From contig JAPFCU010000071.1 in NCBI GenBank assembly GCA_026169535.1, positions 1 to 64,000 of the forward strand: 64,000 bases of DNA, given 5' to 3'. Made by a program: the position numbers and the translations under genes. Shown piece after piece: positions 1 through 64,000 of the stretch. Source of the stretch: Blautia sp. Lineage in GTDB: Bacteria; Bacillota; Clostridia; Lachnospirales; Lachnospiraceae. Positions within the stretch are counted from its first letter, which is position 1. Every line of letters starts with the position of its first letter. Below the pieces are notes generated by a model. That model was not told the origin of the DNA, did no database searches, and worked only from the letters and a program-made list of their open reading frames with translations.

Positions 1-89
1 CACAGCGGCCAGACGCTAAAATGTCAGATGAACAGCTGGAACAGCTTGCCCCATGGAGCGAGACTGCGAAAGCGAACTGTCAAAACTAA
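1..89 (+). CDS. C-terminus of a probable IS66-type transposase (partial)
   Basis: The window opens inside a reading frame that ends with TAA at 87-89. The last 28 residues are visible and include the stretch EQLEQLAPWSE followed by a Cys near the end. IS66-family TnpC transposases commonly end in a short segment with a Leu-x-Pro-Trp core, and this tail resembles it. That is family knowledge applied to very few residues. The body of the gene lies outside the window, so intactness cannot be judged. The adjacent decayed sequence fits the edge of an insertion. It could instead be the end of an unrelated protein. Confidence 0.35.
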   Translation, partial: QRPDAKMSDEQLEQLAPWSETAKANCQN

Positions 90-102
90 ACATAGAGCAA
101 AA

Positions 103-131
103 CGCTTGCATCTATCATTTTGGTGCAAGCG
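103..131. repeat. Short perfect inverted repeat behind the transposase tail
   Basis: Arms CGCTTGCA (103-110) and TGCAAGCG (124-131) are perfect complements around a 13-base loop, 13 bases after the stop of the partial transposase frame. There is no T-run, so it is not a classical terminator. It may belong to the end of the insertion element; IS66 elements often end in sequence related to CGCTTAC. That link is inference. Confidence 0.4.
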
Positions 132-292
132 TGATTCATGAGCAGCGTAGCAATATTTTGCGCTTACGATATATTAGCCAGTAAACTTTTAGTCTGTTCT
201 CCGGATCCAAACCATCTGAAATTTTTGAATTTTAAATTTTCTTATCTGGAAAATATAAATGGGGAAAATGTTGCGAAATATAAAGAAATAAC

Positions 293-536
293 ATGCTCAC
301 CACATTTGAAGCTTATAAATAAAGGTTCGGATTTGAGGATAATTTTTATTGGTGCGACAAAGATGTAGGAAACGGAGAAAAAGTATTAGTTGGTCATATT
401 GGAAGTCACCCTTATTAATTTATTAGAGAAATGAAAAGTATGCTCTAGCGAAAGATAGATAATGTTACTCAATATTATAAAGAACTCGAAAAGGTATTAG
501 TGATTGATGATTTTCATTATGCTTCAAAAGAAAAAT
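293..536 (+). pseudogene. Decayed gene with three in-frame stops
   Basis: From ATG 293 one frame reads as coherent protein but is broken by TAA 320, TAA 416 and TAG 446. Between the stops it gives segments such as RFGFEDNFYWCDKD, KVLVGHIGSHPY and IDNVTQYYKELEKVLVIDD, with a plausible mix of aromatic and charged residues. This is the pattern expected of a gene that has lost function. The product is not recognised; a small immunity or SMI1-like protein is only a guess. The stretch is visibly more AT-rich than the genes to its right and lies beside a probable transposase end, which suggests acquired DNA. A second frame (138-368) is open but reads less like protein. Confidence 0.5.
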
Positions 537-572
537 CGACCCTGCCAGTGAAAGCTGACAGGGTCGGTTTCT
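530..572. terminator. Bidirectional terminator at the 3' end of ugd
   Basis: Stem CGACCCTG (537-544) with CAGGGTCG (559-566), extended by further pairs inside. It is T-rich outward on both strands: TTTCTTT on the right, and ATTTTTCTTTT on the reverse strand. It lies directly after the ugd stop. Confidence 0.8.
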
Positions 573-2051
573 TTAATCTCTTCTGAAAAGATCTCTTGTA
601 TAAACTTTTTCCTGAACATCATCCAGGGAAGAATCATATCTGTTTGCTACAATGGCATTGGATACTGTCTTAAATTCATTGAGGTCACCGATCACACGGC
701 TTCCGAAGAAGGTGGAACCGGAGGGAAGTGTTGGCTCGTAGATCACAACTGTAGCGCCTTTTGCCTTGATGCGCTTCATAACACCCTGGATGGAGGACTG
801 GCGGAAGTTGTCGGAGTTTGACTTCATGGTGAGACGGTAAATTCCGATCACAACTTCTTTTTCTTTTGTGGAGTCATAGGCTCCGTCAGAATAGGAGTAA
901 GCGCCTGCAATCTCCAGTACCCGGTCTGCGATAAAGTCTTTTCTGGTACGGTTGGATTCTACAATGGCAGACATCATATTCTGAGGTACGTCCTGGAAGT
1001 TGGCAAGAAGCTGCTTGGTATCTTTTGGCAGGCAGTATCCGCCATAGCCAAAGGACGGGTTGTTGTAGTGAGTGCCGATACGGGGATCGAGGCATACACC
1101 GTTGATGATCTCCTGGGTGTTCAGACCTTTGGATTCTGCGTAGGTATCCAGCTCGTTGAAATAGGAAACGCGAAGAGCCAGATAAGTATTGGCAAACAGC
1201 TTTACAGCCTCAGCTTCTGTAAATCCCATAAACAGAGTATCAATATTTTCTTTAATGGCGCCCTGCTGAAGAAGAGCGGCAAAGATGTGAGCCTTATCTG
1301 CGGACTTTTCATCACAGGAAACAATAATACGGGACGGATAAAGATTGTCATATAAAGCCTTGGATTCACGAAGGAATTCCGGGCTGAAGATAATATTCTC
1401 GGTATTGTATTTTTTTCTTACAGAAGCAGTATAGCCAACCGGAATGGTGGATTTAATGATCATCATAGCATTGGGGTTTACCTTCTGGACAAGCTCGATC
1501 ACAGCTTCTACAGCGGAAGTATCGAAATAGTTTTTCTTACTGTCATAGTTGGTAGGAGCAGCAATGACAACGAAGTCTGCGTTTTTATAAGCGGTTTCGC
1601 CATCAAGAGTAGCTGTAAGATCCAGTTCTTTTTCTGCCAGGTATTTTTCGATATATTCGTCCTGGATAGGGGATTTTCTGTTGTTGATGAGATCCACTTT
1701 CTCAGGGACGATATCTACGGCTGTTACATGGTTGTGCTGTGCCAGTAGGGTGGCAATGGACAGGCCGACATAGCCGGTACCTGCTACAGCGATATTGTAT
1801 TTTTTGTCCAGAACAGCTGCGGATGGGGCTTCTTTTTCTTCTTCTGTAAAAAGATCTACCACCTCAAACCCCAGAACTTCTCCAAGCTTCTGGAGCTGAT
1901 CTATGGAAGGAGTATAATCGGACTTTTCCAGTCTTCCGATCATAGCGCGGTTGATGCCGGTTGCTTCTGCCAGCTGTACCTGGGTAAGCCCTTTGGTTTT
2001 TCTTTCGCGAATAACAGTATCCACCAGTTTGCTTATAGATAGTTTTTTCAT
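573..2051 (-). CDS. ugd: UDP-glucose 6-dehydrogenase with N-terminal XRE-type HTH domain
   Basis: Oxidises UDP-glucose to UDP-glucuronate with NAD+, supplying acidic sugar for capsule or wall polymers. Residues 1-70 form a Cro/C1-type helix-turn-helix ([22 protein letters not shown] at 21-42 spans both helices). From about residue 85 the protein follows the Ugd family closely: the GTGYVG nucleotide loop at 91-96, STIPVG near 201, Lys284 in [10 protein letters not shown], and the catalytic Cys340 in YGGYCLPKD. Ordinary Ugd proteins are about 390-420 residues and start at the Rossmann fold, so the 492-residue length reflects the extra domain. ATG 2051 has an AGGAGG site and the HTH is in uninterrupted frame. 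The HTH may regulate transcription, possibly of its own gene, but no operator was identified. It stands alone with its own promoter and terminator. Confidence 0.92.
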
Positions 2052-2113
2052 TTGTCCTCCTGATATGGTTCTAAATATTATTTTAATAAGTTGAAATAGA
2101 TGTTATGTGACTG

Positions 2114-2142
2114 ATAGTAGCATAATAATATTAAAGTGTCAA
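2114..2142 (-). promoter_or_regulatory. Sigma-A promoter for ugd
   Basis: On the reverse strand, a consensus -35 TTGACA (2137-2142), a 17-base spacer and -10 TACTAT (2114-2119), about 60 bases upstream of the ugd ATG. Confidence 0.8.
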
Positions 2143-2302
2143 TAAACAGTCAGCAAAAAACATATAAACAGTATTTTTATGTGCGAAAACCAGTTTTGAA
2201 TAACATTTCTTGCAATTTGGAATAGAAATGAATGATTGAGAATCAAGGAATTCTATGATAAACTAAGAAAAAGGTCTTTCGTGGCAGCAGGAGGAACACT
2301 TT

Positions 2303-3325
2303 ATGTTATTTTACGGTCTGAGAAAATTCGCCCGGGAACTGGGGCTGGAAGTACAGAGCGGTGTGGCCTGTGGTATCTATAAGGGATATGCGGTCAGTAT
2401 GTGGGATAATGTCAGATACAAAACTTTTAGTATTTCCGCAAAATTTGATGATGATCTTGGCGAAAAAATGCAAATGGAACTCATTGAGTTAGAATCTAAG
2501 TACCGTAGATCGATTTATATCAGATTTTGGGAGGGTGCCCTGATAGCGAAGTTCTTTACTTATCCGGAAACTATGAAACAGTTTCGAGCCTGTTTTTTTG
2601 ATGTTCTTTCTCTTTTAAACCAGTATGATATTCCGGATGCGGATATTTGTCCCAGATGTGGACTTCCTATGTATGGTCAGGGTGTCTGGTCTATATATCA
2701 GATGTCTGCGCTGCAGAGTGGTATCTATGCTCACGAAAACTGCATGGCAGAGCTGGAACTGGAAATAAAGCGCCAGATGAAAAGAAAACAAAGGCATTGC
2801 TCTTCAAAAAGAGGCAGGCCAAATTCCAAAGCTAGATATCTTCCAGGCTGGATTGGAGCGCTGGCTGGCTGTATTCTCAGTACAATTATTTTTATAGCAG
2901 GTATGCTGTTTGAAAGCCCGTATAACAATGCTCGTCGAGGAGCAGCGGCATGCTGCGGAGGGCTGATCGTAAAAATAGGATACGATATGACAGGAGGCAT
3001 CCATGGAAAAAAACGCAGCCTTACGATCGTCACCATGACGATAATGTCTATTGTTCTGGGGATTTTTGGATTCTTTATTATTCAGAATGCAATAGAAATG
3101 AATCACTTGCAGATGATTCCGGAAGATATATCAGAGATAGAGGCGTGTCGATTATATATTCAATCCGGCATACAAGCTATCCTGGAAGAAAAAGTACGCG
3201 TTATATGCAGCATGTGTATTTTTATTCCGGTTTCCATGATTCCGATCCTGGATATTGCGTTTGATCTATATTATGGTGAGGAAGACCGACAGGTGTATTG
3301 TAAACGTCTTTACAAAAGAAAATAA
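2303..3325 (+). CDS. Uncharacterised Cys-pair and membrane protein, copy A
   Basis: Function unknown. This 340-residue protein has an N-terminal soluble half of about 165 residues with CPRCG at 116-120 followed by HENC at 144-147. This CxxC...HxxC arrangement could bind zinc. A basic linker follows, then about three hydrophobic stretches (roughly 182-203, 243-265 and 303-325) that look like membrane helices. The end is basic. It has a close paralogue immediately downstream, separated by 19 bases, so the two are probably co-transcribed. A GGAGG site sits ahead of ATG 2303. Residues 1-34 are nearly identical between the copies and the C-terminal halves have diverged. No enzymatic motif was recognised. 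Confidence 0.75.
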   Translation: MLFYGLRKFARELGLEVQSGVACGIYKGYAVSMWDNVRYKTFSISAKFDDDLGEKMQMELIELESKYRRSIYIRFWEGALIAKFFTYPETMKQFRACFFDVLSLLNQYDIPDADICPRCGLPMYGQGVWSIYQMSALQSGIYAHENCMAELELEIKRQMKRKQRHCSSKRGRPNSKARYLPGWIGALAGCILSTIIFIAGMLFESPYNNARRGAAACCGGLIVKIGYDMTGGIHGKKRSLTIVTMTIMSIVLGIFGFFIIQNAIEMNHLQMIPEDISEIEACRLYIQSGIQAILEEKVRVICSMCIFIPVSMIPILDIAFDLYYGEEDRQVYCKRLYKRK

Positions 3326-3344
3326 GATCAGGAGGGAAAAGTGA

Positions 3345-4343
3345 ATGGTATTCTATGGTCTGAGAAAATTTGCCCGGGAACTGGGGCTGGAAGTACAGAG
3401 CGGCGTGGTCTGCGGTATTTATGAGAGATATGCAGTCAGTATGTGGGAGGGGAATGGCTACAAAACCTTCAGCATTTCAGCAAAATTTGAAGAAGAGCTC
3501 TGTAATAAAATGGAAATAGAGCTTATGGACCTGGAAGGGAATTACAGAAGAGTTGTTTATATCAGATTTATAGAGGGTGTTCTGGAAGCGAGATTTCTTG
3601 ATAATCCAGGAACCATGAAGCAGTTTCGAAATTGCTTTTTTGATGTTCTCTCTGTTCTGGATGGATATGAGATTCCGGATGCAGATATTTGTCCAAAATG
3701 CGGACTTCCCATGTATGGTCAGGGTGTCTGGTCTTTATTTAAGATATATGGCCGGAAATCCTGTCTTTATACTCATGAACATTGTGCGGCTGCCATGGAA
3801 CGGGAAGTAAACCGGCAGATTGAATGGGACCGCCAGCATCCTATGTCAAAAGAGGAATTTATTGAGGCGATGATGGAGATCCATGGAGACGAATCCCTGG
3901 AAGAAATTGAAAAACTGTATGAAGAAATAGAAGAACCAGACACAGAACAAAGGCGGATGCAGAGACGCCTGCCGGGATGGGTCGGGGCATTGTGCGGGAG
4001 TGTTCTTGGAGCTTTTATTTTGGCTGTAGCACATGGATTCCTGGGTCTTGCTGCAATTTATTTTTCCTGGCTGTGCGGAGAACTGGTCGGAGCAGGATAT
4101 AAATGGACAAAAGATGTCAGGGGAAAGAAAGGCAGCATAATTATAATCGTTATGACAATTTTTTCTGTTTTCCTGGCAGCTGGTTTTCGTGTGATGGAGA
4201 TGCAAAAAAGAGATTACCTGGTCTATATAGTGGGTGGAAGTCTTATTTCTTTAATAGGAGTGGCAGATGTTATTATAGGGCTTTTTATGGCTAAAAGAGA
4301 TGATAAGGGAATGCAGCGGAAACGCCTTCAGAAAAGAAAATAA
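3345..4343 (+). CDS. Uncharacterised Cys-pair and membrane protein, copy B
   Basis: Tandem paralogue of the preceding gene, 332 residues. It keeps the same opening (FYGLRKFARELGLEVQSG), the CPKCGLPMYGQGVWS motif and a downstream HEHC, so the putative metal site is conserved. It adds an acidic stretch (about residues 165-200) before the RLPGWVGAL segment that begins the membrane part. Two or three hydrophobic segments follow, and the C-terminus is again basic. The start at 3345 follows a GGAGGG site. Conservation of the N-terminal half and the cysteines, against drift in the linker and membrane part, suggests both copies are functional and may form a complex. That is inference. Confidence 0.75.
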   Translation: MVFYGLRKFARELGLEVQSGVVCGIYERYAVSMWEGNGYKTFSISAKFEEELCNKMEIELMDLEGNYRRVVYIRFIEGVLEARFLDNPGTMKQFRNCFFDVLSVLDGYEIPDADICPKCGLPMYGQGVWSLFKIYGRKSCLYTHEHCAAAMEREVNRQIEWDRQHPMSKEEFIEAMMEIHGDESLEEIEKLYEEIEEPDTEQRRMQRRLPGWVGALCGSVLGAFILAVAHGFLGLAAIYFSWLCGELVGAGYKWTKDVRGKKGSIIIIVMTIFSVFLAAGFRVMEMQKRDYLVYIVGGSLISLIGVADVIIGLFMAKRDDKGMQRKRLQKRK

Positions 4344-4383
4344 ACCTGCTGCTTAAAAAAATGAAAAAATTTCATTACATCTC

Positions 4384-4412
4384 TTGACGAATGGAAATAA
4401 GCGTGTTATCAT
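4384..4412 (+). promoter_or_regulatory. Sigma-A promoter of the rplU operon
   Basis: TTGACG (4384-4389), a 17-base spacer and TATCAT (4407-4412). It is placed about 90 bases before the rplU start, leaving room for the leader. Confidence 0.8.
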
Positions 4413-4415
4413 ACA

Positions 4416-4490
4416 ACAGTATGCCGCACAAAGAGGTTGAAGCGACGAGGCTTTTGCATCGTCCACCATATTTGGCGAGTAAATTTTACA
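4416..4490 (+). ncRNA. Probable L21 ribosomal-protein leader
   Basis: The transcribed stretch before rplU contains GCCGCACAAAGAGGTTG and, further on, TTTGGCGAG, which resemble the conserved parts of the Firmicute L21 leader family known for autoregulation of rplU operons. I recognise it from these segments and its position only; no covariance model could be run. Confidence 0.55.
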
Positions 4491-4503
4491 GGAGGTGCCA
4501 CAG

Positions 4504-4809
4504 ATGTACGCAATTATTGCAACAGGTGGTAAACAGTACAAAGTTGCCGAGGGCGACGTGATCAGAGTTGAGAAACTCGGTGTTGAAGCTGGTGAAACCG
4601 TAACTTTCGATAACGTGATCGCAGTCAGCAATGACGGATTAAAAGTTGGAGAAGATGTGAAAAATGCCAGTGTTACCGCTTCTGTAGTTGAAAACGGTAA
4701 AGCTAAAAAAGTTATCGTTTACAAATACAAAAGAAAAACTGGATATCACAAGAAAAACGGTCACAGACAGCAGTTTACAAAAGTTAAAATCGAAAAGATC
4801 AACGCTTAA
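4504..4809 (+). CDS. rplU: 50S ribosomal protein L21
   Basis: Binds 23S rRNA in the large subunit. The 101-residue protein opens with [14 protein letters not shown], the family hallmark, and ends with the basic [14 protein letters not shown] region typical of L21. ATG 4504 is chosen because the AGGAGGTG ribosome site lies just upstream; a GTG at 4495 overlaps that site and is not a credible start. It is the first gene of an operon continuing through prp and rpmA. Confidence 0.97.
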
Positions 4810-4821
4810 TCTGGTGTTTGT

Positions 4822-5142
4822 ATGATTACAGTGACAGTCACGAAGAAGAACAATTCCTATACAGAGTTTACTTCAAGAGGACATGCCGGTTATGCAGAGG
4901 AAGGGCAGGACATTATATGCGCTGCAGTTTCTGTTCTGGTGATCAACACAGTCAATTCTCTTGAAACACTCACCCATGACAGGATATCCGTAGAAGAAAA
5001 TGACGGTTATGTATCTTTTTCTTTCATCGAACCTGTGACAGAGGGAGGAACACTCCTGATGGATTCCCTTGTTCTCGGACTGACAGAAATTGAGAATAGT
5101 TATTCGAAAAAGTATCTGAAAGTAAAAGTCAGGGAGGTGTAA
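4822..5142 (+). CDS. prp: Ribosomal-processing cysteine protease Prp
   Basis: Cleaves the N-terminal extension of ribosomal protein L27 in Firmicutes. The 106-residue length and the motif [18 protein letters not shown] fit the family (former YsxB/DUF464), with the His of GHAGYA and the Cys of CAAVS as the catalytic pair. It lies between rplU and rpmA as in Bacillus and Staphylococcus. Its presence agrees with the cleavable L27 leader encoded by the next gene. Confidence 0.93.
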
Positions 5143-5146
5143 CGAC

Positions 5147-5434
5147 ATGATGAAAATGAACCTTCAGTTATTCGCACATAAAAAAGGTGTTGGTTCCACA
5201 AAGAACGGCCGTGACTCTGAGTCCAAGAGACTTGGTGCCAAAAGAGCAGACGGACAGTTTGTTAAGGCAGGAAACATCCTTTACAGACAGCGCGGAACCA
5301 AGATTCACCCAGGCGTGAACGTAGGCTGCGGTAAAGATTATACATTATTCGCACTGACAGATGGTGTTGTAAGATTCACCAGAAAAGGACGCGATAAGAA
5401 ACAGGTTTCTATCGTACCGGTAGAGGCAGAATAA
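5147..5434 (+). CDS. rpmA: 50S ribosomal protein L27 with cleavable N-terminus
   Basis: L27 reaches the peptidyl-transferase centre with its N-terminus. This 95-residue form begins MMKMNLQLF before [15 protein letters not shown], so the mature protein would start at the Ala after Phe9. That matches the Prp cleavage site known from Staphylococcus (LQFF/A). The rest ([29 protein letters not shown]) is standard L27. Two ATG codons are adjacent (5147 and 5150); the GGGAGG site serves either. Confidence 0.97.
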
Positions 5435-5446
5435 TCAGTTCAGCGT

Positions 5447-5484
5447 AAGGCTTCAAATCGTTCAGGTTTGGAGCCTTTTGTTTA
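5447..5484 (+). terminator. Intrinsic terminator or attenuator between rpmA and obgE
   Basis: AAGGCTTCAAA (5447-5457) pairs with TTTGGAGCCTT (5467-5477) with one mismatch, followed by TTTGTTT. It probably reduces read-through from the ribosomal genes into obgE. Confidence 0.65.
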
Positions 5485-5502
5485 CAGTATAAGGAGCGAT
5501 TT

Positions 5503-6789
5503 ATGTTTGCAGACAGAGCAAAAATCATGATCCGTTCAGGTAAGGGCGGAGACGGCCATGTAAGCTTCCGCAGAGAGCTGTACGTACCAAACGGCGGTCC
5601 GGATGGCGGGGACGGCGGAAGAGGCGGCGACGTTATCTTTGAGGTTGACGAAGGACAGAATACTCTGGGAGATTACAGGCATAAAAGAAAATATAAAGCA
5701 CAGGACGGCGAAGAAGGCGGCAAGAGACGCTGCCATGGAGCAGATGGTAAGGATATCGTCCTGAAGGTTCCGGAGGGAACCGTTATTATGGATGCGGAGT
5801 CACGGAAAGTCATTGCAGATATGTCCGGAGAAAACCGCAGACAGATTGTTTTAAAAGGTGGAAGAGGCGGAAAGGGCAACCAGCATTATGCAACTGCTAC
5901 TATGCAGGTACCCAAGTACGCCCAGCCAGGTCAGCCGGCTCAGGAGCTGGAAGTGCTTCTGGAGCTGAAGGTGATCGCAGACGTAGGACTGGTAGGATTC
6001 CCTAATGTAGGAAAGTCCACATTCCTTTCCAGAGTCACTAATGCACAGCCAAAGATCGCCAACTATCATTTTACTACACTGAGCCCGAATCTTGGTGTTG
6101 TAGATACAGAGAACGGTGGTTTTGTCATTGCAGATATTCCGGGGCTTATTGAGGGAGCTTCTGAGGGTGTGGGTCTGGGACACGAATTCCTTCGTCATAT
6201 TGAGCGTACCAGGGTTCTGGTGCACATTGTAGATGCAGCATCTACAGAAGGCCGTGATCCTATTGATGATATCTATAAGATCAATAAGGAGCTTGAAGCA
6301 TATAATCCGGAGATTGCAGCCAGACCTCAGCTGATCGCGGCAAACAAGATTGACTGTATTTACGGTGAAGAGGATCCGGTAGCTCTTCTGAAAGCGGAAT
6401 TTGAGCCAAAAGGTATTCAGGTATACCCGATCTCTGCTGCTACAGGCCAGGGAATCAGGGAGCTTCTTTTTGGCGTAAAAGAGCTTCTGGACAAGTGTCC
6501 GGCAGAGCGTGTTGTATTTGAACAGGAATTCTTCCCGGAGGATGTTCTGATCACAGAAAACCTTCCTTATACCATCACAAAGGCGGAGAATGATCCTCAT
6601 ATATTTGTGGTGGAAGGACCAAAGATCGAGAAAATGCTTGGATACACCAATCTGGATTCTGAGAAGGGCTTTGCCTTTTTCCAGCGCTTCCTGAAAGACG
6701 GAGGCATTCTGGACGAACTGGAAAATGCAGGTATCCAGGAGGGCGATACAGTCCGTATGTATGGTTTTGACTTTGATTATTATAAATAA
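5503..6789 (+). CDS. obgE: GTPase Obg (CgtA)
   Basis: Essential GTPase acting in 50S assembly and stress control. The 428 residues show the complete Obg layout: glycine-rich N-domain (GGPDGGDGGRGGDV near 31-44), G domain with P-loop GFPNVGKST at 165-173, DIPGLIEGA for G3 and AANKID for G4, and the C-terminal OCT domain ending DFDYYK. Start ATG 5503 has an AAGGAG site. It follows rpmA as in most Firmicutes. Confidence 0.97.
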   Translation: MFADRAKIMIRSGKGGDGHVSFRRELYVPNGGPDGGDGGRGGDVIFEVDEGQNTLGDYRHKRKYKAQDGEEGGKRRCHGADGKDIVLKVPEGTVIMDAESRKVIADMSGENRRQIVLKGGRGGKGNQHYATATMQVPKYAQPGQPAQELEVLLELKVIADVGLVGFPNVGKSTFLSRVTNAQPKIANYHFTTLSPNLGVVDTENGGFVIADIPGLIEGASEGVGLGHEFLRHIERTRVLVHIVDAASTEGRDPIDDIYKINKELEAYNPEIAARPQLIAANKIDCIYGEEDPVALLKAEFEPKGIQVYPISAATGQGIRELLFGVKELLDKCPAERVVFEQEFFPEDVLITENLPYTITKAENDPHIFVVEGPKIEKMLGYTNLDSEKGFAFFQRFLKDGGILDELENAGIQEGDTVRMYGFDFDYYK

Positions 6790-6818
6790 GTGTAATTTTA
6801 GAAAGGCTGGTCATAATT

Positions 6819-7109
6819 ATGACAAGTAAACAGAGAGCTTATCTGAAAAGCTTGGCGATGAAAATGGAACCGATCCTTCAGCTTGGAAAGGGAGGAGTCA
6901 CCCCGGAAAATACTGCATCTGTAGATGAGGCTCTTGCAGCAAGAGAGCTGATCAAGATCAATGTTCTTCAGAACTGTCTGGACGATACCCGTCAGATGGC
7001 AGAGCTTCTGGCTGAGAGAACACACGCTCAGGTAGTGCAGGTGATCGGAAGAAAGATCGTTCTTTACAGAGAAGGAAAAAAAGACAAAAAGAAAATCATT
7101 CTTCCTTAA
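6819..7109 (+). CDS. yhbY: YhbY-family RNA-binding protein (CRM domain)
   Basis: Small CRM-domain protein thought to act on pre-50S particles. The 96 residues contain the expected opening (LTSKQR-like, here MTSKQRAYLKSLA), the LGKGGVT loop corresponding to the family GxxG, ELIKINVLQN, and a basic tail. It sits between obgE and nadD, a frequent Firmicute order. Confidence 0.92.
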   Translation: MTSKQRAYLKSLAMKMEPILQLGKGGVTPENTASVDEALAARELIKINVLQNCLDDTRQMAELLAERTHAQVVQVIGRKIVLYREGKKDKKKIILP

Positions 7110-7131
7110 ATGATATCAGAGAGGTGCTGGT

Positions 7132-7770
7132 ATGGGAGCGGACCGTAAAAAAATAGGGATCATGGGAGGAACCTTTGATCCCATCCATGTAGGACATCTG
7201 ATCCTCGGCGAAAAAGCCTATGAACAGCTTGGTCTTGACCGTGTGTGGTTTATGCCCAGCGGAAATCCGCCGCACAAAAGGAACCGGAAGGGTCAGGCCA
7301 GCAATGAGCAGAGGGTTTCTATGGTGAAAAAAGCGATTGCAGGAAATCCTCATTTTGAGCTTTCTCTGATAGAAATGAATGAAGACGGGTATACTTATAC
7401 CTACCGGACACTGGAACGGCTGAAAGAGGAGAATCCGGATACAGATTATTATTTTATCATCGGAGCAGATTCTCTTTATGATTTTGCCACATGGAAAAAG
7501 CCGGAACGGATCTGCGGAGCATGTACCATTGTGGTGGCGGCCAGAGATCATGTTCCTGCAAAGAGTCTGGATCAGCAGATGACGTTTCTTTCGCAGCAGT
7601 ATCACGGATGTTTTATCCGGCTGGATACTTTGAATATTGACATTTCCAGCAGATTGATCCGCCAGTGGCTTCATGAGGGCAAAAGCCTTCGGTATTATGT
7701 TCCGGATCCGGTTGTTTCCTATATCCGGGAAAACAATATTTATCTTACATCAGAAGGAGACATCGGATAA
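7132..7770 (+). CDS. nadD: Nicotinate-nucleotide adenylyltransferase
   Basis: Converts nicotinate mononucleotide and ATP to deamido-NAD. Residues 11-22 carry the nucleotidyltransferase signature GGTFDPIHVGHL with its HxGH element, and ISSRLIR near 172 is the C-terminal ATP-binding motif (ISSTxIR). FMPSGNPPHK is the typical NadD loop. The 212-residue length is normal. The next gene starts one base after the stop. Confidence 0.96.
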   Translation: MGADRKKIGIMGGTFDPIHVGHLILGEKAYEQLGLDRVWFMPSGNPPHKRNRKGQASNEQRVSMVKKAIAGNPHFELSLIEMNEDGYTYTYRTLERLKEENPDTDYYFIIGADSLYDFATWKKPERICGACTIVVAARDHVPAKSLDQQMTFLSQQYHGCFIRLDTLNIDISSRLIRQWLHEGKSLRYYVPDPVVSYIRENNIYLTSEGDIG

Positions 7771-7771
7771 A

Positions 7772-8368
7772 ATGGCAGAGTACGATTTTGAAAAAATGCA
7801 GAAAAAGCTTCAGAAATATCTGGATGAGGATCGTTTTCAGCATACATTGGGTGTCATGTATACCTGCGCGGCCCTGGCAATGGCTCATGGCTATGATATG
7901 AAGGATGCACAGGCAGCAGGTCTTCTTCATGACTGCGCAAAATGTATTCCTAACAAGAAGAAATTGAAATTATGTGAAAATAACTGTATTTCAGTGACGG
8001 AATTTGAAAAAGAGCATCCGTTTCTCCTTCATGCAAAGCTTGGGGCTTTTATTGCAAAAGAAAAATACGGAATCAAGAATGAAGATATCCTTTCCTCTAT
8101 CCGGTTCCATACAACCGGAAAACCGGAAATGAGCCTTCTGGAAAAGATTGTTTATATTGCGGATTATATTGAGCCTGGAAGATACAAAGCACAGCATCTT
8201 GATAAGATCCGGGCTTTGGCATTCAGGGATCTGGATGAATGTATGTATGAGATCCTGAAGGATACTCTGGCATATTTAGAGGAAGACCCCAAGGATATTG
8301 ATCTTACTACAAAGGATGCGTTTATTTACTATAAGGACTTACATATGGAAAGGGGCGTTCATTCATGA
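7772..8368 (+). CDS. yqeK: YqeK family HD-domain hydrolase
   Basis: YqeK enzymes are HD-type symmetrical diadenosine tetraphosphate hydrolases. The 198-residue protein has metal ligands in HTLGV (His24), the HD pair at 53-54 (LLHDCAK), and later HPFLLHAKLG and RFHTTG. The start is ATG 7772, one base after nadD. The frame is open further upstream, but that region is nadD coding sequence in another frame. Its stop overlaps the rsfS start by four bases, implying coupled translation. Confidence 0.92.
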   Translation: MAEYDFEKMQKKLQKYLDEDRFQHTLGVMYTCAALAMAHGYDMKDAQAAGLLHDCAKCIPNKKKLKLCENNCISVTEFEKEHPFLLHAKLGAFIAKEKYGIKNEDILSSIRFHTTGKPEMSLLEKIVYIADYIEPGRYKAQHLDKIRALAFRDLDECMYEILKDTLAYLEEDPKDIDLTTKDAFIYYKDLHMERGVHS

Positions 8369-8733
8369 ATATGGAAAAAGAAATGGCGGTTCTTGCTTTA
8401 AAAGCGCTGGACGAGAAAAAAGCCATTGATGTAAAAGTAATAGATATACATGAGGTTTCTGTTCTGGCAGATTATTTTATTATTGCAAGCGGAAGTAATT
8501 CCAATCAGGTGCAGGCAATGGTAGATAATGTAGACGAACAGCTTTCAAAGGCCGGATACGAGCCAAAACAGATCGAGGGAACAAAAAGTTCAAACTGGAT
8601 CCTTATGGACTATGGCGATATGATCATCCATGTCTTTGACGAAGAGAACCGTCTGTTCTATGATCTGGAGAGAATCTGGCGAGATGGAAAAATTCTGGAA
8701 ATGGATGAATTTTTGGCTGGATCAGAAGAATAA
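8365..8733 (+). CDS. rsfS: Ribosomal silencing factor RsfS
   Basis: Binds L14 and blocks subunit joining under nutrient limitation. The 122-residue protein has the DUF143/Iojap core: ADYFIIASGSNSNQVQAM, then SSNWILMDYGDMIIHVF. It is the last gene of the obg-nadD operon. Confidence 0.95.
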   Translation: MNMEKEMAVLALKALDEKKAIDVKVIDIHEVSVLADYFIIASGSNSNQVQAMVDNVDEQLSKAGYEPKQIEGTKSSNWILMDYGDMIIHVFDEENRLFYDLERIWRDGKILEMDEFLAGSEE

Positions 8734-8786
8734 ACACAGTTTTCAATTTACAATAACAAAATTATGTAAACTAAAATAGCGAAATG

Positions 8787-8826
8787 AAACCCCGCAGTTT
8801 ATGCATTATGCAGACTGCGGGGTTTT
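8787..8826. terminator. Bidirectional terminator between rsfS and lexA
   Basis: A perfect 12-base stem AAACCCCGCAGT (8787-8798) with ACTGCGGGGTTT (8814-8825), T-rich on both strands. It separates the convergent rsfS and lexA genes. Confidence 0.9.
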
Positions 8827-8831
8827 GCAGA

Positions 8832-9452
8832 TTAGTGATAAAAACGGAATACACCAAAGACTTTGCCAAGGATCTGGAGATTTCCGTGAACCAGGATTGG
8901 ATCCATGTCATCGTTTTCCGGCTGCAGGCGATAGTAGCCGTCTTCTTTATAAAAAGTTTTGACTGTTGCAGCATCTTCTACCAATGCTACAACCATATCG
9001 CCGTTTTCGGCGGAAGACTGCTGTTTCACAAGTACCTGATCCCCATCAAATATTCCGGCATTGATCATACTGTCACCTTTTACCTTCAGCATAAAACTCT
9101 GTGCGTTAGGCATAAACTCTGATGGGATCGGGAAATACCCTTCAACATTTTCTACTGCAAGGATCGGCTGTCCTGCTGCAACAGTTCCCACCAGCGGAAC
9201 ATTGACAACTTCCCGGCGCACAAGATTAAATTGGTCGTCAAGAATCTCAATTGCCCTGGGCTTGGTAGCATCTCTGCGTATATAGCCGTTTTTTTCCAGG
9301 GCTTCCAGATGGGAATGGACAGAAGATGTAGATTTCAGATGAACTGCCTCACAGATCTCGCGAACTGCAGGAGGGAATCCTCTGTTCAGAATCTCATTTT
9401 TTATATAGTCAAGTATTTCCTGTTGTTTTTTACTGATCCTGCCGTATGCCAT
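8832..9452 (-). CDS. lexA: SOS repressor LexA
   Basis: Transcriptional repressor of DNA-damage genes that cleaves itself on RecA activation. The 206-residue protein has an N-terminal winged helix ([31 protein letters not shown]), the cleavage bond Ala93-Gly94 in VAAGQP, the nucleophile Ser128 in GDSMINAG and Lys165 in [11 protein letters not shown] 9452 is used because GGAGG lies eight bases upstream; the in-frame ATG at 9485 has no such site. No clear GAAC-N4-GTTC operator was seen at its promoter. Confidence 0.96.
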
Positions 9453-9493
9453 ATTGTATACCTCCAAATATTCCGTATGGTCCATTTTTGTTA

Positions 9494-9522
9494 ATTATAA
9501 CATACATTATGTAAAATGGCAA
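9494..9522 (-). promoter_or_regulatory. Sigma-A promoter for lexA
   Basis: On the reverse strand, TTGCCA (9517-9522), a 17-base spacer and consensus TATAAT (9494-9499). The spacer contains the short palindrome ACATAATGTATGT-like, which could be an operator but does not match the usual Gram-positive SOS box. Confidence 0.75.
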
Positions 9523-9573
9523 ACAGATATTCGGAAAATACGTTCGCAGGATGCAAAAAAATCCTTGTTTTCC

Positions 9574-9602
9574 TTGTCATACCCGGTGGAAAATGTTACA
9601 AT
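9574..9602 (+). promoter_or_regulatory. Sigma-A promoter of the sepF-lspA operon
   Basis: TTGTCA (9574-9579), a 17-base spacer and TACAAT (9597-9602), upstream of the HlyD-like gene. Confidence 0.75.
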
Positions 9603-9645
9603 AACCTGGTATATTTGAAAAAGTTTTTTAAAAGGAGGCATTTTT

Positions 9646-11022
9646 TTGCCTGATAAAAACAGATCTCCCAGAAGCCCCGGGCTTCTGTCGAGAATAAAAA
9701 GTATATTTGGACTGAATATAGGAACAATGCTTTTTGGAGTGCTGCTGCTGTATATGATTTTCAGCGCGATCCTTTATCTGACCTCTGATAAGGTGGAATC
9801 CTATCAGGTTATTTCAGGACCTCTTTCCCGCAATGAAACTTATACCGGCCTGGCGGTACGGGAAGAATCCGTTTATAAAGCAGATACAGACGGATATATT
9901 ACCTATTATGCCAAAGAGGGAAACAAAATCAATGCCAATGGCGTTATTTATGGTATAGGAAGCACCATGCCTTCGGATAATGAAGCAGAACTTACGGCTG
10001 AAGAAATCTTAAATATCCGGAATGACATGATGAGTTTTTCAAAAAGCTTTAACTCCAGTAAATTTAATAATACATACAGCTTTAAATATAACCTGGAAGG
10101 AAACATCCTGCAGTACGCAGGCTCTTCCCAGTCAGGTGTTACGACTTTAGGCGGACAGAAGATCACAAAAACAGACAGAGACGGAATCGTTCTTTATTCC
10201 ATGGACGGATACGAAGACAAAACAGTGTCTACTCTCACTGCTGCAGATTTTGATCAGAACGCTTATCATGAAACAGACCTGAAAAATGATGGTTCGATTC
10301 AGACCGGTGATCCGGTATATACACTGATCACAGATGAAAGATGGAGCCTTTTGATCCCTCTCAGCAGTAAGCAGGAGGCAAAGCTTGCAGACCGTACTGC
10401 AGTAAGAGTGAAATTTCTGAAGGATGATATGACCCAGAGCGGTGATTTTTCTATTGTGGAGATTGAGGGTCAGAAATATGGAAAAATCGATTTTAACAAA
10501 GGGCTCATCCGATATGCCGCAGACCGGTTTCTGGAGATCGAGCTTGTGACAAATACGGTTACAGGTCTTAAAATCCCGTTATCTTCGATTGTTACCAAGG
10601 AAGCATACAAAATACCGGATAAATATCTGACAACAGATCCGAAAACCCAGAAGACAGGTCTTATGATAGAAGGATCTGACAAAAACGGAAATTCTACGTC
10701 ATCCTTTGTGCCTGTAGATATCTACGCCAGGACGGAAGATGAAGAGGCTAAATACCTGTATTTTGTTGATAAAAAGGGATTCCAGGAGGGAGATGTGGCG
10801 GTCTGTCCTGAAGATCAGAGCCGATTCGTCATTAAAGATATCGGCGTACTGGAAGGGGTATACTGCACCAACCAGGGATATGCTGTTTTTCGTCATATTG
10901 AACTTTTGGATCAGAATGAAGAATATGCAATTGTCTCAAAAAATACTGTCTACGGTCTTTCCCGTTACGATCATATTGTCCGTAATGCCGATAAGGTCAG
11001 TGAACAGGAAATCTTATATTAG
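9646..11022 (+). CDS. HlyD-like membrane-anchored protein heading the sepF operon
   Basis: A 458-residue protein with a basic N-terminus, one membrane helix at about 27-47 and a large extracytoplasmic part. The region around residues 60-110 (LSRNETYTGLAVREE, DGYITYYAKEGNKINA) resembles the biotinyl-lipoyl-like entry of HlyD/RND adaptor proteins. No partner transporter is nearby. Similar proteins head sepF clusters in Clostridia, so a division or envelope role is plausible but unproven. The start is TTG 9646, placed seven bases after AAGGAGG; no ATG is better placed. Confidence 0.75.
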   Translation: MPDKNRSPRSPGLLSRIKSIFGLNIGTMLFGVLLLYMIFSAILYLTSDKVESYQVISGPLSRNETYTGLAVREESVYKADTDGYITYYAKEGNKINANGVIYGIGSTMPSDNEAELTAEEILNIRNDMMSFSKSFNSSKFNNTYSFKYNLEGNILQYAGSSQSGVTTLGGQKITKTDRDGIVLYSMDGYEDKTVSTLTAADFDQNAYHETDLKNDGSIQTGDPVYTLITDERWSLLIPLSSKQEAKLADRTAVRVKFLKDDMTQSGDFSIVEIEGQKYGKIDFNKGLIRYAADRFLEIELVTNTVTGLKIPLSSIVTKEAYKIPDKYLTTDPKTQKTGLMIEGSDKNGNSTSSFVPVDIYARTEDEEAKYLYFVDKKGFQEGDVAVCPEDQSRFVIKDIGVLEGVYCTNQGYAVFRHIELLDQNEEYAIVSKNTVYGLSRYDHIVRNADKVSEQEILY

Positions 11023-11039
11023 TCTGGAGGCTGAATTTT

Positions 11040-11732
11040 ATGATAACAGAAAATCTGGAACAGGTTAAAAAAAATATCCGGGATGCATGTCTGGCGGCAG
11101 GCCGTGATCCCGGGGAGGTTACCCTGATCGCTGTAAGCAAGACCAAGCCGACAGAGCTTCTTCAGGAGGCTTACGATGCCGGTGCCAGAGATTTCGGTGA
11201 AAACAAAGTACAGGAGATCATGGATAAATATCCGCAGCTTCCTGCAGATATCCGCTGGCATATGATCGGACATCTGCAGAGAAACAAAGTGAAATATATT
11301 GTAGATAAAGCAGCTATGATACATTCGGTAGATTCTTTTCGTCTTGCACAGACCATTGAACAGGAGGCTGCCAAACATGAGGTACAGGTTCCGATTCTTT
11401 TGGAAGTCAATGTGGCGGAAGAAGAGAGTAAATTTGGTCTGAAAATGGACGAGGTTCTTCCGCTTATTGAAAGAATCGCAGAATTTCCTCATATTAAGGT
11501 ATGCGGTCTTATGACCATTGCTCCCTTCGTTGAAAATGCAGAAGAAAACCGGATGTTTTTCCGACAATTAAAAAAATTAAGTGTTGACATTGAGGCAAAA
11601 AACATTAATAATGTTAGTATGAGCGTTTTGAGCATGGGCATGACCGGGGATTATCAGGTGGCAGTCCAGGAGGGCGCAACTATGGTTCGTGTTGGTACAG
11701 GTATCTTTGGTGAAAGAAACTATGTGCGATAA
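11040..11732 (+). CDS. yggS: YggS/PipY family PLP-binding protein
   Basis: Pyridoxal-phosphate homeostasis protein (COG0325). The 230 residues form the single alanine-racemase-like barrel. PLP Lys34 lies in AVSKTKP, FGENKVQE and WHMIGHLQRNKVKY follow, and the phosphate loop is in SMGMTGDYQVAV near residue 200. It sits just before sepF, the standard Firmicute order (ylmE-sepF). Confidence 0.94.
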   Translation: MITENLEQVKKNIRDACLAAGRDPGEVTLIAVSKTKPTELLQEAYDAGARDFGENKVQEIMDKYPQLPADIRWHMIGHLQRNKVKYIVDKAAMIHSVDSFRLAQTIEQEAAKHEVQVPILLEVNVAEEESKFGLKMDEVLPLIERIAEFPHIKVCGLMTIAPFVENAEENRMFFRQLKKLSVDIEAKNINNVSMSVLSMGMTGDYQVAVQEGATMVRVGTGIFGERNYVR

Positions 11733-11762
11733 CGATGAGAATGAATAAGATTGGAGATTAAA

Positions 11763-12398
11763 ATGAGTGTTTTAGATAAGCTGTTGGATGCTGTAAAACT
11801 GAACGATGACTATGACGAGGAAGAATTCCTGGATGACGACATCATGGATGAATCTGATGAGGATTTTCTGGATGATGATGACCAGGATGAAAAACCGGTA
11901 AAGAAATTCTTCCAGAAATTCGGAAAGAAGAAAGAGTCAGCAGATTATGACGACTATGACGATATGGAGGAAGAACTGGCTGAGGAAGTGAAGAAATTCA
12001 CATCAAAGCCGGAGCCAGCAGTCAGAACTGCTGCGGTGAAACAGGACCGGCCGGTAAAAAGCTCTTCTAAGATCACTCCAATGAGAAGCAGCAGAAGAAG
12101 TCCGAATTCTGTAAACATGGAGGTCTGTGTGATCAAACCTTCTTCTATGGAAGATACCCGTGAGATCGCGGATACTCTGGTAGATAATTCTACGGTGATC
12201 CTGAATCTTGAGGGAATCGATGTTGAACTTGCACAGAGGATCATTGATTTTACTTCAGGTGCATGTTATTCTCTGGGCGGAAGCCTTCAGAAGGTATCCA
12301 GCTACATTTTTGTTCTGGGACCGGCTAATGTGGACATTACAGGTGACCTGCAGAATATCCTTGGAGGATCTGCTCCGTCTGTAAGAGCAGGATATTGA
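11763..12398 (+). CDS. sepF: Cell division protein SepF
   Basis: FtsZ-associated protein that tethers the Z-ring to the membrane. The 211 residues begin with an amphipathic anchor (MSVLDKLLDAVKL), followed by a long acidic linker (DDYDEEEF, DDDDQDEK) and the SepF domain from about 118 (VCVIKPSSMEDTREIADTL, then DFTSGACYSLGGSLQKVS). ATG 11763 is preferred; an in-frame TTG at 11751 overlaps the GGAG ribosome site. Confidence 0.95.
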   Translation: MSVLDKLLDAVKLNDDYDEEEFLDDDIMDESDEDFLDDDDQDEKPVKKFFQKFGKKKESADYDDYDDMEEELAEEVKKFTSKPEPAVRTAAVKQDRPVKSSSKITPMRSSRRSPNSVNMEVCVIKPSSMEDTREIADTLVDNSTVILNLEGIDVELAQRIIDFTSGACYSLGGSLQKVSSYIFVLGPANVDITGDLQNILGGSAPSVRAGY

Positions 12399-12404
12399 TA
12401 TATT

Positions 12405-13157
12405 ATGGAAAAAGATGATTTTTTCATTAAGAGAATCCGGGAACTGGCAAATCTCTCTTATCAGAGAGATATTGTCACCTTTTCGGATTTTCTTAATTTA
12501 AACGAACAGAATCTGGTAAAAAGTCAGGCTGCACACTTACCAGGAATAGTCATGGAAAGCTTCGGAGGCTATGACCAGGCAGAGCGTCAGATGATTGCAT
12601 TTCATCCTGATGCTCTTGCTTTTTCATGGGAATACCCCATATGCTGTCTGAAGATTGAACCAAAGGCAGTTAAATTCTCTGAAGCACTCAGCCATCGAGA
12701 TTACCTTGGAACAATCCTGGGACTGGGGGTAGAAAGATCTGTGATCGGAGATATCCTTGTACAGGAGCATGCGGCGTGGGTGTTCTGCCAGGAAAAGATT
12801 GCAGATTTTATTGAGGAAAACCTTTGTCGTGTGAAACATACAACGGTTCTTGTTTCCAGAGTATGGAATCCGGAGGAGTTTCCTGAACCCAGGTTTGCGC
12901 CTGTTTCCGGAACATGTTCCTCTGTACGGCTGGATGCTCTGATATCGATTGCTTTTCAGTCTTCCAGAAGCAGTATGGTTCAGTTTATAGAGGGCGGGCA
13001 GGTTTTTGTCAATGGAAAGCTGATTACCTCTAACGGATATGAACCAAAAGAAGGAGACATTATCTCAGTCCGTGGAAAAGGACGTTTTTTGTTTGAGAAG
13101 GTCTCAGGAAAGACGAAAAAAGGCAGAACTGGTGTGAGCCTTTTGAAATATGTCTGA
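12405..13157 (+). CDS. ylmH: YlmH family RNA-binding protein (S4 domain)
   Basis: A YlmH/S4-domain protein; family members bind stalled ribosomes or rRNA. The 250 residues have the YlmH N-terminal half and an S4 fold near 180-240 (RLDALISIAFQSSRSSMVQFIEGGQVFVNGK and GDIISVRGKGRF in pieces). It is six bases after sepF. In Bacillus the next gene is divIVA; here it is aroB. Confidence 0.9.
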   Translation: MEKDDFFIKRIRELANLSYQRDIVTFSDFLNLNEQNLVKSQAAHLPGIVMESFGGYDQAERQMIAFHPDALAFSWEYPICCLKIEPKAVKFSEALSHRDYLGTILGLGVERSVIGDILVQEHAAWVFCQEKIADFIEENLCRVKHTTVLVSRVWNPEEFPEPRFAPVSGTCSSVRLDALISIAFQSSRSSMVQFIEGGQVFVNGKLITSNGYEPKEGDIISVRGKGRFLFEKVSGKTKKGRTGVSLLKYV

Positions 13158-13181
13158 TTTCATAGAAGGGGAGGATGATTA

Positions 13182-14276
13182 ATGGTGAAAAAAAATATTT
13201 TAAAGGTAAAAAGAGAAGGAGACTTTTCTTACCCTATTTACTTCGAAAACAGTTTTGACGGATTGGCAGATGCACTGAAAGCCGAAGGCCTGGACAGCAG
13301 GACTGTCTGCATTGTTACAGACAGCAACGTTTCTCCGCTGTATACCGAGAAGGCAAAAGCTTTTTTGGAGAAAGCTTCTGAAAAAGTCCTGATCTTTGAA
13401 TTTGAAGCAGGAGAAGTAAACAAAAATCTTGACACGGTCCAGTCACTCTATCGTTTCCTTATTGAAAATAAAATAGACAGAAAAGGGGTTCTGGCCGCTC
13501 TTGGAGGCGGTGTGACCGGGGATCTTACGGGTTTTGCTGCGGCTACCTATTTAAGAGGGATTGATTTTATACAGATTCCCACAACTTTGCTTGCGCAGGT
13601 AGACAGCAGTGTCGGCGGTAAAACCGGCGTAGACCTCCAGCAGTACAAAAATATGGTAGGTGCTTTTCATCAGCCAAGACTGGTATATATGAACATGGAG
13701 ACCCTGAAAACCCTTCCGGAAAAAGAGTTTGCCTGTGGTATGGGAGAGGTTCTGAAGACCGGACTGATCTGCGACGGGGAATTTTTCCGTTCTGTATGCA
13801 GAGATCATGACAGAATCCATGCTTTGGATAATGAGACACTTGCAGCAGTGATCCGCAGGTGCTGTGAGATCAAGGCGGGAGTTGTTGAGCGAGATCCGAA
13901 AGAGCAGGGCGAACGGGCGCTTCTGAATCTTGGACACACCATTGGCCATGCAGTAGAAAAGCTGATGGATTTCCAGCTTCTGCATGGTCAGTGTGTTGCA
14001 ATAGGAACAGCAGCTGCGGCACAGATCTCAAAAAAACGTGGTCTTCTCACAGAAGAGGAATATCAGGAGGTTCTCAACGGCTGCCGGATGTTTGATCTCC
14101 CTGTGGCAGCAAAGGGGCTGGATCCACAACAGGTGCTGGCTGCCACAAAAAATGACAAGAAGATGGAAAGTGGAAAGATCAAATTTATCCTTATGAAAGG
14201 CATCGGACACAGTTTTACAGACAAAAGTGTATCGGATGAGGAGCTTCTTGACGGGATCCGGGCAGTTCTTTTATGA
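13182..14276 (+). CDS. aroB: 3-Dehydroquinate synthase
   Basis: Second step of the shikimate pathway, DAHP to 3-dehydroquinate, NAD- and metal-dependent. The 364 residues carry GGGVTGDLTGFAAATYLRG near 107, PTTLLAQVDSSVGGKTGVD near 131-149, and the metal ligands in GEVLKTGLI and LGHTIGHAVE. It is inside the division operon, with lspA overlapping its stop by four bases, and far from any other aromatic gene in view. Confidence 0.96.
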   Translation: MVKKNILKVKREGDFSYPIYFENSFDGLADALKAEGLDSRTVCIVTDSNVSPLYTEKAKAFLEKASEKVLIFEFEAGEVNKNLDTVQSLYRFLIENKIDRKGVLAALGGGVTGDLTGFAAATYLRGIDFIQIPTTLLAQVDSSVGGKTGVDLQQYKNMVGAFHQPRLVYMNMETLKTLPEKEFACGMGEVLKTGLICDGEFFRSVCRDHDRIHALDNETLAAVIRRCCEIKAGVVERDPKEQGERALLNLGHTIGHAVEKLMDFQLLHGQCVAIGTAAAAQISKKRGLLTEEEYQEVLNGCRMFDLPVAAKGLDPQQVLAATKNDKKMESGKIKFILMKGIGHSFTDKSVSDEELLDGIRAVLL

Positions 14277-14821
14277 GGCCTGAACAGAAAGACAGAAATA
14301 CCAGCACCTTCCCAGAGCCCTTCTGTGGGATTTTGTGGGCATTGGGGATCCTTGTCCTCACTATTCTTGACCAATGGACAAAACATCTGGCTGAGACGGC
14401 TTTAAAAGGATCTGAAAGCATTTCGCTGATTCCGGGAGTGCTGGAGCTTACTTACCTGGAGAATCGTGGAATGGCTTTTGGTATGTTCCAGGGGAAACAG
14501 GTGATTTTTCTCCTGCTTTGTATGGTGTTTTTTGTTTTTCTTATATATGTGTACAGAAGGATTCCAAAAAACAGATATTATCTGCCGTTGATAATTACCG
14601 GAGCTGTTCTGTGGGCAGGAGCTTTAGGGAATTTTATTGACCGTCTGCTCTACGGTTATGTAATTGATTTTATTTATATTTCATTGATTGATTTTCCTGT
14701 ATTTAATACTGCAGATATTTTTGTAGTATGCGGGGGAATAGCTTTTGTTATTCTGGCAGGATTTTATTATCAGGATGAAGATTTTGCTTTTATCACCATG
14801 AAGAAAAGGAAGAACTCATGA
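14273..14821 (+). CDS. lspA: Lipoprotein signal peptidase (signal peptidase II)
   Basis: Membrane aspartyl protease that removes signal peptides from prolipoproteins. It has 182 residues and four hydrophobic segments. The catalytic aspartates are Asp123 in NFIDRL and Asp148 in FNTADIFV; NRGMAFG is the conserved asparagine loop. The N-terminus is somewhat long. It overlaps aroB and rluD by four bases each, indicating tight coupling. Confidence 0.96.
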   Translation: MRPEQKDRNTSTFPEPFCGILWALGILVLTILDQWTKHLAETALKGSESISLIPGVLELTYLENRGMAFGMFQGKQVIFLLLCMVFFVFLIYVYRRIPKNRYYLPLIITGAVLWAGALGNFIDRLLYGYVIDFIYISLIDFPVFNTADIFVVCGGIAFVILAGFYYQDEDFAFITMKKRKNS

Positions 14822-15732
14822 ATTTACTTACATTTACTATAGACCAGGAAGCAGCTCCGCTCCGTATTGACCGGTATCTTGCGGAACAGTGCCCTGAATT
14901 TTCCAGATCTTATCTTCAGAAGCTTCTGAAGGAGCAAAAGGTAACTGCTGACGACAAACCGGTAAAGGCAAACTACAAGATACAGCCTGGTGTTCAGATA
15001 CAGGTGGAAGTACCGGATATGGAAGTACCGGATATACTGCCGGAAAATATCCCTCTGGATATTCTCTACGAGGATGATTATCTTCTGGTGGTTAATAAGC
15101 CGAAAGGAATGGTAGTCCATCCGGCAGCAGGCCACACAGAAGGAACACTGGTCAATGCAGTTATGGCCCATTGCGGAGATAACCTGTCAGGTATCAACGG
15201 TGTTCTGCGCCCGGGTATTGTCCATCGGATCGATAAGGATACTACAGGAGCTCTTGTGATCTGCAAAGAGGATTCTGTACACAGGGATCTGGCAGAACAG
15301 CTAAAAGAACATTCTATCAAACGAAGATACCGTGCAGTTGTCCAGGGGAATCTGAAAGAGGATGAAGGAACCATAGAGGGACCCATCGGACGTCATCCCA
15401 CTGATCGCAAAAAAATGGCAATCAATCATAAAAACGGAAAACCTGCGGTGACCCATTATAAGGTCCTGGAAAGGTTTGGGCAGTATACCTATATTGAATG
15501 CCGTCTGGAAACAGGCCGTACCCATCAGATCCGCGTACATATGACAAGTATCGGTCATCCTCTGCTTGGCGATACGGTATATGGATCTTCAAAAAATCCT
15601 TTTCATCTGCAGGGGCAGACACTCCATGCAATGATTCTTGGTTTTCTCCATCCGGTTACCGGAGAATATATGGAATTTGAGGCTCCTTTGCCAGACTATT
15701 TTTTGAAGCTGTTAGAAAAATTAAGAAAATAG
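14818..15732 (+). CDS. rluD: RluD-type 23S rRNA pseudouridine synthase
   Basis: RluA-family pseudouridine synthase. The 304 residues have an N-terminal S4 domain (DRYLAEQCPEFSRSYLQKLL), the catalytic motif HRIDKDTTG at 136-144 with Asp139, and GRTHQIRVHM near 233. The exact target position is not set by sequence; members near lspA are usually called RluD-like. It is the last gene of the operon. Confidence 0.93.
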   Translation: MNLLTFTIDQEAAPLRIDRYLAEQCPEFSRSYLQKLLKEQKVTADDKPVKANYKIQPGVQIQVEVPDMEVPDILPENIPLDILYEDDYLLVVNKPKGMVVHPAAGHTEGTLVNAVMAHCGDNLSGINGVLRPGIVHRIDKDTTGALVICKEDSVHRDLAEQLKEHSIKRRYRAVVQGNLKEDEGTIEGPIGRHPTDRKKMAINHKNGKPAVTHYKVLERFGQYTYIECRLETGRTHQIRVHMTSIGHPLLGDTVYGSSKNPFHLQGQTLHAMILGFLHPVTGEYMEFEAPLPDYFLKLLEKLRK

Positions 15733-15733
15733 T

Positions 15734-15761
15734 TTGCATTTTTTCTGGAATAATGTATAAT
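15734..15761 (+). promoter_or_regulatory. Sigma-A promoter for the cytidylate-kinase-like gene
   Basis: TTGCAT (15734-15739), a 16-base spacer and consensus TATAAT (15756-15761), starting just after the rluD stop. Confidence 0.7.
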
Positions 15762-15804
15762 ATATGAAAAGATTATTATTTTCGCAGAAGGGAGTGTACA
15801 GCTT

Positions 15805-16446
15805 ATGAGTAACACTACAAGTTCAATCATTACGATCGGAAGAGAATACGGCAGCGGCGGAAGACAGATCGGGCAGGAGGTTGCCAAATATTTTGGCATT
15901 AAATGCTATGATAAGGAACTGCTGGAGCATGCGGCAAATGACAGCGGTATCTGTAAGGAACTGTTTGAGCATCATGATGAAAAACCCACCAACAGTTTTT
16001 TATATTCTCTGGTTATGGATACTTATTCCTTTGGATATTCTTCTGCGGGATTTAACGATATGCCTATGAATCATAAGATTTTCCTTGCTCAGTTTGATGC
16101 CATCAAGAAACTGGCAGGAGAGGGACCATGTGTTATGGTAGGACGCTGTGCAGATTATGCATTGTCTGACTGGCCGGATTGCTTCAGTATTTTTATTCAT
16201 GCTGATCTGGATACAAGAATCCGAAGAATCGCGTCCAAGTATGGAAAGAGTGACAGAGAAGCAAAAGATATCATAAACAAGACAGACAAAAGCAGGGCAA
16301 GCTATTATAATTATTATACAAATAAAAAATGGGGTTCTGCCAAAGATTATAATCTCTGCATCGACAGCGGCAAATTTGGGCTGGAAAATGCGGCTAAGAT
16401 CATCATTGATGCGGTTCAGATTTTTGATGCTTCAAAGAAAAAGTGA
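15805..16446 (+). CDS. Cytidylate kinase-like family protein
   Basis: A 213-residue P-loop kinase of the cytidylate-kinase-like family (COG1102 type). It opens with TIGREYGSGGRQIGQEVA, the altered Walker A of this group, then CYDKELLEHAA, and later VMVGRCADYAL, RIRRIASKYGKSDREA and the YYNYYTNKKWG motif. The true substrate is not established for most members, and some act as phosphotransferases on other compounds. It is not the housekeeping Cmk, which has a different length and motif set. Single gene with its own promoter and terminator. Confidence 0.88.
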   Translation: MSNTTSSIITIGREYGSGGRQIGQEVAKYFGIKCYDKELLEHAANDSGICKELFEHHDEKPTNSFLYSLVMDTYSFGYSSAGFNDMPMNHKIFLAQFDAIKKLAGEGPCVMVGRCADYALSDWPDCFSIFIHADLDTRIRRIASKYGKSDREAKDIINKTDKSRASYYNYYTNKKWGSAKDYNLCIDSGKFGLENAAKIIIDAVQIFDASKKK

Positions 16447-16465
16447 TCATAAACAGAAATATTTT

Positions 16466-16509
16466 TACCGGGAGGGCAGTATGCACTGTTTTTCCGGTAT
16501 CTTTTTGTT
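16466..16509 (+). terminator. Intrinsic terminator after the kinase-like gene
   Basis: TACCGG (16466-16471) pairs with CCGGTA (16494-16499), with an inner CAGT/ACTG stem, followed by TCTTTTTGTT. Confidence 0.65.
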
Positions 16510-16566
16510 AGTTTTTAACATTTTTACATAATATATTAAAAATAAAGACACAAATATGTAAAATTA

Positions 16567-16575
16567 TGCTATACT
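16567..16575 (+). promoter_or_regulatory. Extended -10 promoter for dtd
   Basis: TGC followed by TATACT gives an extended -10 element (16567-16575), about 30 bases before dtd. The -35 region is poor (AAGACA at a 19-base spacing). Confidence 0.5.
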
Positions 16576-16606
16576 AAAATTCAGAATAACTGGAGGCACA
16601 CAATAT

Positions 16607-17053
16607 ATGAGACTTTTTATTCAAAGAGTACTGCAGGCGGAAGTAACCGTAGATGGAGATACAATCGGCAAGATCGGAAAGGGACTTCTTGTCTTTGTCG
16701 GAGCAGGGAAAGAGGACAATAAAGAAATTGCTGATAAATACCTGAAAAAGCTCCTGGGGCTTCGGATTTTTGAAGATGAAGCCGGTAAGACAAACCTTTC
16801 TTTAAAAGATGTATCGGGAGAGCTTCTTTTGGTTTCTCAGTTTACGCTCTATGCCAACTGCAAAAAAGGCAATCGTCCAAGCTTTATTGAAGCAGGGGAA
16901 CCAAAGATGGCAGAAGAGCTTTATGAATATATGATCCGGGAAGCGAAGAAATCTGTTCCGGTAGTAGAGCATGGCATCTTTGGTGCAGATATGAAGGTAT
17001 CCCTCATCAATGACGGACCTTTTACAATTTTGCTTGACGAACATATTCTGTAA
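16607..17053 (+). CDS. dtd: D-aminoacyl-tRNA deacylase
   Basis: Hydrolyses D-amino acids and glycine mischarged on tRNA. The 148 residues show the DTD signatures SQFTLYA (77-83), KKGNRPSF and the Gly-cisPro motif in NDGPFTILL near 136. The length is standard. It is followed after 41 bases by the M23 peptidase gene, probably on the same transcript. Confidence 0.96.
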
Positions 17054-17094
17054 TCTTGTTTTTATTTATTCCAAAGATGAAGGAGAATGAAAGA

Positions 17095-18627
17095 ATGAAA
17101 AAGAAGATAACTGTATCCACAGCGATCCTCTGGCTGTTTGCAGCAGTTTTTCTGGCGGGAGGTTTTACGGCAGCCGTACCAGAGCCTGTTCAGGCAGCAG
17201 TCCCCAAAAAGTTTGTTTATCAGAATGGCTCCTATTATTATTACAATTCCGCAGGAAAAAAGGTAAAGGGCTGGTATACTTCACCTTCCGGAGTCAGATA
17301 TTATTTTGATTCCAGGACAGGAGCTGCAAAGCCGGGTATCCGGAAACTTAAGGGCAGGACCTATTGCTTCAGCAATAAAGGCAAGATGCTTACAGGCTGG
17401 CAGACAGTAAAAGGCAAACGATATTTTTTCAATAAAAAGACCGGGTGTATGCATACAGGCTGGCTGCGCACAGCTTCGGGAAATATGTATTATTTTTTCC
17501 ATGACGGAGTGATCCGGCCGGGATTTCAGACTGTCCAGGGAAAGGTACGTTATTTTAACTCCAATGGTCTGATGATCCGTAATAAGATTGTTACCCATAA
17601 AGGGAAACGGTATTATATGGACAAAAACGGATACCGGAGGGCAGGTCTGGTCAAAATCGGAAGAAACTGGTATGCTTTTGACCGAAAAACAGGAGTACAG
17701 CTCCGCAATGCCTTTTATACAGCGTCTGACGGCTCCAGATATTATGCAGGCAGCAGATATTCTCTGGTAAAAGGCTTTTATAAGGTTGGTTCTTATTATC
17801 GGTATTTCCGTCCTTCAGACCATAAAATGGTTACAGGCTGGCAGACTATCGGCAGCCACAAATATCTGTTTAATACTCATACAGGTGCCAGATATGATGC
17901 CTGCAAAGTTACCCTTGTAAAAAATATGTATTGTTTTAATGGAAACGGTCAGATGTACCGAAACGCCTGGGCTGCCATAAAGGGCAAAATATATTATGCT
18001 CAGAGCAATGGTCTTTTGGCAACAGGATGGCTGAATCTGAAAGGGAACCATTATTTCCTGAACAGTGCAGGAGAGAGGCAGACAGGCTGGGTTACAGTCA
18101 ATAAGAAAAAATATTATCTGTCACCATCTACCGGCATCATGAAAAGAAACTGCTGGATAGACCGGACACATTATGTAGGCAATGACGGAGCATGGATCCC
18201 GAATTATCAGGAAAAGAATTTCCGATGGCCTCTCAGCTCCAAAAATAACATCATTACAAGCTATTTTGGACCAAGAAAGCCGCCGGGACCGGGAGCTTCC
18301 TCATATCATAAAGGAATCGATATTGCGGCAAAATCCGGTGAGCCTATTTATGCAGTGGCAGATGGAACGATATCTTTGATCAAACAGAATAACGGCGGTG
18401 CAGGAAATCATATCCAGATCACACATGCAGACGGGATTGTTTCTGAATATATGCATCAGTCAAAATTTGCTCCGGGATTAAAACAGGGATCAAAAGTAAA
18501 AAAAGGACAATTGATCGGTTATGTAGGAAATACGGGAACATCCTTTGGAGCGCATTTACATTTGGGTATTATTGTAAAAGGTACACATAAAGATCCACTG
18601 GATTACGTAAAGCGTCCGGGAAAATAA
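17095..18627 (+). CDS. Secreted M23 endopeptidase with glucan/choline-binding-type repeats
   Basis: A 510-residue exported peptidoglycan hydrolase. A signal peptide (MKKKITVSTAILWLFAAVFLAG, ending near AQAA) is followed by about fourteen aromatic repeats of roughly 20 residues (GWQTVKGKRYFFNKKTG, GWLRTASGNMYYFFHDG and similar). These belong to the cell-wall/choline-binding repeat class that binds wall glycans. The last 130 residues are a LytM/M23 domain with zinc ligands in HKGIDI and GAHLHLGI. ATG 17095 is chosen because AAGGAG and a signal peptide follow naturally; the upstream in-frame codon lacks both. M23 enzymes cut peptide cross-bridges, so the role is probably wall remodelling. Confidence 0.93.
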   Translation: MKKKITVSTAILWLFAAVFLAGGFTAAVPEPVQAAVPKKFVYQNGSYYYYNSAGKKVKGWYTSPSGVRYYFDSRTGAAKPGIRKLKGRTYCFSNKGKMLTGWQTVKGKRYFFNKKTGCMHTGWLRTASGNMYYFFHDGVIRPGFQTVQGKVRYFNSNGLMIRNKIVTHKGKRYYMDKNGYRRAGLVKIGRNWYAFDRKTGVQLRNAFYTASDGSRYYAGSRYSLVKGFYKVGSYYRYFRPSDHKMVTGWQTIGSHKYLFNTHTGARYDACKVTLVKNMYCFNGNGQMYRNAWAAIKGKIYYAQSNGLLATGWLNLKGNHYFLNSAGERQTGWVTVNKKKYYLSPSTGIMKRNCWIDRTHYVGNDGAWIPNYQEKNFRWPLSSKNNIITSYFGPRKPPGPGASSYHKGIDIAAKSGEPIYAVADGTISLIKQNNGGAGNHIQITHADGIVSEYMHQSKFAPGLKQGSKVKKGQLIGYVGNTGTSFGAHLHLGIIVKGTHKDPLDYVKRPGK

Positions 18628-18643
18628 AACAATAAATTATACC

Positions 18644-18722
18644 TGGCAGGATTTTTATTTATAAGCAGTAATTCTGGCTGCAAAAGATGCAGAAGAAGTA
18701 CAAAAAGGTAAAAATCCTGCCA
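18644..18722. repeat. Perfect 14-bp inverted repeat around a 51-base centre
   Basis: TGGCAGGATTTTTA (18644-18657) and TAAAAATCCTGCCA (18709-18722) are perfect complements. The centre contains a smaller CTGC/GCAG pair. It lies between the M23 gene and the recombinase gene and could terminate the M23 transcript, but the spacing is large for a simple terminator and no T-run follows on the + strand. Confidence 0.75.
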
Positions 18723-18773
18723 TCTATATGGAAATACATCTATACGACAAACCCGAGTTTTTCATATAGATGT
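18721..18773. repeat. Nested inverted and direct repeats upstream of the recombinase gene
   Basis: CATCTATATG (18721-18730) is the complement of CATATAGATG (18763-18772). ACATCTATA (18736-18744) is the complement of TATAGATGT (18765-18773). CATCTATA also occurs twice as a direct repeat (18721 and 18737). The right-hand element abuts the candidate -35 of the recombinase promoter, so it may be an operator or a recombinase binding site. Which it is cannot be told from sequence. Confidence 0.7.
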
Positions 18774-18802
18774 AGACGAAAGAACCACTTCTGTGGTATA
18801 AT
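18773..18802 (+). promoter_or_regulatory. Promoter for the XerC-like gene
   Basis: TAGACG (18773-18778), an 18-base spacer and consensus TATAAT (18797-18802). The inverted repeat ACCAC-TTCT-GTGGT (18784-18797) fills much of the spacer. Confidence 0.6.
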
Positions 18803-18846
18803 CATGAAGAAATCCGAAAATCCATTTGTTTAAGGAGTTTTATATT

Positions 18847-19908
18847 ATGGAAAAAAAACAGACTTATCATGAACATACAGACATCGAAAATACATTGCGG
18901 CTTCGTCAGGTTCTGGCAACGCTGCCTCCTTTTTGCAGAGATTATTTTCGTGCCATTGATGCAACAACTACAACAAAAACAAGAATTTCTTATGCCTATG
19001 ATATCCGTATCTTTTTTCAGTTTCTTCTGGAAACCAATCCGTCTCTGAAGGAAAAATCCATGACTGATCTTACCGTTCAGATTCTGGATCAGGTCAAAGC
19101 TGTGGATATTGAGGAATATCAGGAATATCTGAAGGTTTATCAGAACCGGAATGCTGATAAACTGGAAACCAATGGAGAACTTGGCCTGAAACGCAAAATC
19201 TCTGCTTTACGAAGCTTTTATGCCTATTATTATAAAAGGGAAATGATCGAGACTAATCCCGCGGTGCTTGTAGATGTGCCTAAGATCCACGAAAAAAGCA
19301 TCATACGTCTGGATGCTGACGAGGTGGCTCTTCTTCTGGACCATATTGAGCATTGCGGAGATACACTTACCGGACAAAAACGTGTGTTCTGGGAAAAGAA
19401 TAAAGAAAGGGATCTTGCTATTGTAACATTGCTTCTTGGTACAGGAATCCGTGTTTCAGAATGTGTAGGTCTTGATATTGAGGATGTGGATTTTAAAAAT
19501 AACGGAATCAAGGTTACCCGAAAAGGTGGAAATGAAATGGTTGTTTATTTTGGTCCTGAGGTAGAAAAAGCTTTGAGGAATTATCTGGAGGTCAGAGAAA
19601 ACATTACCCCTCTCTCCGGCCATGAACATGCACTCTTCTATTCTGCTCAAAAAAAACGTATCGGGGTTCAGGCCATTGAAAACCTGGTCAAAAAATATGC
19701 CCGGGAAATTACAACAACAAAAAAGATCACCCCTCATAAGCTCCGCAGTACCTATGGTACGGCTCTTTATCAGGAAACCGGCGATATTTACCTTGTGGCG
19801 GACGTTCTTGGGCACAGGGATGTAAATACTACTAAAAAGCATTATGCGGCCCTGGACGATGCCAGACGGCGTCAGGCGGCAACTGCTGTAAGATTAAGGG
19901 AGGACTGA
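18847..19908 (+). CDS. Tyrosine recombinase, XerC-like
   Basis: A 353-residue site-specific recombinase. The N-terminal SAM-like core-binding domain spans roughly 20-145. The catalytic domain has Arg202 (GTGIRVSE), His297 and Arg300 (HKLRS), His323 (LGHRD) and Tyr333 (KKHYA), a complete active site. ATG 18847 follows AAGGAG; an upstream in-frame TTG at 18826 precedes that site. The length is slightly above XerC/D (about 300) but typical of the Clostridial XerC-type protein, so it may be the chromosome-dimer resolvase. The repeats just upstream leave open a local target. It converges on the folate operon. Confidence 0.9.
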   Translation: MEKKQTYHEHTDIENTLRLRQVLATLPPFCRDYFRAIDATTTTKTRISYAYDIRIFFQFLLETNPSLKEKSMTDLTVQILDQVKAVDIEEYQEYLKVYQNRNADKLETNGELGLKRKISALRSFYAYYYKREMIETNPAVLVDVPKIHEKSIIRLDADEVALLLDHIEHCGDTLTGQKRVFWEKNKERDLAIVTLLLGTGIRVSECVGLDIEDVDFKNNGIKVTRKGGNEMVVYFGPEVEKALRNYLEVRENITPLSGHEHALFYSAQKKRIGVQAIENLVKKYAREITTTKKITPHKLRSTYGTALYQETGDIYLVADVLGHRDVNTTKKHYAALDDARRRQAATAVRLRED

Positions 19909-19930
19909 TGTCCTCCCAGGATTTTATTTA
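19898..19930 (+). terminator. Terminator overlapping the recombinase stop codon
   Basis: GGGAGGAC (19898-19905) pairs perfectly with GTCCTCCC (19910-19917), and the loop TGAT contains the stop codon. An interrupted T-run (ATTTTATTTATT) follows. Confidence 0.6.
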
Positions 19931-20748
19931 TTCTTGTTTTTCAGATTCTGAAGCATTTCTTCTATGGTTTTTCCGATCAGTGGATGCCTCTTCCATGGAG
20001 CAATCTGATTCATGGGAATCAGTACAAAATCTCTCAAATGCATTTCAATATGAGGGATATGAAGCTCCGGAGTATCCAGGACAAGGTCATCATACATAAG
20101 AATATCCAGATCCAGTGTCCGTGGTCCCCAGTGGATGGTTCGTACACGGTTGGCTTCCTGTTCTATCTGATGAAGAGCCTGAAGAAGTTCTTCCGGATCC
20201 AGAATAGTCTGAAGCTCAAGAGCTCCGTTAAGGAAATCATCCTGGTCAGTCACTCCATAAGGCGCTGTCACCAGGTAATCGGAAACTTTTTTAACCTGGC
20301 AGTCTTTTCTTTCATTTAAATGTTTTACTGCCATATCCAGGTAGGCTTTTTTGTCACCTATGTTAGAACCAAGGGCAATATATGCTGTATGCCAGCCTCT
20401 GGTGATCTTCACAGAAACGGTATTTAAAGGAAGAGCTATTGGTGCCCATGGCTTCTGGATTTCCAGATCCAGCTTTTTTACCAGAGGATATTCCAGAAGA
20501 ATTGCCTGGGCAAGGTGTTCTGCAGCACATTCCAGCAGCTTCCAGGTATGCTCTGTCATATATTTCCGGATAAAATGACTGACTTCTCCATAATTGACGG
20601 AGAAAGAAAGCTCATCTGTAACACCGGCCTTTCTGGTACTGGTATAGAGAACAACAGAAATTATGAATTTCTGACCAAGAACATTTTCTTCCGGGTAAAC
20701 GCCATGATTGGCAAATATTTCCAGTTTATCAATTGTTATCTTATCCAT
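19924..20748 (-). CDS. folK: Bifunctional dihydroneopterin aldolase / HPPK
   Basis: A FolB-FolK fusion of 274 residues. Residues 1-118 are dihydroneopterin aldolase (DKITIDKLEIFANHGVYPEE, later LEIQKPWAPI). From about 120 comes 6-hydroxymethyl-dihydropterin pyrophosphokinase (AYIALGSNIGDKKAYL, then GPRTLDLDILMYDD and HLRDFVLIPM). Together they take dihydroneopterin to the pyrophosphate accepted by FolP. The gene follows folP after two bases and is the last of the riboswitch-controlled folate operon. Confidence 0.96.
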   Translation of the reverse strand: MDKITIDKLEIFANHGVYPEENVLGQKFIISVVLYTSTRKAGVTDELSFSVNYGEVSHFIRKYMTEHTWKLLECAAEHLAQAILLEYPLVKKLDLEIQKPWAPIALPLNTVSVKITRGWHTAYIALGSNIGDKKAYLDMAVKHLNERKDCQVKKVSDYLVTAPYGVTDQDDFLNGALELQTILDPEELLQALHQIEQEANRVRTIHWGPRTLDLDILMYDDLVLDTPELHIPHIEMHLRDFVLIPMNQIAPWKRHPLIGKTIEEMLQNLKNKNK

Positions 20749-20750
20749 TA

Positions 20751-21557
20751 CTATCTCCCTAAAATTGCTTCTGTCATCTGTATTGCCCGTTTATTTTCTT
20801 TAATGTCATGAACCCGGACAAAGGCGCAGCCCTTCATAACTCCAATAACTGTGGTAGCTACGGTTCCTTCTACACGCTGGTCAGCAGGAAGATCCAGAGT
20901 AAGTCCGATCACAGACTTTCGTGACGTACCAAGAAGGATCGGAAATCCCAGCTGATGCAGTACGTCCACATGATGGATTGCTTCCAGATTCATCTCATAG
21001 GTTTTTCCAAAGCCTACACCTGGATCCAGAATGATCCTGTCATCAGAAACACCAGCTTCTCTTGCGATTTTTATGCATTCTTCCATATCTTTTACCAGAT
21101 CACTTAGAAAATCATCATAGACGGCTTTATGACGGTTATGCATCAGACAGCAGGCGGCTTTGTACTGTGCAGTCAGGTCTGCAACTTTTTTATCGTGTTT
21201 AAATCCCCAGATGTCATTGACCAGATCTGCACCTGCTTTTAAAGCTGCCTCTGCTACTGTTCCTTTATAGGTATCGATGGAAACTGGTACGTCAAAACGG
21301 CTTTTTACAGCTTCGATCACAGGTACTACGCGTGAAATTTCTTCCTGATCAGTGATCACTGTATGCCCCGGACGTGTGGATTCTCCTCCGATGTCAATGA
21401 TATCAGCACCATCTCGTAGCATTTCTTCTGCATGAAAAAGCGCGGCATCCAGATGATTGTATTTTCCTCCGTCTGAAAAAGAATCCGGTGTTACATTCAG
21501 GATTCCCATGATATAGGTTTTGTTTTTTATATCAAAATCTCTGTTTCCGATCTTCAT
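20751..21557 (-). CDS. folP: Dihydropteroate synthase
   Basis: Condenses hydroxymethyl-dihydropterin pyrophosphate with p-aminobenzoate; the sulfonamide target. The 268 residues include GILNVTPDSFSDGG near 18-31, DIIDIGGESTRPG near 53-65, DLVNDIWGF, the conserved DPGVGFGKT and the C-terminal VRVHDIKEN. The length and order are normal. Confidence 0.97.
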   Translation of the reverse strand: MKIGNRDFDIKNKTYIMGILNVTPDSFSDGGKYNHLDAALFHAEEMLRDGADIIDIGGESTRPGHTVITDQEEISRVVPVIEAVKSRFDVPVSIDTYKGTVAEAALKAGADLVNDIWGFKHDKKVADLTAQYKAACCLMHNRHKAVYDDFLSDLVKDMEECIKIAREAGVSDDRIILDPGVGFGKTYEMNLEAIHHVDVLHQLGFPILLGTSRKSVIGLTLDLPADQRVEGTVATTVIGVMKGCAFVRVHDIKENKRAIQMTEAILGR

Positions 21558-21575
21558 ATAAGTTCTCCTTTTTGT

Positions 21576-22061
21576 TTAATATTCTATCCACAGGTTCTTT
21601 TTTTCCTTTGGCCAGTTGCATTCCCTTTTTGAAGGGCAGGCAAAACAGTTACGGGATTTTTTATCTGCCCGGTACAGATACACAGTAAGAGGAAAATCGC
21701 TGGACAGGCTTGCGGCATTACGGTGACCAAGTATTGCTGCTTTTACTGCCTCAATTTCATCTTCCTGAAAACCACAGTCTTTCATAATGTATTCTGCCGT
21801 TCTGGCGCCTGCAATATCATGGGGAGTGCCGTGGATCAGCTGCTCATATCTTCCAAGATCATGGAGAAGGGCTGCTGCATATATGATATCTTTCTCAATG
21901 GCAGTGCCGTCTTCCAGGCTGTAAATATACATCAGTCTGGCTACATCAAGAAAATGCTCCATAGTATGGCGGCAAAATTGTCGGTCTTTCTCTGCTGTCT
22001 GAAGTTTTTTAATAAGCTCCTGGAACAAAGGATGTTCCTGGATTTTTTGTATGCGTTCCAT
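21576..22061 (-). CDS. HD-domain phosphohydrolase in the folate operon
   Basis: A 161-residue HD-superfamily protein between folE and folP. Metal ligands are His32 (RHTMEH), the His67-Asp68 pair (LLHDLG) and further HGTPHD and LGHRN. The C-terminus carries Cys139, Cys142 and Cys148 (CFACPSKREC), a possible metal or structural cluster. The operon encodes every step from GTP to dihydropteroate except removal of phosphate from dihydroneopterin triphosphate. No Nudix FolQ is present, so this hydrolase is a reasonable candidate for that step. That role is inference from position and fold. Confidence 0.85.
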   Translation of the reverse strand: MERIQKIQEHPLFQELIKKLQTAEKDRQFCRHTMEHFLDVARLMYIYSLEDGTAIEKDIIYAAALLHDLGRYEQLIHGTPHDIAGARTAEYIMKDCGFQEDEIEAVKAAILGHRNAASLSSDFPLTVYLYRADKKSRNCFACPSKRECNWPKEKKNLWIEY

Positions 22062-22064
22062 GGC

Positions 22065-22619
22065 CTATTTCACCATCTGCAGAAATGTCTGCTGTAAAGA
22101 AAGATCTTCTGCAAAAACTCCTCTTACAATGGTGGTTACTGTTTTGCTTCCTGGTTTTTGCACTCCGCGCATGGTCATACACATATGCTCGGCCTCGATC
22201 ATGACCATAACACCCTTTGGATTCAGATATTTTTCCAGAGCATCTGCAATCTGGGCCGTCATATTTTCCTGAATCTGAGGTCTTCTGGCAAAAACTTCTA
22301 CTGTACGGGCAAGTTTGCTGAGGCCGGCAACCTTGCTGTCAGGAATATAAGCCACATGGGCTTTTCCGTAAAAAGGAAGAAGGTGATGTTCACATACCGA
22401 ATAAAAGGTAATGTCTTTTTCAATGACGATGTTGTTATTAATTGCCTGGAATTGTTTGTTCAGATGGGCGGCAGGATCCTCGTAGAGCCCTCCGTAGATC
22501 TGTTCACACATACGTGCGATCCGATCCGGGGTTTCCAGAAGTCCTTCCCGGCTGATGTCTTCACCGATACCTTCCAGCATCAGGCGAACACCCTGTTTGA
22601 TTTTTTCATGATCCATCAT
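22065..22619 (-). CDS. folE: GTP cyclohydrolase I
   Basis: Forms 7,8-dihydroneopterin triphosphate from GTP. The 184 residues have the FolE zinc ligands in [18 protein letters not shown] and Cys of HMCMTMRGV, plus [20 protein letters not shown]. It is the first gene of the folate operon, behind a THF riboswitch and terminator. An AAAGGAGG site precedes ATG 22619. Confidence 0.97.
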
Positions 22620-22710
22620 ACTCAGTTACCTCCTTTAAAATATTTCGGGATGTGAGTATTCTGGTATGGATTTATAATGCAAAGAAATGCATAGAAATAA
22701 ATTCAGGTAC

Positions 22711-22785
22711 ACAAAAAACATCCCGATGTGAATGAGCATCTGGAATAAATAATAATTCTAATATCCCTTCACAATCGAGATGTTT
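22711..22785 (-). terminator. Riboswitch expression-platform terminator
   Basis: On the reverse strand, a stem of about 17 pairs (arms 22768-22785 and 22716-22732, with one mismatch and one bulged base) is followed by a run of six T (22711-22718 region), between the THF aptamer and folE. Confidence 0.75.
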
Positions 22786-22802
22786 GTCATCTGTATGTTG
22801 CA

Positions 22803-22890
22803 ACGGGTGCGGAATCCATATCGTAAGACGAGCTTTTCGTTTCTGTGGCAACTCCCCATCCACGGAACACTTGACGCATGAAATCCTATT
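22803..22890 (-). promoter_or_regulatory. Tetrahydrofolate (THF) riboswitch
   Basis: The folE leader contains the conserved THF aptamer segments in order on the reverse strand: GCGTCAAGTG (22877-22868), GGATGGGGAGTTGCCAC, GAAACGAAAAGC and GGATTCCGCACCC. The loop element GGAGT (22855-22851) can pair with ATTCC (22815-22811), reproducing the pseudoknot of known THF riboswitches. The 5' stem GGATTTCATGCGT can pair with ACGATATGG and beyond with small irregularities. A promoter lies upstream and a terminator downstream. THF riboswitches are known before folE and folQPBK operons in Firmicutes. An alternative reading as a 74-codon gene (22672-22896) lacks a ribosome site. Confidence 0.82.
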
Positions 22891-22913
22891 TTGCATATTA
22901 TTTATCTGGCATA

Positions 22914-22942
22914 ATTATACTACCATTATGCGTGTATTTCAA
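22914..22942 (-). promoter_or_regulatory. Sigma-A promoter of the folate operon
   Basis: On the reverse strand, TTGAAA (22937-22942), a 17-base spacer and TATAAT (22914-22919). The transcript would begin some 15 bases before the aptamer. Confidence 0.8.
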
Positions 22943-22954
22943 TAAAATATTTTA

Positions 22955-23707
22955 TTATTCTGTAATTGCCCATACTCTGGCCGGAAGCCCGGTGGCTCCT
23001 TCAATCCGCGGATAGGAAACGATTATAACAGCACCTGCCGGAGATACCTGATCGAGATTTTTCAGAAGCTCTACCTGAAGCTTGCCCTGGTCCAGGACAT
23101 ATCTTTCGCAGATCAGATCTCCTGCTTTTTCTGCAACAGCTGAAGAATCTGTATCCAGAGTTTCATGACCGTTTGCAGCTGCATTTCTTACCTCATATAT
23201 GTATTTCAGAGCTTCCATGGACCAGCCGGGGAAGTTTTCGCTTCCATCCTCTCCGGTTCCGGATAATGCATCCATATCCGGCCAGTTTTTGTACCAGTCC
23301 GTTCTGAGGGCGACCAGAGCTCCATCCGGGATATCTCCATAGGTCTGCTCGTAATTTTGGATATCTTCTACAGTAACGGCATATCTGGGATTTTCCTTTA
23401 CTTTTTCTGTTACATCGATAACACATAAGGGAAAGATCAGATCATGTACATCATATTTCTCTGAAAGCTCCCTGCCCTTTATAAAATGTCCCGGAAAATC
23501 AATATGGGTTCCAAACTGTCCCGGAAATTTAAAGGTCTGGATCAGACACTCCAGCATAGGATTTCCCCAGTCAAAGCACATTTTTGCCAGTTCTACCGTT
23601 CCTTCCGGAATACCGGCCCAGTAAGGACTGTCGTTATTCATGGAATGAGATAATTCCACCCATCTGTAATTTTTTGCTGCTTTTAATGCTTCCCATAACT
23701 GATACAT
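22955..23707 (-). CDS. Cyclase-family (kynurenine formamidase-like) hydrolase
   Basis: A 250-residue metal-dependent hydrolase of the cyclase family (PF04199), which includes kynurenine formamidase and isatin hydrolase. The signature HxGTHxDxPxH is present as FGTHIDFPGHF near 66-76, and HETLDTDSS supplies the later ligands. The substrate cannot be assigned. The second ATG (23707) is chosen because AGGAGG lies eight bases before it and almost touches the first ATG at 23713. Single gene with its own promoter. Confidence 0.87.
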   Translation of the reverse strand: MYQLWEALKAAKNYRWVELSHSMNNDSPYWAGIPEGTVELAKMCFDWGNPMLECLIQTFKFPGQFGTHIDFPGHFIKGRELSEKYDVHDLIFPLCVIDVTEKVKENPRYAVTVEDIQNYEQTYGDIPDGALVALRTDWYKNWPDMDALSGTGEDGSENFPGWSMEALKYIYEVRNAAANGHETLDTDSSAVAEKAGDLICERYVLDQGKLQVELLKNLDQVSPAGAVIIVSYPRIEGATGLPARVWAITE

Positions 23708-23776
23708 GTGCATTTCCTCCTGTTCTTGTCTGCCTATAAATGTCCGTCACATCATTTACATTGCGAATTTTTTGTA

Positions 23777-23805
23777 ATAATATCACAGATTCTGCATAGT
23801 ATCAA
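23777..23805 (-). promoter_or_regulatory. Sigma-A promoter for the cyclase-family gene
   Basis: On the reverse strand, TTGATA (23800-23805), a 17-base spacer and TATTAT (23777-23782). Confidence 0.65.
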
Positions 23806-23834
23806 TATATAAATGTACTGCTTTTGTATTACAT

Positions 23835-23877
23835 AAAAAGGGACTCTGTAATTTTACAAAGTCCCCTGCTTTTTCTT
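23835..23877. terminator. Terminator downstream of the P-loop gene
   Basis: GGGACTCTGTAA pairs with TTACAAAGTCCC around 23840-23865 (one mismatch), with T-runs on both strands. Confidence 0.85.
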
Positions 23878-23904
23878 TATGTAGTTGTATGCTTTATACC
23901 TGGA

Positions 23905-24324
23905 TTATAATGCGGTTCCGATCTTATCCTGGAACTCTGCCGGAACATCTTCTTTGTCAAGAGACATACTGATGATAAAGGAAATGCCAAATTTCTCTCC
24001 GATCTCTTCCAGCTGTTCAAGAGTACCAGATGCATCTAATCCTTCCAGTTTCGCTGTAGTCAGGAAGCTGTCCAGATAAATCTGCTCAAGGTCATGATCC
24101 TGAGAAATAATACCACAAACAAATCCAACAAACTCATCCGCATTTTTAATAGGATATACAGAAACATCGATCAGACGAACCTTATTATTCAGTTCATACA
24201 TGTGTTTCGTGCTTTTGTCTAAGTAAACAATGCTGCCATTTGCGTCTTTAATTGCGCCGTTCACTTTGTCTAACAGTACTTTTGTTTTGCCCTTGCCTTT
24301 CTTTCCTACGATCAGTTCAACCAT
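23905..24324 (-). CDS. Small P-loop protein of unknown function
   Basis: A 139-residue protein that begins almost at once with a Walker A loop (GKKGKGKT at 7-14). A possible Walker B is IYLDSF near residue 80. No other domain fits in this length. Similar short ATPase-like proteins occur in Lachnospiraceae and are sometimes mislabelled PilT-like; there is no pilus gene nearby. ATG 24324 is chosen because TAAGGAGG precedes it; the upstream ATG at 24345 overlaps that site. The strong promoter and dedicated terminator suggest real, perhaps high, expression. Confidence 0.78.
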   Translation of the reverse strand: MVELIVGKKGKGKTKVLLDKVNGAIKDANGSIVYLDKSTKHMYELNNKVRLIDVSVYPIKNADEFVGFVCGIISQDHDLEQIYLDSFLTTAKLEGLDASGTLEQLEEIGEKFGISFIISMSLDKEDVPAEFQDKIGTAL

Positions 24325-24390
24325 CCTGTTTTCCTCCTTAGACACAATATAATATTAATTTCTAACAAAATGCTTAATTAATATGTTTCA

Positions 24391-24419
24391 ATTATAGTGC
24401 ATTTGTAGGAAAAATACAA
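24391..24419 (-). promoter_or_regulatory. Sigma-A promoter for the P-loop gene
   Basis: On the reverse strand, TTGTAT (24414-24419), a 17-base spacer and consensus TATAAT (24391-24396). Confidence 0.75.
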
Positions 24420-24523
24420 GTCTATTTTTGAAAAATTTGTTGATTATTAATAAAAAGATTCTCTCTACCTTATCATTATAGAATTGTATATGTTTATACA
24501 TATTCTTAGAATTTTTGTACTCT

Positions 24524-27085
24524 TTAGCAGCCAGTTTTTAACATCCTGTAAACCGCTCCTTTTTGGGTGGCAAAAGAAATCTTGTCCTTGCTGCAGATTT
24601 CAACAGGGATTGAATTTCCCAGAGAGTCAGTTACTTTATAGGATGCCAGGTCTTTATATTCTCCTATGAATCTTCCGCCATTCTGTGAAGTAATGGTAAA
24701 GGAGTCTGCCATACCCCTGGTCCACTCCATATCAATGACAAAATTGCCACGTGCAACGATTCCTTTTACATAACCGTTTTCCCATTCTTTTGGAAGTGCC
24801 GGAAGGAACTGAATGTAGCCCAGCTGGCTCTGCAGCAGCATTTCATTTACCCCGGCTGTATAGCCAAAGTTTCCGTCAATCTGGAAGATCGGGTATTCTT
24901 TATAGTTTTCTCCGCCTCCGTGGGAAGAGAAAAGGTTGGTCAGGAATCCGGAATTTCCGCCTCCTACAGCAGACCGGACAAGCTGAAAAGCTTCTTCAGC
25001 ATGACCTGTACGTGCCCAGAGGTTTAGTTTATGAGCTTTGGACCATCCTGTTGCATCCAGTCCTCTTTCCTTAAGAGAGACCATGGCTGCGTCCATAAAT
25101 TCCGGCGCATCTTTGCTGATCATATTGCATGGATATAACGCCATCAGGTGAGAAAGGTGGCGATGAGGAGGCTGTTCTCCATTGCATTCGGCTCCCAGAC
25201 TCTGTCTCCACTGAGGGATATCGGTTTCTTCAAGCTCTCCTGCCTGTGCCTTTCCAATGTGGGTTTCCTCAAACCACTCTTTCACCTGACCATCTTTACC
25301 TACAAGTACTGGATCCAGTTTGGATTGCTTTTCTTTCCATTGAGGGATAAGCTCCTGATCCACACCAAGGATTTCTGCCGCCTGAATGGTGTTTTCAAAA
25401 TGCTGCCAGATAAACTGCTGGTCATAGGCAGCACCATTGGCGATCGGGCCGTTTTCCGGTGAATAAGAAGGTGCAGAAACATATCTCTTCTGATACTCAC
25501 TCCAGTAAAGCGCTTTATCCCAGAAATTAGCAACTTCACGAAGAGAAGGATAAAGATTTTTCAAAAATTCAAGATCACCTGTATACAGATAATACTCATA
25601 GGAATTCAAAAGAGCCCATGCAGAGCCCACCGGATTCCATCCGGCGGCATTGTTTTTCTGTCCCATTGTTACAAACATATATGGCGTACTGAAGCAGCCT
25701 ACCAGCCATCCGTTTTCTTCTCCAGCTTCACTTTTAATGCCAAAGGCGGAAGCAGCAGCTGTACGTCCGGCCTCCCGGAGCACATCCAGGTAATCCTGAT
25801 AAGGAAGCAGACATTCACCCAGATTACTTGCCATAGTAGGCCAGTAATTCATCTGTATATTAATATTAAAGTGATAGTCACCGCCCCATTTAAAGTGCTC
25901 TTCGCCCCATACACCCTGAAGATTCGTAGGAAGTGCGCCTTTTCTGGATCCTGCAATGGTCAGATACCGTCCAAACTGATAACAGATAACTTCAATGGCT
26001 CTCTGCTCTTTTTCCGTTGGAAGTTCCCCCCCGTTGTTCTCGATCATATTTCGGTATTTCTGAAGAAGTTCATCCGTAGGGATTTGTGGGATGTCCTCAT
26101 TAAATCCAAGCTCCATGCGGGAGAAAAGTTCAGAGTGATCTTTTACATGATCAGATTTTAATGAAGAGTAACCCTTGGCAGCAGCCCGCTGGATACGCTG
26201 GCTTATTGCTTCATGAGGATCCTCTCCACGGAAAGCAGGAAGCTCCATCTTATAATCTGTACCGCAGGCAAAAATAAGGGTAACAGAATCCGCATGGGAT
26301 ACACGGATAGAATCTGTTTCTGCAGTCATTTCTCCGCCTTCAGGAATGACCTTCAGCTGAGCTTCTGTTTTCATTCCATTACTTTTCAGCGTGTTTTTCA
26401 GAATGATGGTATCTGCTTCGGTGTGATTTAAAAGAGAAGTACCATGGGTGCAGTCCTTCAGACATACTGAAAAAGAGAGACAGCCTTTCTGATCGGCGCT
26501 GAGATGTACGGCCAGCACATTGTCAGGATAACTGTTGAAATATTCTCTGGTATAATGGACACCTTTCCAGTTATAACTGACAGATGCCAGACCAGTGCGA
26601 AGATCCAGATCACGGACATAGCTGCTGACTTCTGATTCATCTGTAATATTGCCGGAAATAAAAATATCTGCAAAATCCTGAGGTTCATCATAACCGGTCA
26701 GATCTCCCATAAGTTTGTTCAGCCAGTCCATAGCCTCTCCCTTTGTATCTGTGCCGCAGGCCTGGTAAGAATTTCCGTCAAAACCAAAGACATGCTCAGA
26801 TTTATCATCCAGCTTCTTACGGATGTTATCCAGATCTTTTTTGATCATGTCCAAATCTTTTGAAGTATTTGCGGGATTAGTGTTTCCATATTTATAATCT
26901 GTTTCTTTGGATGGTCCTCCGTTCCATACAGCTTTTTCATTGATATGGATACGGTCAGTTGCTATCCCGCCAAAGATCAGTCCTCCCATGTAGCCATTTC
27001 CAACAGCCAGCGCTTCTGTCTGCCAGTCAGATGCAGGGCTGGTATACCAGAGTCTGAGAAGGTTTTCGTTTACGGTATTGTTCAT
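24524..27085 (-). CDS. Glycoside hydrolase family 95 (alpha-L-fucosidase type)
   Basis: An 853-residue GH95 protein, a family of inverting alpha-1,2-L-fucosidases with some alpha-L-galactosidases. The N-terminal beta-sandwich begins LWYTSPASDWQTEALAVGNGYMGG. The alpha/alpha barrel holds NIQMNYWPTMASNLGE, matching the paired asparagines of the active site, and FQIDGNFGYTAG, matching the catalytic Asp. There is no signal peptide, so it should act inside the cell on imported oligosaccharides. ATG 27085 has a GGAGG site; the open frame extends to 27166 without one. No sugar transporter or other glycosidase is adjacent. Confidence 0.93.
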   Translation of the reverse strand: MNNTVNENLLRLWYTSPASDWQTEALAVGNGYMGGLIFGGIATDRIHINEKAVWNGGPSKETDYKYGNTNPANTSKDLDMIKKDLDNIRKKLDDKSEHVFGFDGNSYQACGTDTKGEAMDWLNKLMGDLTGYDEPQDFADIFISGNITDESEVSSYVRDLDLRTGLASVSYNWKGVHYTREYFNSYPDNVLAVHLSADQKGCLSFSVCLKDCTHGTSLLNHTEADTIILKNTLKSNGMKTEAQLKVIPEGGEMTAETDSIRVSHADSVTLIFACGTDYKMELPAFRGEDPHEAISQRIQRAAAKGYSSLKSDHVKDHSELFSRMELGFNEDIPQIPTDELLQKYRNMIENNGGELPTEKEQRAIEVICYQFGRYLTIAGSRKGALPTNLQGVWGEEHFKWGGDYHFNINIQMNYWPTMASNLGECLLPYQDYLDVLREAGRTAAASAFGIKSEAGEENGWLVGCFSTPYMFVTMGQKNNAAGWNPVGSAWALLNSYEYYLYTGDLEFLKNLYPSLREVANFWDKALYWSEYQKRYVSAPSYSPENGPIANGAAYDQQFIWQHFENTIQAAEILGVDQELIPQWKEKQSKLDPVLVGKDGQVKEWFEETHIGKAQAGELEETDIPQWRQSLGAECNGEQPPHRHLSHLMALYPCNMISKDAPEFMDAAMVSLKERGLDATGWSKAHKLNLWARTGHAEEAFQLVRSAVGGGNSGFLTNLFSSHGGGENYKEYPIFQIDGNFGYTAGVNEMLLQSQLGYIQFLPALPKEWENGYVKGIVARGNFVIDMEWTRGMADSFTITSQNGGRFIGEYKDLASYKVTDSLGNSIPVEICSKDKISFATQKGAVYRMLKTGC

Positions 27086-27137
27086 ATCTTTTTTCCTCCG
27101 TATTCTTTTGGATAAAAATATTTTATGACCGTAAAAT

Positions 27138-27166
27138 ATAATACAGGTTACCTGATGGAAAATCAA
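27138..27166 (-). promoter_or_regulatory. Sigma-A promoter for the GH95 gene
   Basis: On the reverse strand, TTGATT (27161-27166), a 17-base spacer and TATTAT (27138-27143). No cre-like site was noticed. Confidence 0.65.
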
Positions 27167-27212
27167 TGGTTTTGTATATTTTCACCAAAAAAGCTGTGGG
27201 TTTTGAAGGCTC

Positions 27213-28043
27213 TTATCGCTCAAATCCTACCATAATCCCGCCCTTTTCCGCATAAAAACTGCAAAGTCCACGGGTTTTGTCAATAGAGATCTCTGCCTGA
27301 GGGTATTCTTTTCGTATTAGATTTTTAAGCTGTTCAGCTCCATTTTCATTATAACAATGATCGATCAGTACTTTATTTCCATGATAACCAAGACGTTTCA
27401 TATTACGTAAAAGTTCTGAAATCGCTTTCTTTTCACCTCTGCATTTATCGGTAGGATGAAGCCCTTCTTCGTTTACATCCCCTACTACGCGGATTCCTAC
27501 AATGCCACAGATCTTTGCAGCGGCCGGGCTGACTCTTCCATTATTTGCAAGATTACGGAGAGACTGAAGAGAAAAAACAAGAGAAGTATGCTGATTTTTG
27601 TATTCCTGGATTTCTTTACAGATTGTATCAAAATCTTTTCCACTTTGTACCAGCTCGTTCAGTTTATACAGAAGAAGTTTCATTTCCGGACCGGCAGAAT
27701 AGGAATCAAGTACAAACACCTTTTTTCCGGGATTTTCTTCTTCATATTCCATTTTTGCTGCCATTGCCGCATTATAACTTCCGGAAAGCCTGCTTATGAT
27801 AGTTACACAAAAGATTATGTCATAATCTTCAAATGCCTGAAGCCAGTCACCCATTCCAGGGCATGCAGTCTGTGAGCGTCCGGTATAGGAATGCAGTTCC
27901 TGCACCATCTGGTGGACATCCAGACCGGTATAGTCAATGTATTCTTTTTCTTCAGTTACAATCCTTAAAGGAACAGACGTAAACGGTATGCCATCTAATG
28001 TCATCATATTGGAAGCAGAATCTGTAATAATTTTTACTTTCAT
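27213..28043 (-). CDS. DegV family fatty-acid-binding protein
   Basis: A 276-residue DegV-family protein. Members bind a fatty acid and serve as FakB subunits of fatty acid kinase, or have unknown roles. It opens KVKIITDSASNM and contains TSQTACPG-like (RSQTACPGMGDW), SRLSGSYNAA and LDSYSAGPE, the usual ligand-binding loops. No FakA kinase is nearby. Single gene with its own promoter. Confidence 0.9.
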   Translation of the reverse strand: MKVKIITDSASNMMTLDGIPFTSVPLRIVTEEKEYIDYTGLDVHQMVQELHSYTGRSQTACPGMGDWLQAFEDYDIIFCVTIISRLSGSYNAAMAAKMEYEEENPGKKVFVLDSYSAGPEMKLLLYKLNELVQSGKDFDTICKEIQEYKNQHTSLVFSLQSLRNLANNGRVSPAAAKICGIVGIRVVGDVNEEGLHPTDKCRGEKKAISELLRNMKRLGYHGNKVLIDHCYNENGAEQLKNLIRKEYPQAEISIDKTRGLCSFYAEKGGIMVGFER

Positions 28044-28078
28044 AGCCTTTCTCCATTTAGTATTATATAATTTATTAT

Positions 28079-28095
28079 GTAGTTTTGATAACTAC
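28079..28095. promoter_or_regulatory. Possible operator palindrome in the degV leader
   Basis: GTAGTT-TTGAT-AACTAC, six-base arms around five bases, lies between the degV promoter and its start. MarR-type regulators such as FabT bind palindromes of this size; assignment to any regulator is a guess. Confidence 0.35.
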
Positions 28096-28108
28096 GTCAA
28101 TGGATTTT

Positions 28109-28137
28109 ATAATAATACAAAGGTCAATATTTGTCAA
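28109..28137 (-). promoter_or_regulatory. Sigma-A promoter for degV
   Basis: On the reverse strand, consensus TTGACA (28132-28137), a 17-base spacer and TATTAT (28109-28114). Confidence 0.75.
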
Positions 28138-28171
28138 CTCAAATATTTTGAAAGCTAAAATATTTGGGATT

Positions 28172-28209
28172 AAAAAAACCATTCTACATTATCTGTAAAA
28201 TGGTTTTTA
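28172..28209 (-). terminator. Terminator at the end of the mre-min-rodA operon
   Basis: AACCATTTTAC pairs with GTAGAATGGTT on the reverse strand, followed by TTTTTTT, immediately after the carboxypeptidase stop. Confidence 0.85.
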
Positions 28210-28212
28210 CGA

Positions 28213-29283
28213 TTATTCTTTATTTGCATTTTCTAACAGTGCACTCATCTGCTGATACAGAAGTTCTTTGGTAGAAGCGCCCATAACAATGGAAACATAA
28301 GGTTCTCCGTATGCATTTTGAGAAAGAAGAGCCAGACAGTTTCCGGCATCGCTGGTCGTGCCGGTTTTTCCACCAAGGATCGTGATACCTTTTGGTGCAT
28401 TTGCTTCACCGGTAAGATAATGGTCAGTGGCCAGGAGTGCCGTGCTGACTTCTTCTCCCCAGCTTCTTTCATAAGAAATGGTATAAGAACCCAGCTGTGT
28501 GATCTCGGTAAATTCCGGGTACTGTAAAGCTTCCTTAAGCATCAGGTAAATATCATATGGTGTGGTATAATGATTCTCATCCTGGAGACCATGAGGGTTT
28601 GTGAAATGTGTTCCTGTACATCCAAGCTCTCTTGCATAGCTGTTCATCATTTCTACAAATTTCTCTGTTGTAAGCCCGATATGTGTGGCAATAGCTGATG
28701 CAGCATCATTTCCGGAATATACCAGAAGGCCATGAACAAGCTCGTCCATAGTAACCTTATCTCCTGCCAGAAAACCGATTACCTGAGAGCCCTCTTCAAG
28801 CGTTACGTTTTCTTCGGTGATCGTAACTACATCATCCATGTTTCCATATTTAAAAGCAAGAAGGGCTGTCATGATCTTTGTAATACTTGCAGGGTATACT
28901 CTGGTATAAGCTCCTTTGGAATAGATAACATCCCTGTCTGAGATATCAAAAAGAAGTCCCGTCTGATTTTCTTCCAGACTGACCTGATCCAAAAGCTTAT
29001 CCTCTGTTACAACGCAGAGATCAGATGCAAAAAGCTTTGCTTTTCCTTCTGATGCAGATACCTGACTTCCGGTAAATTCTTTTGAAATATTGTACGCCTG
29101 TACCGGTTCCTTAAAAATTAAGTCTTTGGCAATAGATCCTAAGGCTGCAATTCCTGATATTGCTGCCGCAATAAGAAGAACGGTAAGAAGCCTGCGGATC
29201 ATTTTTCTCCTGCGTCTTTGCTTTTGTCTTTTTATACGGACCGCATTACGCCTTTGGGCTGCAGCCGGCTGTTGATTTTTCAT
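28213..29283 (-). CDS. D-alanyl-D-alanine carboxypeptidase (S11)
   Basis: Penicillin-binding D,D-carboxypeptidase that trims peptidoglycan stem peptides. The 356 residues have a very basic N-terminus and a membrane helix near 31-50, then the active-site motifs Ser133-x-x-Lys136 (SITK), Ser190-Gly-Asn192 and KTG at 306-308. It ends soon after the catalytic domain, so it lacks the usual C-terminal amphipathic anchor; the N-terminal helix would hold it in the membrane instead. Its start overlaps the rodA stop by four bases. Confidence 0.93.
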   Translation of the reverse strand: MKNQQPAAAQRRNAVRIKRQKQRRRRKMIRRLLTVLLIAAAISGIAALGSIAKDLIFKEPVQAYNISKEFTGSQVSASEGKAKLFASDLCVVTEDKLLDQVSLEENQTGLLFDISDRDVIYSKGAYTRVYPASITKIMTALLAFKYGNMDDVVTITEENVTLEEGSQVIGFLAGDKVTMDELVHGLLVYSGNDAASAIATHIGLTTEKFVEMMNSYARELGCTGTHFTNPHGLQDENHYTTPYDIYLMLKEALQYPEFTEITQLGSYTISYERSWGEEVSTALLATDHYLTGEANAPKGITILGGKTGTTSDAGNCLALLSQNAYGEPYVSIVMGASTKELLYQQMSALLENANKE

Positions 29284-30437
29284 AGATATTCCTCTTTCTT
29301 ATCTGCAATGGTTTTCTGAAGCTCTTTGTTATATGCACTGCTTTGAAGTCCTACATTCAGCACCAGTCCCATTCCGATATAAAGGCTGACAAGGGAAGTC
29401 AGTCCATAGCTTACAAAAGGGAGCGGTGTTCCTGTGTTAGGTCCCATACCGGTAGCAACACAGATATTCAAAAAGCTCTGCAGCGAAACAATACTTCCCA
29501 TTCCGCAGCATATGATCTTTCCTGAAAGGTCTTTTGCCCTTAAACCCATCCGGATACATTCCAACGCTATAAAAAGCAAAAGAATAATGATAGTGGTACA
29601 GCCTAGAAAACCATACTCTTCTCCTGCTACCGCAAAAATAAAGTCTGTCTGGTTTTCTGCCACAAAATTTCCATCATTGACAGAGGTTACCTGATCGCCG
29701 GACAGTTTTTTTCCAGTCAGTTCACCGGAAGCAATCGCCATTTTAGAATTGTTCTGCTGTTCTGTATCATCTGAGTATTCTTCATTTTCCGGATAAAGAA
29801 ATGCCATGATACGATCTCTCTGATAGTCTTTGATCAGCTTCTGTTCCGGCTGTACAACGATCATCAGGAAAATAATCATCAATGGAACTGCAATCAGAAG
29901 AACCCCTCCAATCACCCGATAGCTGAGACCGGCTATATAGATCAAAATACAGAATACTGCCGTGATCATAATCGTATTTTTCAGGTCAGGCTGTTCCAGA
30001 ATAAGAAAGAGCGGTACTGCAAGAAGAACAGCGGATTTTGCCAGTGTTTTAGGCGAATTCAGGTCTTCTTCATGATCCATAAAAAATCTGGCAAAAAACA
30101 GGATAATGATAATCTTTGCCAGCTCTGTAGGCTGAAAACGGATAAAACCAAAGTCAATCCATCTGGCCGCTCCGTTGGCAGAATCACCGAAAAGACGTAC
30201 GATAAGAAGCAGTGCAATATTTCCTCCATACATGATCCACTGGAAGTTGCTGATCCAGGAATAATCGATCAAAGAGACTATTACCATAATGATAAGTCCC
30301 ATGATCACACCTGTGATCTGCTTTGTCATAAGATCTTTTCTGGCGGTTCCTACCAGAAGGACGCCGATAGAACTGACTGCAAGCAGAAGAAAAAGCAGTC
30401 TGAAATTGTAAAAACGCAGCTTATACTGTTTAATCAT
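29280..30437 (-). CDS. rodA: SEDS glycosyltransferase RodA
   Basis: A 385-residue SEDS-family peptidoglycan polymerase with about ten membrane helices. Family markers are ARWIDFGFIRFQPTELAK near 89-106, the essential Asp in LEQPDLKNT near 149, and VATGMGPNTGTPLPFVSYG near the C-terminus. RodA rather than FtsW is chosen because of the mre, PBP2 and min context. It overlaps minE by four bases. Confidence 0.93.
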   Translation of the reverse strand: MIKQYKLRFYNFRLLFLLLAVSSIGVLLVGTARKDLMTKQITGVIMGLIIMVIVSLIDYSWISNFQWIMYGGNIALLLIVRLFGDSANGAARWIDFGFIRFQPTELAKIIIILFFARFFMDHEEDLNSPKTLAKSAVLLAVPLFLILEQPDLKNTIMITAVFCILIYIAGLSYRVIGGVLLIAVPLMIIFLMIVVQPEQKLIKDYQRDRIMAFLYPENEEYSDDTEQQNNSKMAIASGELTGKKLSGDQVTSVNDGNFVAENQTDFIFAVAGEEYGFLGCTTIIILLLFIALECIRMGLRAKDLSGKIICCGMGSIVSLQSFLNICVATGMGPNTGTPLPFVSYGLTSLVSLYIGMGLVLNVGLQSSAYNKELQKTIADKKEEYL

Positions 30438-30685
30438 TTTGTCTTTTGTTCCTTTTTAGACCTGACAGGGATATCCGCATGGAGAACCGCAGGGTTCTGG
30501 GTAATGTGGATATGTACCTGTGTTTCATCAACGGTTATATATTTTTTTACGGTATGTATCAGATCGTTTTTCAGCATTGTCATCATCTGTGGAGAGCAAT
30601 TGATCCGTTCCGACACCAGAAGAAGCTTCATCCGGCTTTTCGCATAGTCTGCGGAACGATCTTTTCTCTGTAAAATGATCTTCAA
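30434..30685 (-). CDS. minE: Cell division topological factor MinE
   Basis: Stimulates MinD ATPase and sets the pattern of division-site inhibition. The 83 residues follow MinE: SADYAKSRMKLLLVSERINCSPQ (the MinD-contact helix region), then MLKNDLIHTVKKYITVD for the dimer domain. The start is TTG 30685, preceded by GGAGG at good spacing; no ATG fits. It lies 33 bases after minD. Confidence 0.9.
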   Translation of the reverse strand: MKIILQRKDRSADYAKSRMKLLLVSERINCSPQMMTMLKNDLIHTVKKYITVDETQVHIHITQNPAVLHADIPVRSKKEQKTK

Positions 30686-30718
30686 AGAAAGCTCCTCCTA
30701 TATCATTCCGCCATGCGG

Positions 30719-31507
30719 TTATTTTTTAAATATCCTGCTCAATCTGCGGAACATTCCTTTTTTAGGACTGATATCCATAAACGGGATTTCCTGCCCCGTC
30801 AGACGCTGACAGATATTTCTGTACTCCTCCTCTGCAGGTGATTTACGTCCGGACAGAGGCTCTCCCTGATTGGTAGAAATAACGATCTGTTCATCATCAG
30901 GAATCGTTCCGATCAGATTTACGGCAAGAATTTCAATTACATCATCCACAGACATCATCTCTCCTCTGGCGATCATATCCGGTCTTAACCGATTGATGAT
31001 CAGATGGATGTCCCGGAGATCATTTGCCTCCAGAAGACCAATGATCCGATCTGCATCACGAATGGCAGAAACTTCCGGAGTTGTTACTACAAGAGCCTTA
31101 TCTGCTCCTGCAATGGCGTTTTTAAATCCCTGTTCGATTCCAGCCGGACAGTCCAGAAGCACATAATCAAAATCATCCCGCAGTTCATCGGTAAGCTTGA
31201 TCATCTGTTCTGGTGATACTGCTGATTTATCTTTTGTCTGAGCAGACGGAAGAAGATAAAGTTCCTGATGGCGCCGGTCTTTTATCAAAGCCTGCCTGAG
31301 CCGGCAGCTTCCATTTATAACATCTACAAGATTGTAGACAATCCTGTTTTCCAGTCCAAGTACTACGTCCAGATTGCGCAGACCGATATCGGTATCCACA
31401 ACAACTGTTTTTTTGCCCATCATGGCAAGCCCTGTTCCAATATTGGCAACAGTCGTAGTTTTTCCTACGCCGCCCTTTCCGGACGTAATCACAATGACTT
31501 CACCCAT
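30719..31507 (-). CDS. minD: Septum site-determining ATPase MinD
   Basis: Membrane-cycling ParA-type ATPase. The 262 residues have the deviant Walker A GKGGVGKTT at 10-18, DTDIGLRNLD, LLDCPAGIE and a C-terminal amphipathic helix (MFRRLSRIFKK) for membrane binding. An AGGAGG site precedes ATG 31507. minC normally precedes minD in Firmicutes; here the preceding gene is PBP2 with an 85-base gap. Confidence 0.96.
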   Translation of the reverse strand: MGEVIVITSGKGGVGKTTTVANIGTGLAMMGKKTVVVDTDIGLRNLDVVLGLENRIVYNLVDVINGSCRLRQALIKDRRHQELYLLPSAQTKDKSAVSPEQMIKLTDELRDDFDYVLLDCPAGIEQGFKNAIAGADKALVVTTPEVSAIRDADRIIGLLEANDLRDIHLIINRLRPDMIARGEMMSVDDVIEILAVNLIGTIPDDEQIVISTNQGEPLSGRKSPAEEEYRNICQRLTGQEIPFMDISPKKGMFRRLSRIFKK

Positions 31508-31592
31508 GTTTCTGATTCCTCCTAAAAAATATGTTCCATGATCCTGGTCTTCTCTCTGGTATCTTTAAATGATAATACACCGGAACGAAGCA

Positions 31593-34499
31593 TCAGTCGT
31601 TGGAGGTGTTGCTGACATCTGTAGAAGCATATCCGGTAAGGATCTCCTCATCTTCTGCCAGGTCGAAAATGTATTTCATAATATCATTTGCTGTGGTGCA
31701 GGCATTACCAGAGGAATATCCATTGGCAATACGTACAGCAATCGCATACTCAGGAGCATCGGAAGGTGCGTATCCGATAAAAAGACCATGGTTTGGCTGA
31801 TGGTAATCAATCTCTGCGGTACCTGTTTTGCCGGAAAGTGCAACGCCAAGTCCGTTGAACTGTTCATGTGTCTGTACTACCCGGCGCATACCTTCCTGGA
31901 TATCCGACCATACACCGGAAGGTACGTCTGTCATCTCCTGGGATATAACAGGCTCAAAGGTTTTCAATGTCTGTCCCTGAGAATTTGTCACTTTATCAAG
32001 AAGAGAAAGATCATATACGGTTCCGGAGGTGGCAAGTGCAGTCACATAACGTGCAAGCTGACTGGTAGTATAAAGATGGTTTCCCTGTCCGATATAAGAG
32101 GGAACAGCCTTGCTGTCCGATACGTGAGGCGATGCTTCTGAGATCTCGATTCCTGTTTTTTGATCCAGTCCGAACTCTGAAGCATATTTCTGCAGCTTAG
32201 AAAGGCTTTGATTTTCGGAAAACTTGTTATTTGCTGCTTTTCCAGCTTCAAAACCAATCATATTAAAATAATAGTTGCAGGACTGTTCAATGGCAGTTGT
32301 GATCTCCAGAGCGCCGTGTCCGCTTTTATTCCAGCAGTTGATCGGCGGTGTTACCAGATCGAATTTACCGGTACATTCAATATAGGTGTCATCATCAACA
32401 AGATCTTCCATCATACCGGTTACTGCAGAGAGCAGCTTCAGTGTGGAACCAGGTGCAGTTGTCTGCTGTGTCGCCTTGTTGAAGAAGGGACTGGACATAT
32501 CAAGAGAAAGCTTTGTGTAGTAATCAGTATCCATATTATTGCTGAGACGGTTGTTATCATATCCAGGATAGGATACACATGCGACTACTTTTCCGGTTTT
32601 TACGTCTGTGACAACCGCAGATGCAGAACATGGCTTCAAAGCCAGCTGGGCAGGCTCTATCTCCAGATTTGCAATTTTATTTACCATAAAATCATAGGCT
32701 GTAGTAGACCCGTCAGCCAGTCCTTCATAGGCTTGATCATCTTTGGATAAAACGCCCTGTTCATACAGTACAAGACACAATTGCTGCCCGGAGATCTCGT
32801 CGTTCATAAGAAGATACTTATACAGAAGTTTGGAAAAGCCAAGGTCTGTTTTCAGGTAATCTACTACATAATCTGTCAGTGACCGATAGATTTCGGCAGA
32901 ATCCAGATATTCTCCCTCTGGCGAGATCACAGAAATATCGATCCAGTTCTGGCTGGCTGCGTAATTCAGATATTCTCTGAGACTGATGCTTTCTTCCGCT
33001 GCCCATGCCTGGTAGGTTGCATCAGAGGTATCTACGGCATCTTTGTCGATTACGCCCAGAGTATCTCTGAGTATAGTATCGCAGATATAGGACAGGTATT
33101 CCTGCACCTCCTCGGATTCGTCCTTATAAGCAGGCGGATTATCGGTGGTCAGCCTGTTAGATATTGTATCAAAAATTTCCTGCTGTTTCTGTTGAAATTT
33201 GGCATATAAATTTTTTTCTGTATCGGAAGCTTCTTCGTCATTAAATCTGGTAATGTCAATGACACTGTTGGCAACAAGAGCATTGTATACATCATAGATT
33301 GGTACGGAAATCTGACTGGCATCCTGTACAGCTTCAAAATCAAATTTCTTTGTATTTTCAATACGGGTCAAAAGGACGCCGGCAACTCTCTGTTTCAGAA
33401 TCTGATAGATGGCGCTCTGCCAGTCAGGATCAATAGTCAGATATACATCATTGCCTGCCTCGGGTTCTACGATAGTACTGTCGTCAATACTCAGTACCTT
33501 TCCAAGGTTATCTACAATAACAGTCTCTTCTCCGTCCGTTCCCTGCAGATCAAGTTCCATATACTGTTCTATCCCGGCCTTTCCTACAATGGCATCGTTG
33601 GAATATTCAGGGTTCTGTTCTTTCAGCTGTTCCAGCTCTTCGGCAGAAGCCCGGCCGGTATAGCCAAGAACGGGGCCCATACTTTCATCATCAACATACT
33701 GGCGTACGGAATCCTCCAGTACATCGACGCCCTGGAGCTGACTCTGATTTTCCATAACTGCCGCAACAGTACTTTCGCTGACATTGGTAGCGATCGTAAC
33801 CGCCATATAACGCTGGAAGCTGTTGGTATTCAGTTTATACCGCATGGTGGCAATATCCAGCACCTCCTGTTTGGTCAGCTCTGCAGGAAGCCCGTATTTA
33901 TCCAGTTCTTCCGGAGTATAGGCATTTTCTCCATAAAGGACAATGGAAAACCCATTGACACCTCCTCCGCTGAGATATTCGATCATTTCGGCTGCTGTTG
34001 CAGAAGCCTCCTCCGGAGTCAGGTCATCGATCAGTGGATGCCCGTAAATATCTGCCTTAAAACGGCTTAATGTAAAGCCTTCTCCCACATCGAAGGCATA
34101 TTCTCCGTTTTCATCTATGATGATATGGAAATCTCTTAAAAGAGAATCTCCATTTTCTGCAAGGATCTGCAGGACACGATAAGCTACTCCGTTCAGAGTC
34201 AGGTTTCTCTCCCGTGTTGTTTCATAGCTTCCATTATCTTCAAAGGTCAGGGAATAGGAAAGCACATTGGAAGCAATCAGCTCACCGTTTCTGCCATAGA
34301 TATTTCCTCTGGTGCTTTTCAGGATCCTTTTTTTGGTAGTTCTGCTTTCGAATTCACTGATATAATTTTCTCCCTGGATGATCTGCAGGTCAAAAAGCTG
34401 ACGGATCAGAATAAAAGACATCAGAATAAATACGATGATAAGGACGGAGGTTCTCTTCAGTTGTATTTTTTTGATCAGTTTTTTTATTTTAGTACCCAA
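31593..34499 (-). CDS. mrdA: Penicillin-binding protein 2 (elongation transpeptidase), long form
   Basis: Class B PBP that cross-links lateral wall with RodA and MreB. The 968 residues have an N-terminal membrane helix (about 17-37), a dimerisation domain and the transpeptidase domain with Ser685-Thr-Leu-Lys688, Ser740-Cys-Asn and SGKTGTAE near 890. Between about 370 and 625 there is an extra segment of some 250 residues, absent from typical PBP2 proteins of 600-700 residues. The start is TTG 34499, inside the end of mreD; it is the only start that keeps the membrane helix. Confidence 0.92.
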   Translation of the reverse strand: MGTKIKKLIKKIQLKRTSVLIIVFILMSFILIRQLFDLQIIQGENYISEFESRTTKKRILKSTRGNIYGRNGELIASNVLSYSLTFEDNGSYETTRERNLTLNGVAYRVLQILAENGDSLLRDFHIIIDENGEYAFDVGEGFTLSRFKADIYGHPLIDDLTPEEASATAAEMIEYLSGGGVNGFSIVLYGENAYTPEELDKYGLPAELTKQEVLDIATMRYKLNTNSFQRYMAVTIATNVSESTVAAVMENQSQLQGVDVLEDSVRQYVDDESMGPVLGYTGRASAEELEQLKEQNPEYSNDAIVGKAGIEQYMELDLQGTDGEETVIVDNLGKVLSIDDSTIVEPEAGNDVYLTIDPDWQSAIYQILKQRVAGVLLTRIENTKKFDFEAVQDASQISVPIYDVYNALVANSVIDITRFNDEEASDTEKNLYAKFQQKQQEIFDTISNRLTTDNPPAYKDESEEVQEYLSYICDTILRDTLGVIDKDAVDTSDATYQAWAAEESISLREYLNYAASQNWIDISVISPEGEYLDSAEIYRSLTDYVVDYLKTDLGFSKLLYKYLLMNDEISGQQLCLVLYEQGVLSKDDQAYEGLADGSTTAYDFMVNKIANLEIEPAQLALKPCSASAVVTDVKTGKVVACVSYPGYDNNRLSNNMDTDYYTKLSLDMSSPFFNKATQQTTAPGSTLKLLSAVTGMMEDLVDDDTYIECTGKFDLVTPPINCWNKSGHGALEITTAIEQSCNYYFNMIGFEAGKAANNKFSENQSLSKLQKYASEFGLDQKTGIEISEASPHVSDSKAVPSYIGQGNHLYTTSQLARYVTALATSGTVYDLSLLDKVTNSQGQTLKTFEPVISQEMTDVPSGVWSDIQEGMRRVVQTHEQFNGLGVALSGKTGTAEIDYHQPNHGLFIGYAPSDAPEYAIAVRIANGYSSGNACTTANDIMKYIFDLAEDEEILTGYASTDVSNTSND

Positions 34500-35011
34500 A
34501 TAGACTCACTTTCTTTCCTTACTGGATTCATAAACCGGTGATTGATGTGATAAAAGATCCTGTAAACGATCACGGTAAGAAATACGGTATAAACAATTTC
34601 AGGAATGATGATCCGATACAGATAGGTAAAAAGCCCAAGACGGCCTCTTAGAAGGAACTGCAGTCCATAGACAGCCAGATTATAAAAAAGATCCATAACT
34701 GCCGTCAGGAGCATGGGAACCTTCAGATCATCATCATAGTAGATACGATAGGTATAACCGCTTAAAAAGCCGACAAACATGTAGACCATAGCATAAAAGC
34801 CCATCACAGACCCAAAAAACAGATCTGTCAGAGCACCACAGAAAAAGCCGGTCCACATACCGCTTTTTCGCCCACGCATCAGCCCCATTGACACGCAGAG
34901 GATCAAAAGAAGATTCGGTGTGATGGAGCCTATTGCAATGGTATGGATAAGAGTGGACTGCAAAAGAAAACTTACGATGATCGTAAAAAATAAAACGATC
35001 TTGCTTTTCAT
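34484..35011 (-). CDS. mreD: Rod shape-determining protein MreD
   Basis: A 175-residue membrane protein with about five helices. It has the MreD pattern of a hydrophobic start (FFTIIVSFLLQSTL), a small polar loop RGRKSGMWTGFFCGALTDLF and a basic end. It sits between mreC and PBP2, overlapping both, as in other Firmicutes. Confidence 0.88.
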   Translation of the reverse strand: MKSKIVLFFTIIVSFLLQSTLIHTIAIGSITPNLLLILCVSMGLMRGRKSGMWTGFFCGALTDLFFGSVMGFYAMVYMFVGFLSGYTYRIYYDDDLKVPMLLTAVMDLFYNLAVYGLQFLLRGRLGLFTYLYRIIIPEIVYTVFLTVIVYRIFYHINHRFMNPVRKESESIWVLK

Positions 35012-35892
35012 GATTCTGCGCCTCCCTGGATCGCGTCTTCCTTATTAACAGTAATAACAAAAACGTCTTTCAGATGCTGGAAATCAACAGGAGTAACGAT
35101 AGTGCCTGTTTTTGTCAGATTATTGGTATCCAGTTCAATTTCACTGACATATCCGATAAACAGACCTTCCACATATTTTTCGCTGATATTTGAAGTGACG
35201 ATTCTTTCTCCTACAGAAACCTTGTCTTCTCTGTCATACAGCTGGCTGAAACGCAGCTTTCCTTCATCAATCAGTTCCAGATCCCCTTCGATCACACAGG
35301 TGTCATCTGTGCTGACTGTCATAGCACTGACATTGCTGCTGTCATCTATAATGGAACGGACAGTTGCCCAGGTGGATCCGACTTCTGTTACGATACCAAC
35401 CAGACCTTTTCCTGCGATCACATTGTTGTTTACACGTACACCGTCTTTGCTTCCACGGTTGATCATAAAAGTATCATACCAGTTTCCCGGATCTTTGGCG
35501 ATGATCCTTGCAGCGATCTTTGGATAGTCGGAGTATTCCTGATCCAGCTCGTAAAGCTCTTTCAGTCTTGCCAGCTCAGCCTGATCCTGGATTAGGATAT
35601 TATTCTGCTCAGTAAGAGAATCTATAGTGGTCTGAAGCTCTTTATTCTGAGCGATCAGCTCCTCTTTTTCCTGAAAAGTCTGGTTCATATCCATAAGCCA
35701 CGCGCCGATTGCTGCAATGGATTTTTCAAAAGGAACTACGATCATTCCGGCCATTTCTTTTACCGGAGACGTAGTTACTCCTGACGCAAGAGTGGCTATT
35801 ATGGCGCTGACACAGAAAAAGGTCATGATCACCAGAAGATGTTTACTTTTTAAATGAATACGAAATCGAAATTTCTTTTTCAGATTTTTCAT
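35008..35892 (-). CDS. mreC: Rod shape-determining protein MreC
   Basis: A 294-residue bitopic protein that organises the elongation complex outside the membrane. A basic N-terminus and membrane helix (about 17-40) are followed by a coiled coil (ELQTTIDSLTEQNNILIQDQAELARL) and the MreC beta domain (PGNWYDTFMINRGSKDGV, GLVGIVTEVG). ATG 35892 follows AGGAG; the frame is open further upstream into the preceding gene without a ribosome site. Confidence 0.92.
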   Translation of the reverse strand: MKNLKKKFRFRIHLKSKHLLVIMTFFCVSAIIATLASGVTTSPVKEMAGMIVVPFEKSIAAIGAWLMDMNQTFQEKEELIAQNKELQTTIDSLTEQNNILIQDQAELARLKELYELDQEYSDYPKIAARIIAKDPGNWYDTFMINRGSKDGVRVNNNVIAGKGLVGIVTEVGSTWATVRSIIDDSSNVSAMTVSTDDTCVIEGDLELIDEGKLRFSQLYDREDKVSVGERIVTSNISEKYVEGLFIGYVSEIELDTNNLTKTGTIVTPVDFQHLKDVFVITVNKEDAIQGGAES

Positions 35893-35908
35893 GTCATACT
35901 CCTGAAAA

Positions 35909-36922
35909 TTATAGTTTACGTTGTTTGACAGGCTGAGCCCATTTTTCAAGATCCTTGTTTTTTATGATCTTTTCAAGCCCGCAGACTGCTGATGTTTCAT
36001 AAAGCTCTGAAAGTTTAAATGAAAAGCCGGTATAGCTTGCCAGATAATTTTCTATGTATGGAAGTCTTGTGCTTCCGCCGGTAAGGTAAATACCTTCTCT
36101 GGAAATATGGTAGGCAATCTGCGGCGGCGTTCTTTCAAGGAACGTTTTCATTTCTGCCGCAATCTCGTTTACACAGTTCATGATCCCTGCATTGACCACA
36201 TATCCGGAAATGATCTCTTCCCGGGGAAGCCCCGAGATACTGTCTATACCTACGACTTTGCGGGCATCTTTTCTCTGGTCGCTGAGACGTCCCATAGCCA
36301 GCTTCAGCCGCTTGCCTGTTCTGGTACCGATCTGCAGATTATAACGTTTCCGTATTTCACTGCAGATTGCTTCATTCATCTGTCGCCCTCCAATGGGGAT
36401 CTTTCTAGAAATAATGATCTTTCCATCTGTGATAATGGAAAAATGAGTGCTCTGGGCGCCGATGTTTACAATCATACTTCCAGGGTTGTCCTCCAGAGTT
36501 ACCCCCATGGCAAGAGCATCTGCAACAGGAGATTCTACCATATAGACATGATTATTACGAAGCCAGTGTCCGTTGACTACATGATAATAAGCACGTTTTT
36601 CTACAGCAGTCATATCAAGAGGAACAGAAAAATACATTTCTGAACCGATTCCTAAAAATTTATCAATTTTTTTCATCATGCTGTAAAGGGCAATTTCCTG
36701 GAGTTCAAGATTGGCGATCATGCCAAAAGCCATCGGCGAATTTACGGCGATGTTGGCAGGTGCCTTTTCAAACATATCATACGCTTCATTGCCCACGGCG
36801 ATGATCCTGCGCCCTTTTGACGCGATCATATTTTTTTCAAGATAACTTTTATTTCGCAAATAGGAATAAACCTTGATGGTGCTGCTGCCAAGATCAATCC
36901 CATATGTTTTTTTTAACAGCAT
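35909..36922 (-). CDS. Divergent MreB-like actin homologue
   Basis: A 337-residue actin-fold protein in the mreB position upstream of mreC. The phosphate-1 loop is YGIDLGSSTIKVY rather than the DLGTANT of true MreB. Phosphate 2 is NIGAQSTHFSII, and the adenosine motif is LTGGSTRLPYI. Sequence around the rest of the fold is also unusual for MreB. It may be the working MreB of a cell with modified shape, or a paralogue with MreB elsewhere. It starts 12 bases after radC. Confidence 0.8.
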   Translation of the reverse strand: MLLKKTYGIDLGSSTIKVYSYLRNKSYLEKNMIASKGRRIIAVGNEAYDMFEKAPANIAVNSPMAFGMIANLELQEIALYSMMKKIDKFLGIGSEMYFSVPLDMTAVEKRAYYHVVNGHWLRNNHVYMVESPVADALAMGVTLEDNPGSMIVNIGAQSTHFSIITDGKIIISRKIPIGGRQMNEAICSEIRKRYNLQIGTRTGKRLKLAMGRLSDQRKDARKVVGIDSISGLPREEIISGYVVNAGIMNCVNEIAAEMKTFLERTPPQIAYHISREGIYLTGGSTRLPYIENYLASYTGFSFKLSELYETSAVCGLEKIIKNKDLEKWAQPVKQRKL

Positions 36923-36934
36923 ATATTTGTTCCT

Positions 36935-37633
36935 TTATTTTATCATTCCCTGTTCTTTAAAGCTGATATACCGATGATCGCCGATAATAATATGATCCAG
37001 AAGATAAATGCCAAGAAGATCACCTGCCTGACGGATCTGTTCTGTGATCTGGATATCGGCAGTGCTGGGAGTGGGATCTCCGCCCGGATGGTTGTGGACA
37101 AGAATAAGATTTACTGCATGACACCGGAGAGCTTCCACAAAAATTTCTCTTGGAGTTACCAGAGTGGCATTGACAGTACCTTTTGAGATCAGCCGTTCTG
37201 TCAAAAGGTGATTTTGATTATCCAGCATCATACAGATCATCTGTTCCTGCTCCTGATGCCGCAGTTTTTCCATGTAATAGGATGCGATGGAGTCCGGATG
37301 ACGAAAGCTCATGGCTGGTTTGGCGGCTGTCATAGAAATTCGCCGTGACAGTTCTCCGATACATTTAAGCTGGACAGCTTTTACCTTGCCGATCCCATGG
37401 ATCTTTTCCAGTTCTGCAAGAGAACTGTGAAGGATCCCAAGCAGTCCGGGATAAGAAGAAGTCTGTAAGTTTTTAAGTATGTCATTTGCCAGTGTCAGAG
37501 AATTACGTCCTTTGGTCCCACATCGCAGGATCACTGCAAGAAGCTCGCTGTCACTTAAGGCTTCTTCGCCCTCACGGATGCATTTTTCATAAGGACGTTC
37601 TGACTCGGGCAGATCTTTTATCGTATATTTCAT
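36935..37633 (-). CDS. radC: RadC family JAB1/MPN-domain protein
   Basis: A 232-residue RadC-type protein. The N-terminal helix-hairpin-helix region (LAELEKIHGIGKVKAVQL) is followed by the JAMM metal motif HNHPGGDPTPSTADI near 172-186. The biochemical role remains unclear despite the DNA-repair name. ATG 37633 is chosen over an upstream in-frame start at 37678, where alignment to the family (YTIKDLPESERP) begins too early. It heads the mre transcript. Confidence 0.92.
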   Translation of the reverse strand: MKYTIKDLPESERPYEKCIREGEEALSDSELLAVILRCGTKGRNSLTLANDILKNLQTSSYPGLLGILHSSLAELEKIHGIGKVKAVQLKCIGELSRRISMTAAKPAMSFRHPDSIASYYMEKLRHQEQEQMICMMLDNQNHLLTERLISKGTVNATLVTPREIFVEALRCHAVNLILVHNHPGGDPTPSTADIQITEQIRQAGDLLGIYLLDHIIIGDHRYISFKEQGMIK

Positions 37634-37683
37634 GTTATTTACCTGCTGTACTCTGTTTGCAGACGGGTAAAGAATCAAACTTT

Positions 37684-37712
37684 ATTTTAACATAAAAAGA
37701 GAGAGATGTATA
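37684..37712 (-). promoter_or_regulatory. Candidate promoter for the radC-mre operon
   Basis: On the reverse strand, TATACA (37707-37712), a 17-base spacer and TAAAAT (37684-37689). It lies within the terminator hairpin of the previous gene; weak match. Confidence 0.35.
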
Positions 37713-37731
37713 CTCTCTCCTTTGTTTTTTT
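37693..37731. terminator. Bidirectional terminator between the FAD oxidoreductase gene and radC
   Basis: GAGAGAG (from 37699) pairs with CTCTCTC (37713-37719) around ATGTATA, with T-rich flanks on both strands. Confidence 0.75.
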
Positions 37732-39319
37732 ACAAATCCATCACATACTTGGAAGCGATCCATTCGGCTGTTTTGATACCGTCCATGGCTGCCGAAGTGA
37801 TGCCTCCTGCATATCCGGCGCCTTCTCCGCATGGATAGATCCCGGAAATATTAGACAGACCTTCTCTGTCTCTTACCAGTCTTACAGGGGATGAGGTCCT
37901 GCTTTCGATTCCGCTGAGAACCGCGTCCTCTCTGTCAAACCCAGGAAGTTTTTTACCAAAGGCATGGATTCCTTCTTCAATAGATTCTCCAATCTCATCC
38001 GGAAGGATAGAACGCACATCAGAAAGTACATATTCTCCCCTGATACAAGGAATGACTTCTCCCAGATTACAGCTTGGCTTATGAGTACAAAAATCTCCAA
38101 ACAGCTGGACTGGTACCTTTCCCTGTCCGATCTCCCAGGCTTTTTTCTCCAGCTCTCGTTGGAAAACAATGCCTCCTAACGGACCATCCTGAGGGAAATC
38201 CTCCGGGGTTACGGTCACTATCACCGCACTGTTGGCATTTTCTCCGTCCCGGGCCTGATAGCTCATTCCGTTTACTGCCAGATGTCCTTCTTCTGAGGAG
38301 GCATTTACTACATATCCGCCCGGACACATACAGAAAGAATAGACTCCTCTTCCGTTTTGGCAGGTATGTGTTACCTTATAGCTGGCTGCACCAAGGATCG
38401 GGTTTTCTTTTTCTCCATAGAGATCTTCATTGATCATGGACTGAGGATGTTCCACACGAAGTCCTACGGCAAAAGCCTTCGGTTCCATTGTAAGCCCTTT
38501 GTCCTTCAGCATAAAGAAGGTATCTCTGGCACTGTGCCCGATGGCAAGGACACACACTTCAGCAGGAAGGATTTCTTTATGATTAATCTCCACTCCGGTA
38601 AGATGTCCGTTTTCAACTTTCAGATCTGTAGCTTTGGTGCGGAAACGGAAGCTTCCTCCCATTTCTTCGATCTGGTGTCTCATGGTCTGTACGATATCCA
38701 CCAGTACATCAGTACCCAGATGAGGTTTATGCTGGTACAGGATTTCAGGGTCTGCCCCTGCCTCCACAAAACGTTTCAGAACCTCTCTGTTCCGTCCGAA
38801 GGAGTCTTTTACCAGAGTGTTCAGCTTTCCGTCTGAAAAAGTTCCGGCTCCTCCTTCTCCGAACTGTACATTGGATTCCGGGTCCAGAACTCCATTTTTC
38901 CAGAACCGGTCAACAGTCTCCCGGCGTTTTTCTGCTTCTTCTCCTCTTTCCAGAACCAGAGGACGATAACCGGCTCTGGCAAGGTACCAGGCACAGAAGA
39001 TTCCTGCAGGGCCGCTTCCAATAATTACAGGACGGTGAGAAAGCTGCAGGGTTCCTGATTCAGGGAAAACATAGTTCTTTTTTGTGGTTGACATAATGTT
39101 ATTACTGTGAACTTTCTGGAGAATCTTTTTTTCATTCTCTGTGTCCACTTCCACTGTATAGACAAATTTTTTGTCTTCTTTATGACGGGCATCCAGTGAC
39201 TGACGGATAATCTCATAAGAAAAAGATTTTTCGCTGCAGCGAAGAGTTTTTGCGATCTTTTTTTTCAGATCGGACTCCGTATGTGTAATGGGAAGTTTTA
39301 ACTGACTGATCCGTATCAT
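37730..39319 (-). CDS. FAD-dependent dehydrogenase (COG2509 family)
   Basis: A 529-residue flavoprotein. A small N-terminal domain (about 1-85, IRISQLKLPITHTESDL) precedes the FAD-binding motif VIIGSGPAGIFCAWYLARAG, followed by FGEGGAGTFSDGKLNT, a hallmark of this family, and the C-terminal GEGAGYAGGITSAAMDG. The physiological substrate is unknown. ATG 39319 follows AAGGAG; longer starts run into the preceding gene. It overlaps that gene by four bases. Confidence 0.88.
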   Translation of the reverse strand: MIRISQLKLPITHTESDLKKKIAKTLRCSEKSFSYEIIRQSLDARHKEDKKFVYTVEVDTENEKKILQKVHSNNIMSTTKKNYVFPESGTLQLSHRPVIIGSGPAGIFCAWYLARAGYRPLVLERGEEAEKRRETVDRFWKNGVLDPESNVQFGEGGAGTFSDGKLNTLVKDSFGRNREVLKRFVEAGADPEILYQHKPHLGTDVLVDIVQTMRHQIEEMGGSFRFRTKATDLKVENGHLTGVEINHKEILPAEVCVLAIGHSARDTFFMLKDKGLTMEPKAFAVGLRVEHPQSMINEDLYGEKENPILGAASYKVTHTCQNGRGVYSFCMCPGGYVVNASSEEGHLAVNGMSYQARDGENANSAVIVTVTPEDFPQDGPLGGIVFQRELEKKAWEIGQGKVPVQLFGDFCTHKPSCNLGEVIPCIRGEYVLSDVRSILPDEIGESIEEGIHAFGKKLPGFDREDAVLSGIESRTSSPVRLVRDREGLSNISGIYPCGEGAGYAGGITSAAMDGIKTAEWIASKYVMDL

Positions 39320-40536
39320 ATGATCTCCTTTGCTCCGTGGATTCCGGCTACGGCACCGCTGGACCATGCCCACTGAAGATTGTATCCTCCGCATGCTCCG
39401 TCTATATCAAGAAGTTCTCCTGCAAAAAAAAGTCCTTTATGAAGTCTGGATTCCAGAGTCAATGGATCCACCTGACTGGTATTCACGCCTCCGGAGCAGA
39501 CCTGTGCCTGTTCAAAACCAGTATTTCCGGTTACTTCCAGCTCAAAACCGCAGGCAGAACCCAGAGGATCTTTTTGTTTCATCAGGACCTTTATCAGCTT
39601 ATCAGGAAGAAGCCCTGTCAAAAGCTCTGCCTCTGTCTGGTAAGGGCAAAGTTTCTTTCTGCTTTCGATTAGAGTCCGTAACTCTTCTTCTGTATACTCT
39701 GGAAAAAAATTAATTCTGAGTGCAGTTTTTTTCTTTTCGCTGAGAGCCCGAACAGCATATCGGCTCAGCTGAAAAACAGGAATTCCGGATATTCCGTATT
39801 CTGTAAGCTGCAGTTCGCCCGCCTCTTCTTTTGAGGGAACCCCATCGATCAGAAGGGTAAGCCTGCCTTCTGTCCGGACACCGGACCAGGAGGAAAATCC
39901 TCTGTCACGGCATTTCAGACCCAGAAGGGCTGGAAGAGGCGGGATTATCTGATGTCCCAGTGCTGTTGCAATCTCATAACCGCTTCCGTCTGAACCGGAA
40001 ACAGCGGAGGCTTTTGAACCGTTTGCCAGGATCACTGCTGCTCCCTGATAGGTCCAGCCTTCTGTCTGGACATTCCATAATCTATCTTTTGGGAAAACTT
40101 TTGTTACATGTTCTTTGGTCTTAATCTTTATTTTCAGGCTGCGTGCTTTTGCTTCAAGAAGTTCCGATACAGATTTTGCCTGACCGCTTCTTGGATACAG
40201 CCAGCCCTTTTTCTCAACGGTAAGAATTCCGATTTTCTCAAAAAAATCCAGAGTATCTGTTACTGAAAACTGACGGAAGATCTCATTGACAAATTCCGGA
40301 TTCTTTCCTCTGTATGCTCCTTCATACTGGTTCAGGTTTGTAAGATTACAGCGGCCGTTTCCGGTTACACAGATCTTGCGTCCTGTTTTTTCATTGTGCT
40401 CCAGAATTGTAACTGAAGCACCCTGTTGTGCCGCCTGTATGGCAGCCATTAGTCCTGCTGCTCCCCCTCCCACAACAATCAGGGAATGCAGTGGATCCGG
40501 AGCATGTTTTTTCTTTTTTTTCGGTTGCTCTTGCAT
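39316..40536 (-). CDS. NAD(P)/FAD-dependent oxidoreductase, BaiN/HI0933 type
   Basis: A 406-residue flavoprotein with the dinucleotide motif VVGGGAAGLMAAIQAAQQG near 21-39, followed by GRKICVTGNGRCNLTN, the signature of the HI0933/YhiN family. GACGGYNLQWAWSSG near the end contacts FAD. BaiN of bile-acid dehydroxylating Clostridia belongs to this family, but no other bai gene is present and most members have no known substrate. It is co-transcribed with the following flavoprotein. Confidence 0.88.
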   Translation of the reverse strand: MQEQPKKKKKHAPDPLHSLIVVGGGAAGLMAAIQAAQQGASVTILEHNEKTGRKICVTGNGRCNLTNLNQYEGAYRGKNPEFVNEIFRQFSVTDTLDFFEKIGILTVEKKGWLYPRSGQAKSVSELLEAKARSLKIKIKTKEHVTKVFPKDRLWNVQTEGWTYQGAAVILANGSKASAVSGSDGSGYEIATALGHQIIPPLPALLGLKCRDRGFSSWSGVRTEGRLTLLIDGVPSKEEAGELQLTEYGISGIPVFQLSRYAVRALSEKKKTALRINFFPEYTEEELRTLIESRKKLCPYQTEAELLTGLLPDKLIKVLMKQKDPLGSACGFELEVTGNTGFEQAQVCSGGVNTSQVDPLTLESRLHKGLFFAGELLDIDGACGGYNLQWAWSSGAVAGIHGAKEII

Positions 40537-40594
40537 GGCAGTGCCTCCTGAAACAAATGAATGATATTTTTGATTTCTTATGTGTACAGCCGGA

Positions 40595-41872
40595 TCACGG
40601 CAGTGTGATCAGATTTTTATCCAGAAGCTTCTGAACAGACATAAGAATGCCAAGTTTGGCATGTTCCCAGGTAAGTCCTCCCTGGAAGTAAACCGCGTAT
40701 GGAGGTTTCATAGGACCATCGGCAGAAAGCTCAATGGAAGATCCCTGGACAAAAGCCCCTGCAGCCATGATCACTTCGCTGTCATAGCCCGGCATATCCC
40801 AGGGCTCCGGATCTACATAGGAATCTACCGGGGCAGCTGCCTGGATTCCTTTGCAGAATGCAACTACACGTTCCGGAGAATTTAAGGTTACTGCCTGAAT
40901 GATATCCTGTCTTGGTTCCTGACCGTTTGGAATTACCGGGAAACCAAGTTTTTCATAAATATTTGCTGCAAATACAGCTCCTTTTACAGCCCCTTTTGTA
41001 ACCATAGGCGCCAGGAAAAATCCCTGATAGAAAGAACGGTTTACCCCAAGAGATGCTCCAACTTCCATACCAAGACCCGGGCAGGTCATACGGGTGGCTG
41101 CATTTTCTACGCATTCTTTTGTTCCTGCGATATATCCGCCGATAGGAGCCAGTCCGCCACCGGGATTTTTGATCAGAGAACCAACGATCATATCAGCCCC
41201 GACATCACTTGGCTCTACGGTATCTACAAATTCTCCGTAGCAGTTATCTACCATACAGATTACATCCGGCTTGATACTTTTAACAAATGCGATCAGCTCT
41301 CCGATCTGCTGTACGGAAAAAGAAGGTCTTGTCTGATATCCCTTGGAGCGCTGGATTTCCACAAGCTTTGTTTTTTCATTGATGGCTTCACGGATCCTGT
41401 CATAGTCAAAGGTTCCGTCCTCTTTCAGATCCACCTGACGATAAGTAACACCATATTCCGCAAGAGATCCTTTTGCCGGACGAATGCCGATCACTTCTTC
41501 CAGTGTATCATATGGTTTTCCGGCAGGTGCCAGAAGTTCGTCTCCCGGACGGAGATTTCCAAAAAGGGCAATGGCAAGGGCATGAGTTCCGCAGGCGATT
41601 TGAGGACGTACCAGACAGGCCTCTGTGTGGAAAGTGTCTGCGTAAACCTTTTCCAGTGTATCACGTCCGAAATCATCATATCCATAACCGGAGCTTCCGT
41701 TAAAGCATTCGGAGCTTACTTTATTTTTCTGCATGGCAAGCAGGACTTTCATCTGGTTATATTCTGCTTTTCTGTCAAATTCTTCAAAACGTTCTTTCAG
41801 AGATGTCTCGATCTCTGCACCAAATTCATAGACTTCCCGGGAGATTCCCAGCTGCTCATATATTTCTTTCAT
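40595..41872 (-). CDS. Methionine gamma-lyase family PLP enzyme (YnbB-like)
   Basis: A 425-residue fold-type I PLP enzyme of the COG4100 family, once called aluminium-resistance protein. Markers are SGYGYDDFGRDTLEKVYA, PQIACGTHALA, CMVDNCYGEF and the PLP lysine in GSLIKNPGGGLAPIGGYIAG. The activity of this branch is not firmly established. It sits between miaA and the flavoproteins, as is common in Firmicutes near miaA-hfq. Confidence 0.9.
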   Translation of the reverse strand: MKEIYEQLGISREVYEFGAEIETSLKERFEEFDRKAEYNQMKVLLAMQKNKVSSECFNGSSGYGYDDFGRDTLEKVYADTFHTEACLVRPQIACGTHALAIALFGNLRPGDELLAPAGKPYDTLEEVIGIRPAKGSLAEYGVTYRQVDLKEDGTFDYDRIREAINEKTKLVEIQRSKGYQTRPSFSVQQIGELIAFVKSIKPDVICMVDNCYGEFVDTVEPSDVGADMIVGSLIKNPGGGLAPIGGYIAGTKECVENAATRMTCPGLGMEVGASLGVNRSFYQGFFLAPMVTKGAVKGAVFAANIYEKLGFPVIPNGQEPRQDIIQAVTLNSPERVVAFCKGIQAAAPVDSYVDPEPWDMPGYDSEVIMAAGAFVQGSSIELSADGPMKPPYAVYFQGGLTWEHAKLGILMSVQKLLDKNLITLP

Positions 41873-41908
41873 TTTCTACCTCATCTGTTTTTATTTTTCA
41901 CTGTTTTA

Positions 41909-42853
41909 TTACAGCAGTCCTTTATTTTTGCAGATATCCAGCATATAACCCAGTATCTGATCTTCTTCATAGTTAAAGCTGTCTTTGTCCACCCATACGA
42001 CTTCCGGTTCTCTGCGAAACCAGGTCAGCTGTCTTTTTGCAAAATGACGAGTATCTCGTTTCAGGATCCTGATTGCTTCTTCCAGGGGATACTCTCCATC
42101 CAGATATGCCAGGATCTCTTTATAGCCAAGTCCCTGCATGGAAACCATTCCCCGATGACATCCTTCTTCCCGGAGTCCTTTCACCTCTTCAAGAAGCCCC
42201 TCCTCCAGCATCTGATCCACACGGCGGTCGATCCGCTGATACAGAAGCTCTCTTGGCATGTTCAGTACAAAATATGCAAGGGCATATGGACTTTCATTTT
42301 GTTTCTGTTCTGCGTTATGGGCAGAAATAGGAGTTCCGTTCTGATGATAAAATTCCAGCGCACGGATCACACGCTTTACATTGTGGGCATGGATGTCTTC
42401 AGCACTTCTGGGATCCACTTTTTTCAGCATTTCATGGAGATATTCGGATCCTTTTTCTTCTGCAATAGCTTCCAGCTCTTTACGGTATGAATCTTCCTGC
42501 CGGGCCTGAGTAAAATCAATATCTTTTGTAACTGCCTGGATATAAAAGCCGGTTCCGCCTGCAAGGATTGGAATCTTTCCCTTTGCATAGATTTCTTCCA
42601 TGGCTGATTTTGCCATCTGCTGGAATTTTACAATATGAAACTCCTCCTTTGGATCCAGAACATCTACCAGATAATGTTTCACTCCCTGCATTTCCTCTGG
42701 ACGGATCTTTGCAGAACCAATGTCCATTTTCTGATAAACCTGCATAGAATCTGCGGAAATGATCTCTCCGTTCACAGCTTTTGCCAAAGCTATGGAAAGA
42801 TCTGTTTTTCCAACGGCAGTGGGACCGGTCAGTACGATCAATGGCTTTTTCAT
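41909..42853 (-). CDS. miaA: tRNA dimethylallyltransferase
   Basis: Adds the isopentenyl group to A37 of tRNAs reading UNN codons. The 314 residues have the P-loop LTGPTAVGKTDLS near 7-19, ISADSMQVYQKMDIGSAK, GGTGFYIQA and the RDTRHFAKRQLTWFR segment near 270. It lies eight bases after mutL in the usual mutS-mutL-miaA order. Confidence 0.97.
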   Translation of the reverse strand: MKKPLIVLTGPTAVGKTDLSIALAKAVNGEIISADSMQVYQKMDIGSAKIRPEEMQGVKHYLVDVLDPKEEFHIVKFQQMAKSAMEEIYAKGKIPILAGGTGFYIQAVTKDIDFTQARQEDSYRKELEAIAEEKGSEYLHEMLKKVDPRSAEDIHAHNVKRVIRALEFYHQNGTPISAHNAEQKQNESPYALAYFVLNMPRELLYQRIDRRVDQMLEEGLLEEVKGLREEGCHRGMVSMQGLGYKEILAYLDGEYPLEEAIRILKRDTRHFAKRQLTWFRREPEVVWVDKDSFNYEEDQILGYMLDICKNKGLL

Positions 42854-42861
42854 ATAGCCTC

Positions 42862-44820
42862 CTAAACAATTCTTTTAAATTTCTTTTCCAGTTCTGTTTT
42901 TGTCATGGAAATGACAGTCGGTCTTCCATGAGGACAATGATAGGGATTGTCCAGAGTCAGAAGCTCGTCCAAAAGCTTTTCCGCTTCTGCCGGGGACATG
43001 GCATGATTTCCCTTTACAGCAGCTTTACATGCCATGGTTGCCAGTCTGGAAGCAAAAATATCAAGAGCGTCTTTATCTCCTTCTGCTGCCAGATGGTCCA
43101 GCATTTCAAGAAAGAGCTCTTCTTCGCTGAGACCATAAAGGTTAGAAGGAACGGCACTGATGCAGTATTCCTTTCCGCCAAAATGCTCTATCTCAAATCC
43201 AAACTTCCGGAAATAGTCTTCATTGGCTTTCAGAAGGCTTTCTTCCTGAAGATTCAGAGTAACGATCATCGGCGGAGTCAGATATTGGGCATCCACGGTA
43301 TTTTCACGGAATTTTTTTACAAAACGTTCATAATATACTTTTTCATGGGCAGCATGCTGATCGATAATATAGAATGCGTCACCAAACTGTGCCAGCCAGT
43401 AGGTGTCAAAAACCTGACCGATCAGGCGGATCCGTTCCCTGGATTCCGGAGCCAGAAGCTTTTCCTCAAAAAGCTCCAGCTGCTGTTCTTCCTGTTTTTT
43501 TATGTAAGACTTTGACCTTTCCTTTTTTGCTTCTTCTGTTTGTGGCTTTTCTGTTAGCGGTTCCTCTTTCTTCGGCTCTTCTTTTTTCAGTACTGGTTCC
43601 TGAGGTTCCAGCTGTTTCTGTCTTAAAGTTCCTTCAAACAGATTTTCTTCAGAGGAAGAGAAAATCTGTTTTTCCCTGTGTATTTCATAAGAAGCCGGTG
43701 ATTCTTTTACAGTACTTTCATATACCTGCTCTCTCCTTTTTTTCTCGAAAGGCTCCGGAATGGCCACAGATTTTACCGGTGCTTCTTTTTTCTCCGGCTG
43801 AGGTTTCTCAATGGTCACCTTTGGAATAATTTCTCTGGCTGTCAGGGCCCGGCGCACAGTATCGTATACTGCTTCATAAACCTCCTGTTCTCTGGCAAAA
43901 CGGACTTCTCTTTTTGCCGGGTGTACATTAACATCCAGATCATTTCCTTCCATTTCGATCTGAAGAGAGACAAATGGGAATTTATGTTGCATAAGAAAGC
44001 CTTTGTAGGCATTCTCAATGGCTTTTGTAATGATATTATTTTTTACATATCTTCCATTGATATAATAATTCTCGAAACTTCGGTTTCCCCGGGCGATCTC
44101 CGGTTTTCCTACAAATCCGGTGATCTTCATAAAATCATTTTCAAAATCTGCTTCAAGAAGAGCCTTGGTGATATCGCGTCCATATACGCTGTAGATCACA
44201 TCTTTTACGTTATAATTTCCGGAACTGTGCAGCTTCACCTGGCGGTTCTGGATATATTTAAAAGATATTTCCGGATGGGAAAGGGCAAGCTGTTCCATCA
44301 GAGTGTGAATATAATTAGCCTCCGTGGTATCCGATTTAAGGAATTTGCTTCTTGCAGGAGTGTTATAAAAAAGATTTCTTACCAGAAAGGTGGTTCCTTC
44401 CGGTGCTCCAAGCTCTTCCAGAGAATGTTCCACACCGCCTTCGATAATATAGCGGGAACCACTGACGGCAGAAGGTGTCTTTGTGATCAGCTCTACCTGG
44501 GAGACGGCGGCAATACTGGAAAGTGCCTCCCCACGAAAGCCCAGAGAAGCAATCTGCTCCAGATCCTCCACCTTCTCTATCTTACTGGTAGCATGACGGA
44601 GAAAGGCAAGAGGAATCTGTCCGGCTTCAATGCCGGCACCGTTGTCTGTAATACGGATCATCTTTTTTCCACCGTCTGTGATCTCAACGGTTACAGCCGT
44701 AGCACCTGCGTCAATGGCATTTTCCACAAGCTCCTTTACGACAGAGGAAGGACGTTCTACCACTTCGCCTGCTGCAATCTTATCTATGGTATTCTGGTCT
44801 AAAACTGCGATTTTTCTCAA
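42862..44820 (-). CDS. mutL: DNA mismatch repair protein MutL
   Basis: GHKL ATPase and endonuclease that acts after MutS. In the 652 residues the N-domain has KIAAGEVVERP, ENAIDAGAT, DNGAGI and GFRGEALSSIAAVS. A Glu/Lys/Pro-rich linker spans about 340-460. The C-domain carries the endonuclease motif DQHAAHEKVYYE and CPHGRPT, so strand nicking activity is expected, as in bacteria without MutH. The start is TTG 44820, six bases after GGAGG; the upstream in-frame TTG at 44847 precedes that site. Confidence 0.96.
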   Translation of the reverse strand: MRKIAVLDQNTIDKIAAGEVVERPSSVVKELVENAIDAGATAVTVEITDGGKKMIRITDNGAGIEAGQIPLAFLRHATSKIEKVEDLEQIASLGFRGEALSSIAAVSQVELITKTPSAVSGSRYIIEGGVEHSLEELGAPEGTTFLVRNLFYNTPARSKFLKSDTTEANYIHTLMEQLALSHPEISFKYIQNRQVKLHSSGNYNVKDVIYSVYGRDITKALLEADFENDFMKITGFVGKPEIARGNRSFENYYINGRYVKNNIITKAIENAYKGFLMQHKFPFVSLQIEMEGNDLDVNVHPAKREVRFAREQEVYEAVYDTVRRALTAREIIPKVTIEKPQPEKKEAPVKSVAIPEPFEKKRREQVYESTVKESPASYEIHREKQIFSSSEENLFEGTLRQKQLEPQEPVLKKEEPKKEEPLTEKPQTEEAKKERSKSYIKKQEEQQLELFEEKLLAPESRERIRLIGQVFDTYWLAQFGDAFYIIDQHAAHEKVYYERFVKKFRENTVDAQYLTPPMIVTLNLQEESLLKANEDYFRKFGFEIEHFGGKEYCISAVPSNLYGLSEEELFLEMLDHLAAEGDKDALDIFASRLATMACKAAVKGNHAMSPAEAEKLLDELLTLDNPYHCPHGRPTVISMTKTELEKKFKRIV

Positions 44821-44861
44821 ACCAAACCTCCGTTTCTTTTTTATCAAGATCCTGAAAGAAT

Positions 44862-47639
44862 TTACCAGCGGTTCTGTATCTTATTCTGAAGGTTATAAAG
44901 GATATTCATAGCCTCCATGGGAGTCAGATGGGACATGTCCAGATTTTTAATCTCTTCCACGATGTCATTATCCTGAACTGTATCAAAAAGAGACATCTGA
45001 GCCATATCTACCTGATCGTATACAATCTTCTGTTTTTTCTTTGGAGCGGTCAGATCTTTTACAGCAGCAGTAATGTCTGCATCACTTAGCTCTTCTACCA
45101 GTTCTTTTGCACGCCGGATCACCGGATCCGGTACACCGGCAAGCCTTGCCACCTGGATGCCGTAACTTTTATCTGCCCCGCCTTTGACGATCTTTCGGAG
45201 AAATACAATATCGTCTCCCTTTTCTTTTACTGCGATACAGTAATTATTTACACCGGGAATTTTTCCTTCCAGTTCAGTAAGCTCATGATAATGTGTGGCA
45301 AACAGTGTTTTTGCTCCACAAAGCTTTGTATCGCTGATATGTTCGATCACTGCCCAGGCAATAGCAAGACCGTCAAAAGTACTGGTGCCTCTTCCAATCT
45401 CATCCAGGATCAAAAGACTTCTGGATGTGGCATTTCTCAGAATATTTGCAACTTCAGTCATCTCTACCATAAAAGTACTCTGACCGCTTGCCAGATCATC
45501 AGAAGCTCCCACTCGGGTAAAGATCCGGTCTACAATACCGATGTTTGCTTTTTCTGCCGGAACAAAACTTCCAATCTGAGCCATCAGTACAATCAGGGCT
45601 GTCTGACGCATATAAGTAGACTTACCGGCCATATTAGGTCCGGTGATGATAGAAATTCTTTTTTTCTGATTATCCAGATATGTATCATTGGCAATGAACA
45701 TATCATTTTCAATCATTTGCTCCACCACAGGATGTCTGCCGTTTTTAATATCCAGGACACCGTTTTCGTTGATCTTCGGACGAACAAAATTATTTCTCTG
45801 AGCAACCAGTGCAAGGGAGGCGAACACATCCAGCGCAGCAACTGCCTTGGCGGTTTTCTGAATGCGGACAACCTCTGCGCCAACCTTGTCTCGTACGTCA
45901 CAGAAAAGTTCATATTCCAGAGCATAAAGCTTATCTTCTGCCCCGAGGATCATATCTTCCAGGTCTTTTAATTCCTGTGTGATATAGCGCTCTGCATTGG
46001 TAAGAGTCTGTTTTCTAATATAATTTTCCGGAACCAGATCTTTAGAGGAATTGGTAACTTCCAGTGAATATCCAAAAACACGATTGTATTTGATCTTCAG
46101 GTTTTTGATTCCGGTACGTTCTCTTTCTCTGGCTTCCAGTTCTGTCAGCCATTTTTTGCCGTCTGTACGGGAACGGCGGAATTTATCTACGTCAGAATTA
46201 TAACCTTCCCGAATGATTCCTCCGTCTTTCTGGGCAAGAGGCGGTTCTTCTACAATGGCGCTTCTGATCAGCTGCGCAATATCCTCCAGTGGATCCATAT
46301 CCTCACAGATTTTTGTAAGAAGAGGACTTTTGAAATCCTTTATGATCTGCCGGATATAAGGCAGCATTTCAAGAGAGGACGAAAAAGCGATCAGGTCTCT
46401 GGGATTTGCAGACTGATAGCTGATACGGCTGATCAGACGCTCCAGATCATAGACAGGATTCAGATATTCCCGGATCTCATCCCGGAGCATAGGACTCTGG
46501 TTCAGTTCTTCCAGAGCTTCCAGACGCTCGTTGATCTTCTCTGCATCGATGAGAGGCTGCTCTACATAAGAACGAAGGGTGCGGGCGCCCATGGCAGTTT
46601 TAGTTTTATCCAGAACCCAGAGAAGCGATCCTCTTTTGTTTTTTTCCCGAAGTGTCTCTACAAGCTCCAGATTTCTGCGGCTGGAACTGTCGATCAGCAT
46701 AAATTTTTCTGCTGCATAAGGACGGATCCCTGCCATATGAGAAAGGGCAGACTTCTGTGTTTCCTGCAGGTAAAGGAAAAGTGCTCCAGAGGCGATCACA
46801 CCGCTGTCATAATCCTGGATCCCCAGCCCTTCCAGGGCATTTACATGGAAATGTTCCATTAATGTCCGCTTGCATAAGCTATCGTCAAAATACCAGGCAT
46901 CCAGAGGAAACACGCAGATCCCCAGACGGTTTTTCAGATCATCTGTGTCTACCCCGCTCATAAAAAAAGCGTCGTTGCAGATGATTTCTGCCGGAACAAA
47001 TTTATTGATCTCGTCCAGAAGCTTCTGTGGTTTATCTACCTCTGTCAGAAAACAGTCTCCTGTTGTGATGTCTGCAATAGCACATCCAAAACGGCCTTCT
47101 GTAGCGACAACAGACATCAGGTAGTTATTCCTGGATTCATCCAGAGAAGCCGCATCCAGAGTAGTACCCGGTGTTACCACACGGATGACTTCACGCTTTA
47201 CCAGCCCTTTGGCTTTTTTTGGGTCTTCCACCTGCTCGCAGATGGCAACCTTATAGCCTTTTTCAATCAGACGGTTAATATAGGTTTCGGCAGCATGAAA
47301 GGGGACCCCGCACATGGGGGCCCTTTCTTCCAGTCCGCAGTCCTTGCCGGTCAGTGTCAGTTCCAGCTCTTTTGTTACTGTGAGAGCATCCTGAAAAAAC
47401 ATCTCATAGAAATCACCCAGGCGGTAAAAAAGGATACAGTCCTTATACTGAGCTTTTTTCTTCACATATTCCTGCATCATAGGTGATAATGCGCTGATAT
47501 CGCCTGCAAACCCTGCGTCTGTATAGTTTTCAGAAACTTCTGTCATTGATTTGCCCACGTTTTTACGATAGTTCTTCTCTTCATTTGTGTTTTTATTTAT
47601 ATTCAAGTGTGAAAACCTCTTTTTAAAAGTTTTTACCAT
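44862..47639 (-). CDS. mutS: DNA mismatch repair protein MutS
   Basis: Recognises mismatches and small loops. The protein of up to 925 residues has the mismatch-reading loop RLGDFYEMF, Walker A GPNMAGKSTYMRQ, SLLILDEIGRGTSTFDG and THYHELTEL. The start is uncertain. The first codon (47639) has a weak AAAGG site, and starts at Met32 or Met53 are possible; the family usually begins close to SPMMQEYVKKK. The promoter about 45 bases upstream allows the longest form. Confidence 0.95.
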   Translation of the reverse strand: MVKTFKKRFSHLNINKNTNEEKNYRKNVGKSMTEVSENYTDAGFAGDISALSPMMQEYVKKKAQYKDCILFYRLGDFYEMFFQDALTVTKELELTLTGKDCGLEERAPMCGVPFHAAETYINRLIEKGYKVAICEQVEDPKKAKGLVKREVIRVVTPGTTLDAASLDESRNNYLMSVVATEGRFGCAIADITTGDCFLTEVDKPQKLLDEINKFVPAEIICNDAFFMSGVDTDDLKNRLGICVFPLDAWYFDDSLCKRTLMEHFHVNALEGLGIQDYDSGVIASGALFLYLQETQKSALSHMAGIRPYAAEKFMLIDSSSRRNLELVETLREKNKRGSLLWVLDKTKTAMGARTLRSYVEQPLIDAEKINERLEALEELNQSPMLRDEIREYLNPVYDLERLISRISYQSANPRDLIAFSSSLEMLPYIRQIIKDFKSPLLTKICEDMDPLEDIAQLIRSAIVEEPPLAQKDGGIIREGYNSDVDKFRRSRTDGKKWLTELEARERERTGIKNLKIKYNRVFGYSLEVTNSSKDLVPENYIRKQTLTNAERYITQELKDLEDMILGAEDKLYALEYELFCDVRDKVGAEVVRIQKTAKAVAALDVFASLALVAQRNNFVRPKINENGVLDIKNGRHPVVEQMIENDMFIANDTYLDNQKKRISIITGPNMAGKSTYMRQTALIVLMAQIGSFVPAEKANIGIVDRIFTRVGASDDLASGQSTFMVEMTEVANILRNATSRSLLILDEIGRGTSTFDGLAIAWAVIEHISDTKLCGAKTLFATHYHELTELEGKIPGVNNYCIAVKEKGDDIVFLRKIVKGGADKSYGIQVARLAGVPDPVIRRAKELVEELSDADITAAVKDLTAPKKKQKIVYDQVDMAQMSLFDTVQDNDIVEEIKNLDMSHLTPMEAMNILYNLQNKIQNRW

Positions 47640-47685
47640 AACATCACCAGCCTTTCTGGCAGAGCATGTATGGCACTGAGTCTAT

Positions 47686-47714
47686 ATTTTAGCACAATAA
47701 AAAAAAGCTTTCAA
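47686..47714 (-). promoter_or_regulatory. Sigma-A promoter for mutS-mutL
   Basis: On the reverse strand, TTGAAA (47709-47714), a 17-base spacer and TAAAAT (47686-47691). Confidence 0.7.
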
Positions 47715-47742
47715 GACTGCCGTTTTATTCATTTTTGAACTT
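47697..47742 (-). terminator. Terminator of the ABC importer operon overlapping the mutS -35
   Basis: AAGTTCAA (reverse strand, 47742-47735) pairs with TTGAAAGCTT (47714-47705) with a two-base bulge, followed by eight T. The stem contains the -35 of the mutS promoter. Confidence 0.45.
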
Positions 47743-47753
47743 AAGGGATCCTA

Positions 47754-48518
47754 TTACAGTTCCAGTACAGAATCCAGCAAAACTTTTGTATATTCTGATT
47801 GAGGAGCAGTCATAATGTCTTTCGTATTTCCCTGCTCCACACATTCTCCGTTAAGCATAACCATGATACGGTCACAAAAACTGCTTACCAGAGCAATATC
47901 ATGAGAGACAAATATAACGGAAATCTCCTGCTGCCTGACAAGTTCTTTTAACTGCCGGATAATTTTATCCTGCACGATTACATCCAGAGCACTTGTGATC
48001 TCATCACATAAAAGGATTTCCGGCTGGATCATAATCGCTCGGGCGATTGCTGCACGTTGACATTGTCCGCCGCTTAATTCTCGAGGATATCTTAAAAGCA
48101 GGTCTTTTTTTAGATCCACTTTTTCCATATAAGAATAAATAATTTTTTCCTGTTCTTTTTTACTTATAATCCCTGCCAGAAACCGAAGATTTTCCTCCAT
48201 GGATGTAATGATTTTTCTTCTGGGATCAAAGGATTCCAGTGGATTTTGAAAAATCATCTGCATAGTACTGTAACGTTTTCGTCTGCTCTTCAGATTTTTG
48301 CCTTCCGGAACGCTGCCATGGATCAGAATATCACCGGAGTCAGGTGTTTCTATTCCAGAAATCTGCTTTAAAAGTGTACTTTTGCCGCAGCCGCTCTCTC
48401 CAACAACTCCCATTATTTCTCCTTTTTCCAGAGAAAAGCTGACAGACTTTAATGCATGGATCTGCTGTTTGTTTTTTATGTAAGTATGTGATATGTTTCT
48501 GACTTCTAATACTGACAC
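47754..48518 (-). CDS. Peptide/nickel-type ABC transporter ATPase (second)
   Basis: A 254-residue ATP-binding subunit of the OppF/NikE type. Walker A is GVVGESGCGKSTLL, the signature is LSGGQCQRAAIARA and Walker B is ILLCDEITSALD. GTG 48518 is preferred because GGAGG lies eight bases upstream. An ATG at 48533 overlaps the stop of the preceding gene and would place that site inside the coding sequence; coupling makes it a possible alternative. Last gene of a five-gene import operon. Confidence 0.9.
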   Translation of the reverse strand: MSVLEVRNISHTYIKNKQQIHALKSVSFSLEKGEIMGVVGESGCGKSTLLKQISGIETPDSGDILIHGSVPEGKNLKSRRKRYSTMQMIFQNPLESFDPRRKIITSMEENLRFLAGIISKKEQEKIIYSYMEKVDLKKDLLLRYPRELSGGQCQRAAIARAIMIQPEILLCDEITSALDVIVQDKIIRQLKELVRQQEISVIFVSHDIALVSSFCDRIMVMLNGECVEQGNTKDIMTAPQSEYTKVLLDSVLEL

Positions 48519-48532
48519 AGGTAATTCCTCCA

Positions 48533-49321
48533 TTAGTATTCTCTTTTTAATTTTGGAACTGCTCGAAGCAGCCTCTGTGTATAGGGATGTTCTGAACTCG
48601 ACAGGAGCAGCTCTGTATTTTTACACTCTACAATTTTTCCCTGGAACATCACTGCAATACGGTCGCACATCCTGGCGGCAACTCCCATGTTATGTGTTAC
48701 AAGTATCATACTGTTTTTCATTTTTTTATGAAGCTCCATAAGCTCATTTACCACCTGTTTTTGGACGGTCACATCCAAAGCACTGGTAGGCTCGTCTGCG
48801 AGAAAAAGCTCCGGATTCATAAGAACAGCCATGGCAATGCCTACTCTTTGATTCATACCGCCGCTCAGCTCATATGGGCAGCTGTCTAAAATACGTTTTC
48901 CTTCAGGAAGATGTACCTTGGAAAAAATATCCAGTATCTTTTCTATAGATGCATCGCCTTCCCAAAAACCATGACTTTTTAAGGTTTCTTCAAATTGCTT
49001 TCGATAAGAACGGATGGGATGAAAGGATGAGGCAGAATTTTGGAATACCATACTTATTTTTGACCCATAAAGTTTTTTTCTTTCTGAAAGAGAAAGGCTC
49101 AGAAGCTCATGATCGTGAAAAAAAGCAGTTCCTCCATAAAGCTGGATCCCATATTCTTTTGGATTGATCAAAGCCTTTAAAAGGGTGCTTTTTCCGCATC
49201 CACTTTCCCCTACGATTCCAAAGATTTCATTCCTTTTTACAGAAAAAGATACCTCATCAACAACAATATTTTTTCCATAACCGGCTTTTAAATTTTTTAC
49301 ATCCAGTAATACTTCACTCAT
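48533..49321 (-). CDS. Peptide/nickel-type ABC transporter ATPase (first)
   Basis: A 262-residue OppD/NikD-type ATPase. Walker A is GIVGESGCGKSTLL, the signature is LSGGMNQRVGIAMA, with a Met where most have Gln-Gln. Walker B is LFLADEPTSALD. ATG 49321 follows GGAGGG and overlaps the preceding permease gene by eight bases. It lacks the C-terminal iron-sulfur cysteines of some Opp ATPases. Confidence 0.9.
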   Translation of the reverse strand: MSEVLLDVKNLKAGYGKNIVVDEVSFSVKRNEIFGIVGESGCGKSTLLKALINPKEYGIQLYGGTAFFHDHELLSLSLSERKKLYGSKISMVFQNSASSFHPIRSYRKQFEETLKSHGFWEGDASIEKILDIFSKVHLPEGKRILDSCPYELSGGMNQRVGIAMAVLMNPELFLADEPTSALDVTVQKQVVNELMELHKKMKNSMILVTHNMGVAARMCDRIAVMFQGKIVECKNTELLLSSSEHPYTQRLLRAVPKLKREY

Positions 49322-50132
49322 GACATCCCTCCACATCAAGTAAGTCTCGGGCCGCATCTCCCAAAAGATTAAATACAGAGACAGTAAGTACAATGGCTGC
49401 GCCAGGAAAGAGCACTGCCCAGGGAGTCAGCTGCAGGTATGCACGGGCTTCATTGATCATGCTTCCCCATTCTGCCATTGGAACCTGAACGCCTAAACCA
49501 AGAAATGAAAGGCCCGCAAAACCAATCATGGTTGTGCCTATTTTTGATGTGGCATTTACGATCAAAGGTCCTATAATATTAGGCAGGATATGAAAACTAA
49601 TAATATGCAGATCTGAGCAGCCTCCCATTTTTGCAGCACTGATAAAATACTCCTTTTTCCGGATAAGGACCTGGCTTTTGGCAAGTCGTGCATAAGTGGT
49701 CCAGCCTGCAAACCCCAGTGCGATCATAGCATTTACGATACTTCCTCCAAGCACACCTGCCACAGCAATGGCCAGAACCATCTCAGGAAGTGACATCAGG
49801 ATATCGGCCAGACGCATAACCAATGCATCCAATATCCCTTCATAATAGCCGCAGAGGACACCAAGAAGCGTTCCGACCAGAAAGGTGATCAGTACTAACA
49901 GGACGGCACAAAAAATACTGGTTTGAGCCCCCATAAGCACTCGACTTAAAATGCAGCGGCCGAATTTGTCGGTACCAAACGGGTATTTGGCACAGGGCGG
50001 AGCTTTTAAAACAAGAGGATTCGTTTCATAGGGATCGTTTGGCACCAGATAAGGAGCAAGCAGTGCGATAATCATCAATCCTGCTGCCAGACACAGGAAG
50101 AATAAAAACCTTTTTTTAACTTTATTTTTCAT
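49314..50132 (-). CDS. Peptide/nickel-type ABC transporter permease (OppC-like)
   Basis: A 272-residue inner-membrane permease with about six helices. The N-terminal region (PYLVPNDPYETNP, PFGTDKFGRCILSR) is diagnostic of the DppC/NikC group. The ATPase-coupling loop is near SAAKMGGCSDLHIISFHILPN. It starts one base after the OppB-like gene. Confidence 0.92.
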   Translation of the reverse strand: MKNKVKKRFLFFLCLAAGLMIIALLAPYLVPNDPYETNPLVLKAPPCAKYPFGTDKFGRCILSRVLMGAQTSIFCAVLLVLITFLVGTLLGVLCGYYEGILDALVMRLADILMSLPEMVLAIAVAGVLGGSIVNAMIALGFAGWTTYARLAKSQVLIRKKEYFISAAKMGGCSDLHIISFHILPNIIGPLIVNATSKIGTTMIGFAGLSFLGLGVQVPMAEWGSMINEARAYLQLTPWAVLFPGAAIVLTVSVFNLLGDAARDLLDVEGCHE

Positions 50133-50133
50133 A

Positions 50134-51069
50134 TCATATTTCCTTTTCTACTCTCGGGTCTAGATATCGGTAACTGATATCCGTCAACAAATTTATCAGG
50201 ACGTAAATTGTACCGAATATCAGGACAAAGCCTTGTACTACCGGGTAATCTCTGGCTGTAATAGAATCCATAACAAGCTTTCCCATACCAGGCCATCCGA
50301 ATATGGTTTCAATTACAACACTGCCGGCCATCATAGATCCTATAGACAGGCCAATCAGAGTGATAATAGAGACCATTGCACTTCGAAGAACATTTCGATA
50401 CAGAACAAAACGTTCATTTACACCTCTGGAGCGCATACCATGTACATATTCTTTTCCTAACTGCTCTAATACTTCTGCACGTATCTGTCGTGTAAAACGG
50501 CAGGCGTTTGGGATTGCCAGAGCCATCATGGGAAGGATCATTTCACGAAAACTGCCGCCTTTGGAAAGAACCGGAAACAGTTTTGTCTGAATGCACAGAA
50601 AATACATAAGCAAAACGGCCAGTAGAAAATTCGGGATACTGTTGCCGAAAAAACTGATAAAACGTATAAAATAATCTGTAAGACGATTTTGATGGACAGC
50701 ACTATAGATTCCAAGCGGGATCGAGACCAAAATGGAAACAAAAATACTTGACAAGGCAAGGAGAGCCGTGTTTTTCAGGGCTTTAAATATTTTTCCTGCA
50801 ACAGGAAGTCCATCTCGATAGCATATACCAAAATCACCATGCAGGACATCTGTCAGCCAGTCTGCATACTGTTGGATAAATGGACGGTCAAGTCCCATTT
50901 CTTTTTGCATGTCTTCAAGCATATCTTCTGTGATCGTCTGTTCCATGGAAACCAATTTTTTCTGTGCTGGATCTCCAGGCGAAATATAGAGAAGAAGAAA
51001 CGTGAGGATCGTCAGACCAAACAGGACCGGGACCAGCTGAAGAATCCTTTTTAGAATATAATTTTTCAT
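50134..51069 (-). CDS. Peptide/nickel-type ABC transporter permease (OppB-like)
   Basis: A 311-residue permease with the DppB/NikB pattern: LKRILQLVPVLFGLTILTFLLL at the start, GDPAQ, and the coupling loop EYVHGMRSRGVNERFVLYRNVLR. It lies about 100 bases after the binding-protein gene, separated by a strong hairpin. Confidence 0.92.
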   Translation of the reverse strand: MKNYILKRILQLVPVLFGLTILTFLLLYISPGDPAQKKLVSMEQTITEDMLEDMQKEMGLDRPFIQQYADWLTDVLHGDFGICYRDGLPVAGKIFKALKNTALLALSSIFVSILVSIPLGIYSAVHQNRLTDYFIRFISFFGNSIPNFLLAVLLMYFLCIQTKLFPVLSKGGSFREMILPMMALAIPNACRFTRQIRAEVLEQLGKEYVHGMRSRGVNERFVLYRNVLRSAMVSIITLIGLSIGSMMAGSVVIETIFGWPGMGKLVMDSITARDYPVVQGFVLIFGTIYVLINLLTDISYRYLDPRVEKEI

Positions 51070-51087
51070 AAATAGACTCCTATAAAA

Positions 51088-51153
51088 ATACTGTGATATA
51101 ATCAGATATAGTTCGGGTTTTTAATTCCCTGAATAAAGATTATATCACAGTAT
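51088..51153 (-). terminator. 16-bp perfect hairpin between binding-protein and permease genes
   Basis: ATACTGTGATATAATC (51088-51103) and GATTATATCACAGTAT (51138-51153) are perfect complements; on the reverse strand the stem is followed by TTTTTAT. It probably stabilises the binding-protein message or partly terminates, giving excess binding protein over permease. Confidence 0.75.
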
Positions 51154-51168
51154 CCTATTTTTTAATAT

Positions 51169-52668
51169 TTATTTTTTAATGGTGTCTTTTGATATACCAT
51201 AGAAATCAAATGGAGAATTTTCTGCATAATTGGAAACACCTTTTTTCAGAACAGTGATCTTATTAAACAGAGAAATAAATCCAAAAGAATTGTCATCTAT
51301 GATAAGCTGAATAATCTGATTAGCCAGCTCTGCACGCTTTGCAGGATCTGTTTCATGGGATAATTCTTCATATAATGTTTTACATTCTTCGTTATCAAAT
51401 CCACCGATCGTATACGCACCATTTACAAGCCCGTCAATAAAATACTGTGGATCTCCGGTCATATCTGCAATGCAGCAATATAAAGCAATGTCAAAATTTC
51501 CGGTTTTTATATAAGTGGCATCCGGATTCTCTTCGCAGACGAGCTCTGACTGAATACCGATATTTTTCAGCTGCTCCTGCATTAATGTAGCGATCACATC
51601 AAGAGAACGTGCTGCATAATATGAAATATTTAAGGTAAGTACATTGCCGTCTTTTTCATAAAATCCGTCTTTATTTAACGTATATCCATCTTCTTCGATC
51701 AGAGTTTTTGCCTGCTCCGTATCTACTTCCGGTGCTTCTGCTTCTCCATAGGAAGAGGATGAACTAAATGGTCCTGAGGTTGCGGAAACAGTTCCACCAA
51801 GATACGCTTCCATTGCCTTGGCATCCACAGTCAGGTTGATTGCTTTACGGATATTATCGCTCAGATTGTTTTTGTTGAGAAGATAAAACTGAAGACGTGT
51901 TGCAGGCCGTGTGACTACATCATATGTATCCGGCTCTGCTTCATACATTTCTTTCGCAGCAGCAGTAACGCCTGTATAAGCATCCAGCTCTCCATTTTGC
52001 ATTGCCATCAGTTTTGCATCATCATCCTGCATATAATAAAAGTCCACCTGATCCATCTGGACTTCTCCATCCCAGTACTGTTCATTTTTGGATACAGATA
52101 CAAGATTACCAGGCTCGAACTTTTCAATTACAAAGGGACCGGTAGCTACAAGTTCACTGGTAAATTCTGTTGTGGCATCCAGATCTGCAATGGCATATCC
52201 TGGAGTTGACAGTGTATTTAAAAGTGTAGGATATTCTGCATCACATATGATCTTGAAGGTTTTCTGATCAACGGTTTCGTAGGTGAAGTTTTCCATGAAT
52301 GATGCTTTTGGATTTACTTCTGCTGCACGTTGAAGATTGCGGATAACCATCTCCGGTGTCACAGGATTTCCATTTGAAAAAACAAGGTTATCCTTTAAGG
52401 TGATTGTCCAGATATTTCCATCCATTTCTCCTTTTTCTGCAAGACAAGGCTGAATAGAAAAATCGTCTGCAATTTTAAATAAATTTTCTGTCAGACCATA
52501 AATACCATTATACCAGGAACTGCTTCCATCGTGCGGATCAATGGTATCGTAAGAAAAATTTGTTGCAATTGTCATTGTTTTATCAGATTCCGCTGCAAAT
52601 GTAGGTACTGTACATACAGAAGATGCAAATAGAGCACCGGTTAATAAAGTTGCTATTATTTTTTTCAT
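51169..52668 (-). CDS. ABC transporter substrate-binding protein (family 5)
   Basis: A 499-residue extracytoplasmic solute-binding protein of the peptide/nickel family (SBP_bac_5). A signal peptide is clear (MKKIIATLLTGALFASSVC). The Cys is preceded by Ser-Ser-Val, a poor lipobox, and an AxA-like site (PTFAAES) follows. Domain motifs include TIDPHDGSSSW and GNPVTPEMVIRNLQRA. Whether the ligand is a peptide, nickel complex or other compound cannot be told. It heads the importer operon. Confidence 0.92.
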   Translation of the reverse strand: MKKIIATLLTGALFASSVCTVPTFAAESDKTMTIATNFSYDTIDPHDGSSSWYNGIYGLTENLFKIADDFSIQPCLAEKGEMDGNIWTITLKDNLVFSNGNPVTPEMVIRNLQRAAEVNPKASFMENFTYETVDQKTFKIICDAEYPTLLNTLSTPGYAIADLDATTEFTSELVATGPFVIEKFEPGNLVSVSKNEQYWDGEVQMDQVDFYYMQDDDAKLMAMQNGELDAYTGVTAAAKEMYEAEPDTYDVVTRPATRLQFYLLNKNNLSDNIRKAINLTVDAKAMEAYLGGTVSATSGPFSSSSSYGEAEAPEVDTEQAKTLIEEDGYTLNKDGFYEKDGNVLTLNISYYAARSLDVIATLMQEQLKNIGIQSELVCEENPDATYIKTGNFDIALYCCIADMTGDPQYFIDGLVNGAYTIGGFDNEECKTLYEELSHETDPAKRAELANQIIQLIIDDNSFGFISLFNKITVLKKGVSNYAENSPFDFYGISKDTIKK

Positions 52669-52701
52669 TTTGGTTCTCCCTTTAAAAATAATGTTTCTTT
52701 T

Positions 52702-52730
52702 ATTTTAACGTTTTCAATACTTTTATACAA
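52702..52730 (-). promoter_or_regulatory. Sigma-A promoter of the importer operon
   Basis: On the reverse strand, TTGTAT (52725-52730), a 17-base spacer and TAAAAT (52702-52707). Confidence 0.65.
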
Positions 52731-52810
52731 GTTTTATGCCCTTTAATATACATTCTAATTTTGAATAGAAAACTGTTTTTCAGAATATCAACGCTGTTTT
52801 TCGATTATTC

Positions 52811-52839
52811 TTGCTATTTAAAAGAAAATTCGGTACAAT
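52811..52839 (+). promoter_or_regulatory. Sigma-A promoter for the DUF2726 gene
   Basis: TTGCTA (52811-52816), a 17-base spacer and TACAAT (52834-52839), 45 bases before the start. Confidence 0.7.
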
Positions 52840-52883
52840 AAATATATCAGGAACATACATTCGATTTTCGAGGTGATCAAATC

Positions 52884-53330
52884 ATGAAACTATATGTATA
52901 TATTGGAATTGTCTTTCTATTAATATTGGTGTTATGGTGGATATATCGAAAGAAAAATTATTATCCTTATAAAGCCAGGCATCTGCTGACAAAAAGAGAA
53001 TATCGTTTTTATCTCCTTTTACGAGAGGTGGCCGATGAGTACCACTGCATCATATGTCCGAAAGTAGGGGTAAAGGATCTGTTGTCCGTAACAGACAAAA
53101 AACAGTATATGAAATACTTTCATAAGATTGCTCAGAAGCATGTGGATTTTGTGATCTGTGATCGGGACTTATATGTTCTCTTTGCAATTGAACTGGATGA
53201 CAGTACCCATGAGACCAGAGATGCCCGTAAACGGGACCATTTAAAAGATAAAGCCTTTGCAGCAGCCGGGATTCCCCTTAAGCGCATTACCGAAATTGAT
53301 AAAAAGCAGATACGGAAATTATTTCACTGA
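52884..53330 (+). CDS. DUF2726 domain protein with N-terminal membrane helix
   Basis: A 148-residue protein. One membrane helix (about 4-21) is followed by a DUF2726 domain: LLTKREYRFYLLLREVA, then HVDFVICDRDLYVLFAIELDDSTH. The Asp/Glu pattern in HVDF and AIELDD resembles the core of PD-(D/E)XK nucleases, and DUF2726 domains often accompany topoisomerase or nuclease modules. No catalytic activity is shown. The domain would face the cytoplasm. Single gene. Confidence 0.85.
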   Translation: MKLYVYIGIVFLLILVLWWIYRKKNYYPYKARHLLTKREYRFYLLLREVADEYHCIICPKVGVKDLLSVTDKKQYMKYFHKIAQKHVDFVICDRDLYVLFAIELDDSTHETRDARKRDHLKDKAFAAAGIPLKRITEIDKKQIRKLFH

Positions 53331-53383
53331 ATCACACAGAGGGCAGCATTCAGCATCAGAAAAAAGGACTGGCTTCATTCCTT

Positions 53384-53827
53384 TCATATTTTTCTCTGCA
53401 GATAAACCATGTCTACAAGCTGAACTCCACATTCATAGATAGGATGGTCATAGTGATCAGTAAAGAAATTCTTAATACTATGGGAACGGATAAATCCACA
53501 TTTTTCGTAAAAAGGGACAGTAAGAGGACTGTCACCGGTACCCACCTGTAAAATCTGGTACTGGTCTTTGTATTTATGGATCAGAAAATTGATCATTGCT
53601 TTTCCGTACCCTTTTTTCTGATATGCGGGAACAGCAGCAATATTTTTGAGTTCAAGAATCCCGTTCCCCTCATCTGTTACGACACATTCACATTTTATCC
53701 CATTGTCATCCAGTACATACATAGTACCCTTTTCGAGATATCTGTCTATCATATTCTCCTGTTCATCTGCCAAAAGCAAAAGCTCCAGATACTGTTTTTT
53801 ATTTTCTTTTATTTCTGTGATCTGCAT
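53384..53827 (-). CDS. GNAT family N-acetyltransferase
   Basis: A 147-residue GNAT protein. The acetyl-CoA motif A appears as NIAAVPAYQKKGYGKAMINFL near 67-87, followed by VGTGDSPLTVPFYEKCGF. The acceptor substrate is unknown. It is convergent with the DUF2726 gene; no terminator was recognised between them. An eight-base inverted repeat lies in its leader. Confidence 0.88.
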   Translation of the reverse strand: MQITEIKENKKQYLELLLLADEQENMIDRYLEKGTMYVLDDNGIKCECVVTDEGNGILELKNIAAVPAYQKKGYGKAMINFLIHKYKDQYQILQVGTGDSPLTVPFYEKCGFIRSHSIKNFFTDHYDHPIYECGVQLVDMVYLQRKI

Positions 53828-54140
53828 TACCTTACCTCGTATACAATAATTTATTATTGTTAACTATTTTGAAGCGTATATGTTGTGGGACTATAAAAAC
53901 GTCTTATAAATTTTTGTGAAATTTGTTATTTTTATATCATTTGTTTACATATTTATACTTTTGTTATATCATATTCTTATCAAAAAATAAACCTTATGAT
54001 CCGGATCTTCCCTGTTTTCCCCGGGAAAACATGAAGCTTCTCCTGGAGCACAAAATCCCCAGATATCTTCCTATGTCAGGAGATACCTATCCAATCACTC
54101 CTGACATTATCTGTGAACGGTCCTATGATAACAAAAATAA
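53828..54140. other. Gene-poor stretch with two small palindromes
   Basis: No supported gene. ACAATAAT/ATTATTGT (53843-53860) lies in the leader of the acetyltransferase gene. GTTTTCCC-C-GGGAAAAC (54014-54030) is a 17-base near-perfect palindrome of operator size. An open frame from 53923 to 54147 has no ribosome site and does not read as a known protein; a shorter frame from ATG 54031 (38 codons) starts right after the second palindrome and is also unsupported. Confidence 0.4.
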
Positions 54141-54182
54141 AAAATAAGGACAGAGCCCCAAAAAGAACTCTGTCCTTATTTT
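54141..54182. terminator. Bidirectional terminator after the Xaa-Pro peptidase gene
   Basis: A perfect 15-base stem AAAATAAGGACAGAG (54141-54155) with CTCTGTCCTTATTTT (54168-54182), symmetrical with A/T ends, so active on both strands. Confidence 0.9.
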
Positions 54183-54209
54183 CACATCAAAATTTGTTGA
54201 TTGAAATTA

Positions 54210-55988
54210 TCAGATCGCTCTTGTGTATTCTTTCAGCCAGTTCTTTTCTTCCTCTGTAAGGTAAGGAGAAATCTTCTCATAAACCTCTGCATGGTAGGAA
54301 TTCAGAAGACCTTTTTCATAAGTATCCAGAAGCTCCGGATTAATGGCGTCCAGATCAAAAGGTACCATGGTCAGATTTTCAAAGCACATAAACTGACCGA
54401 ATGCCGTCTTTTCGGCCTTTTTGCACACGATCAGGTTTTCGTGCCGGATACCGAACTCGTCTTCTACATAATATCCCGGCTCATTGGATGTGATCATGCC
54501 CTCTTCCAGAACTGCGGAGGAGGATTTCCAGCGGAAACTGTTTGGTCCTTCATGTACATTCAGAAGATATCCCACTCCATGACCGGTTCCATGGTTATAA
54601 TCCTCTCCCAGTCTCCATAAAGGTTCTCTGGCAATATAATCCAGATTCTGTCCGCAGCAGCCGTAACGGAATTTTGCATCGCTTAAGCGAAGATGCCCCT
54701 TCAGCACAAGGGTAAAATATTTCCGTTCTTTTTCTGTCAGTTCTCCAAGGGCAATGGTACGGGTAATATCGGTACTTCCTTCCAGATAATGTCCGCCGGT
54801 GTCGCAGAGAGCCAGCCCCTTTGGTTCCAGAGGAATGTCTGTCTCCGGTGACGGACTGTAATGGCAGATGGCCGCGTGGCCGCCATAAGAAACAATAGGA
54901 TCAAAGCTGTTGTCCAGGAAATTTTCCTGTTCCTTCCGAAGCTGGAAAAGATGCTCTGCTGCACTGAGCTCTGTGATCTCCATTTTTCCCACGTTCTGTT
55001 TCAGCCAGTAAATAAATTTTGTCACCGCCACACCGTCTTTGATATGAGCAATGCGCTCATTCTCTACTTCTGTGTGATTTTTGATGGCTTTTGGAAGAAG
55101 GGTAAGGTTTTCTTCATCCAGGATTTTTACTTCAGCCGGAATGCTGTTTACCAGCCGGCTGTTGGCGCCTGCTCTGGAAAGGATCACGGTTTTACCGGCC
55201 GGAATGGTATGTACACAGGTATAAATATCATTATACGGTTTCAGAGTGACGCCGTCTTTTTTCAGATTTTCAAGAACTTCCTGTCCAAATGCTTTTTCAT
55301 TGGCGAAAAGAAAAACTTCCTCTTCTGTCATCATCAGATAAGAAAGGACTACCGGACAGCAGTGGATATCATTGCCTCTGAGGTTCAGAAGCCATGCAAT
55401 ATCATCCAGGGAAGTAAGGACAAAAACATCTGCCTGTTTTTCATTCATCTTCCGGCGGATCCGTGCACATTTTTCTGCTCTGGACTCTCCCGCCCATTTT
55501 ACATCCAGTTCCATAACCGGTTCACAGGAAAGAGCCGGACGTTCCGTCCAGATTTCTCCGATCAGATCTTCCTCTACAGAAAAACGGATTTTTTTGTCGG
55601 AAAGCAGTTCTTTCAGCTCTTCTGCTTCTGCTGCGCTTACGGTTCTTCCGTCAAATCCCAGACACATTCCTTCAGTGAGCTTTTCTTTCAGAAACTCATG
55701 GATGGTAGGCACTTCCGGCTCACCCATTTTAAAAAGCTCCACCGTAGTTCCTTTCAGTTGCTGCGCAGCCTGGATAAAATATCGTCCGTCAGTCCAAAGA
55801 CCCGCCATATCCATAGTGATCACTGCTGTTCCGGCGGAGCCGGTAAAGCCGGTGATATATTTTCTGCATTTAAAATAATCTCCTACATACTCTGACGCGT
55901 GGAAATCATCTGTTGGTACCAGATATGCGTCCACACCTTTTTCTTTCATCAGAGCACGAAGGGCGTTAAGCCGTTCTGTTACTGTCAT
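54210..55988 (-). CDS. Xaa-Pro aminopeptidase (M24B)
   Basis: Removes N-terminal residues before proline. The 592 residues form the long aminopeptidase P type with two creatinase-like N-terminal domains and a pita-bread domain. Metal ligands lie in LCDTGGHYLEGSTDITRT (both Asp), GTGHGVGYLLNVHEGP (His), TSNEPGYY (Glu) and HENL (Glu). ATG 55988 is used; a TTG two codons upstream is possible. No signal peptide, so cytoplasmic. It is the terminal gene of a run of peptidase genes. Confidence 0.95.
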   Translation of the reverse strand: MTVTERLNALRALMKEKGVDAYLVPTDDFHASEYVGDYFKCRKYITGFTGSAGTAVITMDMAGLWTDGRYFIQAAQQLKGTTVELFKMGEPEVPTIHEFLKEKLTEGMCLGFDGRTVSAAEAEELKELLSDKKIRFSVEEDLIGEIWTERPALSCEPVMELDVKWAGESRAEKCARIRRKMNEKQADVFVLTSLDDIAWLLNLRGNDIHCCPVVLSYLMMTEEEVFLFANEKAFGQEVLENLKKDGVTLKPYNDIYTCVHTIPAGKTVILSRAGANSRLVNSIPAEVKILDEENLTLLPKAIKNHTEVENERIAHIKDGVAVTKFIYWLKQNVGKMEITELSAAEHLFQLRKEQENFLDNSFDPIVSYGGHAAICHYSPSPETDIPLEPKGLALCDTGGHYLEGSTDITRTIALGELTEKERKYFTLVLKGHLRLSDAKFRYGCCGQNLDYIAREPLWRLGEDYNHGTGHGVGYLLNVHEGPNSFRWKSSSAVLEEGMITSNEPGYYVEDEFGIRHENLIVCKKAEKTAFGQFMCFENLTMVPFDLDAINPELLDTYEKGLLNSYHAEVYEKISPYLTEEEKNWLKEYTRAI

Positions 55989-56088
55989 AGCCAAAACCTC
56001 TCCTTTGTATTGATTCTGCGTTAATTCAGCAGAATTCTCGTATTCATTGTACTGGTAAGTGTATCATAAAATCCGGGCATTTTAAAGC

Positions 56089-57345
56089 CTATGCCCCAAA
56101 ATATTCGTCCAGCTGTTTTTTGAATTCTTCCGGAATTTCCTGTGGGAACGGCATACTGTCGATTGCTGCAAGACTTTCTGCAATGTGGCAGAGAAGCTGT
56201 GCGCTCCTTTCCAGAGACCAGGCAGAGAGAAGCTCTACCGTGTCGTAATGGGTATGCATGCCAAAACCGTCCCTGTTTAAGGTCATTGCCGGAATTCCTT
56301 TCCAGGCAAAAGTATTGGAATCACTTCCCCAGATCTGGTTTTTGGTAGTCATTCCAATGCCAGTTTCCCGTGCAAGATAAGTCAGCATGGAACAGATAGA
56401 AGAATCTCCTGTTACGCCGATTACATTTCCTCCAACCAGCTGTCCTGCAAGGTCTACATTCATATTAAACCGATGTGCACCCAGCTCTTTTTCATGAACT
56501 TTGATATAATCCCGGCTTCCCAAAAGACCTTTTTCTTCTGCCCCGAACCAGATAAATTCCAGTGTTCTGCGGGGCTGATGTTCTTTGAAATAGCGGCAGA
56601 TTTCCATAATAATAGCGGCGCCTGCCATATTGTCATAGGCTCCCGGACCTTGAGGAACCGAATCGTAGTGAGCGGTAAGGGTCAGAATCTCCTCTGCCCG
56701 GTCTGTTCCGGGGATTCTTGCCACGATATTTCCGGAAGTACGGCTGACCTCTTTCTGAAGTAAGGTAAGACGTGCGCGGGAAGCTCCTTTTGTAACCATT
56801 TCCACAGCGTCCTGGTAATGGATCCCAACACCCTGGATCAGCTCTCTTTCATTCAGGGAATCGAAAAGCTTCTGAGGGATTCCGGCTGCTTTTGGCATCC
56901 GGTCCTCTCCTTCATCGACAGGAGTACCGGTGATACTGACAAATCCTGCTGCACCTGCTTTTAACAGCTTCAGGTACATATCCTTACGGACGATCTCATT
57001 TACCATAACAATCTTTCCCCTTACATGGGAAAGGCTGATCTCGTCTCCGTTTTCCGCATAGACAAAATCTGCTTCGATTCCCTCTTCAGGTGTATTTCCG
57101 CACCGGATGTAGCCTTCCGCCTGATATTCTTTATAATAAGGCTCTGTTACGGCAAATACGGCCTTTCTGATCTCCCAGGTATAAAAAGGAAATTCTTCCA
57201 GACGGCTGTCCATTCCAAAGGAGGAAAGTTCCTCCCGGATAAGGACAGCTGCTTTTTTTTCTGCATCTGTTCCTGCTTCCCGGATAAAATTAAATTTTGA
57301 TACGAAATCCATCTGACGCTGTCCGCTGATGTTTCTTTTATTCAT
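56089..57345 (-). CDS. M28 family zinc peptidase
   Basis: A 418-residue M28 (aminopeptidase Y/S type) protein with a PA-type insert (VRGKIVMVNEIVRKDMYLKL, near 130-150). Zinc ligands are in LTAHYDSVPQGPGAYDNMAG (His, Asp), WFGAEEKGLLGS (Glu-Glu) and a late MHTHYDT. No signal peptide was seen, so it probably digests imported peptides. Its own promoter lies just after the M20 gene. Confidence 0.9.
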   Translation of the reverse strand: MNKRNISGQRQMDFVSKFNFIREAGTDAEKKAAVLIREELSSFGMDSRLEEFPFYTWEIRKAVFAVTEPYYKEYQAEGYIRCGNTPEEGIEADFVYAENGDEISLSHVRGKIVMVNEIVRKDMYLKLLKAGAAGFVSITGTPVDEGEDRMPKAAGIPQKLFDSLNERELIQGVGIHYQDAVEMVTKGASRARLTLLQKEVSRTSGNIVARIPGTDRAEEILTLTAHYDSVPQGPGAYDNMAGAAIIMEICRYFKEHQPRRTLEFIWFGAEEKGLLGSRDYIKVHEKELGAHRFNMNVDLAGQLVGGNVIGVTGDSSICSMLTYLARETGIGMTTKNQIWGSDSNTFAWKGIPAMTLNRDGFGMHTHYDTVELLSAWSLERSAQLLCHIAESLAAIDSMPFPQEIPEEFKKQLDEYFGA

Positions 57346-57402
57346 AATTCTCTCTCCATTTTGTTTAAAATATCAATGAAATTACATGGGATTCCTGTAA
57401 AA

Positions 57403-57431
57403 AATATACTAAATTATGATCGCATTGTCAA
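57403..57431 (-). promoter_or_regulatory. Sigma-A promoter for the M28 peptidase gene
   Basis: On the reverse strand, consensus TTGACA (57426-57431), a 17-base spacer and TATATT (57403-57408). Confidence 0.75.
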
Positions 57432-57451
57432 TTATTTTGTATTGATCTGTC

Positions 57452-58807
57452 TTATTCCTTCCAGTTTTCCATATGACGGATAATTCGTTTATAGAAATCA
57501 ACTGCCTTTGGAAGTGTATTGATATTAATATTTTCATTAAGTCCATGGATACTCTGATACTGTTGCTCATTGATCTCCAGAGGGGCAAAACGAATGCTGT
57601 TTTTGCAGACAGGGGTATAAAATTTTGCGTCGGTTCCTCCTGTCATGGCATACGGGGCTACGATCACACCCGGGAACATTTTTCTGACCACATGCTCCAC
57701 CAGACGGAAAGGTTTTTCTTTGTAGTCTACTACCGGACAGGGTTCGTGGATCAGGATCGGTTCTACCTCAATTTCATATTTTTTTGCAATTTTTGATACA
57801 AGAGCCAGACTTTCCTTTGGTCCCTGATGATGGATAAAACGCATATTTCCTGTTACATAAGCCTCCTGAGGAACGACGTTTAATCCATCTGCTCCCTTTG
57901 CCATGGTGAAATTCAGGGTTGTAGAGATCATGGCAGCGCCCAGAGGGTTGACCTTTGGAAGAAGTTTTTCCAGAAGGGGCTCCAGCTGGCGCTCATACTT
58001 CATCACTGTGCCCAGAGGCCCTTCGGTACAGGGAGCCATTCTCCGGAACATTTCCGCTACAGTAGGATTCATTTTTGCAGTAAAGGGATTATGATTTTCA
58101 ATATCCATCATAAAGGCTGCCAGACGTGTAAGGGGAGTCTGCTTCTGAGGTACGCTGGCATGTCCGCCATTTCCTCTGGCAGTAAAACGGATATCTCCAT
58201 AGCCTTTTTCCAGGCAGCCTACCATGGCAAAACGTCCTTTCACCCCTTTCATAGGCTCTTCTTTGATCATTCCGCCTTCATCCATCAGGAAACGCAGCTG
58301 TACCTCATGATCCTGAAGCCATTTTACGGTAAGAGGTGCGCCTTCTCCTCCAATCTCCTCCGTACAGCTGCTGGCAAGATATACGTCGCATTCCGGTACA
58401 TATCCTTTGCCGATCAGTTCCTCTGCTGCCTGAAGAAAACAGAAAAGACTGCCCTTGGTATCCACGGTTCCTCTTCCCCAGACAGCTCCGTCGATGATCT
58501 CCCCGCCAAAAGGATCGTGTTCCCACTGTCCGTTTGCCTCCACAACATCCTGATGGCTCATAAAAAGAATGGGTTTTCCATTCCCTTTTCCATTCCATTT
58601 GAACAGAAGGCTGCCATTAAATTCATACTTTTCGCAGGTTTTGTGTATATTTGGAAAAAGCTGCTCCAGAACCTCATGGAACCGGTAAAACTTGCTGAGA
58701 TCCTGATCAAAGCTGCTGGAAATTGTCTCACAGCGGATCATTTTTCCAAGTTTTTCTCCATAAAATATTTCTCTTTCATTTGATCCTGTTTTTTCTTTTA
58801 TACTCAT
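57452..58807 (-). CDS. M20/M25/M40 family metallohydrolase
   Basis: A 451-residue M20 protein. Metal-binding motifs are FMSHQDVVEA (His-x-Asp), WGRGTVDTKGS (bridging Asp), SCTEEIGGEG (catalytic Glu-Glu) and a C-terminal MTGGTDAKF. It resembles carboxypeptidase PM20D1-like or acylase-type members. M20 proteins also include N-carbamoyl-amino-acid hydrolases, which is relevant given the neighbouring racemase and DUF917 genes. It lies 17 bases after a membrane-protein gene and is probably its partner. Confidence 0.9.
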   Translation of the reverse strand: MSIKEKTGSNEREIFYGEKLGKMIRCETISSSFDQDLSKFYRFHEVLEQLFPNIHKTCEKYEFNGSLLFKWNGKGNGKPILFMSHQDVVEANGQWEHDPFGGEIIDGAVWGRGTVDTKGSLFCFLQAAEELIGKGYVPECDVYLASSCTEEIGGEGAPLTVKWLQDHEVQLRFLMDEGGMIKEEPMKGVKGRFAMVGCLEKGYGDIRFTARGNGGHASVPQKQTPLTRLAAFMMDIENHNPFTAKMNPTVAEMFRRMAPCTEGPLGTVMKYERQLEPLLEKLLPKVNPLGAAMISTTLNFTMAKGADGLNVVPQEAYVTGNMRFIHHQGPKESLALVSKIAKKYEIEVEPILIHEPCPVVDYKEKPFRLVEHVVRKMFPGVIVAPYAMTGGTDAKFYTPVCKNSIRFAPLEINEQQYQSIHGLNENININTLPKAVDFYKRIIRHMENWKE

Positions 58808-58824
58808 TTTGTCATCCTCCTTGA

Positions 58825-59496
58825 TTAAAGCTTATTCTTTTTCCATAAAACATATCCGATCACAAGAGCCATTCCGCCTGCCGGGATCAAAAGAATACTG
58901 GTCTGTGAAATAGCCCCTGGCACAAGTACGCAGAGAAGAGTCATGGAAATCAGAGGGATAGCTGTGATCTTCATGCTTTTTCGGAAATATTTCAGTCCAA
59001 GAGCTCCAAAAAGTGCCGGAACCACAGTATCAAAGGCCGGAGTCAGCACCGGGTTTTCCAGTACCGGAGTCAGCGGAACCAGAAGAAGGACACCTGCAAA
59101 GATCACCAGCATGGTCACAATGGAGCTGGATGCCACGCTTAACGTAGAAATAATCTCGTTTTCTACGGTGCCAACCTCTGTTCTGGCAATATCCCTGGCA
59201 TTCATGGCACAGGGGATTTTCAGGTTTGTTACGTTTCCTGTAAGAAAGGTCAGATAGCTTCCGCCATTTCCCAGCATAGGTGCGTATACAAGAAATTCTA
59301 CAATCCCCACAGGAATATAGACCATTCCTACCTTGATAAAACCATTTAAAAAGCTCTTCAGATCCGGAAGGGCTCCATATATGCCGCCAAGCAGAAAAGG
59401 AACTGCCAGAAGCAGGACTGCGGCTGCGATCAGCATTATCCTTCCCAGGCGATGCTGCTGTCTGTTGAATTCTTCCAGAAATTTCTCTTTTTCCAT
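58825..59496 (-). CDS. Membrane protein paired with the DUF5058 protein
   Basis: Function unknown. The 223 residues contain about five to six hydrophobic segments, with a charged first 20 residues (EKEKFLEEFNRQQHRLGR) on the cytoplasmic side. A loop near 70-105 (APMLGNGGSYLTFLTGNVTN) is polar and Gly-rich. Immediately downstream of the DUF5058 gene (12 bases), the pair looks like a two-component membrane transporter or channel. That is inference. Confidence 0.75.
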   Translation of the reverse strand: MEKEKFLEEFNRQQHRLGRIMLIAAAVLLLAVPFLLGGIYGALPDLKSFLNGFIKVGMVYIPVGIVEFLVYAPMLGNGGSYLTFLTGNVTNLKIPCAMNARDIARTEVGTVENEIISTLSVASSSIVTMLVIFAGVLLLVPLTPVLENPVLTPAFDTVVPALFGALGLKYFRKSMKITAIPLISMTLLCVLVPGAISQTSILLIPAGGMALVIGYVLWKKNKL

Positions 59497-59508
59497 TTAC
59501 TTTTCCTC

Positions 59509-60243
59509 CTAAAGACTGATCAGAACGGCTGCGGTCATTCCCACGATCATACTGACTGCGACGCTGAAATTTTCCAGCCATTCCATTTTTTTCTTTACGA
59601 TCAGATATTCAAAAACTGCCATTGTCAGTGCGGAAACACCTGCCACCATAAGAGGCAGATGATTTTTGAACGCAGTCCATGTACCTACATAAGAACCGAT
59701 ATACGCGCTGCAAAGGCCGATAAACATAGCAATAGTCGCATAAGCTCCAAAACCTGGACGGTTGCCTTCTGCCTTTTTCTCTTTTTTCTGAAACCTGGTC
59801 AGATATTTTTTCAGGCCAAAGATACAGCAGGTGATACCACTTAAAATCCCCGCTGTCATTACAAGGGCAATGGTGGTAAATGCTGCTATGGACATTTCAC
59901 TTACCTTCAGTCCGGAAAGTCCCATACTGGTAGCAGCTATCTCCGCCACATTCAGTTCATACTGAAGAGCCCCTACAACGGAAAGTCTCAGCCAGGACAG
60001 CGGCACTCCAAGGCTCCCGCTGAGTGCGATCACACCCAGAAGTATGCTGACGCCTGGAAGAATGGAAAAAGTAGCGCTGGACATGATCGCTCTTCGCATC
60101 ACTTTTTTGTCCATTCCAATAGCAATCCCCGCCCGGTAGCTTTTTACCAGAAACCACACACACATGATCAGGATAAACAATAAAACTCCGCCCACGATCA
60201 GATAAAAGGGCAGGCTGTTTACCTGTTTCAGATACTCGTTCAT
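59509..60243 (-). CDS. DUF5058 family membrane protein
   Basis: A 244-residue integral membrane protein that matches the DUF5058 pattern. The N-terminal helix is followed by YRAGIAIGMDKKVMRRAIMSSATFSILPGVSILLG (in pieces) and GVPLSWLRLSVVGALQYELN; about six helices in all. DUF5058 has no proven function, but it occurs with peptidases and amidohydrolases, which suggests transport of their substrates. ATG 60243 follows GGGAGG; longer frames lack a site. First gene of the three-gene unit with its membrane partner and the M20 hydrolase. Confidence 0.85.
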   Translation of the reverse strand: MNEYLKQVNSLPFYLIVGGVLLFILIMCVWFLVKSYRAGIAIGMDKKVMRRAIMSSATFSILPGVSILLGVIALSGSLGVPLSWLRLSVVGALQYELNVAEIAATSMGLSGLKVSEMSIAAFTTIALVMTAGILSGITCCIFGLKKYLTRFQKKEKKAEGNRPGFGAYATIAMFIGLCSAYIGSYVGTWTAFKNHLPLMVAGVSALTMAVFEYLIVKKKMEWLENFSVAVSMIVGMTAAVLISL

Positions 60244-60309
60244 CTCTTTTCCTCCCTGTTTTGTATCATTTAGTTTTCGTTGTACTAGTTTACCACATCT
60301 CAGCGCAAA

Positions 60310-60357
60310 AAAACAGAGTCTGTCGTCCATGATGCTCAGGATAACAGACTCTGTTTT
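60310..60357. terminator. Terminator after the racemase gene
   Basis: AAAACAGAGTCTGT (60310-60323) and ACAGACTCTGTTTT (60344-60357) are perfect complements; seven T follow on the reverse strand. Confidence 0.9.
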
Positions 60358-60384
60358 ACTGTTCGCAGCAACGATGTTGTGCTG

Positions 60385-61035
60385 TTATTTTTTCAAATAC
60401 TCAAAATACGCAAATAGACCTTCTGCCATTACCGGATCGATTACCGGAAGACCGGTAGCTTCCTCCAGCTCCTTTGCGATTCCGATGGTTGCCATCCCGG
60501 TACATGCAAGTGCAAGAACCTGTGCTCCCTGTTCTTTTAATTTACATGCCATGTCTACTGCGCTCTGTCGGCCTTCCGGCGTCATAAGATCAAGAGTGCT
60601 GTCAACTCCATCCGGTTTTCCCAGGATCATCTGATCCGGGATCATTCGTACATATGCTCTCGGGGCATAGTCGGTGATTCCAAGAACTCCGATTTTTTCG
60701 CCATATTTGAGAGCAAGAGCTACAGTGGTCTCTCCTCCTCCTGTAACTGGTATACCAGGAAGAGCTTCTCGTATCTCCTCCACGCCGGGATCGTCTGCAC
60801 AGCTGACAATGATCATATCCGCATCTTTAAAACTTTTGGCAGTTGCCACGATCTTTGGTACTGCAATTTCTCCAAGTTCCGGAGTATGGATTCCTTCATA
60901 CTGATCCGGAATACATTTTGTTTCGATCTGCAGCTGAGGAAAATAAGATTTCAGCTGCCTTTCATGTGCAAGCAGTACATCTTCATTTTCTGTAGTCAGT
61001 ACTCTGATCAGACCGATCTTAAATTTCTTGTCCAA
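60385..61035 (-). CDS. Asp/Glu/hydantoin racemase superfamily protein
   Basis: A 216-residue protein with the two-cysteine racemase layout: IIVSCADDPG (first Cys near residue 82) and LALACTGMAT (second, near 177). This points to a hydantoin- or aspartate-racemase-type cofactor-independent reaction. The exact substrate is unknown. TTG 61035 is chosen since AGAGAGG lies about eight bases before it; a GTG at 61044 overlaps that site. It is the last gene of the DUF917-DUF1177-AroM transcript. Confidence 0.85.
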   Translation of the reverse strand: MDKKFKIGLIRVLTTENEDVLLAHERQLKSYFPQLQIETKCIPDQYEGIHTPELGEIAVPKIVATAKSFKDADMIIVSCADDPGVEEIREALPGIPVTGGGETTVALALKYGEKIGVLGITDYAPRAYVRMIPDQMILGKPDGVDSTLDLMTPEGRQSAVDMACKLKEQGAQVLALACTGMATIGIAKELEEATGLPVIDPVMAEGLFAYFEYLKK

Positions 61036-61050
61036 AAAAGCCACCTCTCT

Positions 61051-61995
61051 TTATACGAGGAATACCCCATCCTCGATTACTTTTACATCGTCCAGATACA
61101 AGGTAGGGCGGAGGATAATGCCGTCCATATGGCACTCTGCCTTGTTTACTCCGCCAAAGGAAGTATTGGTTCCAAATGCGATGTGCACTGTTCCATATAC
61201 TTTTTCATCTTCCAGGATAATTCCGTTTAATACAGCCGCTTCATTTGTTCCGATACCCAGCTCACAGAGTGTTCCGTTTGTTTCATTTTTCAGGAGAACA
61301 TCCAGATTTTCGCTTTTTTCTCCTGTTACAGAACGGAGCTTTCCGCCGGAGATTACCATATGAAGAGGGCTGTCCAGCTTTCCGATACCTACCATGGAAC
61401 CGTCTATGATCATTTCCCCCTCAGAACCATCCTCCAGAGGTGCAATATAAGCCTCTCCGGAAGGAAGATTTCCGCATTTTCCCGGTTCCCGATATACTCC
61501 CGGACTTGGAACACCGTCTCTTCCATTTATATTGATGGTCAGAACATGCCCATCTTTTTCAATTTTTGCCACAGAAGCCTTTGAGAGCATTTCTGTAACC
61601 ACAGCCGTCAGTTTTTCTACTTTGGAATAATCTGCTGTCATTGCTCCCTGAGAAAACATTTCCTCTGTGATACCGGGCATGGTGGCCACCCTTGTCCCGG
61701 CTTTGGCTGCCTCTATTCTGGCATTGGTATGAGTCAGAGACTGAGCAGTAGGCGCGATCACCACATCTGCGCTTTTCATAGCTGCTGCCACTGCCTTTGG
61801 AGGCTCCTGTCCGCTGAGTTCTCTCTCATTCATTACCATAAGAAGCCTTTCGCAGCCCAGATTTCCTGCCGCCTCATAAATTGCTTCTCCAATTTCTTTT
61901 CTGGTATTATCGGTTACGATAAGTACCTCTTCTCCCTTTTTTACTGCTAGGCAGGAGGAAAGAACCCCTTCCGCTGTCTTTACTAACTGATTCAT
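61051..61995 (-). CDS. Short M29-like aminopeptidase
   Basis: A 314-residue protein related to thermophilic aminopeptidases (M29). The metal-site pattern of that family can be traced: Glu in NLPSGEAYIAP, Glu in CELGIGTN, His in GTVHIAFGTN, and His and Asp in KAECHMDGIIL. Classical M29 enzymes are about 400 residues, so this form has a reduced N-terminal domain. In this context it may act on a small modified amino acid or dipeptide rather than on peptides at large. Confidence 0.82.
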   Translation of the reverse strand: MNQLVKTAEGVLSSCLAVKKGEEVLIVTDNTRKEIGEAIYEAAGNLGCERLLMVMNERELSGQEPPKAVAAAMKSADVVIAPTAQSLTHTNARIEAAKAGTRVATMPGITEEMFSQGAMTADYSKVEKLTAVVTEMLSKASVAKIEKDGHVLTININGRDGVPSPGVYREPGKCGNLPSGEAYIAPLEDGSEGEMIIDGSMVGIGKLDSPLHMVISGGKLRSVTGEKSENLDVLLKNETNGTLCELGIGTNEAAVLNGIILEDEKVYGTVHIAFGTNTSFGGVNKAECHMDGIILRPTLYLDDVKVIEDGVFLV

Positions 61996-62023
61996 TTTCT
62001 TTGCTCCTTTTTACGCATATCTC

Positions 62024-62698
62024 TTACAGATCCGTAAGTTCAGAAACTACACGGGCAAGAAGTGTTCTTGGGAGAACTACTTTTTTTCCGGTTTTTTCTG
62101 CAAACATACGCTTCATTTCCTGTGTATACCCAATACAGTCCAGGACGATAAGATCACCATCCATGTTTTTCACCTGTTCTGCGGCCTCCTCCAGAGCATC
62201 CCATTCTCCATAGGGAGATGCTGCAACTGCTTTTACCTGATCCACATATTTTTTCCATTTTTCTTCACACTGTGCAGTCTGTAAAGGTGATGGCGTCATA
62301 CAGATGATGCTGGATTTTTTTGTCATCAGAGGCACCAGTCTGTTCAGAAGCTCGCAGGGATAGATCAATGGAATATTTTTTGCAGAAAGACTTTCCGGAA
62401 AACTTCCCGTACAGAACATCATTACTAAGGCACATCCCTCTTCTTCCATTTTTGTAATGGCATTCTGAAGCCTGGGAAGAATATGACGTTCTGCAAAGGT
62501 TACAGAGCTTCCGTCTGTAAGCCTTGACACCAGAACATAATCTTCCGGTCCCGGTGCAAAGGTTTCGATTTCTTCTCTAGTGAGGCCGTCCAGCCCTCCT
62601 GCCTGCACCAGCTCCAGAGAATCGTCAAAAAGTCCCATAATATCTTTCGTGACATCCACTCTGGGAGACTGTCCGATGGTAATTGCGCCGATTTTCAT
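62024..62698 (-). CDS. aroM: AroM family protein
   Basis: A 224-residue AroM protein: KIGAITIGQSPRVDV at the start, AGGLDGLT, MMFCTGSFP and VLDCIGYTQEMK. The paired cysteine-containing motifs (FCTG and LDCIGY) and the overall fold resemble the Asp/Glu racemase superfamily. The E. coli aroM function is unknown. It starts 12 bases after DUF1177. In this cluster it may be a second racemase- or isomerase-like enzyme; that is inference. Confidence 0.87.
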   Translation of the reverse strand: MKIGAITIGQSPRVDVTKDIMGLFDDSLELVQAGGLDGLTREEIETFAPGPEDYVLVSRLTDGSSVTFAERHILPRLQNAITKMEEEGCALVMMFCTGSFPESLSAKNIPLIYPCELLNRLVPLMTKKSSIICMTPSPLQTAQCEEKWKKYVDQVKAVAASPYGEWDALEEAAEQVKNMDGDLIVLDCIGYTQEMKRMFAEKTGKKVVLPRTLLARVVSELTDL

Positions 62699-62710
62699 AG
62701 GAACTCCTCC

Positions 62711-63649
62711 TTATTCGTTTCCGAGAGTCTGGAAATGTTTCAGATCTCCATAAAGTTTAATCAGTCTTGCATATTCTTCTTCATCATAGAATTTACACTG
62801 GCCTTTGCCAAATGCCTTTGCAACTTCAAGCATAAAGCGTGCTGCCTCTTCTACATCTGAAGCATGGGTAGCTCCTGTAGCACATCCCGGTACCATGGTT
62901 TCTGCTGTAATCGCCACACCTACTACCGGTGCATTGGTTGCGGTGCATGGCTGAAGAACACTGTTGATATGATGTACATCATTTCCATATGGTGTGATAT
63001 CCTGCAGAGCCAGCGGGAACACATAAGGAAGTTTTCCGGTTGTGATCTGCATAAGATCCAGAAGATCCTCAGAGGTTCTTAAAATATAGCCTTCTTTTAC
63101 AGTTGGAGAAATAGCAAATCCTCTTGTGTTGATCACACGGTTGCCTTTGGTTGTATCAACAGACAGGATGGCATCCAGTTCAGGAGAAACCTCTTCTCTG
63201 TTTACCTGAGACATTTCTACCGGAGATCCCATAAACGGAACAGGATCATGAGGTGCAGTCGGTGCATCCGGGCAGATATGTGTGGAAATAAATACGTCAC
63301 CTTCCAGGAAATCTCCTTTGTTCTGCATATCAAGAAGCTTTGCTGCAAGAGCAACCGCACAGAGAGCGCCGTCGCCGTCAGAGACAAAGCCGATTCGTTC
63401 CGGACGTGCACCGATACCGCCAAGACGTCCCAGAAGACCAATGGTAGGAGCGTCTCCGCCGTTCATTTTTCCTCTGGTTCCCGGAATACGCACTTTCAGC
63501 ATATCAGTACTTCCTTTTGGTCCAACAAGTTCATAAACTTCAATATTTGCATCCGGTTTGATACCAAGAAGATATTCCTTTACTTTTTCTCCGGTTACAT
63601 AGGTGCTGTCAAGCACTTCATAAGCATCAATAATGTGTTTCATTAACAT
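62711..63649 (-). CDS. DUF1177 family protein
   Basis: A 312-residue DUF1177 protein with no established role. Visible features include RIGFVSDGDGALCAVALAAKLL near 82-103 and STHICPDAPTAPHDPVPFMGSP near 121-142, both rich in Asp and His. They recall the spaced metal ligands of M20/M28-type hydrolases; this resemblance is weak. ATG 63649 sits eight bases after AGGAGG. The family is repeatedly found beside AroM and DUF917. Confidence 0.85.
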   Translation of the reverse strand: MLMKHIIDAYEVLDSTYVTGEKVKEYLLGIKPDANIEVYELVGPKGSTDMLKVRIPGTRGKMNGGDAPTIGLLGRLGGIGARPERIGFVSDGDGALCAVALAAKLLDMQNKGDFLEGDVFISTHICPDAPTAPHDPVPFMGSPVEMSQVNREEVSPELDAILSVDTTKGNRVINTRGFAISPTVKEGYILRTSEDLLDLMQITTGKLPYVFPLALQDITPYGNDVHHINSVLQPCTATNAPVVGVAITAETMVPGCATGATHASDVEEAARFMLEVAKAFGKGQCKFYDEEEYARLIKLYGDLKHFQTLGNE

Positions 63650-63663
63650 AAGTATGACCTCCT

Positions 63664-64000
63664 TTATTTATTAAGATAGCTGATCAGTTCTTTTTTTATT
63701 ACGTCTTCAGTGGCTTTCAGAAGTTCCGGTGCATACATTGCAGGGGAAAGCTTCAGATTCTTTTTCTCCGTAGCTATTACGTAAACCTCAAGACCTTCTT
63801 CCATCATGGCAGTTGTCACCGGCTCGCCGGTCTCGGCATTGATCGTCATGATCAGATCCGGGAAGGTTGCCAGACGGACACCGTCTTTTTCCGCTGTTGC
63901 GTATTCATTCCAGAAAGTAAGCTCACATCCGTCTACTGTTGCATAGCCCACATCAAAACCACCTGTGGTCTCAATGGAGAAATTTTCTACTTTTCCTTTT
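63664..64000 (-). CDS. DUF917 family protein, C-terminal part (partial)
   Basis: The last 112 residues or so of a gene that continues beyond the window. The sequence TTGGFDVGYATVDG, then ATFPDLIMTINAETGEPVTT, matches the C-terminal beta domain of DUF917. That family is now linked to S-methyl thiohydantoin desulfurase, an enzyme of ergothioneine breakdown, though most members act on unknown compounds. A GTG at 63949-63951 is internal; the frame is open to the window edge. DUF1177 follows after about 14 bases. Confidence 0.8.
   Translation of the reverse strand, partial: KGKVENFSIETTGGFDVGYATVDGCELTFWNEYATAEKDGVRLATFPDLIMTINAETGEPVTTAMMEEGLEVYVIATEKKNLKLSPAMYAPELLKATEDVIKKELISYLNK

Follow-up and report, generated by a model that had tools for sequence, protein, structure and literature searches.

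A conserved gene module of Blautia encoding DUF917, DUF1177, AroM, and racemase-family proteins, with a possible role in the catabolism of cyclic amide compounds

Andreas and Giessen (2024) have already reported that cyclodipeptide oxidase (CDO)-like genes are associated with DUF917, AroM, racemase, and transporter genes (PMC11055893), and the CDO-like clusters without a cyclodipeptide synthase are the closest described systems to the locus analyzed here. The two share PF01177 racemases, PF06032 (DUF917) and PF07302 (AroM) proteins, OPT and dipeptide ABC transporters, and peptidases, and Blautia, Clostridium, and Thermococcus are named among the carriers. They differ in that DUF1177 and M29 proteins are not named in that paper's account of the clusters, and in that the genome studied here has no match to the CDO B subunit. 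Characterized CDOs act in cyclodipeptide biosynthesis, which those authors give as one option for the clusters; they also suggested a link to purine metabolism, to secondary metabolites, or to substrates of the hydantoin/allantoin type, and urged experiments.

We analyzed a 64,000-nucleotide stretch of a Blautia sp. contig (the window), for which an earlier note had described two adjacent gene units. The genes that it named are present and correctly placed, all on the minus strand (Table 1). The window edge at 64000 truncates the DUF917 gene, and past it on the contig lies the OPT transporter that the note had proposed to look for, which together with a PucR regulator completes unit 1. Gaps of 6 to 28 bases separate the genes from OPT through the racemase, and the PucR-OPT gap is 216 bases. 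The strong terminator placed near 60310 proved real, with 0 of 200 shuffles equaling its fold. It is absent from the list of a pattern scan, probably because the scan permits loops of 3 to 8 only, and it falls within sequence retained by the sister genome L137.

Table 1. Features of the locus, from the PucR regulator to the downstream peptidase genes (window positions unless marked as contig positions)
Feature	Position	Strand	Evidence or remark
PucR regulator	contig 66683-67897	-	Pfam 89 bits
OPT transporter	contig 64781-66466	-	Pfam 77 bits
DUF917 (S-Me-THD-like), C-terminal part	63664..64000	-	complete gene is contig 63664-64755
DUF1177 protein	62711..63649	-	Pfam 465 bits
AroM protein, second two-cysteine racemase-like protein (by alignment)	62024..62698	-	PF07302, 283 bits
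M29-type metallohydrolase (M29/NicX superfamily)	61051..61995	-	PF02073, 37.1 bits, cut-off 27
Asp/Glu/hydantoin racemase-family protein	60385..61044	-	PF01177, 90.5 bits
Intrinsic terminator, end of unit 1	60301..60365	-	fold -29.2 kcal/mol, z -5.88
DUF5058 membrane protein, unit 2	59509..60243	-	PF16481, 224 bits
Membrane partner of DUF5058	58825..59496	-	no Pfam family above cut-off
M20 peptidase, unit 2, PRK08262-like	57452..58807	-	Pfam 92 bits
Stretch missing from sister L137, all of unit 2	57446..60287	-	
M28 peptidase, downstream	56089..57345	-	PF04389, 120 bits
M24 (Xaa-Pro aminopeptidase-type) gene, downstream	54210..55994	-	PF00557, 156 bits

We give a probability of roughly 0.5 to the reading that unit 1 is a catabolic operon whose substrates are peptide-like, taken up from outside, and contain a cyclic amide; the ring would be of the five-membered hydantoin type or that of a 2,5-diketopiperazine (cyclic dipeptide). 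Based on the observed gene content, order, conservation, protein families, and cysteine pairs, together with a predicted fold for DUF1177, we infer a substrate class, a mode of regulation, and a series of reactions. The PucR regulator probably controls the unit, and OPT would import the compound. The racemase and AroM would set the alpha-carbon of the ring to a single configuration, for which their cysteine pairs fit a two-base proton transfer, and DUF917 would add water at the ring, by analogy with thiohydantoin desulfurases. Once the ring is open, DUF1177 (predicted M28-type fold) and the M29-type metallohydrolase would cleave what results into amino acids, and certain relatives may add an oxidation step through a pair of CDO-like flavoproteins.

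Unit 1 is a conserved module. We surveyed 134 DUF1177 loci (42 phylum-wide, 12 from the window's own family, and 80 named loci most similar to the window protein among the matches listed; at least three are duplicates, L054/L204, L080/L206, and L085/L197), counting neighbors up to 8 genes away on either strand at profile scores above 100. The phylum-wide set maps 42 of 46 genomes with DUF1177; G145, G215, G254, and G374 were left out for small or split contigs or a match at a contig end, as were three additional partial matches in G460. Near these 42 loci we found AroM 27 times, racemase and PucR 24 times each, DUF917 and M29 19 times each, and OPT 16 times. Full-length DUF917 of the unit-1 type occurs in 23 of 398 genomes, with DUF1177 present in 21 and adjacent in 19 (co-occurrence, Fisher P = 3e-20, ignoring kinship), and conservation of the unit is far above chance. 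DUF1177 proteins are 52 to 88% identical to that of the window (39 aligned loci). DUF1177, AroM, M29, and racemase genes are consecutive in all 11 of the nearest named loci among the matches listed (L137 to L147), including that of a cultured relative, Blautia caecimuris DSM 29492 (L138), in which the seven-gene set, PucR through racemase, is complete. Against the cyclic amide reading, linkage is loose within the window's own family, where the 12 other loci have AroM nearby in 7, racemase in 1, and DUF917, M29, and OPT in 2 each. Across the 134 loci listed, 27 have none of the partners and 6 more have PucR alone. A 281-amino-acid protein with no Pfam match also occurs in the unit-1 runs of relatives (16 loci among those listed).

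Unit 2 is a separate module. The two units that the note joined in one pathway are not conserved together: 2 of the 134 DUF1177 loci listed have DUF5058 nearby. Genome L137 matches the window at 93% identity over 60288-64000 and at 91% over 54209-57445, with no match between. Among 16 fetched DUF5058 loci (three subthreshold matches are not among them), the membrane partner is adjacent in all 16 and an M20 gene follows the pair in 14, and none has DUF1177, AroM, DUF917, racemase, M29, or OPT. Given the exact absence from L137 and this survey, unit 2 is independent of unit 1: a separate transporter-like pair with a peptidase, outside the unit-1 pathway. As listed, the DUF5058 frame opens at 60330, within the terminator hairpin; its start is likely the ATG at 60243, judging by the AGGGAGG ahead of it. 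DUF5058 and its membrane partner show no relation by hhalign, and a literature search on DUF5058 found nothing. The M20 protein had been linked to N-carbamoyl-amino-acid hydrolases. Its best models are PRK08262-type peptidases (249 bits, under that model's cut-off) and it does not reach the TIGR01879 cut-off of 204; on these grounds, we rejected the hydrolase assignment. The single TIGR01879 match in its genome (25.7 bits) is in the M28 gene. A promoter-like site (57431-57403, 11/12) accompanies that M28 gene, and the M24 gene is retained in both L137 and L138.

A single Blautia pathway comprising both units and the M28 and M24 genes is thus very improbable and largely refuted. The genes are adjacent on one strand and their order is kept in B. 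caecimuris, but the terminator separates the units, the stretch missing from L137 is precisely unit 2, other genomes carry the DUF5058 triad by itself, and among L137 to L147 unit 2 occurs in L138 only (some of these contigs are short).

The two racemase-like proteins of unit 1 have paired cysteines. In the racemase, C82 and C181 are invariant in 22 of 22 aligned proteins, and the protein belongs to the Asp/Glu/hydantoin racemase family. Its profile matches PDB 2eq5, a hydantoin racemase-like protein itself named "hypothetical," over nearly the full length (2.3e-96) with both cysteines aligned. AroM has invariant C96 and C188 (26 of 26), and hhalign relates it to the racemase group (96.7%, E 4.2e-10) with both cysteines paired, so that by homology and cysteine pairing AroM is a two-cysteine relative of the racemases.

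The M29-type protein shares its superfamily and the last His-x-Asp pair with M29 aminopeptidases and NicX 2,5-dihydroxypyridine dioxygenase, matching NicX (PDB 7cn3) at 8.9e-24 and PepS, which is longer (413 versus 314 amino acids), at 1.7e-9. Its ligand-position residues are E181, E245, H271, H289, and D291, in agreement with the Glu/Glu/His/His/Asp set that we take to be that of M29. NicX presumably has His as its first iron ligand, at the position of E245 in the window protein; His occurs there in 7 of 25 aligned proteins. The Glu in place of the His of NicX-type paralogues suggests that the ligands are peptidase-like.

Transport points to peptide-like substrates. OPT is found in 52 of the 134 loci listed and an oligopeptide-type ABC permease (a label checked on four proteins) in 30, never both; that two unrelated kinds of peptide transporter substitute for each other supports peptide-like import. 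The cyclic amide reading is also supported by the dipeptidases of several kinds in unit-1 gene runs of relatives, by an additional N-carbamoyl-hydrolase-type M20 protein at L060 (TIGR01879, 458 bits, cut-off 204), and by the gene set of L246 described below. It is possible, if on balance doubtful, that the substrates are ringless, namely linear peptides containing D-, beta-, or isoaspartyl residues that the racemases convert and M29, M20, and M24 enzymes cut. Such peptides would suit the transporters, the membership of the racemase in the Asp/Glu racemase superfamily, and the several peptidase types in unit-1 gene runs of relatives (PepV, PepT-like, and aa-His dipeptidase, each above its model cut-off), as well as the near relative L142, which has the module with DUF917 missing and so also weighs against the cyclic amide reading. 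They leave unexplained a DUF917 protein of the thiohydantoin-desulfurase subgroup, the CDO pair, and locus L246, where a racemase, a CDO pair, M29, and DUF917 accompany a cytosine/allantoin-type (nucleobase-type) permease.

The DUF917 protein is a member of the two-domain desulfurase superfamily (S-Me-THD_N, 81.3 bits; S-Me-THD_C, 98.6 bits; cut-off 27), and the only NCBIfam models that match it are those of thiohydantoin desulfurase (NF058529) and S-methyl thiohydantoin desulfurase (NF058532). The kinship to these enzymes suggested earlier stands in part: the window protein belongs to the subgroup nearest to NF058529 (281.3 bits, or 280.9 in a second scoring; DUF917 proteins of the other kind reach at most 105), but the scores fall under both cut-offs (440 for NF058529; 275.8 bits against 450 for NF058532). 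The window protein thus differs from the named desulfurases in its scores, its separate grouping, and its DUF1177 context. No protein in 398 genomes exceeds 440 bits with NF058529.

The proposal of uptake and breakdown of a ring- or N-modified amino acid compound remains plausible; its ergothioneine route did not survive. PF00221, which we take to be the histidine ammonia-lyase superfamily with ergothionase as a relative by kinship, has 0 matches in the window's own genome and matches in 5 of 14 control genomes. Its absence from a genome that is 89.75% complete makes this route unlikely here, and we discarded it for this genome. Specific ergothioneine or thiohydantoin catabolism is likewise highly improbable for unit 1 as a whole. 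It draws on the 281-bit DUF917 score and on locus L060, which has an M20 protein close to the ErtE model (468 bits, cut-off 520). Opposed to it are the sub-cut-off desulfurase scores, the PF00221 result, the peptide type of both transporters, and a 2026 paper in which ergothionase is described as confined to few bacterial genera (PMC13405746). A complete hydantoin route was not seen in the window's genome either, as no N-carbamoyl hydrolase exceeds the cut-off and the sole HyuA-type match sits on a different contig from unit 1.

For DUF1177, structure prediction points to the M28/M20/M42 aminopeptidase (MH) fold, an assignment new here that was obtained by re-alignment of Foldseek's top 1000 matches; sequence searches gave no relative. 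The best fold match is the transferrin receptor, a nonenzyme. Significant sequence similarity to the zinc peptidases was not found: the best E against the PDB is 0.2, PHROG gave no match, and hhalign probabilities with PepT-like, M28, and M20 sets are 0.1, 0.3, and 3.6%. D91 and D165 are invariant, and R75, P127, and a variable residue 128 stand where ligands were read by eye. This register, to which hhalign lends no support, puts P127 and the variable residue at the catalytic Glu pair, and neither the usual Glu pair nor the first His of M28/M20/M42 peptidases is apparent by eye. DUF1177 may therefore be inactive as a peptidase.

We also found that DUF1177 is linked to CDO-like A and B proteins, an association new here. 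Both subunits are encoded near DUF1177 in 9 of the 134 loci listed; in 6 of these the pair shares the DUF1177 run, and in 3 it lies outside that run. In all 9, the oxidase starts 11 to 56 bases behind a same-strand gene, which is a racemase in 5 (one a 93-amino-acid fragment), AroM in 1, OPT in 1, and unlabeled in 2. The A group matches AlbA (1.7e-36), and also ordinary nitroreductases (4dn2, 2.9e-30); the B group matches AlbB (1.8e-6). The model for the B subunit, DUF6092, matches in 10 of 398 genomes, 3 of them with DUF1177 (P = 0.10), and has no match in the window's genome (89.75% complete), with 14 controls also silent. It is quite improbable that unit 1 instead directs the biosynthesis of a natural product of the hydantoin or modified cyclic dipeptide type. 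Characterized CDOs are biosynthetic, and the option was named by Andreas and Giessen (PMC11055893), but the import-type transporters and peptidases indicate catabolism, and the window's genome lacks a CDO B match.

The catabolic reading bears on a poorly understood process: cyclic dipeptides are an abundant class in nature, but little has been learned of how they are degraded. In a 2013 study, 0 of 15 peptidases tried on diketopiperazines were active, and the hydrolyzing enzymes were called unclear (PMC3852281); our literature searches found no assay for any protein of the unit-1 set and no role for DUF1177 or AroM; for DUF917 or thiohydantoin they covered the 30 best of 460 listings, most of them on synthetic chemistry. 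A more specific version is unlikely as it stands: unit 1 would be a widespread bacterial and archaeal operon that degrades cyclic dipeptides or imidazolone rings carried by peptides (those of methylglyoxal-modified arginine peptides, for example), with DUF1177 as a new M28-fold amidohydrolase with an altered metal site and racemases that handle mixed ring stereochemistry. If unit 1 does break down cyclic dipeptides, DUF1177 and AroM would gain their first role, and the question of diketopiperazine hydrolysis would become directly testable with the seven-gene set that runs from PucR through the racemase.

Unit 1, which runs from PucR to the racemase on a contig of 144,781 bases (genome completeness, 89.75%), is a real, conserved, and uncharacterised operon of a broad type already noticed in 2024. 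Intergenic spacing from OPT through the racemase is 6 to 28 bases. The OPT-type transporter that the earlier note suggested looking for past position 64000 is present there, and the strong terminator placed at the end of the unit is confirmed.

Features of units 1 and 2 and the genes downstream
Feature	Position	Strand	Remarks
PucR	contig 66683-67897	minus	unit 1, first gene
OPT	contig 64781-66466	minus	unit 1, after PucR
DUF917	contig 63664-64755	minus	unit 1, after OPT
DUF1177	62711-63649	minus	unit 1, after DUF917
AroM	62024-62698	minus	unit 1, after DUF1177
M29-type	61051-61995	minus	unit 1, after AroM
Racemase	60385-61044	minus	unit 1, last gene
Unit-1 terminator	60301-60365	minus	hairpin + T run, -29.2 kcal/mol, z -5.88
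DUF5058, then partner, then M20	likely ATG of DUF5058 at 60243	minus	unit 2
M28, then M24 peptidase genes		minus	downstream of unit 2's M20; Pfam

A pattern scan placed a promoter-like site at 57431-57403 for the M28 gene. A very strong hairpin (20 pairs plus a T run) lies at 54140-54183, 3′ of the M24 gene. Beyond that gene, on the same strand, a five-gene oligopeptide-type ABC transporter (47754-52668) comprises a binding protein, two permeases, and two ATPases; Pfam confirmed four of these.

DUF1177 occurred in 46 of 398 genomes of the phylum-wide sample and in 13 of 150 family genomes (window genome included in both). We mapped 42 of the 46 phylum loci, window included, together with 12 other family loci and 80 named loci picked by similarity to the window DUF1177 among the matches listed; this set of 134 contains at least three duplicates. 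Within eight genes of DUF1177, the phylum loci carried AroM (27), racemase (24), PucR (24), DUF917 (19), M29 (19), and OPT (16), and the named loci AroM (51), M29 (38), DUF917 (36), OPT (34), PucR (33), and racemase (31). Counts were lower at the 12 family loci (AroM, 7; PucR, 3; DUF917, M29, and OPT, 2 each; racemase, 1). AroM directly followed DUF1177 in 63/134 loci and DUF917 directly preceded it in 49/134; the exact order OPT-DUF917-DUF1177-AroM-M29-racemase was found in 11, and 27 had none of the listed partners nearby. One Thermococcus locus (L196) has racemase, DUF917, DUF1177, AroM, M29, and OPT all in a row. A conserved protein of ∼281 amino acids, often between DUF1177 and AroM, occurs in unit-1 runs at 16 loci of relatives (e.g., L048:8452-9297, minus strand), and related genes occur in DUF917 loci L248 and L250; two members tested, one from L250, had no Pfam match. 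At L098:9728-10671 (genome G013), DUF1177 is divided between two frames, possibly a broken or misassembled copy.

The earlier note had joined units 1 and 2 in a single pathway, which does not hold. DUF5058 matched in 18 of 196 class genomes at E 0.001, and 15 of these exceeded the cut-off. At the 16 fetched loci its membrane partner was always adjacent and an M20 gene followed the pair in 14 (4 being weak matches to another M20 type, at 28 to 34 bits); a PucR-like gene was present at 2, and DUF1177, AroM, DUF917, racemase, M29, and OPT at none. Conversely, DUF5058 was near DUF1177 in only 2 of 134 loci, the window and Blautia caecimuris DSM 29492 (L138), whose DUF1177 is the second closest among the named loci listed (95%). 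The closest, from a Lachnospiraceae bin (L137), is 100% identical; L137 DNA matches the window at 93% over 60288-64000 and 91% over 54209-57445, with no match between 57445 and 60288. Gain or loss of the whole of unit 2 in one piece, immediately past the terminator, accounts for this.

The thiohydantoin desulfurase model split DUF917, found in 64/398 phylum genomes, into full-length proteins at 250 to 346 bits (23 genomes) and a remainder at ≤105 bits, except for three fragments at 90 to 138 bits; none in the 398 genomes reached the 440-bit cut-off. The high-scoring proteins are the unit-1 type, with DUF1177 in 21/23 genomes (adjacent in 19) and in 1/39 genomes having only the other type. In a tree of 88 proteins, 55/58 from DUF1177 loci formed one clade containing none of the 30 others (support, 0.81, rising to 1.0 when two of the others are included). 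In naming S-methyl thiohydantoin desulfurase as a relative, the earlier note thus chose the right neighbour, yet the protein is an equivalog of neither desulfurase. In Burkholderia sp. HME13 the desulfurase takes part in ergothioneine breakdown. The suggested ergothioneine origin does not hold. A near relative (L142) has the module without DUF917, and at L054:10497-10880 DUF917 is a 127-amino-acid stub in an otherwise kept module adjoining two NicX-type paralogues.

The racemase groups with PDB 2eq5 (2.3e-96), with C82 and C181 invariant in 22/22 sequences. A profile alignment matched AroM to the racemase group (96.7%, E 4.2e-10), both cysteines pairing, and C96 and C188 of AroM are invariant in 26/26; the likeness of predicted AroM structures to racemases was already stated by Andreas and Giessen (PMC11055893).

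Nine of the 134 loci also carry both parts of a putative cyclodipeptide oxidase (CDO). The nitroreductase-type group is close to AlbA (9exv, 7.3e-37; 8uc3, 1.7e-36; ordinary nitroreductases from 2.9e-30) and the DUF6092 group to AlbB (9exv, 2.4e-8; 8uc3, 1.8e-6). In all nine, the nitroreductase-type gene begins 11 to 56 bases after a same-strand gene: racemase in five (in L084 a 93-amino-acid fragment), AroM in one, OPT in one, and unlabelled genes in two. The pair lies within DUF1177's unbroken run in six and 1.9 to 3.1 kb from it in three, on the opposite strand in two of these. In 3 of the 11 nearest named relatives listed (L140, L141, and L147), CDO sits right behind the racemase, the place of the window's unit 2. 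The two parts are fused in L140:13276-14148 and L249:5294-6268, an arrangement already described in 2024 in some CDO systems (PMC11055893). Per genome in the phylum sample, uncorrected for kinship, DUF6092 co-occurred with DUF917 in 8/10 (p 1e-5) and with DUF1177 in 3/10 (p 0.10); the window's own genome, at its given completeness, had no DUF6092 match. The part of PMC11055893 consulted already describes CDO association with PF01177, PF06032, PF07302, OPT, dipeptide ABC transporters, and peptidases, and does not name DUF1177.

OPT was near DUF1177 in 52/134 loci and an oligopeptide-type ABC permease in 30/134 (19 also with M20), never both; four ABC proteins tested had oligopeptide-transporter domains or family-5 binding-protein and permease domains. 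These peptide transporters of two kinds, together with dipeptidases of several types and a DUF917 from the thiohydantoin desulfurase subgroup, lead us to propose that unit 1 would act on a peptide-like compound bearing a cyclic amide ring; all catalytic steps are inferred. At L246, a cytosine/allantoin-type permease accompanies racemase, the CDO pair, M29, and DUF917, suggesting that these enzymes target the ring and not a linear peptide. A hydantoin fits the N-carbamoyl-hydrolase-type M20 at L060:6767-8008 (minus strand; near ErtE, 468 bits, cut-off 520), which sits in a unit-1 run also carrying the CDO pair. No N-carbamoyl hydrolase exceeded the cut-off in the window genome, so there a diketopiperazine fits better, or the step may be left to DUF1177; the data do not separate the two rings. 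New here are the DUF1177 core of the operon, the predicted DUF1177 fold, the exchange of one transporter kind for the other, and the finding that units 1 and 2 are separate.
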